From contig JAGLSE010000036.1 of the NCBI GenBank assembly GCA_023135905.1, forward strand, positions 1 through 35,742: a stretch of 35,742 bases of DNA, in the 5' to 3' direction. Positions 1 through 35,742 of this stretch are shown here, one piece after another. The DNA is from Candidatus Omnitrophota bacterium. Lineage in GTDB: Bacteria; Omnitrophota; Gorgyraeia; Duberdicusellales; 4484-171. The translations under genes were made by a program, and so were the position numbers. Numbering within the stretch: the stretch's first letter is position 1; each line of letters opens with the position of its first letter. Under the pieces are notes generated by a model. That model saw only the letters and a list, made by a program, of their open reading frames with translations. It was not told the DNA's origin and did no database searches.

Positions 1-825
1 TGAACTTATTTCAATATCCCAATTTACCGGTCCAGGATGCATAATAAGACAATCCTTCTTAACCTTTTTTAATCTTTCGGGAGTTAAAGAAAACTTATCC
101 ACATATTCTCGTAAAGAAGGCATTAATAAATTATCCTGTCTTTCAGACTGTATCCTAAGCATTATAATAACATCTGCATTACCTATAACATCATCTAAAT
201 CATAAGAAACTGTAACGCCCATCTTATTAAAGTCATAAGGTATCATCGTGGGCGGACCGCAAACAACAATTTTAGAAGAAAACCTCTGAAACCCAAAAAT
301 ATTAGAACGGGCTACTCGGGAATTACCGATATCTCCAACAATTAAAACATTTAAATTTTCCACACTTCCTTTTGCCTCTTTAACAGTAAACATATCTAAA
401 AGGGCTTGTGTAGGATGCTCATTTTTACCGTCCCCAGCGTTTATAATGCTAGCCTGAGTATAATTAGTAAATGACGGCAAACAAGCACCAGCATTTAATC
501 TAACTATCATAATGTTTGGATGATAAGCTTCTAAAGTTTTGATAGTATCAATAATTGTTTCGCCTTTAGTCAAACTGCTATTTGAGGATGAAAAATTTAT
601 AACATCAGCACTTAACCTTTTTGCAGCTAATTCAAAAGAAGTTCTTGTTCTGGTCGAATTTTCAAAAAATAAATTTATAATGGTTTTTCCCCGCAACGCC
701 GGAACTTTTTTAACATCTCTTTCCGCAATTTCTTTAAAAGATGCCGCTAAAGAAAATACTGTTTCAATCTCTTCTTTATTTAAATCTTTTATTCCTATAA
801 TATGTTTTTTCTGCCACTCTTGCAT
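1..825 (-). CDS. pyrB: Aspartate carbamoyltransferase catalytic subunit, 3' end outside window
   Basis: Condenses carbamoyl phosphate with L-aspartate, the committed step of de novo pyrimidine synthesis in the cytoplasm. The 275 visible codons are open to the window edge. The carbamoyl-phosphate loop FENSTRTRTSFE lies near residues 52-63, HPTQALLD follows near residue 140, and MHPGPVN sits just before the edge. In the family this last motif normally reads MHPGPxNRG; here the residues after N are W and D. About 30 C-terminal residues are missing only because the window ends. The ATG at 823-825 starts the recognisable MQEWQKKHIIGI N-terminus and lies 22 bp after the pyrR stop, so the two genes should be co-transcribed under the pyrR leader. 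No strong Shine-Dalgarno precedes it, which suggests translational coupling. Confidence 0.95.
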   Translation of the reverse strand, partial: MQEWQKKHIIGIKDLNKEEIETVFSLAASFKEIAERDVKKVPALRGKTIINLFFENSTRTRTSFELAAKRLSADVINFSSSNSSLTKGETIIDTIKTLEAYHPNIMIVRLNAGACLPSFTNYTQASIINAGDGKNEHPTQALLDMFTVKEAKGSVENLNVLIVGDIGNSRVARSNIFGFQRFSSKIVVCGPPTMIPYDFNKMGVTVSYDLDDVIGNADVIIMLRIQSERQDNLLMPSLREYVDKFSLTPERLKKVKKDCLIMHPGPVNWDIEISS

Positions 826-847
826 AATTAATTTCTATTAACTAAAC

Positions 848-1381
848 CTATATTTTTTTCTCCATAACAATTACTTCATCATTACCATCTATTTCCTTAA
901 GCTTAACCTCAACAAGTTCCTCCCGAGAAGTCGGAATATTTTTACCCACAAAATCAGCTCTTATCGGCAACTCTCTATACCCTCTATCAATCAAAACTAA
1001 AAACTGTATAGATTTCGGTCGGCCAAAATCCATAATCTCATCCAAAGCCGCCCTAGCTGTTCTTCCGGTAAACAAAACATCATCAATAAGGATGACAGTT
1101 TTATCTGACAAATCAAATCCAATTCTAGTTTCCTTAACTAAAGGCTTAGGTCCTATTGCAGTTAAATCATCCCGATAAAGAGTAATATCTAATACTCCTA
1201 AAGGAACATCTATACCCTCCAGATCTTTTATCAAACTCTGTACTCTTTTAGCTAAATGTACCCCTCTAGTCTGTATGCCGATTACAACTAATTCCTTAAT
1301 ATTAGGATTTTTTTCCAAAACCTGATGAGTTAACCTATATAAAGTTCTTCTGATATCTTCGTTGCCTAATATTTTTTTCAT
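848..1381 (-). CDS. pyrR: PyrR: pyrimidine operon attenuator / uracil phosphoribosyltransferase
   Basis: Binds the nascent pyr leader RNA when UMP/UTP is plentiful and promotes termination; family members usually also convert uracil and PRPP to UMP. At 177 aa it has normal family length. The PRPP-binding motif VILIDDVLFTGRTARAAL is intact near residues 96-113, and the N-terminal GIQTRG loop is present near residues 35-40. The start is ATG 1379-1381 with AGAGG six bases upstream. It is the first gene of the pyrR-pyrB unit. The leader carries a PyrR-binding loop and a terminator, so the protein very probably represses its own operon. Confidence 0.96.
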   Translation of the reverse strand: MKKILGNEDIRRTLYRLTHQVLEKNPNIKELVVIGIQTRGVHLAKRVQSLIKDLEGIDVPLGVLDITLYRDDLTAIGPKPLVKETRIGFDLSDKTVILIDDVLFTGRTARAALDEIMDFGRPKSIQFLVLIDRGYRELPIRADFVGKNIPTSREELVEVKLKEIDGNDEVIVMEKKI

Positions 1382-1399
1382 TAATACCTCTTTTTCAAT

Positions 1400-1430
1400 A
1401 AAAAAACTCGTCCTATTTTTTCAGAACGAG
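1400..1430 (-). terminator. Attenuation terminator of the pyr leader
   Basis: In the minus-strand transcript a 9-bp stem (5' arm CTCGTTCTG at 1430-1422, 3' arm TAGGACGAG at 1415-1407, two G-U pairs) closes an A6 loop. Seven T residues follow at once. It lies between the PyrR-binding loop and the pyrR ribosome-binding site, where an attenuator must lie. Confidence 0.9.
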
Positions 1431-1467
1431 CTTAAATTTATTTTTTATATAATTTTTCATAATTTTC

Positions 1468-1493
1468 CCTTGCCGACCTCACTGGACCGACTT
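1468..1493 (-). promoter_or_regulatory. PyrR-binding loop (anti-antiterminator) in pyr leader RNA
   Basis: The transcript reads GGTCCAGTGAGGTC followed by GGCAAGG. This matches the conserved PyrR loop pattern UCCNGNGAGGYY with a 3' AAGG, as in Bacillus pyr leaders. It begins within about 15 nt of the predicted -10 box, so it is almost the first part of the RNA to be made. Binding of PyrR with UMP should stabilise this hairpin and free the terminator at 1400-1430. Confidence 0.9.
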
Positions 1494-1507
1494 AAAAGGC
1501 TAAATTA

Positions 1508-1535
1508 TTTATACCAGAAACCCTAAAATTGTCAA
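1508..1535 (-). promoter_or_regulatory. Sigma70-type promoter of pyrR-pyrB
   Basis: A perfect TTGACA (-35, complement of 1530-1535) is separated by 16 bp from TATAAA (-10, complement of 1508-1513). Transcription should start near 1500, just ahead of the PyrR-binding loop. Confidence 0.85.
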
Positions 1536-2279
1536 GAGAATTCCTTAAACCGTCCTTAAAAAAATTTTAGATTTTTCGGTAAATTTTAGGTTTTAAGTAT
1601 AAATAAAACTTTAAGTTAAGGTGGAACCGTTGCGAAAGGCAACATTCCCTGATTATGCAAATTTCAATAAAATTCTAAATTATAAGCCCAGGTATAATCT
1701 TTGGCTCTCGTTGAAGAAGATTATACCTGATTACAAAGATTAAAAAATAAAAGATAAAAAATAAAGCCTAAACTAAAACGGTAAATCAAATGAAAAAAAG
1801 GGAGAAAATAAAAAACAAAATCATTTCAATCTATATATATACTTGTTAAATTGAATATAATTTTAAAAAAGTCATATGCAAATATTTAATATAAGAAATA
1901 TTTTATTATACAATAAAATTAAAAAAGACGATGAAAATATTAGTTTTTTATCGTTAAACTCGGATGCTTGTGCTATTATACAACAGCGCAAAAGGTTACC
2001 TTGTTTTGTTAATGATTAGTTTTAAGGTTAAAATTATTAAGCAAGGGAGTAGATATTAATATTTAGGTTGCTAGATATAAAATTGATTTTTTAAAAAACG
2101 ATAATATGAAAAAGCAAATAAACAAACTTTGAAGAGTTTACCTATCCAAATACATTGATTTTTTTATATCTTTATGGTACCTTAAAAATAAGGATAAAAA
2201 AGTAAAAATTTACAATAAATTCAAACAAATGAAGTTACGCAAATAAAATTTTGAAAGAAATATTAATAACCCATTAAAA
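1536..2279. other. Gene-free AT-rich intergenic region
   Basis: No credible reading frame is seen on either strand between the divergent pyr promoter and the FIST gene. The visible structure is a short hairpin GTTGC-GAAAG-GCAAC at about 1630-1644, the perfect inverted repeat at 1690-1728, and an AT-rich imperfect hairpin at 1928-1954 with no T tract. A plus-strand promoter for the FIST operon must lie here, but I see no convincing -35/-10 pair. Confidence 0.6.
1690..1728. repeat. Perfect 12-bp inverted repeat
   Basis: AGGTATAATCTT (1690-1701) and AAGATTATACCT (1717-1728) are exact reverse complements separated by 15 bases. There is no T tract on either side, so it does not look like an intrinsic terminator. 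It could be a protein-binding palindrome or an RNA hairpin. No flanking gene is obviously linked to it. Confidence 0.8.
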
Positions 2280-3407
2280 ATGATAAAAGAACAATTTGCT
2301 ATTGCACTAAGTGAAAGAGACAAAGAAGCCGCGATTAAAGAGGTCTCTCTTAAAATAAAATTAATATTTCCAACACGAATAGATAATCTTATTATTCTTT
2401 TCACCCCGCATTATCACCCAAAGAATATTTTACAATCCATAAACCTTACTTTAAGGCCAAAAGAGATTTTAGGAATAGAAAGCCCATTTTTAATCTTTGA
2501 AAACAGATTAATTCAAAAAGGAATTATTTGCTGTTGCATAAACAATAAAAACATGAAAACATATACTTCTTTTATTGAAACCGGAGGACTTGAAAAAATT
2601 GAATCCAGCATTCGAGCTTCCATCAAAGGACCCAAAAAAAAAGATTCATTTAACTTTTCCTTTCTATCTCATCAAATTAATCCTGCAGACTACATCAATG
2701 CTATGAGATTATCCTTAGGCAATTTTTTCAATCTTTTTGGTTCCGGATATACCAATAAATATTTATCCTCTAACCGTCAAATACTCAGCAATAACATCCA
2801 TCAAGGATTAACTACCTTTGCCGTAGAAGGAATCGAGATGTCTTCAGTAAAACTAAACGGTTATCTCCCCATAGGCAAACCTTTCACGATAACCAAAGCT
2901 ATTCCAGATAAGAATGTTATTATCGAAATCAATAACAAGCCTGCTATTAATATATATAAAAAATATCTTGGAGAAAAATTTGATTTATTTGTAAAAAACA
3001 ATCTTTTTTCATTTTATCCTTTAGGAATCAAAGAATACGGAATCCGTAGACTACTAAATATAATTCACTTTTTAGAAGACGGATCCCTTACCTGTTTAGG
3101 TAAAGTTAACGAAAATACTCACGGGAACATAATGCTTTTTGATTCAAGTTTTATAATTAATGACTTAGAAAAAGCTTTAGCCCCCATTAAAAATAAAAAC
3201 AACGGTCTGGTTTTAATTATGAACTCTTTAGCAAGAAAAAACATATTGAAAGATTTAGCAATAGAGGAAATTGAATTAATAAAAAAAATCTTAGGTGATA
3301 ATTTTAATATAATAGGATTATTTTCTGATTATTTAATTTACTCAGATAGTCAAGAAGGTCGTATCAACTTAGAATCTGGAACTTCTTTAATAACCCTTTG
3401 GCAATGA
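2280..3407 (+). CDS. FIST domain sensor protein
   Basis: A 375-aa soluble protein with the two-part FIST architecture. A FIST_N-like region occupies roughly residues 20-200 (LIILFTPHYHPKN strand-turn, then an EGIEMSSVKL-type strand). A FIST_C region spans roughly 215-375, ending in GLVLIMNSLARK and IIGLFSDYLIYS. FIST domains are thought to bind small ligands such as amino acids and are usually linked to signalling proteins. No signal peptide or membrane segment is visible. The start is ATG 2280; the Shine-Dalgarno is weak. Its stop codon overlaps the start of the histidine kinase gene, so the two are translationally coupled, and the protein probably supplies the sensory input to that kinase. 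Confidence 0.82.
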   Translation: MIKEQFAIALSERDKEAAIKEVSLKIKLIFPTRIDNLIILFTPHYHPKNILQSINLTLRPKEILGIESPFLIFENRLIQKGIICCCINNKNMKTYTSFIETGGLEKIESSIRASIKGPKKKDSFNFSFLSHQINPADYINAMRLSLGNFFNLFGSGYTNKYLSSNRQILSNNIHQGLTTFAVEGIEMSSVKLNGYLPIGKPFTITKAIPDKNVIIEINNKPAINIYKKYLGEKFDLFVKNNLFSFYPLGIKEYGIRRLLNIIHFLEDGSLTCLGKVNENTHGNIMLFDSSFIINDLEKALAPIKNKNNGLVLIMNSLARKNILKDLAIEEIELIKKILGDNFNIIGLFSDYLIYSDSQEGRINLESGTSLITLWQ

Positions 3408-4870
3408 GTTTATTTATCGAAAATTTAGGAATTACAAACACAGTTATCATTGTTATCACTATATTTTTTTTGATAACTCTCATATCTTTACTATTTCAAA
3501 AAACACAATCGATATCTCTTCTCAAAAGAGAACTATTCCATCTAAACACCACAATTCATGATTTAGACCAGCAAGCTAAACTAATTATCAAAAGCGATAT
3601 GGAACTTCAATTATATCAGCAAAAAATAGAAGATGAACTTAATAAATTATCCTTAATAAAAAATATAATAACGACTTCTATCAATATTCTGGACAAAGAA
3701 AAATTATTCCATCAAATAAATGAGAAAGTAATTAATGATATCGGTTTTAAAAAAGGCTTAATATTAAATTTTGAAACTTTAGATCCTTTGGCAAACATTA
3801 ATTTAGAACCTCACAAGATACAATCTTTAAAAAACATATTAAAATACAAAAAAAATTTTATAAAAGGTCAACAATTTTTATCTTCAGACTCGGAACTTTA
3901 TAAAGAATTTGTTAATGTTTTACAATGCAAAAATATTCTTGTTGCCCCTATAGAAGTTAGAGATCTTACTTATGCGATATTTATAATATCCGACCTACTT
4001 CTTCCATTAGAAATAAAAAAGTCTGAACAAAAATCCTTCTTAATCATTTGCATGTATCTTAGCCGATGTCTTGACAATATAGATTTGTTTGAAGAACTTG
4101 AAATAGGTAAAACCAAAGCAGAAAAAAAAGTTAAAGAAAAAACTCATGAGCTACTTAAAAGCTTACAAAAAATTGAAACAATCAGTAAACTAAAAACAGA
4201 TTTTATATCCAGTGTTTCTCACGAATTACGAACTCCTCTAACTTCGGTAAAAGGATTTTCTTCATTATTAGTTATGGGAAAATTTGGAGAACTTAATCCC
4301 GAAGTTAAAAAAAGATTGGAAAAAATTGACTTAAATGTAAATAAACTAGTTGATATGGTAAATATGCTGCTTGATATTGCTCGAATAGAATCAGGAAAAA
4401 CAGAAGTAAAAATAGCCTCCTCTGATATAGTAAAATTAATTCTTGATGTTGGAGATTTTCTTTCTCCTCAAATACAAAACAAAAAAATAGAATTATCGAC
4501 GATTCTTCCTGAAAAAGTTTTAGTTTTAATGGACAAAAATCTTATTGAAAGAGTCCTAATAAATCTTATAAATAATTCTTTGAAATTTACTCCCGAAAAC
4601 GGGAAAATTATGTTAAAATGCGAAGAATTACTTGATAAAGTAATCGTGTCCGTCACTGATACTGGAGTAGGAATAGCTCAAGATGATATTGAAAAAGTAT
4701 TTGCCGAATTTTACCGTACGGCAACTACAGCGGGAATGCCCGGTACAGGTTTAGGTCTTTCTCTAGTAAAAAGGATAATTGATAATCATAAAGAAAAAAT
4801 TTGGGTTATATCGGAATTAGGAAAAGGTACCATCTTTAATTTTACTTTAAAAATAGATAAAAATGAATAA
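3404..4870 (+). CDS. Membrane-bound sensor histidine kinase
   Basis: An autophosphorylating kinase of a two-component system. One N-terminal membrane helix (about residues 9-31) is followed by a coiled coil and a GAF-like region (about 80-225). The HisKA dimerisation helix has SHELRTPLTSVKGF with phospho-acceptor His273. The HATPase domain shows an N box (NLINNSLKFTP), a G1 box (DTGVGIA) and a G2 box (GTGLGLSLVKRI). I place the start at ATG 3404, which overlaps the upstream TGA as ATGA; a TTG six bases earlier is less likely. The gene overlaps the response regulator gene by 8 bp. The likely signalling route is FIST protein to this kinase to the adjacent REC-GGDEF protein. Confidence 0.95.
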   Translation: MSLFIENLGITNTVIIVITIFFLITLISLLFQKTQSISLLKRELFHLNTTIHDLDQQAKLIIKSDMELQLYQQKIEDELNKLSLIKNIITTSINILDKEKLFHQINEKVINDIGFKKGLILNFETLDPLANINLEPHKIQSLKNILKYKKNFIKGQQFLSSDSELYKEFVNVLQCKNILVAPIEVRDLTYAIFIISDLLLPLEIKKSEQKSFLIICMYLSRCLDNIDLFEELEIGKTKAEKKVKEKTHELLKSLQKIETISKLKTDFISSVSHELRTPLTSVKGFSSLLVMGKFGELNPEVKKRLEKIDLNVNKLVDMVNMLLDIARIESGKTEVKIASSDIVKLILDVGDFLSPQIQNKKIELSTILPEKVLVLMDKNLIERVLINLINNSLKFTPENGKIMLKCEELLDKVIVSVTDTGVGIAQDDIEKVFAEFYRTATTAGMPGTGLGLSLVKRIIDNHKEKIWVISELGKGTIFNFTLKIDKNE

Positions 4871-5801
4871 ACTAAAAATTTTAACAGTAGATGACGATCC
4901 GGATATTTTAGACGTATTACTCGCCACTTTAGACAGCGCTTATGAAGTAATTCAAGCTTGCAACGGTATGGATGCAATTGAAAAAGCAAAAAAAAATAGT
5001 CCTGACCTTTTAATTCTAGATTATAACCTTCCTGATATGTGCGGACCGGATATTTGTAAAATATTAAGAAAAGATCCTTTTTTCATCCATACGCCCATTC
5101 TAATGCTGACCGGAAAAGGAGAAATAGAAGATAAAGTCACCGGCCTTGAAGCTGGAGTCGATGACTATATGGTAAAACCATTTTCGCCGGAAGAACTAAC
5201 TGCTCGTATAAAAATGCTTATAAAACGGTCTAATCTTAATTTGGACGCAAACCCTTTAACCCGCTTACCAGGGAATGTTTCCATAAATAAAGAACTATCT
5301 GAAAAAATAAAAACCCAAGAATCATTCGCTGTCCTATATATAGATATTGATAATTTTAAAGCTTTAAATGATTTTTATAGTTTTGAGAGAGGCGATAATG
5401 CCATAAAAGAAACTGCAATTATACTTATACAGTCCATTCAAAAAGAAGGTACAGTTAATGATTTCATTGGCCATATAGGTGGAGATGACTTTGTAATTAT
5501 AACTCTTGCGGAAAATGCGGAACAAATTGCAAAAACCATAATAAATGATTTTGATAGTATAGCTGCCCAATTTTTTGATGAAAAAGAAAGATTGCAAGGT
5601 TATATAGAAACGAAAGGCCGGGATAACCAAATACAAAAGTTTAATTTTCCTTCCATATCAATAGGTATAATAACGAATTCAGAAAAAAACTTCCAGCATA
5701 CAGCCCAGATAAATTCATTAGGCGCTGAGATGAAAAGTCTTGCTAAAAAATTTACCGGCAGCAAATATATCTTTGATCAAAGAACTTCTAAACCCAAATA
5801 A
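4863..5801 (+). CDS. Response regulator with REC and variant GGDEF (GGDDF) domain
   Basis: A 312-aa protein. The receiver domain (about residues 1-122) is complete, with acidic pair DDD, phospho-acceptor Asp in LILDYNLPD, switch Thr in MLTGK and Lys in VKPFS. It is followed by a GGDEF-family domain with an NPLTRLPGN start, DIDNFKALND metal/substrate motif and a GGDDF signature. The usual RxxD inhibitory site before the signature reads TVND, so product feedback inhibition by c-di-GMP is probably lost. Cyclase activity cannot be judged from GGDDF alone; some such proteins are active and others are degenerate. The 8-bp overlap with the kinase gene marks them as a cognate pair. Confidence 0.92.
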   Translation: MNKLKILTVDDDPDILDVLLATLDSAYEVIQACNGMDAIEKAKKNSPDLLILDYNLPDMCGPDICKILRKDPFFIHTPILMLTGKGEIEDKVTGLEAGVDDYMVKPFSPEELTARIKMLIKRSNLNLDANPLTRLPGNVSINKELSEKIKTQESFAVLYIDIDNFKALNDFYSFERGDNAIKETAIILIQSIQKEGTVNDFIGHIGGDDFVIITLAENAEQIAKTIINDFDSIAAQFFDEKERLQGYIETKGRDNQIQKFNFPSISIGIITNSEKNFQHTAQINSLGAEMKSLAKKFTGSKYIFDQRTSKPK

Positions 5802-5853
5802 TGCGGTTATCATTATTTACCCAGAGGGTTAATTCCAAAATTTCCACGGGAAA

Positions 5854-5877
5854 ACTTGGCATGTGCCCGTTAGGGTA
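5854..5877. repeat. Dispersed ~25-nt element, intergenic copy
   Basis: The stretch begins ACTTGGC and continues with the 16-mer TGTGCCCGTTAGGGTA. The same 16-mer, also preceded by ACTTG, occurs twice in tandem inside the giant protein gene at 31416-31465, and a diverged copy is at 32948-32972. Confidence 0.7.
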
Positions 5878-6005
5878 AAAAATCTAAGTTACTTTAGAAA
5901 AATACAAAGGTGCTATTTTGCACATCGCAGTTTATACATAACTGTTTTGTTTGTTATTCATTGCGTATATAGGTTTTTTGCAAACGCATTTTTCGAGTTA
6001 AGATC

Positions 6006-6034
6006 TTGCCAAAATATTTTTTATATGCTATAAA
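6006..6034 (+). promoter_or_regulatory. Candidate promoter for the hairpin RNA/tRNA-Leu transcript
   Basis: TTGCCA (6006-6011), a 17-bp spacer, and TATAAA (6029-6034). This is a good sigma70 match, placed upstream of the structured region and the tRNA. Confidence 0.55.
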
Positions 6035-6095
6035 TAAATCAAAATTCTTTGGTATTTGTCCTATCTTAAATTTATATTTTTTTATATGAATTATG

Positions 6096-6160
6096 CCAAA
6101 GTGGATACAACCATTGCAAAGCAACATAATTTCTTGGTTGTACCGGCGAGTGTTCTTTGG
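6096..6160 (+). other. Nested multi-stem hairpin upstream of tRNA-Leu
   Basis: Three nested complementary pairs: CCAAAG/CTTTGG (6096-6101 with 6155-6160), TACAACCA/TGGTTGTA (6106-6113 with 6135-6142) and TTGC/GCAA (6114-6117 with 6121-6124). It lies about 60 nt before the tRNA and downstream of a candidate promoter. It is not a tRNA and has no T tract. It may be a leader RNA structure, a processing signal or a relic of a mobile element. Confidence 0.55.
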
Positions 6161-6218
6161 TTTCGAGGATTGAGTTTACGATTAACTGATAAGTATTCAT
6201 AGGTCTTTAAAACTTTAC

Positions 6219-6301
6219 GCGAGAGTGGCGGAACGGCAGACGCACTAGCTTGAGGGGCTAGCGGTAGAAATACTGTAGGGGTTCAAATCCCCTCTCTCGC
6301 A
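6219..6301 (+). tRNA. tRNA-Leu (anticodon GAG)
   Basis: The acceptor stem GCGAGAG pairs with CTCTCGC, and A6301 is the discriminator base. The anticodon stem CTAGC/GCTAG holds the loop TTGAGGG with anticodon GAG (codons CUC/CUU). The T arm GGGG-TTCAAAT-CCCC is intact, and there is a long variable arm as expected for a class II leucine tRNA. The length is 83 nt. CCA is not encoded and must be added after transcription. Confidence 0.95.
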
Positions 6302-6406
6302 TTTAAATAATCAACAAACTCTTAACCGAACTTTTTTAAACCTCATGATAATCACAAATTTAAATATTTTTCACAAGATTACATGAAAATATTATACTAA
6401 TTTAAT

Positions 6407-6958
6407 ATGGCTAAAATCACATTTTTAGGCACTTCTTCAAGCATACCTACTAAAACAAGAGATAATACCTCATTAATAAATTATTTTAATGTCTATAAAA
6501 AATCCTCTTTTATTGAACTACCTGATATAAAGATTCAAGCTATAAAAAATTTACATTGTAAAAATTCATTTGGGATAAAGGTTTTTGTAGATAAAAAATC
6601 ATTTTTTTATAGTTCAGATACTGCCTTTTCAAGCAAAACCCTAAAATCCGCAGGCAAGGTTGAACTCATTATTCACGATTGCACCGCCTCCAAATCATTC
6701 TTCGAAACCCATCCATCATTATACAAAATGCATACATGTGCTCAAGATCTTGCAGACTATTTAGAAAACAAATCCAATATCACATTAATCCCTATTCATT
6801 TTTTATATTTAAACATAAATGAGGAAAAAAAAGTAAAAAAAAAATTGAAAAAATTAAAAAACAGGGTAATTTTTGTTAATGATTTTGATAAAATAAATTT
6901 GCAGTCTTATCCAAAACTCATATTACCGCTATGGTCTAAATGGACAATTTGCAATTAA
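6407..6958 (+). CDS. MBL-fold metallo-hydrolase remnant lacking the HxHxDH motif
   Basis: A 183-aa protein that starts like a metallo-beta-lactamase-fold hydrolase (ITFLGTSSSIPTKTRDNTS, residues 4-22) and ends like one. Later features are FYSSDTA near residue 66, LIIHDCTA near residue 88, a HTCAQDLADYL helix and LIPIHFLY. The region between residues 25 and 45, where relatives carry the long loop and the HxHxDH metal-binding motif, is essentially absent. The protein is about 70-80 residues shorter than usual for this family, a figure from memory. I infer an in-frame internal deletion and a probably inactive product. The frame itself is open. The gene converges with the UPF0280 gene 27 bp away. 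Confidence 0.65.
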   Translation: MAKITFLGTSSSIPTKTRDNTSLINYFNVYKKSSFIELPDIKIQAIKNLHCKNSFGIKVFVDKKSFFYSSDTAFSSKTLKSAGKVELIIHDCTASKSFFETHPSLYKMHTCAQDLADYLENKSNITLIPIHFLYLNINEEKKVKKKLKKLKNRVIFVNDFDKINLQSYPKLILPLWSKWTICN

Positions 6959-6985
6959 CATTTATCCTTTAGCCTTTAAAAATGA

Positions 6986-7702
6986 TCAATCAGCCATTTC
7001 TAAATCACCCCATAAAACCATTTTGTCATCAAAAGCGATAAAAATACCTTTTAATTCAGGTATAGTTTTAACCTGTTCAATAATCATTTTTATATCATTT
7101 TCTTTTTTAATTTTGTTAGATAAAGAAGTTGCAAGCCCATCGGCGATAACAACATCTTTAGCCATAACTGTCACTAAATCTGCATTGCCAAAGTTAAGAC
7201 TATGACCAATAACCGCGGAAGAAGAAGCTATCCCAAAAGAACATTTTTCTTCCCTTATTCTTAATGCCAAATTTTTTATTTTAAATCTCTCTCCAAGATA
7301 AATCCCTAAATGTTTATCTTCATTAATTTTCAAAAAAATGTCACCTCCATTTTCTATTATTACTTCATCACAAATCTCCAATATCTCATTACCAACATAA
7401 AAAGCAATAGCCCCAGCTACAGAAGAAAAAGGCCCTATACCTGATATACGAGAACTTTCTATCATTTTTTTTATAATATCCGGAGATGATATATCATCAT
7501 CTAATGGAAAAAGAGAATTCATGAAAATAGGGTTTTCTTTTACATATTTTTTTATTTGATAATAATACTTCTTTAAAATAGACTCAACAAAACATTTATC
7601 TATTTTTTTATCGGTGCAGACTAGAAGATCACTTTCATTAAATGAAACTTCTAATTTAAACTTAGATAAAACTTGTCCTCTATAGAAACGTTCCTCATAC
7701 AT
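6986..7702 (-). CDS. UPF0280 family protein (ApbE-like fold)
   Basis: A 238-aa cytosolic protein matching the UPF0280 family, whose function is not established and whose fold resembles ApbE flavin transferases. Visible family signatures are MYEERFYR at the start, SGIGPFSSVAGAIA near residues 87-100, ENGGDIFLKI near 117-126 and SSAVIGHSLNFG near 161-172. There is no signal peptide or lipobox, unlike true ApbE. It starts 1 bp after the nnrE stop, so the two are one transcription unit. Conserved acidic and glycine-rich loops suggest a nucleotide or flavin ligand, but that is inference. Confidence 0.85.
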   Translation of the reverse strand: MYEERFYRGQVLSKFKLEVSFNESDLLVCTDKKIDKCFVESILKKYYYQIKKYVKENPIFMNSLFPLDDDISSPDIIKKMIESSRISGIGPFSSVAGAIAFYVGNEILEICDEVIIENGGDIFLKINEDKHLGIYLGERFKIKNLALRIREEKCSFGIASSSAVIGHSLNFGNADLVTVMAKDVVIADGLATSLSNKIKKENDIKMIIEQVKTIPELKGIFIAFDDKMVLWGDLEMAD

Positions 7703-7703
7703 T

Positions 7704-8381
7704 TCAAATTACCTCAGAAAGAGCTTCCTTGGATATACCAATATCAGTAATAATAATAGTCCCAGTATAATTTGGTCCTTGATTGATAAAAAACCCTTTT
7801 TTGTAAGCAATAAAACTAACCGTATAATCAGCTTTTACAGCTTCTCCTAAAACAATCCCTTTATCCGGATCAAGCCCACTAGGAATATCGCATGCAACTA
7901 CTGGTTTATCTGAATCATTGATTAACCTAATTGTTTTTTTATAAAAATCGGACACCTCATATTTAACGCCAATTCCTAAAATCCCGTCAAGAATAAAACA
8001 TTTATTTTTTAGAAATATTTTTATATCGTTTATATTGCTATCATTAAAAGAATAAACTGGAATTTTAATTTTTTCTAGAATTTTTTTTTGAAAAAGGGCC
8101 TCTTTCCCCAAAGGTTTTTCTTCCAACACTGCCGCTATAACTTTATATTTTTTTGCTGCTAATTTACGGGCACAACTTAACACATCTGCGCCATTATTAC
8201 CTTTTCCGGCAATAACCAAAACATTTTTATAGAAATTTAAATTATCTATAACTGAGATCATGCTAGAAGAAGCATTTTCAATTAGAATTCGCTCTTTAAG
8301 CCCTAATTGTTTTGCTTTTTCTTCTAATGAACGTATTTTTTCTACAGATAAAATTTCTTTACTAGAATAATAGGGATTCAT
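7704..8381 (-). CDS. nnrE: NAD(P)H-hydrate epimerase (YjeF_N domain)
   Basis: Interconverts R- and S-forms of hydrated NAD(P)H so that they can be repaired by the dehydratase. Visible motifs are ILIENASSSM (residues about 32-41, containing the conserved Asn), VIAGKGNNGADVLSCARKL (nucleotide loop), CFILDGILGIGV and VVACDIPSGLDPDKG with the catalytic Asp. At 225 aa it holds only the epimerase domain. The dehydratase (NnrD) domain found fused in many bacteria is absent and must be encoded elsewhere if present. It is upstream of and nearly touching the UPF0280 gene. Confidence 0.9.
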   Translation of the reverse strand: MNPYYSSKEILSVEKIRSLEEKAKQLGLKERILIENASSSMISVIDNLNFYKNVLVIAGKGNNGADVLSCARKLAAKKYKVIAAVLEEKPLGKEALFQKKILEKIKIPVYSFNDSNINDIKIFLKNKCFILDGILGIGVKYEVSDFYKKTIRLINDSDKPVVACDIPSGLDPDKGIVLGEAVKADYTVSFIAYKKGFFINQGPNYTGTIIITDIGISKEALSEVI

Positions 8382-8561
8382 AGAAATAATGTGTCCATTT
8401 ACAATTTTACTTATTATTTAATAAACATTTATGTAACTATCGAAGATACCAATTAGAAGTTTTAAAAAAATACAGGTTACTTATTTAAAATTTTACATCC
8501 ATGACTAAAAGAACTTTCAGGAAATATTAGTCCAGGTTACACATACTATTGCCTAACGAGT

Positions 8562-9533
8562 TTATTGAGTTTGTTTCCCCTTGCCTTTTTTTCTGAATAG
8601 ATCTAAGAATTTATCTTCATACTCTTTGTAAACATTCCATTGATCTAGTTCACTTTTTAAATTATTTGCGATTGTTATATCTTTTTTAGCTTCTTTAAAA
8701 AGTCCCTCAATTTTTTTCCGTACAGAATGAGGTAATTTTGTATAAGCAGCCAAATCTTTCTTTATTTTGTCAATATCTTCATCATTCAAAGGTGTTGGCA
8801 TAGATGAAGAGGTATCACCTTTAAGATAAGTAATCAATTTATCAATTTCTTCTTCTATAAACTTACCTCTCTTGACTATAGATGAAACATCTAAATTCAA
8901 TTTAAGATATTTACTAATTATTCCTAAGATATTCCCCGTTGCCTTAGGATTTTCTATCTGGACAGTATAAAAAGGAATTTCACTTAAAATACAAGCCCCT
9001 TTTATTCCTTTCTTTTTAGCAATACCTATTATAATTCCGTTAAGACCACTAATTTGACCTTCTTTTAAAATTTTTAATCCCAATTTTTCGAACGATTTTA
9101 ATAATTCATTATGCGTGGCCGCTACCCAGGCTTTCGACTTACCTTTATGATCAATAGCTTCAGGTTTAGCTGCAAAAGTAAAAATTTTCTTAGCATTATA
9201 TTTTTTAATAAAATTAATAATGGCTACTGAAAGAAGCTCCGCATACTCTAAAGGAGGCTGAGCTTCGCCTAAAAAAAGTATAATATCATTAGCATTTTTG
9301 CTTTTGTAATAATAAAAAAATCCCGCTGGTACAGCAGGAATGCTAATTATTCCTTTTTCAACTGCAACCGCCGCAGGCTTAAAAAGCTGGTGAGCCTCCA
9401 GTTTAGCAAATAACTTACAGCCTAAAACTTCCCGTAAGAACAAAGCACTTCTATAAGCTACTTCGCCCATTCCTGGCCAAGCAGCGATAAAAACCGGATT
9501 TTTTAATTTTGGTGTAGCTATCTCTTTAATCAT
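8562..9533 (-). CDS. PAC2 family protein
   Basis: A 323-aa protein of the PAC2 family (archaeal/bacterial relatives of proteasome assembly chaperone 2; the bacterial role is unknown). Supporting features are PVFIAAWPGMGEVAYRSALFL near residues 13-33, IILFLGEAQPP near residue 85, IFTFAAKPEAID and SGLNGIIIGIAKKKG. The last ~85 residues form a lysine/glutamate-rich helical tail ending in GKGKQ. The start is ATG 9531-9533, preceded by a strong AGGGGG ribosome-binding site. A 180-bp gap separates it from nnrE, so it may be a separate unit. No membrane segment is seen. Confidence 0.85.
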   Translation of the reverse strand: MIKEIATPKLKNPVFIAAWPGMGEVAYRSALFLREVLGCKLFAKLEAHQLFKPAAVAVEKGIISIPAVPAGFFYYYKSKNANDIILFLGEAQPPLEYAELLSVAIINFIKKYNAKKIFTFAAKPEAIDHKGKSKAWVAATHNELLKSFEKLGLKILKEGQISGLNGIIIGIAKKKGIKGACILSEIPFYTVQIENPKATGNILGIISKYLKLNLDVSSIVKRGKFIEEEIDKLITYLKGDTSSSMPTPLNDEDIDKIKKDLAAYTKLPHSVRKKIEGLFKEAKKDITIANNLKSELDQWNVYKEYEDKFLDLFRKKGKGKQTQ

Positions 9534-10077
9534 TTTATCCCCCTATTTCTATTTTATTACTTTACCACAACTGTCTTAAAAAATAAATAAATTTTATTTC
9601 TTACTCCTACATTATTTTTTATTGATAAAATATCCTATCTTTGCTTACCTGAGATCCCTCTTTTGCTAGGCTGAAATAGTTATTGCTGAACGATTATCTT
9701 TTATTTTATCTTCAGAATGCTTATTTTTTCCCATAACAAAATATATAGCTACATTTTTTCGGAAAATATATTTCTCAACTAGTTATTACCTCTAAAATTT
9801 TTTGACCCTCTTTTTTTCCTTTATATTAAGCTCCGTCAGCTTTCCTCAACGTTTCCCTCACGAAAAAATTACACCTTCTAGACACTTTAGATTAGACACT
9901 CCGCCGCATCTTTCAAGCATTAAACTTTGAACTAGCTTAAAATTATTCACTAATATTAACTTTTTAAACATCAATCTATATATTTTCTAATTTAAATTCC
10001 CGGATTTCAAAACAATTCAACATACACTAAACATATAGAGTTTTTATTGACCCTAATTTTAGTAATTTAATAAGCCT
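9534..10077. other. Intergenic region between the secretion operon and the PAC2 gene
   Basis: No intact gene is seen. All minus-strand frames of the central part (about 9800-9920) are broken by stops and show no recognisable protein. No clear terminator is seen downstream of the PilO-like gene. A PAC2 promoter probably lies in the left part, but the candidate boxes are weak. Confidence 0.5.
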
Positions 10078-10617
10078 TTATTCTTTGTTAATTGCAATTT
10101 TGCTTATCGTAAGAACTATTCTCATTATAAAAGAATTTTTATCTTTTGGGGAGATCGTAAAATCTTCAACTCTAAATAATCGGGGCAAACTTTCCAATTG
10201 ATAAATATAATCAGCAAATTCATTAATCCTCGACTCTATTTCTAATTTAACAAAATATTTTTTAACCTCTTCTTCTTCTATTATTTTACCTGGTTTAATA
10301 TCTTTAATCGAAATTAAGCACTTATATCCCAGTTTTTCTATTTCTGACAAAAAATTGCCCATTTCTTCTTCATTAGAGCCTTGCTGTATTATTTCTTCAG
10401 TATATTTTTTATAAGAACTTTTAATAATTTCCTCTTGAGCAATCATACTCAAAAAATTCTCTAAGTTCTTCTCTAAGTTCTTTTGTTTTATTATGGAAGC
10501 ATTCATTTTCTTTCTCATCGGAAAAAATACATTTTTTTCCAACAAACCAAATCCAACAACTACAATTGTAATAGTTAATATGATTTTTTCTCTCTTTTTT
10601 AAATTAGTAAATATCAT
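10078..10617 (-). CDS. PilO/GspM-like inner-membrane assembly protein
   Basis: A 179-aa bitopic protein. A short cytoplasmic N-terminus rich in lysine (LKKREKI) precedes one membrane helix at about residues 12-31. A coiled-coil segment follows (about 38-80), then a small alpha/beta ferredoxin-like domain with YFVKLEIESR and FRVEDFTISP. This is the layout of PilO in type IV pili and GspM in type II secretion. Both pair with PilN/GspL to link the inner-membrane platform to the rest of the machine. It overlaps the PilM-PilN fusion gene by 14 bp and is the last gene of the cluster. No PilP-, PilQ- or GspD-like gene follows. Confidence 0.78.
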   Translation of the reverse strand: MIFTNLKKREKIILTITIVVVGFGLLEKNVFFPMRKKMNASIIKQKNLEKNLENFLSMIAQEEIIKSSYKKYTEEIIQQGSNEEEMGNFLSEIEKLGYKCLISIKDIKPGKIIEEEEVKKYFVKLEIESRINEFADYIYQLESLPRLFRVEDFTISPKDKNSFIMRIVLTISKIAINKE

Positions 10618-12079
10618 TTTTTTGAGTTAATGGGCAACTAATTTCAAAATCTGTTAGCTCTTTATTACCTATTTTGTGTTTCGTCGCATATTTTGTTTTA
10701 ACATTCTCAAAATATCCTGAACCTTCCAATTTCCCAACGAATTTAAATACTTCCGCCATCATATTAGCCGTCCCCCGAATAGCCAATGAATCTTCCCCCA
10801 CCAAAGATACTGAAACAAGGAATATTTCCGGTGGAATAGCTTGATATACTTGATAAATAATATCAAGAGAATAATTTTTTATCTGTTTACGCTCTTTTAT
10901 AATTTTTATTTTTCTCAGCATACTTGAAACTTCATCGGCTTTATTATGTATACTTGATATTTCTCGTTGTAACCGTTGAGTATAACGATCTCCAATATAC
11001 ATTCCCCCTAAAATAATACTTGAAATTGTCAATACCATAAACACTAAATATATGCCTAAAAAATATAAATCCTTACCTCTATCTTTTACAGCCTTCTCCT
11101 CTTTCTTTTCTTGGGAAATAAAGTTGAATTGCTCAACTCCAAAGGACATAGCCAAACCCAAAATAGAGGGGATTGAACCTTTATTTTTATCTAAATCATT
11201 CCGATATTCCCCAAGACATTCGTCTGTAATAAAGATTTCTTTTACTGGCATCAATATATCAACATCCAATCCGGAAGTTTTAGCCAAATAATTTTTATCA
11301 AGCCTCGCAATAAAATTCTCTGCTCCACCTATAACAATTCCGCTTAATTCTTTATCTACGATTTCATTATGATAAGAATTTATTATATTCTTTAATTTAC
11401 TAACAAATTTATCCTGCCATTGGATTATGTCTTCTGACCCTTTGCCTCCTCCCAGAGAAACAGTCCTGCTAAATATAGGGATATCACCTAAAATAATAGC
11501 AAAATCACTTTTATCATAATCAATATCTATCAAAACATATGGTTCTTCCTTTTTATCCTGGCCAACGGTCAAATTATACCATTCAATCATCCCTACAGAA
11601 CTTAAATTTATTTTTTCCAGTTGTAGACCTGCTCCTTCAATTATACTAAAATAACGTTCAATAATATCTTTTTGTACTATAGCTACTACAACATGGCTAT
11701 AACCTTCAACATTCGTTTCTATTACTTTATAATCAAAAATTATTTCGTTTTTTGTAAAAGGAGTTAATTTTCCTACTTGGAGCTCCATCATACTATTTAT
11801 TTCCACCAAATCTATTGAAGGTAATTTAAGATTTTTAGTTATAACCCTACCGCTGGGAATAGAAATAACCAGTCCTTTCGAATTTATTTTTCCTTCTTTA
11901 GCCCAATCTCTGATGAAGCTAATAATTTCTTTTATATTTAATCCTTTGATCTTTTCTACTCTAATCTTATTAATTACTTTTTCTTTACCCAACATAACTC
12001 TTTGAGCCATCTTGATATAATTTTCACTTATCTCTAAGACCGTATTAACTTTTTTTCTTTTTTTAAATAAACTGTTCAT
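10604..12079 (-). CDS. PilM-PilN fusion (GspL-like) platform protein
   Basis: A cytoplasmic actin-like PilM domain occupies about residues 1-310, with VLEISENYIKMA and later YVLIDIDYDKSDFAI, SRTVSLGGG and IVIGGAEN as the phosphate/adenosine-type segments. A membrane helix at about 341-365, a coiled coil, and a PilN-like periplasmic domain (IPPEIFLVSVSLVGEDSLAIRG, about residues 415-436) complete it. In type IV pili these are two proteins; GspL of type II systems has the fused order seen here. I chose ATG 12077-12079 because AAAGAG lies 8 bp upstream; an in-frame GTG nine bases earlier is possible. Length is 491 aa. It overlaps the PilO-like gene. Confidence 0.85.
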   Translation of the reverse strand: MNSLFKKRKKVNTVLEISENYIKMAQRVMLGKEKVINKIRVEKIKGLNIKEIISFIRDWAKEGKINSKGLVISIPSGRVITKNLKLPSIDLVEINSMMELQVGKLTPFTKNEIIFDYKVIETNVEGYSHVVVAIVQKDIIERYFSIIEGAGLQLEKINLSSVGMIEWYNLTVGQDKKEEPYVLIDIDYDKSDFAIILGDIPIFSRTVSLGGGKGSEDIIQWQDKFVSKLKNIINSYHNEIVDKELSGIVIGGAENFIARLDKNYLAKTSGLDVDILMPVKEIFITDECLGEYRNDLDKNKGSIPSILGLAMSFGVEQFNFISQEKKEEKAVKDRGKDLYFLGIYLVFMVLTISSIILGGMYIGDRYTQRLQREISSIHNKADEVSSMLRKIKIIKERKQIKNYSLDIIYQVYQAIPPEIFLVSVSLVGEDSLAIRGTANMMAEVFKFVGKLEGSGYFENVKTKYATKHKIGNKELTDFEISCPLTQKNDIY

Positions 12080-12350
12080 TATTTTCACTCTTTACCAACC
12101 CTATATATTAAATAAGGCTATATCCCTTTTTTAAATAAATACTAAACACTATCCCTACATCCTAAATTCTAAATGACTACAAAAATCAATACTAACTTCA
12201 AAGACATTTAAAATATTAAATAGCAAACTTAAAGCCTCTTAAACTGTTAATAAACTCAATATCTTTAACTTATTTTTTTTATACAATCTTTATCATTACT
12301 TATAAGAACATATTACTACTCAATTTAATCTAATATTTACCAACTTACTT

Positions 12351-13388
12351 TTAGTTTTCCTGCCAATAAAGGAATTCGTATTCTTTTTTATCCGCTCTAC
12401 TAACTACACAAGTAATAACGGCTTGAGATTTAATCTTGTTCTCAATCTTTATCATTCCTTTACTCTTAATTCTTACGGTATTTGTTTTTACATCAAGAAA
12501 CTTGATATAGCTATTAATCTCTAAAGACTCTTCTGTAAACAAAGGGCCTATATCTCTTATTCCACCTGCTGTTTTAAAAACCCTATCATCTTCTGTACCG
12601 TCAACTCCGTCGTCTCCTTTACGAAAATCAACAATACGTTTTGAAAGGTATTCACTAAACCCTATACCATAAAGCACCTGCCAACTTGAGGTATTAACAT
12701 TTACTTTATCCTGACCATAAACCGTAATAACATCTTTAATCTTAGAAAATATTTCGAAACTAACTCCTTTAACTAACAACAATTCTTCTAAAACTTCAAA
12801 AGATCTATTTTTACATTTATAAGGCATCTTTAGACTTTGATAATAATTATTTTCCGCACCACCTTGGGAAACAATAACATCTCTATCTCTCCAGTCAACA
12901 ATTGAACTTGCAATATCATTTGCACTCTTCTCATCAACTTTACCAAGATTGATCAATAAATTTTTCAAAACCTTTACAGGAACTTTATTTATATTAATTT
13001 TATTAGATTCATCCATTATACCATAAAAAATAGGCTGTTTTCCTATGACTTCACCTTGATTATTATTTTCCAGCAAACTACCGCTTATAGGCAAAGTATA
13101 ACTAAGGGTAATATACCCCAAACCTAAAGGAATATTCTTAAAAATTTTATCATTATTAGCCCAAAACTCATTCAAAGTATCATAGGAAGGAGTCTCATCC
13201 TTATCCAACTCATAAATTCCCATCTCAATTCCCGCTTTAGCTAAATAATAAGTTATTAGTCTGTTCTTAAAATATCTGGAAACCATCAAATTACCCGAAG
13301 TTTTTCTTCCAATCCCTAAACTAAACACGGACAAAAAAACTAACACCCAGAGAGTAAAAACTAAAATACTTGACCTTCTTGTTCTCAT
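12351..13388 (-). CDS. gspK: Type II secretion minor pseudopilin GspK
   Basis: Tip subunit of the pseudopilus. At 345 aa it is by far the largest pseudopilin here, as expected for GspK. The N-terminal hydrophobic helix (residues about 8-27, ILVFTLWVLVFLSVFSLGIG) has the TLWVL signature of GspK and lacks the Glu5 typical of other pseudopilins. The large alpha domain is recognisable by DESNKININKVP, IVDWRDRD, and the KVNVNTSSWQVLYGIG helix-hairpin-helix-like segment. An inserted GDDGVDGTEDD stretch resembles calcium-binding loops. It follows gspJ by 82 bp. No strong Shine-Dalgarno is visible. Confidence 0.9.
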   Translation of the reverse strand: MRTRRSSILVFTLWVLVFLSVFSLGIGRKTSGNLMVSRYFKNRLITYYLAKAGIEMGIYELDKDETPSYDTLNEFWANNDKIFKNIPLGLGYITLSYTLPISGSLLENNNQGEVIGKQPIFYGIMDESNKININKVPVKVLKNLLINLGKVDEKSANDIASSIVDWRDRDVIVSQGGAENNYYQSLKMPYKCKNRSFEVLEELLLVKGVSFEIFSKIKDVITVYGQDKVNVNTSSWQVLYGIGFSEYLSKRIVDFRKGDDGVDGTEDDRVFKTAGGIRDIGPLFTEESLEINSYIKFLDVKTNTVRIKSKGMIKIENKIKSQAVITCVVSRADKKEYEFLYWQEN

Positions 13389-13470
13389 AATTATTACAAA
13401 TAAATTTTACCAGAAAATTTATATTTTACTCTTTTCTTCTTAATCTATTCACCACTTTACAACCAAATCC

Positions 13471-14118
13471 TTATTTGTTGAGTTCTATACTTTGTCGTCC
13501 AGTCCCCATGGGCATAAATATTATTTTAGAAATATCTTTTTTAATATCCCCTCCTAATACAATAAGACATTCAATCCAAACAGCTTTAGGATGGGTATCC
13601 TGATCTTCTTTTTTCCAATCATCTTTCCACTTATATTCTCCTGTCGCATTATCCAGATAACAATAACTAAATGTCCAGCTTTTCACGCCTGAAATTATTT
13701 CCAGAGAACTATCATTTTCTCCATGCTGAAACAGTTCAGGATAAGTCTTTTCCTCCTGAAATAACCCTTTTTTATTATTATTAAAAAAATAAATCATTTG
13801 TCCCATTTCTAAGGTATTATTACCTCCTATTGCTCTTTCAATAAAAGTTGGAAACTTTATCGACTCATTTGTCCCTTCAAAAGGAATAGTTTTAAATTTA
13901 TAACTATTCCTTAGTTTTCTAGATATTTTTTCTAACGCAATCCTAACCCTTATTTCTTGTTTATTATTAATATTACCTTTACGCCAAACACGTATACCAT
14001 TCGAAAGTACAGAATATACAGCAACACTTACTAAAGAAAAAATCATTAAACTAATAAGGAGTTCCAGTATAGTAAAACTCTTTCTAATCCTGTTCTCATT
14101 ATATTTCTTACTTATCAT
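13471..14118 (-). CDS. gspJ: Type II secretion minor pseudopilin GspJ-like
   Basis: A 215-aa prepilin. The class III signal is RKS|FTILELLISLMIFS with Glu5 intact, but the residue before the cleavage site is Ser instead of the usual Gly; processing should be possible but less typical. YSVLSNGIRVWRKG and the RVRIALEKISRKLRNS helix, followed by a beta-rich C-terminal half with WTFSYCYLDNATGEYKWKDDW, fit GspJ. It sits between gspI and gspK, the standard gene order. It would join GspI and GspK in the tip complex. Confidence 0.85.
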   Translation of the reverse strand: MISKKYNENRIRKSFTILELLISLMIFSLVSVAVYSVLSNGIRVWRKGNINNKQEIRVRIALEKISRKLRNSYKFKTIPFEGTNESIKFPTFIERAIGGNNTLEMGQMIYFFNNNKKGLFQEEKTYPELFQHGENDSSLEIISGVKSWTFSYCYLDNATGEYKWKDDWKKEDQDTHPKAVWIECLIVLGGDIKKDISKIIFMPMGTGRQSIELNK

Positions 14119-14256
14119 TTGGTTTACTTTATTTTTCGATTAATTACTCTAAGCCAGATTACAACTGGCTCTTCTGCAATTATCCAAAAAACTCCTGACT
14201 TACAACAAATACATTAACCAAATACTTTTATTTTTTTATTATCCTAAACTTGTTTA

Positions 14257-14700
14257 TCATATTCCAAATCCATCGCTATCCAGCTCATCTAAAGGCTCTC
14301 TAATAAAAGTATGCAAAAAAAGACTTCCCTTTCTCTTACCTTCTTTCCATGACATTTTTGTTCGTACCTCCTTTAACTTATTCTTTACCTTTTCTTCAGT
14401 TTCTTTTACCGGGACATCTAAAAAATCAATCTCCCAAATGAAAAAATTTTTCCTACTTTCAAAAGATTCAATTGATTTTTCAAAGAATATTTCTTTAGAA
14501 GCATCTTTCATTTTTATCTCAAATTCAGCCATCTTGATTTCAGCTTCAGAAATGGCGTTTAAAGTGTTTTCTGAAATACGAATAATATTAAGTAGTCGGA
14601 CATTTCCTTGCAGAAGAATAACCAACCCAAAAGAAAGGATAGAAACGCTAATTAAGACTTCTATTAAAGTAAAACCTTTTTGCTGAGATAAATTATACAT
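14257..14700 (-). CDS. gspI: Type II secretion minor pseudopilin GspI-like
   Basis: A 147-aa prepilin with signal QQKG|FTLIEVLISVSILSFG and Glu5. The C-terminal domain contains NFFIWEIDFLDVP and a VRTKMSWKEGKRKGSLFLHTF strand pair, as in GspI (the family often shows a similar Wxx...G core). The segment SKEIFFEKSIESFESRK is unusually charged. It lies between gspG and gspJ. A separate GspH is not seen in this window. Confidence 0.82.
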   Translation of the reverse strand: MYNLSQQKGFTLIEVLISVSILSFGLVILLQGNVRLLNIIRISENTLNAISEAEIKMAEFEIKMKDASKEIFFEKSIESFESRKNFFIWEIDFLDVPVKETEEKVKNKLKEVRTKMSWKEGKRKGSLFLHTFIREPLDELDSDGFGI

Positions 14701-14742
14701 AAAAAGTTAAATAACTTTCCTAATAAATTAATCTTTATTTGC

Positions 14743-15138
14743 TTAGTTGCTAATATCATCGTCGCCTTCAACCCCATTCGGGCCTAAAGAAGATAAGTCA
14801 TAATCTTTACCTGCAGATCCGGGATAACTATACTGATAAAGATTACCCCAAGGGTCTAAAGGCGCTTTTTTTATATAAGGTCCATTCCAATTCATAGTTC
14901 CCGAAGGTTTAGTCAAAAGAGCTTCTAACCCCTGGGATGTACTCGGATAACGTCCATTATCTAATTCATAAAGGTCCAAAGCTGAAGCTATATTAGAAAT
15001 AACATCTGTTTTAGCAACAGAAATCCTTGCCTGCTGTGCCCTGCCAGTTAACCTGGGCAAAACCATTGCTCCAAGAGCCGCAATAATAATAACCACTAAC
15101 ATCAACTCTATCAGTGTAAACCCTTGTTTTCTTGTCAT
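14743..15138 (-). CDS. gspG: Type II secretion major pseudopilin GspG
   Basis: Builds the shaft of the pseudopilus. The signal MTRKQG|FTLIELMLVV is classical, with Glu5 and a Pro in the helix (MVLPRL). The globular part has DNGRYPSTSQGLEAL, PSGTMNWNGPYIKK and the DPWGNLYQYSYPG loop that in GspG contributes to calcium binding, ending in SLGPNGVEGDDDI. At 131 aa it is of normal length. Start ATG 15136-15138 is preceded by a strong AGGAGG, in line with its need for high expression. A 170-bp structured repeat separates it from gspF. Confidence 0.96.
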   Translation of the reverse strand: MTRKQGFTLIELMLVVIIIAALGAMVLPRLTGRAQQARISVAKTDVISNIASALDLYELDNGRYPSTSQGLEALLTKPSGTMNWNGPYIKKAPLDPWGNLYQYSYPGSAGKDYDLSSLGPNGVEGDDDISN

Positions 15139-15176
15139 AATTTCCTCCTACCTTGTATATTTTTATTTTTAAAAAA

Positions 15177-15346
15177 ATCAACTACCCCTCAGCAAGCTAC
15201 GGGGGTATCAAAGGTTTCCCCTAAATACCTTTTCCGCGGTAAACTTCGGGGAATTAAACCCGAGATCCTTCGACTCGTTTTACTCGCTCAGGATCAATTC
15301 GACTACAGTTTTTCTCCGAAAAATCTAAGTCTCATAGATTAAATTT
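15177..15346. repeat. ~170-bp structured dispersed repeat, copy A
   Basis: The first of three copies (others 23522-23690 and 25782-25954), all in the same orientation and all between minus-strand genes. Order of conserved blocks on the plus strand: TACCCC...GGGGTA hairpin, TTCCCC...GGGGAA hairpin with a central CCGCGG, AATTAAACCCGAGATCC, then a hairpin GATCCT...AGGATC around CGACTCGTTTTACTCG, and CTCCGAAAAATCTAAGT. It lies between gspF and gspG inside the operon. Confidence 0.9.
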
Positions 15347-15434
15347 CGTACTAAAAATAAACTCTAAATTCTAAACGAATACAAAAACGATTTCCTCCTA
15401 AACCTTTTAAGCCCTTTTCGATCTTTTAGCTAGA

Positions 15435-16673
15435 TCATCCCATATTCATCTGAAAAATTGGAAGAACCATGGCAAAAACAATAAACCCAACAACAACACC
15501 CATTATTAAAATTATTGCCGGCTCGATTAAAGATGTCATTATTTTAGTAACTCTATCAACATCCCGCTCATAAAAATTAGCTATTTCAATTAATGACTCG
15601 TTCAACCTCCCGCCTTTCTCGCCTACCACAAGAATATTAATCATAAAAGAAGGTAAAGATTTTGTCTTTTTCAAACTCTGTTCTAAAGATGACCCATCTA
15701 TGATAGACTGCTTCACCTTATCTAACTCTAATTTAAAAACTTCGTTATCCATTATAGGAATAGACTCGGATATGCCCTCAAACAAAGGAATCCCGCTTCT
15801 AAGAAGCATAGAAAGAGTTCTAGAAAATCTTGATAAAGAAGTTTTTTTTATGAAATCTCCTATTAAGGGAATTTTTAATTTAAATCCGTCTATAATTATT
15901 TTTTCTTTTCTTGATATCCCCCTTCTTTTAAAAACAAATACTAACAATACCCCTAAAAAAATACCCAAAAACCAATAGTTTCGAATATATTCGCTCAAAG
16001 AAATCAACATCTGTGTAGGTAACGGCAATGATTGTTCCATATCAACAAATAAAGCTGTCAATCTGGGAATAACAAAAGTAAGAAGAACAACTACTGTCAT
16101 TACTCCCACCATTATCATAAAAAGAGGGTATGCTAAAGCCGAAATAACTTTTGATTTTATTTCTTCTTCTTTATTGCGAAATTCCACCAGCCTCTCTAAG
16201 GTTTCTTCCAGAACTCCACCAGCCTCTCCGGCCTTAATCATATTTACATATATCTGAGGGAAAGCTTTAGGATGTTTTATTAAAGCCTGGGCTAAAGTAG
16301 AACCTTCTTTTATATCTTCATAAACATTTAAGATAATCCTTTTTAAAGAAATATTTTCGGTCTGTTCATAAAGTATATTCACTGCCTCCAGTATCGGAAG
16401 TTTAGACTTAACCAAACTAAAAAACTGTTCAGTAAACAAAGTTACATGAATCCCTCTTATAGCCTTTGACAACTTTTTTTCTTTCAACTTTATATTCTTA
16501 ACACTAAAAGTTGCTTTTTTTTTCAAAGGCTCTTTTTCTGCCAATATTATTTTAACGGGGATATACCCTCTAGCCGCTAATTTTTCCTGAACAGCTTCTT
16601 CATTTTCAGCTTCAATAATGCCTTCTTCAATTTGTTTTGGCCCTTTTTTTGCTTTAAAAATAAATTTTGCCAT
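15435..16673 (-). CDS. gspF: Type II secretion inner-membrane platform protein GspF
   Basis: A 412-aa polytopic protein that couples the GspE ATPase to pseudopilus growth. Two homologous T2SSF domains follow an N-terminal segment (ARGYIPVKI). Domain 1 (about residues 78-200) has FTEQFFSLVKSKLPILEAV and IKAGEAGGVLEETLERL. Domain 2 (about 280-400) has FSRTLSMLLRSGIPLFEGI and LVVGEKGGRLNESL. Membrane helices lie near 178-200, 235-252 and 383-405. It is preceded by atpC instead of gspE, to which GspF genes are usually adjacent, because atpC has been placed between them. Confidence 0.96.
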   Translation of the reverse strand: MAKFIFKAKKGPKQIEEGIIEAENEEAVQEKLAARGYIPVKIILAEKEPLKKKATFSVKNIKLKEKKLSKAIRGIHVTLFTEQFFSLVKSKLPILEAVNILYEQTENISLKRIILNVYEDIKEGSTLAQALIKHPKAFPQIYVNMIKAGEAGGVLEETLERLVEFRNKEEEIKSKVISALAYPLFMIMVGVMTVVVLLTFVIPRLTALFVDMEQSLPLPTQMLISLSEYIRNYWFLGIFLGVLLVFVFKRRGISRKEKIIIDGFKLKIPLIGDFIKKTSLSRFSRTLSMLLRSGIPLFEGISESIPIMDNEVFKLELDKVKQSIIDGSSLEQSLKKTKSLPSFMINILVVGEKGGRLNESLIEIANFYERDVDRVTKIMTSLIEPAIILIMGVVVGFIVFAMVLPIFQMNMG

Positions 16674-16759
16674 ATTTTCTCTATATATAAAAATCTAGAT
16701 TATTCAACAACTTAAAAATTATCCCAACCTCATACTCATAAAATTCCCTAAGCTGATTC

Positions 16760-16999
16760 TTATTTTTTTTCTACCAAAACAACCAGCTTATTCCCTTTAA
16801 CTCTGGCAAGACCTCTATCTATTTTTAAGGTAAACTCTTCTCCTAATCTAACCCAACCTTCGGTTAAACAAGCTATCAAAGGCTGATGAAAATCTAAAAT
16901 AGAGATCTCCCCCTCTTCGCTAGGTAAAATAGCCGAACTAACCATCTCTTCTCTTATTATTTTTGCCATTTTTATATCTATAACTAAGGCTTTAAACAT
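16760..16999 (-). CDS. atpC: F-type ATPase epsilon subunit, beta-sandwich domain only
   Basis: A 79-aa protein matching the N-terminal beta-sandwich of epsilon: VSSAILPSEEGEISILDFHQ (about residues 20-39) corresponds to the family VVLPGEEGEFGVLPGH, followed by LIACLTEGWVRLG and RGLARVKGNKLVVLVE. Typical epsilon is about 130-140 aa with a C-terminal two-helix domain that inhibits ATP hydrolysis; that domain is missing and the frame stops right after the sandwich. It begins 3 bp after the gspE stop, so it is co-transcribed with gspE, not placed directly behind atpD as usual. The remaining domain is enough to bind gamma and the c ring. Confidence 0.85.
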   Translation of the reverse strand: MFKALVIDIKMAKIIREEMVSSAILPSEEGEISILDFHQPLIACLTEGWVRLGEEFTLKIDRGLARVKGNKLVVLVEKK

Positions 17000-17002
17000 A
17001 TT

Positions 17003-18751
17003 TTATTCCATTTGGGTAATCCTCATTACCTCATCTACGGCACTGACACCTTCTAAAACTTTTTTCCAGCCTGAGATACGCAGAGTCCGCATTCCCTGTT
17101 GAATTGCTTTGACTCTTATTCTATCTGACGATGCTTTCTCTAATATCAACTCTTTTATTTCTTTGCTCAATACCAATATTTCATAAATAGCAATTCTATC
17201 ATTATACCCGGTAAAATTACATTCTTCACACCCCTGACCTTTATAAAACCTAACAGCATCTGCCTTTATCCCTGTCACCTCAGCAAATTCTTTCTTATTA
17301 TTATAAAAGACTTTTATCTCTTCAATAATTTTATCTTTAACTACCTTATTCACAGTATCATCTTCTTTTTTGCAATTTGGACATATAACCCTCAACAACC
17401 TCTGGGCGATAAATGCCTCTACTGAAGAAGCCACTAAAAATGGTTCAATACCTATATTTACCAATCTATTTACCCCTCCCGCGGAATCATTTGTATGTAT
17501 AGTCGAAAAAAGCAAATGTCCTGTCAAAGCGATTCTAATAGCTAATTCAGCTGTTTCAAAATCTCTAACCTCTCCCACCATCATTATATCAGGGTCATGT
17601 CTTAAGGCGCTCTTTAATCCTTGAGCAAAAGTAAACCCTATTTCTGGTGATATTTGTATCTGAGATATCCCTTCGAGCTCATATTCAACAGGATTTTCTA
17701 AAGTGATTATTTTATTAGTAACATTTTTAATTTTATTCAAACAAGCGTATAAAGTAGTTGTCTTTCCACTTCCTGTTGGTCCAGTAACAAAAATTACTCC
17801 ATGAGTTTTACTTATCAATTTTTCCAAACTTACTAAATCATCCTTTTCTAAACCTAATTTAGCAAGATCAAAAAGCATATTCGTCGGGAGAATCCTAATT
17901 ACTATTCCCTCTCCATGACGAGTAGGTAAAACAGAAATTCGCAAATCAAGTTTTTCCTTACCTATCCTTACTATAGCCCTTCCGTCTTGAGGAAACCTTC
18001 TTTCAACAATGTCTAATTTAGCCATTATTTTTACACGAGAAATAATGGCCGAAAAAAAAGTATTCATCTCCGTGGGGACATTCGCATCATAAAGAATCCC
18101 ATCAATACGATACCGAAGCCCCATCCGTTCTCTATAAGGTTCTATATGTATATCTGTTGCCCTTTTTTGATAAGCCTCTAATATTATTTGATTTACCAGC
18201 TTTATTACAGATGCGTTTTCCGATGATGTTTCTATATTTTCTATCTTATCAGTTAAATTCTGAATATTGTCATTTTTTTCTTCCTTTTGAACCTTATCTA
18301 TAATACCTTCTACTGTTTCCGCGCCCAATCCATAAAAATTCCTAATAGCAGCCATTATCTCTTTCTCACTAGCCAACAAGGGTTTTATATCACACTTTAA
18401 AAACAAACTCAAATCATCTACTGAACAAAAAGGGTCATAAGTGGCAATTGTAAGTTTATTATTCTTATATTCTATAGGCATAATTTTATAATACCGACTA
18501 AACTTAGCTGGAACTTTTTCAACAGCTTCCGGAGAAATCTTAATATCTTTAAGATTAACATAAGGAATACTCAAATGTTCCGAAAGAACTTTTAAAACTT
18601 CTTCTTCGGTGATTAGACCTTTTTTAATAAAAGTTTGATTAATCATCTCGGTAGAGTGACACTGTTCCATTAAAGCTTCCTCTAATTGATCAGAGGTAAT
18701 TAACCCTTTTCTCAACAATATTTCTCCTATTTTCATTCTCATTTTATCCAT
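17003..18751 (-). CDS. gspE: Type II secretion/type IV pilus assembly ATPase GspE
   Basis: A hexameric cytoplasmic ATPase powering pseudopilus assembly. The 582 aa hold an N-terminal T2SSE_N region (about residues 1-140, GEILLRKGLIT and KKGLITEEEVLKVLSEHL) and a catalytic domain with Walker A GPTGSGKTTTLYA, an Asp box with DIHIEPYRERMGLRYRIDG, Walker B DPDIMMVGEVRD and a His box. A CPNC...CEEC zinc knuckle follows near residues 460-515. The start has AGGAGA 8 bp upstream. The gene lies between atpD (44 bp upstream) and atpC (3 bp downstream), an unusual mix of two ATPase systems in one operon. Confidence 0.97.
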   Translation of the reverse strand: MDKMRMKIGEILLRKGLITSDQLEEALMEQCHSTEMINQTFIKKGLITEEEVLKVLSEHLSIPYVNLKDIKISPEAVEKVPAKFSRYYKIMPIEYKNNKLTIATYDPFCSVDDLSLFLKCDIKPLLASEKEIMAAIRNFYGLGAETVEGIIDKVQKEEKNDNIQNLTDKIENIETSSENASVIKLVNQIILEAYQKRATDIHIEPYRERMGLRYRIDGILYDANVPTEMNTFFSAIISRVKIMAKLDIVERRFPQDGRAIVRIGKEKLDLRISVLPTRHGEGIVIRILPTNMLFDLAKLGLEKDDLVSLEKLISKTHGVIFVTGPTGSGKTTTLYACLNKIKNVTNKIITLENPVEYELEGISQIQISPEIGFTFAQGLKSALRHDPDIMMVGEVRDFETAELAIRIALTGHLLFSTIHTNDSAGGVNRLVNIGIEPFLVASSVEAFIAQRLLRVICPNCKKEDDTVNKVVKDKIIEEIKVFYNNKKEFAEVTGIKADAVRFYKGQGCEECNFTGYNDRIAIYEILVLSKEIKELILEKASSDRIRVKAIQQGMRTLRISGWKKVLEGVSAVDEVMRITQME

Positions 18752-18795
18752 GGCTCATCTCCTCATATACTTCCCTAAATCTCTTTACTGAAAAT

Positions 18796-21080
<2,285 letters not shown>

Positions 21081-21129
21081 AGCTCTATTCTTTATTTACT
21101 ATAATTTTCTCGCAAGTTTTATGTTTTTT

Positions 21130-22617
21130 CTACAAACTTTTGTTCCTTACTAAAAAAATCTCAAAAGCTTCGTTCAATCTTTCTTTTACATCTTGACTCA
21201 AATCTTTATCTGAAGCAATCTTTTCAACCAACTGTGGTTTATACTTAATCAACCACCTATAGATTTCTCTTATAAACTTCTCTCTTAAACTATTTTCCAT
21301 AATCTGAGGCAATTCTATATAAAAAGAATAAAACAAAACAATAATTTCTTCAATTGGCACTGGCTTATTTTTATCCTGAATAAATAAAGCTCTTAAAGCT
21401 TGTCCTTTCTTAATTTTAGCTTCCACTTCTTCTGAAAGTTTAGTTCTCATACGGGTAAGACTAGCTAGCTCTTTATATCTGGCATTCTCAACCTTCAGTA
21501 GTTGAGAAACTTTCTTTATTGCTGAACACTGCACTTTACTCCCAATTCTGGAAACAGAAAGACCTAACTCAATAGCTGGTTTAAATCCTTCTTTAAAAAG
21601 TGTTGTATTTAAATATATCTGTCCATCAGTCATAGAAATCAGGTTAGAAGGAATAAGCCCAGTCACGTCGCCTTCTAAAGTTTCAGAAATTGGTAAAAAG
21701 GTCATAGACCCGCCGCCCAACTCCACATTTAATTTTGCTGCTCTTTCTATAAGCTGAGAATGAAGATAAAACATATCTCCGGGATAAGCTTCCCTGCCGG
21801 GAGATCTCTCTAAAAGTAAAGATAACTCTCGATAAACCCAAGCATGCCTGGTTAAATTATCAAAAACTACCAAAACATCTCGTCCCTGGTACATAAAATA
21901 TTCGCCTAAAGCACAAGCAGCATAAGGCGACACATACTGTTCTCCTGGAGAAGAAGAAGCTAAAGCTCTCACAATAATTGTGTAATCCATAGCCCCGCCC
22001 CTTACCAACTCCTGAACAGATTTTAAGAAAGACGAAGAACTTATTCCTATAAAACAAAAAATACAAACAACATCTTTACCCTTCTGATTTAATATTGTAT
22101 CAACTGCCAAAGTCGTTTTACCGGTAACTCTATCACCAAGAATTAATTCTCTTTGCCCTTTACCTATAGGAATTACGGTATCAATTATTTTTATCCCAGT
22201 AAGAAGAGATTCCTCTATAGGATCTCTATCCATGACTCCCGGAGCATCCCTAAATATTGGATAAAAATCGTTCTCAGTAATATCCCCTAGCCCATCTAAA
22301 GGCTGACCAAAAGAATTCACTACCCTCCCAATAAATTCATTACCCACCGGTATATCAAAACTATCCTCATCCCCATAAACAACATCTCCAATCCTCAATT
22401 TTGTTTCATCCCCTAAAACTAAAGCATGTACCTCATTTTTATTAAACCCAATAACTAAACCTAACAAATCCAGACCTAACTCAAGCATCTGACCATTACT
22501 ACAAGAAGGCAACCCTGTTATCTTTACTATACCTTTTTTAATTTCTTTAATAACTCCGGTATCCTTTATTTCCAATGAAAAAATATCATCGTTTACTTTA
22601 TTTTTTTTATCTTTCAT
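21130..22617 (-). CDS. atpA: Divergent F-type ATPase alpha subunit
   Basis: The non-catalytic nucleotide-binding subunit of F1, 495 aa. P-loop GDRVTGKT lies at residues 161-168; the family reads GDRQTGKT, so a conserved Gln is Val here. Also present are GAMDYTIIVRA, SPYAACALGEYFM, SPGREAYPGDMFYLHSQLIE, GGGSMTFLPI and SVSRIGSKVQ with the arginine that reaches the catalytic site. The N-terminus (about residues 1-25) is short and lysine-rich and lacks the usual amphipathic helix that binds delta. It is preceded by the b-delta fusion gene and followed 49 bp later by atpG. Confidence 0.95.
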   Translation of the reverse strand: MKDKKNKVNDDIFSLEIKDTGVIKEIKKGIVKITGLPSCSNGQMLELGLDLLGLVIGFNKNEVHALVLGDETKLRIGDVVYGDEDSFDIPVGNEFIGRVVNSFGQPLDGLGDITENDFYPIFRDAPGVMDRDPIEESLLTGIKIIDTVIPIGKGQRELILGDRVTGKTTLAVDTILNQKGKDVVCIFCFIGISSSSFLKSVQELVRGGAMDYTIIVRALASSSPGEQYVSPYAACALGEYFMYQGRDVLVVFDNLTRHAWVYRELSLLLERSPGREAYPGDMFYLHSQLIERAAKLNVELGGGSMTFLPISETLEGDVTGLIPSNLISMTDGQIYLNTTLFKEGFKPAIELGLSVSRIGSKVQCSAIKKVSQLLKVENARYKELASLTRMRTKLSEEVEAKIKKGQALRALFIQDKNKPVPIEEIIVLFYSFYIELPQIMENSLREKFIREIYRWLIKYKPQLVEKIASDKDLSQDVKERLNEAFEIFLVRNKSL

Positions 22618-22706
22618 ACCTTTTAGTTTTTCTTAACTATTTTTTCTCTAGAAACATCTAATTTAAAACCACTACTCCCTAACTACTGATTTCCTTATCT
22701 AAAATT

Positions 22707-23441
22707 TTATTGCATTTTTAATCTTTCTCTCATCAAAGGCAAAATCTTTTTGATCCTATTTTTTATTGACCCATCAACAATAAATCTTTCTAACTTTAAA
22801 ACAAACCCGGCAACCATATCTTTATCCACATCTTCTTTAATTTCAATGTCTTTTCCAAATTTCAATGATAAAACTTCCCTTAATTTATTTTTTTGGTTTA
22901 CCTCTAATAGGGCAGCACTAACAATATTAGCTTCATTCCCGACAATTATTATTTTTCCTTTTTCTAAATTTTCTATATCATTAATCAATTCCTCAAAAAC
23001 ATCCCTATGCAAACTATCTCTGCCCTGTTCTGTAAAAATATATTTAATTATATCTACAGCCAAGGAAATAGTTGTTTCCTGGCTCTTCTGAACAATTTGT
23101 TTATCTTTATTCTGGCAATCTTTAATAGCTTCATTAATTAACCGCTTAGCTTCCTTTTTAGCTTGATCAATTATATCCTCTTTTTTTCTTTCGCCTTCCC
23201 TAATTGACTGTTCTGTGATTTCTTCACCTTGAGATCTTGCCTCTTCAATCATTCTTTTTACTTCCCTATCGGCCCTCTTAAAATCTTCTTTGAATATTTT
23301 TTCTCTTTCCAAATTTTCTTTATTTGACTGTTTAAGCCTATTCAAAGCCCTACTGATATGATTATAAAACAGCCATTTCAAAAAAAGAACAATACCCACA
23401 AAGGTAAAAATCTGTACAATCAATAACTGCAATATAAACAT
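22707..23441 (-). CDS. F-type ATPase b-delta fusion subunit
   Basis: A peripheral stalk protein of 244 aa. One N-terminal membrane helix (about residues 4-24, LIVQIFTFVGIVLFLKWLF) leads into a long charged coiled coil (about 30-130, EARSQGEEITEQSIREGERK) as in subunit b. The C-terminal ~90 residues contain VDKDMVAGFVLKLERFIVDGSIKNRI, matching the delta C-terminal signature (IGGFVVRIGDRVIDGSV-type). The delta N-terminal helical domain is absent. b-delta fusions are known in actinobacteria. The start has AGAGGAGA upstream. A ~170-bp repeat (copy B) separates this gene from atpE. Confidence 0.85.
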   Translation of the reverse strand: MFILQLLIVQIFTFVGIVLFLKWLFYNHISRALNRLKQSNKENLEREKIFKEDFKRADREVKRMIEEARSQGEEITEQSIREGERKKEDIIDQAKKEAKRLINEAIKDCQNKDKQIVQKSQETTISLAVDIIKYIFTEQGRDSLHRDVFEELINDIENLEKGKIIIVGNEANIVSAALLEVNQKNKLREVLSLKFGKDIEIKEDVDKDMVAGFVLKLERFIVDGSIKNRIKKILPLMRERLKMQ

Positions 23442-23521
23442 GCCATCTCCTCTTGTCTATTCAGGTATTATAAAAATATCTTTGGTATTTTTAAAATACT
23501 AAAATCTTACCAAATCTAAAA

Positions 23522-23690
23522 TAATCAACTGCCCCGCGCCAAGCTACGGGGGTATCGAAACTTTCCCCTAAATAACTTTTCCTCGGTAAACCGCGGGGAA
23601 TTAAACCCGAGATCCTTCGACTCGTTTTACTCGCTAAGAATCAATCCGCCTACAGATTTTTCTCCGAAAAATCTAAGTTTCATTTATCAA
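23522..23690. repeat. ~170-bp structured dispersed repeat, copy B
   Basis: Same block order as copy A. Differences often fall inside stems: the first hairpin is GCCCC...GGGGG, and the third reads GATCCTT...AAGAATC, where one C-A mismatch interrupts the stem. It lies between atpE and the b-delta gene. Confidence 0.9.
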
Positions 23691-23730
23691 AATCCAATAA
23701 AAAGTTCCTACCCCAAAATTCAGCTTAATA

Positions 23731-23940
23731 TTATCCAAAAAGCATATATATCAACAAAATAGCAATTATTGCAATTGATTCCGCAAAGATAAATGCCAAC
23801 ATCATAGCTGTTAATATTTTAGGAGAAGCGGCAGGATTTCTTCCTAAAGCTTTTATACTGGAGTATCCTACCGCAGCAATAACAGCTGACGCCCCTAAAG
23901 TTGTAATAAGCACAATTAAGATAGTAGTTATATTTTTCAT
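23731..23940 (-). CDS. atpE: F-type ATPase c subunit (membrane ring proteolipid)
   Basis: A 69-aa two-helix hairpin. Helix 1 (about residues 4-32) is followed by the polar loop ALGRNPAASPK, where the family has RNP. Helix 2 (about 43-68) carries the ion-binding Glu54 in FAESIAI. Glu is followed by Ser, as in sodium-binding rings, but the helix-1 Gln of the Ilyobacter sodium site is not present (Ile21 by alignment on the Arg-x-Pro loop), so ion specificity is unclear. It is the first ATPase gene of the cluster. No subunit a gene lies beside it; the upstream neighbour, 22 bp away, is a REC-GGDEF gene. Confidence 0.92.
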   Translation of the reverse strand: MKNITTILIVLITTLGASAVIAAVGYSSIKALGRNPAASPKILTAMMLAFIFAESIAIIAILLIYMLFG

Positions 23941-23962
23941 ATTAAAAAATAATCAAACCCTT

Positions 23963-24859
23963 TTAATTATCATCTTTTTCATTATAGACACAAAATCTAT
24001 CTTTACCCTCTTTCTTCGCTCTATACAAGGCTTTATCGGCACACTTAACTATGCCCACCCTTGTATCAGAACTATCCAAAAAAGTAGACACCCCGGTACT
24101 AATCGTTATCGGTAATTTTTTCTTGACCAAACTTACAACTCGTTGCGCTACTTTTATCGCGTTATTTTGTTCTGTTCTAGGTAAAATTACAGTGAACTCT
24201 TCACCACCATATCTAAAAACCAGATCATCGTCTCTTAACAAACTAACCAATGCGTCTGCTGTTCCGCGAAGAATTTTATCTCCTTCTTGATGCCCTTTAG
24301 TATCATTAAATTTTTTAAAATTATCAATATCTACCATTAACATGGAAAAAGTCTGAGGGTAACGTCGCATATGAGCAATATGCCAGTCCAACATCTCATA
24401 AAAATAACGATGATTATATACACCAGTAAGTCCATCTATGAGAGACATTTCTTTATAATAATTACCTTTGCCAGCTTGAATCAAAAGACAAGCATTTTCT
24501 ATTGCCCTCTTAATTATCAACTTAGCTTCATCAACATTTAAGGGTTTCAATAAATACCAAAAAGCACCTTGCTGAAGAGCCTTAACCCCTAAATTTAAAA
24601 AAGAATAACTCGTAATAGCTACGATATTAATCGATCCAGATGTCCTCTTTACTCTTTTAACGAATTCTATACCGCTCATATCAGAAATTTGTAATTCCGT
24701 TATAATTAGCGGACAATAAAAATTTTTAATCATGTTTAAAGCTTCTTTTCCTGTGGTAACTCTCCAAATTTTATAAATACCTTTTTCTAAAATATCTTTT
24801 AACAAAGAAAAAGTGTTATCATCCTCTTCAATTATTAAAACATTAAACTCTTTATTCAT
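23963..24859 (-). CDS. REC-GGDEF protein with Glu at the phospho-acceptor position
   Basis: A 298-aa signalling protein. The receiver domain (about residues 1-120) has the acidic cluster EEDD, switch residues ITSYSF and Lys in LLKPLN. The phospho-acceptor strand reads PLIITELQISDMSG, with Glu where Asp is expected. The GGDEF domain (about 140-298) is complete: LTGVYNHRYF, DIDNFKKFND, GGEEF, and the inhibitory RxxD site as RDDD just before it. It is therefore predicted to be an active diguanylate cyclase making c-di-GMP. ATG 24857-24859 is chosen because GGAGG lies just upstream; an in-frame TTG 18 bases earlier precedes that site. It lies 22 bp upstream of atpE and may be co-transcribed. Confidence 0.93.
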   Translation of the reverse strand: MNKEFNVLIIEEDDNTFSLLKDILEKGIYKIWRVTTGKEALNMIKNFYCPLIITELQISDMSGIEFVKRVKRTSGSINIVAITSYSFLNLGVKALQQGAFWYLLKPLNVDEAKLIIKRAIENACLLIQAGKGNYYKEMSLIDGLTGVYNHRYFYEMLDWHIAHMRRYPQTFSMLMVDIDNFKKFNDTKGHQEGDKILRGTADALVSLLRDDDLVFRYGGEEFTVILPRTEQNNAIKVAQRVVSLVKKKLPITISTGVSTFLDSSDTRVGIVKCADKALYRAKKEGKDRFCVYNEKDDN

Positions 24860-25141
24860 CCTATCCTCCGTTAACAATTATCAGCTAAAATTACTCACAA
24901 ATTTGTAACCCTTTAATCCTATTAAAGAAAATATTTAATTTTCCTTGACCCATTTTACTCATTCTTTTTCCAATAAATACAAACTATCGAATTTATAAAC
25001 TTTTCTTATCGCTTCCCTCCAATCTTTTCATCACGTAAAAATCTACAAAAAACTATAAAATTATTTTTACCAAATTTTTGCAAAAAACTAGACTAGCCGA
25101 CTGAGAATAAAAATCCAGGGGAGAAATATCAAGACAATCCT

Positions 25142-25636
25142 TTATAACCCTGACAACTCCTCTAAAGACCTATATTGTCCTTTAGCCTCAAACATATAAT
25201 TATGCCTATCCTGCTCCTGTAAAACTGCCACACCTTCATCCAACCATAAAGGAAGTTTCTTATTAAACCCTACAAATTCTCTAAAAATAATATGTCCAAT
25301 CTCATGGAAAAGTATATACTCAAAACTGTTCCAGTTTCACATAAGCAGATATTTCTTTTTTATAACATGAACCTGACCTTTAGACCAACCTATAGCCTTG
25401 GTATTCTTTTAATAATCTGGCTGATCACGATAAAAATAAATTTTACATCTATTTTCCCAAGTCCAAAAAATAGACCTCTTTAACCCTAAATGTTCTGTAA
25501 TCTCGTCATGATAATTTTCGGCTTTACTAATAGTTTCTTCAACAAACACTTCCATATCTTCCCGATAACAAACAACAAATAGATCATACTTAAAAACTTA
25601 TTTTTTATTCTCTTTTATTCCTATTTTAAAATTCAT
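25142..25636 (-). pseudogene. Peptidase MA-like zinc metallopeptidase pseudogene (three in-frame stops)
   Basis: One reading frame of 164 codons from ATG 25634-25636 to TAA 25142-25144 encodes a recognisable peptidase MA-family (gluzincin) protein. It is interrupted by TAA at 25598-25600, TAA at 25409-25411 and TGA at 25337-25339. Homology signals occur in every segment: SKAENYHDEITEHLGLKRS, FWTWENRCKIYFYRD, GWSKGQVHVIKKK, then the zinc motif HEIGH in LFHEIGHIIFREFVGF and LPLWLDEGVAV with the third Glu ligand. No frameshift is needed. Window genes use all three stop codons normally, so recoding is unlikely; this is a gene decayed by point mutation. The N-terminal secretion signal expected of relatives is also missing. 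Confidence 0.85.
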
Positions 25637-25677
25637 TATATCCCATATATTACTTCAAATAAAGCGAATTTTATAAT

Positions 25678-25712
25678 AAAAAAACCAAATCCGAAAATCG
25701 AATCTGGTTTTT
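25678..25712 (-). terminator. Intrinsic terminator of the giant-protein operon
   Basis: A 14-bp stem runs from 25711-25698 to 25692-25679 with a 5-nt loop. In the minus-strand RNA both mismatches become G-U pairs, so the stem is continuous only on that strand, and it runs directly into T6. It lies downstream of the gene at 25963-26706 and of repeat copy C. Confidence 0.75.
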
Positions 25713-25781
25713 ATCCCCTAACAATTAGGACTATTGCTTCCTATTTTTCCTAATAAGATTTTATTTCCTTACCCCCCCTAG

Positions 25782-25954
25782 AATCAACTACCCTCGCGAC
25801 AAGCTACAGTAGTATCGAAGGTTTCCCCTAAATAACTTTTCCGCGGTAAACTGAGGGGAATTAAACCCGAGATCCTTCGACTCGTTTTACTCGCTCAGGA
25901 TAAATTCTACTACAGATTTTTCTCCGGAAAATCTTAGTCTCATTGGTTAAATTT
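25782..25954. repeat. ~170-bp structured dispersed repeat, copy C
   Basis: Same block order and orientation as copies A and B. The first hairpin is decayed (the GGGGG strand reads CAGTAG). The second stem is slightly longer (TTCCCCT/AGGGGAA). It lies directly downstream of the 247-aa membrane protein gene and before its terminator, so it is part of that 3' untranslated region. Confidence 0.9.
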
Positions 25955-25962
25955 ATTATTTA

Positions 25963-26706
25963 CTAATCATTTATTTCATTATCTTCCGCTTTAATCTTAG
26001 GTTGCTCTTTTTCTTCTACCTGTTTATACCAAATCATAAAAAATACTAATGACAGAAATCCTAATGCAAAAACAACACCCAATATTACTTTCCAGCTGGC
26101 TTTAACAAAGACCCTTCCAGCCCCTGACCCTTCAGAAATTTTTGTCTTCATTAGCATCTTTTCTAAATTGGTCAGATTCGCTTTAATCTCAATTAACTTT
26201 TCCATATTCTGTCTATACACAGAAATATGTTTCTGAGGCAAAGTATCTACCGCTTGGTTTTGGTTATCTATAATATCTATTTTTTTCTCCTCCATATTTT
26301 TGAAAATCTCTGCCGCAGTTTCATAGTAAATAGTGTTTTTAAATTTATCTAAAACCTCTTTACCTTGAACAATTAATTCCTCTAGCTCTATTTCCAAAAT
26401 AAACCAAACATCTTTTATTTCCACCTGACGAGCAAGACTTTCTCCAGGTTTAAGTGTTACTTCTTTGTACACAAAATAAAGTTCTTTATTAATATCATAA
26501 TCAATTTTCAAATCACCTAAATCAACAATATTGTCGGGGGTTACCTCTTTAGGAAGAAAAGCTTTAATCCGTGCTTCTTGCGTCTTTGTTTTAGATGGAT
26601 TGACAATTACAGCTTTTAAAAAAACATTTCCCGCATAACTGGGGAAACTTAAAAACCCAAAAATAAAACACCCCAAAATAAACAAAAAAGATTTTTGCTT
26701 GTTCAT
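25963..26706 (-). CDS. Secreted coiled-coil protein with C-terminal membrane anchor
   Basis: A 247-aa protein of unknown function. Order of parts: signal peptide (residues 1-25, ending PSYA|G); a beta-rich domain (about 26-100) with NPSKTKTQEARIKAFLP, DLGDLKIDYD and LKPGESLARQVEIKDVW; an alpha-helical/coiled-coil region (about 105-195); a membrane helix (about 205-227, VILGVVFALGFLSLVFFMIWY); and a short charged tail rich in Lys/Glu/Asp. The topology is outside-N, inside-C. Residues KTQ...LP, LKPGES and DVW look like a conserved domain of cell-surface proteins, but I cannot name a family. It follows the giant gene by 88 bp with a GGGAGA site, so it is probably co-expressed and a possible membrane partner for the giant proteins' coiled-coil ends. 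Confidence 0.8.
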   Translation of the reverse strand: MNKQKSFLFILGCFIFGFLSFPSYAGNVFLKAVIVNPSKTKTQEARIKAFLPKEVTPDNIVDLGDLKIDYDINKELYFVYKEVTLKPGESLARQVEIKDVWFILEIELEELIVQGKEVLDKFKNTIYYETAAEIFKNMEEKKIDIIDNQNQAVDTLPQKHISVYRQNMEKLIEIKANLTNLEKMLMKTKISEGSGAGRVFVKASWKVILGVVFALGFLSLVFFMIWYKQVEEKEQPKIKAEDNEIND

Positions 26707-26794
26707 TTCTTTATATCTCCCTTCTGTTAAATATTTAAAAATTATTTAGCTGAACAACTCTTACCAACTTTTTCTGCTACCTTTTTAGTCCTGT

Positions 26795-29700
26795 TTACTT
26801 CGCTACTTTTCCCTTCTCCGGTTTAAACAAAGGCAAAGACGGCTCATCTTCTTGAAGCCCTACTTCTTTCTCCCTCATCTTAGAATTAATACTGTTTTCC
26901 TTTTTTTCAATAACATCATCCTTCAAATCACCTGTTTCACCTATAGGTCCTCTATTCTTTATTTTTAAATTGTTAGACTCAGCATCTACAGCTTCAAAAT
27001 CCTCTGTAATAGTAGACTCCATCCAAATGGTTACGATCGGTTCATCATTTATTCGTTCTGACATATCTTGTTGAAGCTCAATTAAAGCTCGGATTTCCTG
27101 AGTTTTGTTTCTTATATACCCCACATTTAAAGCCTGAGCTTCAGATACCTCATAAATCTCTTCAATCTTAACACCTTGGCCACTACTAATTTCTTTTAAC
27201 TTATCAAAAGCCAAAGATAACTGGTCATAAATAGCATCAATTGTGTTGGTCGTCATATCTTTTATTCTACCGCTCATTGAGTTCAACCCCTCCACACTTT
27301 TTATAATCGGAGATATAGCATTAATAACACTATCTAAATTTGCTCCTACATTCTCTAAACTGCTGGTGTCTATACCAGCTAACTGACCCATAGTGGTTGT
27401 AGCGGCGGCACCGATTTGTTCTAAGTCGGTAGAGATTACATCAATATTTATGCCGTCAAGAGTCCCTTTGGCCTCTTCCTTGCAAATAATGGTATGTTCG
27501 TTTTTCCCCCAAATAAATTTCACACTATACCCATAAATACCTGAGCCCAATGCAGCCTCAGGCATTGTCGCCTCGTTTATCCGCAACGTATTATTACCGT
27601 CATAAACACTAATAACCGGAGTAAGGCCGGTATCGGTCTTGTATCTAACGGTTAACGTGCCATTTTCTTTAATATAACTTTCCTGATTGAGAATACTCGA
27701 GGCTGCCCCACGGACAATAATACTAGCTAAGGTGTCGCCGGTCTTTAGATCTCCGCTCCCGACAAGAGTTACAATTTCGGTTGATGTGGTAGTTACCTCT
27801 GTCTGTGTTGCCATGGCCGCAGCTGATATCTCATCCTCCATAGATTCCTGGGCAGTGGTTATTGCCGTCCTAGTGTCAACGGCTTCTATAGATACGCTTG
27901 TATTGACATCTGAAACTAAACTTGAAACTGCACTAACATCAGTAGAAACATCTGCTATGGAACTATCATAGATAAACGGACTTTCACTTCCCCTAAATAT
28001 ATTACCGGCTTTGTCTACTGCTTTTACCCTAATAAAATAAGTCTCTTTATCCATCCATACAGGAAAAACAATATTATCATTCCACAAAGAAGTATCGTTG
28101 CTATCAGCGACACTATGTGTAGTAGCAAGCCACTGCTCGGTTGTAGCATCCCAATCAGTGCCGTCCCAATAATAGTTTATACCACCGGAAAGTTTGCGTA
28201 TATAGAATACCGCTTGATTTATTCCTACCCCACTTCCGCCAATGTTATCTCCGAGATCTCCCCGAAACACGCTGGGTATAGCATCCAAACTGATGTAACT
28301 CGTTTTTGCCGGCGACGAGATACTCGCTGTTGCCGGGGTTGTAATATCTATAACTACTGCCACACTTTCCTCACTGCCTTCGTTGCCTACATTATCCTTA
28401 ACCTTTACACGAACGGTGCGATTTCCTTCTGGCTGCCCAGTGTATTGAATCGTAGTAGCTGATACCCAGTCGGCATACGAATCCAAATCCATTTTATATG
28501 CGTATAAATCAACCGCCAGGCCACTGGCAGCGTCTGTTGCTCCGCTTACTGAAAAATCTATAGTCGTATCGTCATCGTAACCAATACTCGGGTCAAAACC
28601 ATTACTATTACTATCAGTATCTGCGATCAAACTAAGGGTATATCCAATGGGAGCAGTTGTATCTTTGATCATTGTTATACTTACGGGCGTAATATCGGCA
28701 TTGCCGGCGTAGTCATAAGCAGCTACAGTTATTGTTCCGCTGTTATCGGCGCTGCTTAGATTATAGCTCCGGCTATAGGAACTGCTGAGATCATTAACCG
28801 CGCTATCTCCTCCAAACGCGCCAAAAACCATCTTCTGCGCTCCATCATGCCCACTATCAGCACCGGTTACGGTTATAGTTATTTGGGTATCCGTAATGCC
28901 CATTCCTTCACTAAAATAAACCGTCTGCCCGATAATGTAGGTATAATCCGTTCCTGTGCCACTCTCGCTTAAACTTCCGAAAGTAGTGGTTGGGGCAACA
29001 GTATCCTTTGTGTGTGAGCCACTCGATTCGGTTACCGTTGCATCGGCAAAAACATTACCGGCTACATCGGTTATATTGCTTGAAGAAAAAATTACCTTAA
29101 TCCCAGCATCTATTTGAGCATTACTGATATAGGTAGCGTTATCCGCCCCATTTGGGATAGCTAAAGTTAAAGTTACTGTGTCATTGGATAAAGACGCTGA
29201 AGCAATATTATAAGTAATTACCCCGGAATTATCCCTAATCAGCCAATTACCTACGGTTTCAGCCATGGTGCTATCCAAATTCTCCGCGGCCTGGATGGTT
29301 ATTGTGTTCGGTTGAACATTATTATTAACATCAATGTTAGCGGCGGGAATAGTAGGTACGGTATTGTCTACGGTAAAAGTTGCTCCACTGGTTGGGGCGG
29401 AAGTAACTACATTGCCGGCTAAGTCCGCACCTGTACTTAAAGCTACTGTTGCTGTGCCGTCGCCTGCTCCTACGGCATAAACATAAGTATAAACCGTAGC
29501 TGAAGTTCTAATCATGTCTGCCGCGAGAGTGTCGACTCCGGAAATAGATATCTGAGGCACGAGAGCCTCAACCATATCTTCATTGAAGGTTACGGTTATA
29601 GTTAATAGATCGCCTGATTTTACTATACCGTCAGTAGGCGTATAAGTTATAGCCGCAGTGGGGGCAACATCATCCACAGATTCGGCATCATAAATAGAAT

Positions 29701-32700
29701 ATAGGTTATTATCATAAGTAAAGTCTGCTGTTCCCGGCCAGGGCTGGGCATAATCCCTTGCTTCACTAACCCCTTGATTGGGATCTCCTTCATCAAAAAA
29801 CATTAAAATATCATTGCTGTTCGCTATGGCCACCAAAGCATAATCAATAGCCTGCAAACTTAGCGATGGACTATATGAACCTTCATACCAGCCTTTTCCT
29901 AAAGGCGGTACAGCTATCTCTACTGCCTGGCCAACCAGGCTTAAATCGGAATCTTCATATATCGCATATTTAGCTGTATAGGTGACACTGTCGTTGGTGT
30001 TCTCTAAATATGCGATTATCGAATTAAGGTCCATCTCATATGCAGTAAATATAGAACCCCTGGCTACGTTTGTCATGGGGATAGCGCTTGAACCTATGGT
30101 CATATACCCGAACTCAGGATCAACTATTACCGGATAAGCCGCGTTCTCAAGCCAATCTTTATCCACAGCAATTATTATCTCCCCTCTCCCCTCTTCTACG
30201 CTCTGCCCTATGCCCTCTGCGCTATGCGGCGCTACAACTATCTCCATCCCCCCCCATATCCAATCTCCATTATTATCAATAATCTTCGGCCGGTAAATAT
30301 GAAAGGCTTTACCAGTGCCGTATTTTCCATCCTTTTTGGAATCATGATAAACAGCGTAAGAACCTATCACCTCATCCGGTCTGACTACGCCTGCATCTAT
30401 CTCCGCCTGAGTTAATTGTCCCTGATAATAGAATTTTAATCCCTTGCTCTTGATAGGAAAACTAAAAACGTTTGAATCGGGAATTTCTTTTAAAACCAGC
30501 TCAAACTCTAAGCCCCCGTTTTCGTTGAGGATAAAGGTGGATCCTTTTTTCGCGGCATTTTGTTTTATGATTTCCCTGCGGCCTTTTTTATAGAAACGGC
30601 TGCCTATCTGGGGCGAATCCCATTCTATTTTATCCGTCTTTTTACCTACTGTCTTGTTCTTCCGGGGTATATGCTCTTCAGGAAATTCCACGCTAAGAGA
30701 ACACTCTTCGCCCCAACGTTTAAGCTTTGCGTGAGGTTTAAAATCTTCGGTTTCAAAATCGCCAATCTCCGCTTCATCTTCGCCAAATTTAATCGTATAT
30801 CTTTTCCCTAGGCTCTTATCTTCTTTCTCTTTAGTTTCAGCCTCCTCTGCTGCTTCTTCTTCACCTTCCGATGCCTCCCCGATTGTATTAACGCTAAGAA
30901 TATGTCCATCCCTGGTGGTCATACCGCAAAGGTTTGTCGCAGTAACAAAAATATTCGCTGTTGTCTTTATACCCTGCGATAACTCATATCGACAAATATA
31001 AATATTGTTTTTATTTTCGTCAAACATCTTAGCTTGGACATCGCCGCCGAAAGACTCAAGGTTACAGCTTACCGAAAAACCATCGGGATTATTGTCGCCT
31101 TCGACCGAGTTATCCCATTCAACCACTATAGCATCACCTAAGATGTATACTCCTTGATCTCCTGTGGCCCCGTAAGTAGAAATATTACCTGAAGTAACTA
31201 TGGGGGCAAGAGAATAGTCAAGTTTAATCTGTTCAATCTCGTATTGCGTATTGAGTATTGCGTCGTGCGTATTAGAGGAAAAGTTGGCACGCAATAATAA
31301 TTTTTTACCAACAGTAAAATCAAAAGGCGCGCTGTAGGCCCTGCCGCTTTCACAGGCCTCTTTCCAGCTTAAACCCCCGTCCGCGGAAATATCTATTCGT
31401 ATCTCATCACTTGTTACTTGCCTGTGCCCGTTAGGGTATGACTTGCCTGTGCCCGTTAGGGTATGACTGGTGACTTTTATGGTGGGAGTGATTGCGCTAA
31501 TATTACAGGTAGTGAAAATAGGGGCAGTAATATATTGTCCACTATCCGGTATACGCTCTACGCTATCCGCTATCACAACGTTTCCATTCTCAGCCAATAT
31601 GGTATCTAAAAACTCGGCCAAGCTAACCTCTTCTTCATCTGCTGAGACACTGATATAAGGCTCAGACTCAGCAATCTTGCGTACCCTTACCCAATCATAA
31701 TAGGCGACACTGCCTTCGCCTGTTTCTAACCCAATATATCCCTGTTTTAATCCGCCTTCATCATTATAACTTATCTCCGCCTCAAAATTATCCACCGCTA
31801 GGGTGGACAAATCCGGGTATCTTTTAAAATTTAAATCTTCTCCCTTGGCAATAATCCGGTAATTATAAAAAACACCGGCTATAATAGTTTTAGCCGCATT
31901 TACCTTGACAATATTATCTATAAACAAGCCATGCTCACCTCCTTCATAAACTGAAGAATAGGCAATCTGGTTAGTGGCCTCAGGAAAAGATTCTTCTTTC
32001 GTAGTTCTTATAATGAAACGAATTCCATTGCCTGTACTCGCCTTTGCCCGGTATTCAATGATGCCGTCCTTGATCCGGTAAGTTTTGGATAAGATTTTAG
32101 AGCCGTCTAACTCCAATTGTCCGCCGGAAATGGCCGCTGCCCCCCGAATAATTTCCCATTTTCCTAAATCTAAATCAGCTTCGCTAAAATCTTCAAAAAA
32201 GTCAAAAACGCTCTCTCCGTCAGATAAGCTTTCCGCCTCAGAATTTCCATAATACATATATATAGGAAAGTCCTCAGAAGGTATCTGAGGAATCTTTACC
32301 CAAAAGGCGGCTGTCTTATCGGGGCTTTCGCCGGTAACACTCTCCAAATAATAAGGCAAAATAGTTTCCCCGTCAGCCGCGGTAAAACGAATATCCGAAA
32401 AATCCGCCTTTACATTTCCCTCACACCCCACTTGCGCTCCCGGAGCACAAGTATTGGTTGACTGGCAAACTGTTATGGATATTTGATAATTGAATAAATC
32501 TCCTTCTGAGACTGCTTCCTCGCTATCCTTCCTCGCGATGACGATACTTTTTCTAAACTTAAACCCGGAAAGTTCCGGACTGCCAAAAGTACCGCCTTCA
32601 CCCTCTATATCGGTATAAACGATTTTTATCTCAGTAAGTTCACTATCTACCCCAAGCGTCGCCCGACATCTAATCTGATCCCCTGTAACCTGCCCTCTGT

Positions 32701-33088
32701 AATCTAACGGCACCCCGTAAGCTGCCTGAGTATAATCCTGGCCGTTATTGGTGCTTACTTCTAAATTTACTTCTCCTTTAAACTGCCAGGCGGCAGTAAG
32801 AGTTTCTATCGGGCCTTTGGCCTTAATCGCCTCTGTGAGCTCGTACACCGAATTTACCGTAAGTTCAGATAAAAGATAATCACCGGCTCCATCTGCGCGC
32901 CAAACTAAAGGAGACTTATGAACTACCGTTTCAATTGTCTGCCCTTCACTTGTGCCCGCCAGGGTATAACTAAGGCTACTAATGATAAAAGACAAACAAA
33001 GGCCTGTTAAAAGGAAAAGCCCCGCGACCAGAGATATTCTTCCTTTTCCCAAAACCTGTTTTTTGTCTTTTATTTTTTCGCTTTTCAT
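26795..33088 (-). CDS. Giant secreted multidomain Ig-like surface protein (2097 aa)
   Basis: An N-terminal signal with a long charged n-region (cleavage near residue 44, YTLAG) is followed by several modules. They are a beta domain (46-165), a DUF2341-type domain (about 176-280, ending FPIYMYYGNSEA), a concanavalin/LamG-like domain (about 285-470), beta modules (to about 730), an acidic linker (about 731-758), and a large beta domain ending NAAYPVIVDPEFGY (about 760-990). After a further beta domain come bacterial Ig-like repeats starting APTAAITYTP (about 1140) and VPTIPAANIDV. The C-terminal part from about 1368 is shared with the upstream paralogue and ends in coiled coil (about 1900-2097). 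No membrane anchor, sortase motif or lipobox is seen. A role in adhesion or surface layer is inference. Four kinds of DNA repeat lie inside the frame. Confidence 0.85.
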   Translation of the reverse strand: MKSEKIKDKKQVLGKGRISLVAGLFLLTGLCLSFIISSLSYTLAGTSEGQTIETVVHKSPLVWRADGAGDYLLSELTVNSVYELTEAIKAKGPIETLTAAWQFKGEVNLEVSTNNGQDYTQAAYGVPLDYRGQVTGDQIRCRATLGVDSELTEIKIVYTDIEGEGGTFGSPELSGFKFRKSIVIARKDSEEAVSEGDLFNYQISITVCQSTNTCAPGAQVGCEGNVKADFSDIRFTAADGETILPYYLESVTGESPDKTAAFWVKIPQIPSEDFPIYMYYGNSEAESLSDGESVFDFFEDFSEADLDLGKWEIIRGAAAISGGQLELDGSKILSKTYRIKDGIIEYRAKASTGNGIRFIIRTTKEESFPEATNQIAYSSVYEGGEHGLFIDNIVKVNAAKTIIAGVFYNYRIIAKGEDLNFKRYPDLSTLAVDNFEAEISYNDEGGLKQGYIGLETGEGSVAYYDWVRVRKIAESEPYISVSADEEEVSLAEFLDTILAENGNVVIADSVERIPDSGQYITAPIFTTCNISAITPTIKVTSHTLTGTGKSYPNGHRQVTSDEIRIDISADGGLSWKEACESGRAYSAPFDFTVGKKLLLRANFSSNTHDAILNTQYEIEQIKLDYSLAPIVTSGNISTYGATGDQGVYILGDAIVVEWDNSVEGDNNPDGFSVSCNLESFGGDVQAKMFDENKNNIYICRYELSQGIKTTANIFVTATNLCGMTTRDGHILSVNTIGEASEGEEEAAEEAETKEKEDKSLGKRYTIKFGEDEAEIGDFETEDFKPHAKLKRWGEECSLSVEFPEEHIPRKNKTVGKKTDKIEWDSPQIGSRFYKKGRREIIKQNAAKKGSTFILNENGGLEFELVLKEIPDSNVFSFPIKSKGLKFYYQGQLTQAEIDAGVVRPDEVIGSYAVYHDSKKDGKYGTGKAFHIYRPKIIDNNGDWIWGGMEIVVAPHSAEGIGQSVEEGRGEIIIAVDKDWLENAAYPVIVDPEFGYMTIGSSAIPMTNVARGSIFTAYEMDLNSIIAYLENTNDSVTYTAKYAIYEDSDLSLVGQAVEIAVPPLGKGWYEGSYSPSLSLQAIDYALVAIANSNDILMFFDEGDPNQGVSEARDYAQPWPGTADFTYDNNLYSIYDAESVDDVAPTAAITYTPTDGIVKSGDLLTITVTFNEDMVEALVPQISISGVDTLAADMIRTSATVYTYVYAVGAGDGTATVALSTGADLAGNVVTSAPTSGATFTVDNTVPTIPAANIDVNNNVQPNTITIQAAENLDSTMAETVGNWLIRDNSGVITYNIASASLSNDTVTLTLAIPNGADNATYISNAQIDAGIKVIFSSSNITDVAGNVFADATVTESSGSHTKDTVAPTTTFGSLSESGTGTDYTYIIGQTVYFSEGMGITDTQITITVTGADSGHDGAQKMVFGAFGGDSAVNDLSSSYSRSYNLSSADNSGTITVAAYDYAGNADITPVSITMIKDTTAPIGYTLSLIADTDSNSNGFDPSIGYDDDTTIDFSVSGATDAASGLAVDLYAYKMDLDSYADWVSATTIQYTGQPEGNRTVRVKVKDNVGNEGSEESVAVVIDITTPATASISSPAKTSYISLDAIPSVFRGDLGDNIGGSGVGINQAVFYIRKLSGGINYYWDGTDWDATTEQWLATTHSVADSNDTSLWNDNIVFPVWMDKETYFIRVKAVDKAGNIFRGSESPFIYDSSIADVSTDVSAVSSLVSDVNTSVSIEAVDTRTAITTAQESMEDEISAAAMATQTEVTTTSTEIVTLVGSGDLKTGDTLASIIVRGAASSILNQESYIKENGTLTVRYKTDTGLTPVISVYDGNNTLRINEATMPEAALGSGIYGYSVKFIWGKNEHTIICKEEAKGTLDGINIDVISTDLEQIGAAATTTMGQLAGIDTSSLENVGANLDSVINAISPIIKSVEGLNSMSGRIKDMTTNTIDAIYDQLSLAFDKLKEISSGQGVKIEEIYEVSEAQALNVGYIRNKTQEIRALIELQQDMSERINDEPIVTIWMESTITEDFEAVDAESNNLKIKNRGPIGETGDLKDDVIEKKENSINSKMREKEVGLQEDEPSLPLFKPEKGKVAK
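30178..30235. repeat. Heptanucleotide array inside coding sequence (array 3)
   Basis: On the plus strand the units are CCCCTCT, CCCCTCT, TCTACGC, TCTGCCC, TATGCCC, TCTGCGC, TATGCGG: seven-base periodicity that drifts gradually. It encodes residues of about 952-971 (SAEGIGQSVEEGRGE), a low-complexity insert in the large beta domain. Confidence 0.75.
31237..31273. repeat. Heptanucleotide array inside coding sequence (array 2)
   Basis: Coding-strand units ATACGCA, CGACGCA, ATACTCA, ATACGCA, ATACGAG. They encode about residues 606-618 (NTHDAILNTQYEI) of the giant protein. The unit differs from that of arrays 1 and 3, though the period is the same. Confidence 0.75.
31416..31465. repeat. 25-nt element, exact tandem duplication in coding sequence
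   Basis: Two identical 25-base units (31416-31440 and 31441-31465; core TGTGCCCGTTAGGGTATG preceded by ACTTGCC). Because 25 is not a multiple of three, the two copies are read in different frames and encode different peptides, SHTLTGTGK then SYPNGHRQ, at about residues 542-558. Confidence 0.9.
31535..31577. repeat. Heptanucleotide array inside coding sequence (array 1)
   Basis: Coding-strand units TGATAGC, GGATAGC, GTAGAGC, GTATACC, GGATAGT, GGACAAT. They encode about residues 505-518 (IADSVERIPDSGQY) of the giant protein. Confidence 0.7.
32503..32542. repeat. Repeat-like GC-rich segment inserted in DUF2341-type domain
   Basis: The coding strand reads TCATCGCGAGGAAGG then ATAGCGAGGAAGCAG and TCTCAG. 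From memory it resembles the dispersed bacterial repeat type TCATTGCGAGGAG...GAAGCAATCTCA. It encodes about residues 183-196 (ARKDSEEAVSEGD), an extra stretch just after the usual FRKSIVI start of a DUF2341 domain. Only one copy is in the window, so the repeat identity is inferred. Confidence 0.45.
32948..32972. repeat. Diverged copy of the 25-nt element in the signal-peptide region
   Basis: ACTTG-TGCCCGCCAGGGTATAACT matches the 31416 unit apart from a 3-base gap and three changes. It encodes SYTLAGTS at the predicted signal-peptidase site of the giant protein. Confidence 0.6.
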
Positions 33089-33100
33089 TCTCCTGTCCTC

Positions 33101-33160
33101 AAAAGGTCAAGTCTTATACTTGTAAATTACTCCAAAAAATGAACCAAGCCTTGACCTTTT
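33101..33160. repeat. Perfect 11-bp inverted repeat in the leader of the giant gene
   Basis: AAAAGGTCAAG (33101-33111) and CTTGACCTTTT (33150-33160) are exact reverse complements with 38 bases between. The structure lies downstream of the promoter at 33192-33220 and 12 bp before the giant gene's start codon, next to the GAGGACAGGAG ribosome-binding region. It could form a leader hairpin or bind a dimeric regulator. Confidence 0.8.
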
Positions 33161-33191
33161 CTTTTTCTTTCTGTTCCTATCTTTCACCCCA

Positions 33192-33220
33192 ATTATACAC
33201 TATTTCCTTAACTCTGCCTA
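33192..33220 (-). promoter_or_regulatory. Candidate promoter of the 2097-aa gene
   Basis: On the minus strand TAGGCA (-35, 4 of 6 consensus) is followed after 17 bp by a perfect TATAAT (-10). It lies just past the stop of the upstream paralogue, so the giant gene can be transcribed on its own. Confidence 0.6.
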
Positions 33221-33233
33221 TCCGTAAAACAAC

Positions 33234-35742
33234 TTAACGTTGTTCTTCGAGAGCTGATTGCTCTTCAAGTACTGTTTGCTCTTCGAGAACAGGTTGTTCT
33301 TCAGAAACAGATTGCTCTTCAAGAGCTGGTTGTTCTTCTGACTCAAACCAACTCTTAGTTATAGGCAAATCTCCTTCTCTTTCTATAATCTCTTTTTGAA
33401 GCTCAAGCATAGCCTTAATTTCTAAAGTCTTATTTTTAATATAATCTATGTCAATAACCTGGCCCTCGGAAAGAGCAGACATCTCATCTATCCTAAAGCC
33501 CTGCTCTTCACCAATCACTTTTAATCTTTCTATTACAATAGAAAGCGAGTCGTAGATAGCTTCAATATCCTTCTCGGTTAAACCCTTTATATCTTCGCTT
33601 AAAAAGCCTGAATCTTCTATGTCCTTCATAAGTAAACTAATAACGACATTTGCCTCAGTAATAGCCTCACTCGCCACGCTTATCTCATCACTATCCATAC
33701 TTGATATCTTGCTCGTAAAAGTTGAAGCGTTGGCATCAATTTGTTCTAAGTCGGTAGAAATTACATCAATATTTATGCCGTCAAGAGTCCCTCTGCCCTC
33801 TTCCTTGCAGATAATGGTATGTTCGTTTTTCCCCCAAATAAATTTCACACTATACCCATAAATACCTGAGCCCAATACAGCCTCAGTCATTTCCGCCTCG
33901 TCTATCCGTAGCGTATTCTTACCGTCATAAACACTGATAACCGGAAAGAGGCCCGTATCGGTCTTATATCTAATAGTTAAAGTTTCATTTTCTTTAACAT
34001 AACTTTCCTGATTAAGAATACGTGAGGCTGCCCCACGGACAAGAGTGCTAACCAAAGTCTCGCCAATCTTTAAATCTCCACTACCAATGAGAGTCATGGT
34101 TTCAGTTGCTTTAGTAGTTACCTTTGACTGTATTGCCGTAGCCGCAGCTGATATTTCATCCTCTATAGATTCCTTGGCAGTAGTTATTGCCGTCCTAGTT
34201 TCAACGGCTTCTGTCGATACGCTTGTCTTGACATCTGACACTAAACTTGAAACTGCGCTCACACCGGTAGAAATAACGGCTACGGAGCTATCATAAATAA
34301 ATGAACTTTCACTTCCTCTAAATTCATTACCAACATTATCCATAGCTTTCACTTTAACAAAATAAGTCTCTTTATCCTCCCATACAGGGAAAACGACATT
34401 ATCACTCCATAAAGAGATATCGTTGCTATTAGTGACATTATGCGTGGTAGCAAGCCACTGCTCGGTTGTGGCATCCCAATTAGTGCCGTCCCAATAATAG
34501 CTTGTGCCGCTAGAAATCTTGCTTAAATAGAATACTGCCTTGTTCGCTCCTGCTCCGGAACCACCAATATTATCCGAAACATCACCCTGGAACACGCTGG
34601 GGATAGCGTCCTTGCTGATATAGGTTATACCCATTGGCGCGACAACTATTGCTGTTACAGGAATGGAAGTATCCTTAACCATGGTGATTGTTACCGGTAC
34701 AACACTAACATTGCCGGGACCATCATAAGCGATCACGCTTATAGTACCACTAACGTCAGTATTAGTTATATTATATGTTTGGCTATAGTCACTGGCTATA
34801 TCCTCTATCTCGATATCTGCGCCAAACGCACCAAAAACTACTCTATCTATCTCACCTGTTACATCAGCCGCATTTACTGCTATCTCTATTTGGGTAGAAT
34901 TACTTCCCATTAAATCGCTGAAGTACACTGTCTGACCATTAACATAGGTATATTCCATTCCGGTTCCGCTTTCACCGATACTACCAAAACTAACAGTAGG
35001 AGAAGTTTTATCAAAACTTATACTTGAACCATCTGTAGTGGTAGTAACCACTATACCAAAATCTCCTGAAATATCAGAACAAACAATACTAAATGTCACT
35101 ATTCCTTCACTATCAAGTGAATTAATTGTATATGCCGCAGTCCAGATGTCCCCACTAATATTTGCATATTCTACAGTAGTATCATTTATAGCAACCCCGC
35201 CCGATTTAAAAGTTACTACTGGAGTCTGAATTGGTTCACTAGCAGTCAAGGTTAATGTAATCACATCACCCACTTTAGCCCATGTAGTTGGATTATTTTT
35301 ATTATCCGAAGCTATAGTTATTGTTGTAAGTGTGGGCTCTTGGGTATCTTTTATTATGCCGGCTTCAGAATCAGTGCCTTCATTGCCTGCTGCATCAGTA
35401 TCTCTTAAGTATAAGGTAAAGTTGCCTTCGTCTAAATCGTCGAATCCGGTAACTTCGCTTAAAGTGGTTTCTCCGCTGGTTGCCACAACCCAAATTACAT
35501 TATCAATAGAACATTGTGCGTTAGTTAATTCACTATCAGTAAAGGTGATCACCGTTGCGCCGTTTACATAGTCGTTAGTTTGCGGTGCGGTGATCTCAAC
35601 CACGGGAGCGATACTGTCATAGACAATGCTAAACTGGTCAGCTACAGCATTGTCATTATTCGCCGCGTCTACTGCTACTGCGGATGATATGTTTACTGTT
35701 ATTTCGCCGTCTGATGTCGGGGTTACGTTAAAGGTATATTCG
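33234..35742 (-). CDS. Giant Ig-like surface protein paralogue, 5' end outside window
   Basis: 835 C-terminal residues are visible; the frame stays open to the right edge, so the true start lies beyond it (a GTG at 35603 is internal). It consists of Ig-like repeats (for example APQTNDYVNGATV, TVSFGSIGESGTG) followed by a module (SYYWDGTNWDATTEQWLATTH), a helical segment, an ILNQESYVKENETLTIRYK beta domain, and a coiled coil. This whole stretch is homologous to residues about 1368-1900 of the downstream protein. The last ~33 residues are hexapeptide repeats (EEQPAL, EEQSVS, EEQPVL). No membrane anchor is seen. The function is unknown; a surface location is inferred from the domain types. Confidence 0.85.
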   Translation of the reverse strand, partial: EYTFNVTPTSDGEITVNISSAVAVDAANNDNAVADQFSIVYDSIAPVVEITAPQTNDYVNGATVITFTDSELTNAQCSIDNVIWVVATSGETTLSEVTGFDDLDEGNFTLYLRDTDAAGNEGTDSEAGIIKDTQEPTLTTITIASDNKNNPTTWAKVGDVITLTLTASEPIQTPVVTFKSGGVAINDTTVEYANISGDIWTAAYTINSLDSEGIVTFSIVCSDISGDFGIVVTTTTDGSSISFDKTSPTVSFGSIGESGTGMEYTYVNGQTVYFSDLMGSNSTQIEIAVNAADVTGEIDRVVFGAFGADIEIEDIASDYSQTYNITNTDVSGTISVIAYDGPGNVSVVPVTITMVKDTSIPVTAIVVAPMGITYISKDAIPSVFQGDVSDNIGGSGAGANKAVFYLSKISSGTSYYWDGTNWDATTEQWLATTHNVTNSNDISLWSDNVVFPVWEDKETYFVKVKAMDNVGNEFRGSESSFIYDSSVAVISTGVSAVSSLVSDVKTSVSTEAVETRTAITTAKESIEDEISAAATAIQSKVTTKATETMTLIGSGDLKIGETLVSTLVRGAASRILNQESYVKENETLTIRYKTDTGLFPVISVYDGKNTLRIDEAEMTEAVLGSGIYGYSVKFIWGKNEHTIICKEEGRGTLDGINIDVISTDLEQIDANASTFTSKISSMDSDEISVASEAITEANVVISLLMKDIEDSGFLSEDIKGLTEKDIEAIYDSLSIVIERLKVIGEEQGFRIDEMSALSEGQVIDIDYIKNKTLEIKAMLELQKEIIEREGDLPITKSWFESEEQPALEEQSVSEEQPVLEEQTVLEEQSALEEQR
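33240..33338 (-). repeat. 18-bp tandem repeats coding an EEQxxx C-terminal tail
   Basis: Five imperfect 18-base units, each starting with a GAAGAGCAA- or GAAGAACAA-type EEQ codon triplet, encode EEQPAL, EEQSVS, EEQPVL, EEQTVL, EEQSAL and a final EEQR. The other giant protein ends differently (PLFKPEKGKVAK), so this tail is specific to one paralogue and may vary in length between strains. Confidence 0.85.

Follow-up and report, generated by a model that had tools for sequence, protein, structure and literature searches.

An apparently decayed zinc peptidase gene in a conserved slot of the giant-protein, F-type ATPase and type IV pilus locus of Candidatus Omnitrophota

Introduction

The window analysed here is a stretch of 35,742 nucleotides from a Candidatus Omnitrophota genome. 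On its minus strand, between the GGDEF/ATPase genes and the genes for giant proteins, lies a frame of 164 codons (25636–25142) that encodes the HEIGH and LWLDEG motifs of a zinc peptidase and is interrupted by TAA (25600–25598), TAA (25411–25409) and TGA (25339–25337). An earlier note, made from the sequence alone, described this frame and its position, and we found both to be as described. It took the frame to be a pseudogene with three stops and no frameshift, recently decayed by point mutation, and suggested that the enzyme may once have processed the giant proteins. The locus raises the question of how this gene came to be broken and what an intact copy would do there.

Results

The pseudogene carries five frame changes

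When the window copy was aligned, allowing for frame changes, with each of six intact orthologues, five such changes recurred every time: near 25361 (25364 in one alignment), near 25324, near 25148/25145, near 25086 (25074 in one) and near 25027. Alignable homology starts at 25579 and ends between 24965 and 24941. Homology picked up by tblastn in another frame extends beyond the end of the 164-codon frame, for about 200 bases to about 24941, and the TAA that closes that frame (25144–25142) falls within the 3′ part. As the intact relatives are about 255–300 amino acids long and homology continues in other frames to about 24941, the length of 164 codons is a product of frame change. The coordinates of the pseudogene and its neighbours are collected in Table 1.

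Table 1. Features of the window discussed in the text
Feature	Position	Strand	Basis or remark
Peptidase (PEP) pseudogene	24941..25636	minus	Detectable homology 25579–24941; N-terminal signal-peptide region unrecognisable
HEIGH ... LWLDEG zinc-binding stretch, HExxH-x18-E, intact	25232..25306	minus	Sequence reading, column check
TAA, sole nonsense codon in the ancestral frame inside the conserved domain	25409..25411	minus	6/6 alignments
Other-frame stretch between two compensating frame changes, holding TGA 25337	25324..25361	minus	6/6 alignments (first bound 25364 in one)
3′ part with three further frame changes (near 25148/25145, 25086, 25027)	25027..25148	minus	tblastn, frame-aware alignment
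Terminator-like hairpin upstream of the pseudogene	25680..25712	minus	z −5.0; similar hairpins at some intact loci
Dispersed 149-bp repeat between N247 and the pseudogene	25782..25930	minus	
N247, 247 aa, conserved upstream neighbour	25963..26706	minus	Apparent signal peptide and C-terminal membrane helix (read by eye)
Giant protein, 2097 aa, DUF2341	26795..33088	minus	
Second giant protein, open at the window edge	33234..35741	minus	Ig-like domain match
Response regulator with GGDEF domain, conserved downstream neighbour	23963..24859	minus	
F-type ATPase genes	18796..23940	minus	
ATPase c	23731–23940	minus	
ATPase b-delta fusion	22707–23441	minus	
ATPase alpha	21130–22617	minus	
ATPase gamma	20187–21080	minus	
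ATPase beta	18796–20193	minus	
Type IV pilus/T2SS genes (GspE, GspF, GspG, pseudopilins, T2SSK, PilM/N, PilO)	10078..18751	minus	
ATPase epsilon	16760–16999	minus	Among the pilus genes

The three stops read as nonsense mutations in the earlier note do not all keep that standing. The TAA at 25409 does. The TGA at 25337 belongs to the stretch bounded by two compensating shifts, is out of the ancestral frame and so does not count as a nonsense mutation; the TAA at 25598 falls upstream of any homology that could be detected. The 5′ segment (25710–25585) scored about as high as shuffled sequence (25; shuffle mean 24), which leaves the signal-peptide region of the pseudogene unrecognisable; since signal peptides are poorly conserved in general, this says little. 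A further TGA (24961–24959) was left unaligned in four of the six alignments and lay beyond the aligned region in the other two.

Intact copies compared with each other needed no frame change in 33 of 35 comparisons and a single one in the other two, whereas all five comparisons that involved the window copy needed five. The window copy reached a frame-aware score of 512, well beyond chance, as 40 shuffles of the DNA gave no more than 38, and the 3′ segment alone (25150–24935) scored 129 against a maximum of 41 for 200 shuffles. The point-mutation decay of an undisturbed frame proposed earlier would suit a single frame showing only three stops across 164 codons, but can hardly be right: the five changes recur in all six alignments, and when frame changes were disallowed the best score to the same protein fell from 512 to 380 with seven stops crossed. 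To judge from these alignments, it was chiefly small insertions and deletions, and not stop mutations, that broke the gene. An alternative genetic code was considered and rejected, the neighbouring genes being full length under table 11.

The draft assembly comprises 150 contigs and a repeat of at least 40 copies adjoins the gene, and both features would suit an error of sequencing or assembly in a metagenome bin, with the gene intact in living cells. We consider such an error very unlikely, as six lesions fall in about 640 bp of one gene with no truncation of the ATPase, GGDEF and pilus genes nearby, and stop and frame lesions occur together. Moreover, among the matches listed in searches of 97 and 384 genomes, the window copy was the only peptidase with internal stops. 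Measured against intact orthologues from the same locus, the feature thus appears to be real and a pseudogene, as first proposed.

The zinc site is kept and the decay appears recent

Across 104 intact copies, 25 columns are conserved in at least 95%. The pseudogene can be compared at 23 of these columns and retains 21, the two histidines and two glutamates of the zinc site among them. The spacing from HExxH to the downstream glutamate is 18 residues in the pseudogene and 18 or 19 in 96 of the 104 intact copies (17 in two; the pattern was not found in six).

The identity of the pseudogene to four type-A orthologues, which is taken from frame-aware alignment and may be slightly flattering, was 48–52%, compared with 52–57% for the adjacent GGDEF protein, a gap of 1–6 points; for the orthologue from genome G136 the values were 52% and 57%. 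In intact pairs of type-A genomes the same difference ranged from −14 to +1 points. With HExxH-x18-E still present and no more divergence than in the GGDEF neighbour, the decay can be called recent relative to the divergence of the locus. The earlier claim of recent decay holds in this relative sense; the mode, mainly indel, is not the one that it named.

Intact relatives belong to a family of gluzincin-type peptidases

The Peptidase_MA_2 profile (PF13485) recognised all seven of the intact relatives above the Pfam curated cut-off (39.8–79.8 bits against 32.4), whereas the window copy itself reached only 12.4 bits. An NCBIfam search with the intact peptidases gave nothing above cut-off. A structure model of an intact orthologue (pLDDT 92) matched the peptidase units of Vibrio/Grimontia collagenases best (Z 18.8–19.1), the best of these with an rmsd of 3.3 over 224 residues; M30 and M1 enzymes gave Z values of about 12–15. 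The N-terminal hydrophobic segment of the intact protein suggests that it is exported. We know of no experimentally established function for these Peptidase_MA_2 members.

Matches at E ≤ 0.001 were present in 63 of 97 genomes, the window's own included, and a class-wide search found matches at E ≤ 1e-6 in 223 of 384 genomes. The organisms of the 80 loci kept were mostly Candidatus Omnitrophota. Members of the family have three kinds of neighbourhood: some sit between murG and murC, some between gspF and gspG, and some have N247 on one side and the GGDEF or ATPase genes on the other (the giant slot). Of 105 distinct matches, 48 were in the mur context, 40 in the giant slot, 13 in the gsp context and 4 in none of these ('other'). 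One fragment of 61 residues was dropped before a tree was built from 104 intact rows and the pseudogene. A single clade of that tree (support 100/98) united every one of the 40 giant-slot rows with an 'other' row and the pseudogene, whose closest subclade (100/90) comprised copies from G136, G064, G046, L163, L166 and L177. One other copy, an intact paralogue between murG and murC, was found in the window genome, which is 92.5% complete, so that a further copy could be missing. A check for such a paralogue had been suggested in the earlier note, as had one for an intact orthologue beside giant-protein genes of related genomes.

The window copy occupies a conserved peptidase slot

Such orthologues exist. 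The order at the intact slot in relatives is giant DUF2341/Ig-like proteins, the 247-residue membrane protein, peptidase, GGDEF regulator, F-type ATPase and type IV pilus genes. When 60 fetched stretches were classified by eye, an intact peptidase was in the slot in 26 (one, from G136, on a contig separate from its N247), N247 was followed by GGDEF or ATPase genes without a peptidase in 24, N247 was away from the ATPase in nine, and the slot was off the contig in one (the N247 contig of G136). The GGDEF gene was present at 17 of the 26 loci with a peptidase and 4 of the 24 without, as raw counts that ignore kinship. No peptidase relics were found in the gaps of the empty slots at L056, L058, L072, L063, L061 and L062.

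A tree of 63 loci and the window was built on AtpA, b-delta and GGDEF, with weak support at some inner nodes. One clade of 16 tips, of which two are fragments that do not show the N247 slot, lacked a giant-slot peptidase; its five peptidase-bearing tips carry gsp-slot copies. The clade of the window (48 tips) had 39 tips with an intact peptidase, eight without and one broken, the window.

The window AtpA is 66–76% identical to that of type-A loci from other families and about 54% identical to that of G001, from the same genus. The locus tree places G001 in its other half, although the mur-slot copies of these two genomes share 80% identity. The locus may thus have been transferred horizontally from another Omnitrophota family, the peptidase decaying in a host that did not need it, an account compatible with decay of a once intact enzyme. 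Ancient paralogues with differential loss would give the same picture, however, and the FastTree backbone is weak in places, with no donor identified. We regard transfer as evenly balanced, and either horizontal replacement or old paralogy could explain the closeness of the window locus to type-A loci of other families.

Other features of the locus

The intergenic 149-bp repeat has at least 40 copies in the genome, 85–92% identical, of which three are in the window (25782–25930, 23523–23670 and 15176–15322). One copy fills the gspF–gspG gap, where relatives have a peptidase paralogue; tblastn at E ≤ 0.01 found no peptidase relic in this gap. Elsewhere, 9 of 38 other genomes examined gave partial, weaker matches to the repeat only. 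The repeat gave no sign of a structured RNA (z 0.04 and −0.07), and an Rfam scan of the window at gathering thresholds returned only a tRNA. The upstream terminator-like hairpin was dropped as a cause of decay, intact loci having hairpins there too.

N247 showed a weak match to the mycoplasma MG_279/MG_280 family of NCBIfam (17.9 bits against a cut-off of 125), possibly from coiled-coil similarity only, and in some genomes the N247 match lies within open frames of thousands of residues. The F-type ATPase genes are less than 10 kb from type IV pilus genes. The epsilon gene follows gspE (window 16760–18751), apart from the other ATPase genes, and in many relatives precedes the c subunit. A single fusion protein combines the b and delta subunits, and one of the same size recurs at the loci of relatives. 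Genes resembling V/A-type ATPase A and B subunits occur elsewhere in the genome (L243, L244; G000 contigs C109, C10; types read by eye), and the F-type ATPase of the window is therefore a second system.

Discussion

Very probably, the broken gene is what remains of an orthologue of the secreted, gluzincin-type zinc endopeptidase (Peptidase_MA_2) that is conserved across Candidatus Omnitrophota; several indels and one nonsense change would have disabled it recently. The intact enzyme would be exported through its N-terminal hydrophobic segment. By the model, its catalytic unit has the fold shared by the peptidase units of collagenases and of M30 and M1 enzymes, and its gene clusters with those for giant surface proteins, F-type ATPase and type IV pilus. 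In the window genome the peptidase would have been disabled with its neighbouring genes left intact, leaving the murG–murC paralogue alone.

What the intact enzyme cuts is a more tentative matter. Its job may be to trim or mature giant surface proteins, or other envelope proteins of the attachment machine, outside the cytoplasm, a reading that we hold at somewhat less than even confidence. Processing of the giant proteins, as suggested in the earlier note, is plausible: with 26 of 60 loci carrying a peptidase in the slot and the giant-slot copies forming their own clade, linkage supports it and does not show the substrate. Close to even is our confidence that the intact enzyme is a general envelope or pilus-linked peptidase that does not act on giant proteins. 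The paralogues at murG–murC and gspF–gspG point that way, as do the 24 loci with no peptidase between N247 and the GGDEF or ATPase genes; the separation of the giant-slot clade from the other two contexts argues against it.

A broken gene is ordinary in itself. Its worth here lies in the conserved peptidase slot that it marks in the giant-protein/ATPase/pilus locus of Omnitrophota, where loci with and without a peptidase offer a natural comparison for asking about its role. The case also carries a lesson, in that a frame seemingly open save for stops can conceal compensating frameshifts.

Compared with the Peptidase_MA_2 family and other gluzincins of clan MA, the intact relatives agree in profile, in HExxH-x18-E and in the fit of the model to collagenase, M30 and M1 units; the window copy differs in being broken and below the cut-off. 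Closest at the level of the locus are the 'symbiotic' F-type ATPase/type-4a pilus loci of Omnitrophota, which the main text of one study describes, together with giant ORFs, as attachment traits and proposes for predation or symbiosis (PMC10066038). The window shares with them an F-type ATPase beside type IV pilus genes and giant proteins, and its genome has a second, V/A-type-like ATPase (type read by eye). The words 'peptidase' and 'DUF2341' are absent from that main text, and its passages on these loci were not found to describe a conserved peptidase slot. Within the parts of the literature searched, nothing was found on this slot, which seems undescribed there.

A further parallel is the mycoplasma MIB-MIP system, in which a Type 3 F1-like X0 ATPase works with a surface protease system (PMC12994834). 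The likeness lies in an atypical F-ATPase cluster encoded together with a surface binding protein and a protease; 'Omnitroph' is absent from the main text of that paper, and the two systems were compared through the literature. To our knowledge, MIP is not a gluzincin and so is of another protease family. The Omnitrophota locus, with its giant surface proteins, N247, GGDEF regulator and type IV pilus, might conceivably be a larger, independent counterpart. A non-respiratory F-ATPase would then power surface proteins for gripping a prey or host, which the exported zinc protease would cut or release, the window genome having just lost the cutting half and kept the gripping half; we think this improbable. 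The resemblances of the window locus to the Omnitrophota ATPase/T4aP loci and to MIB-MIP are best taken as analogies and not as membership.
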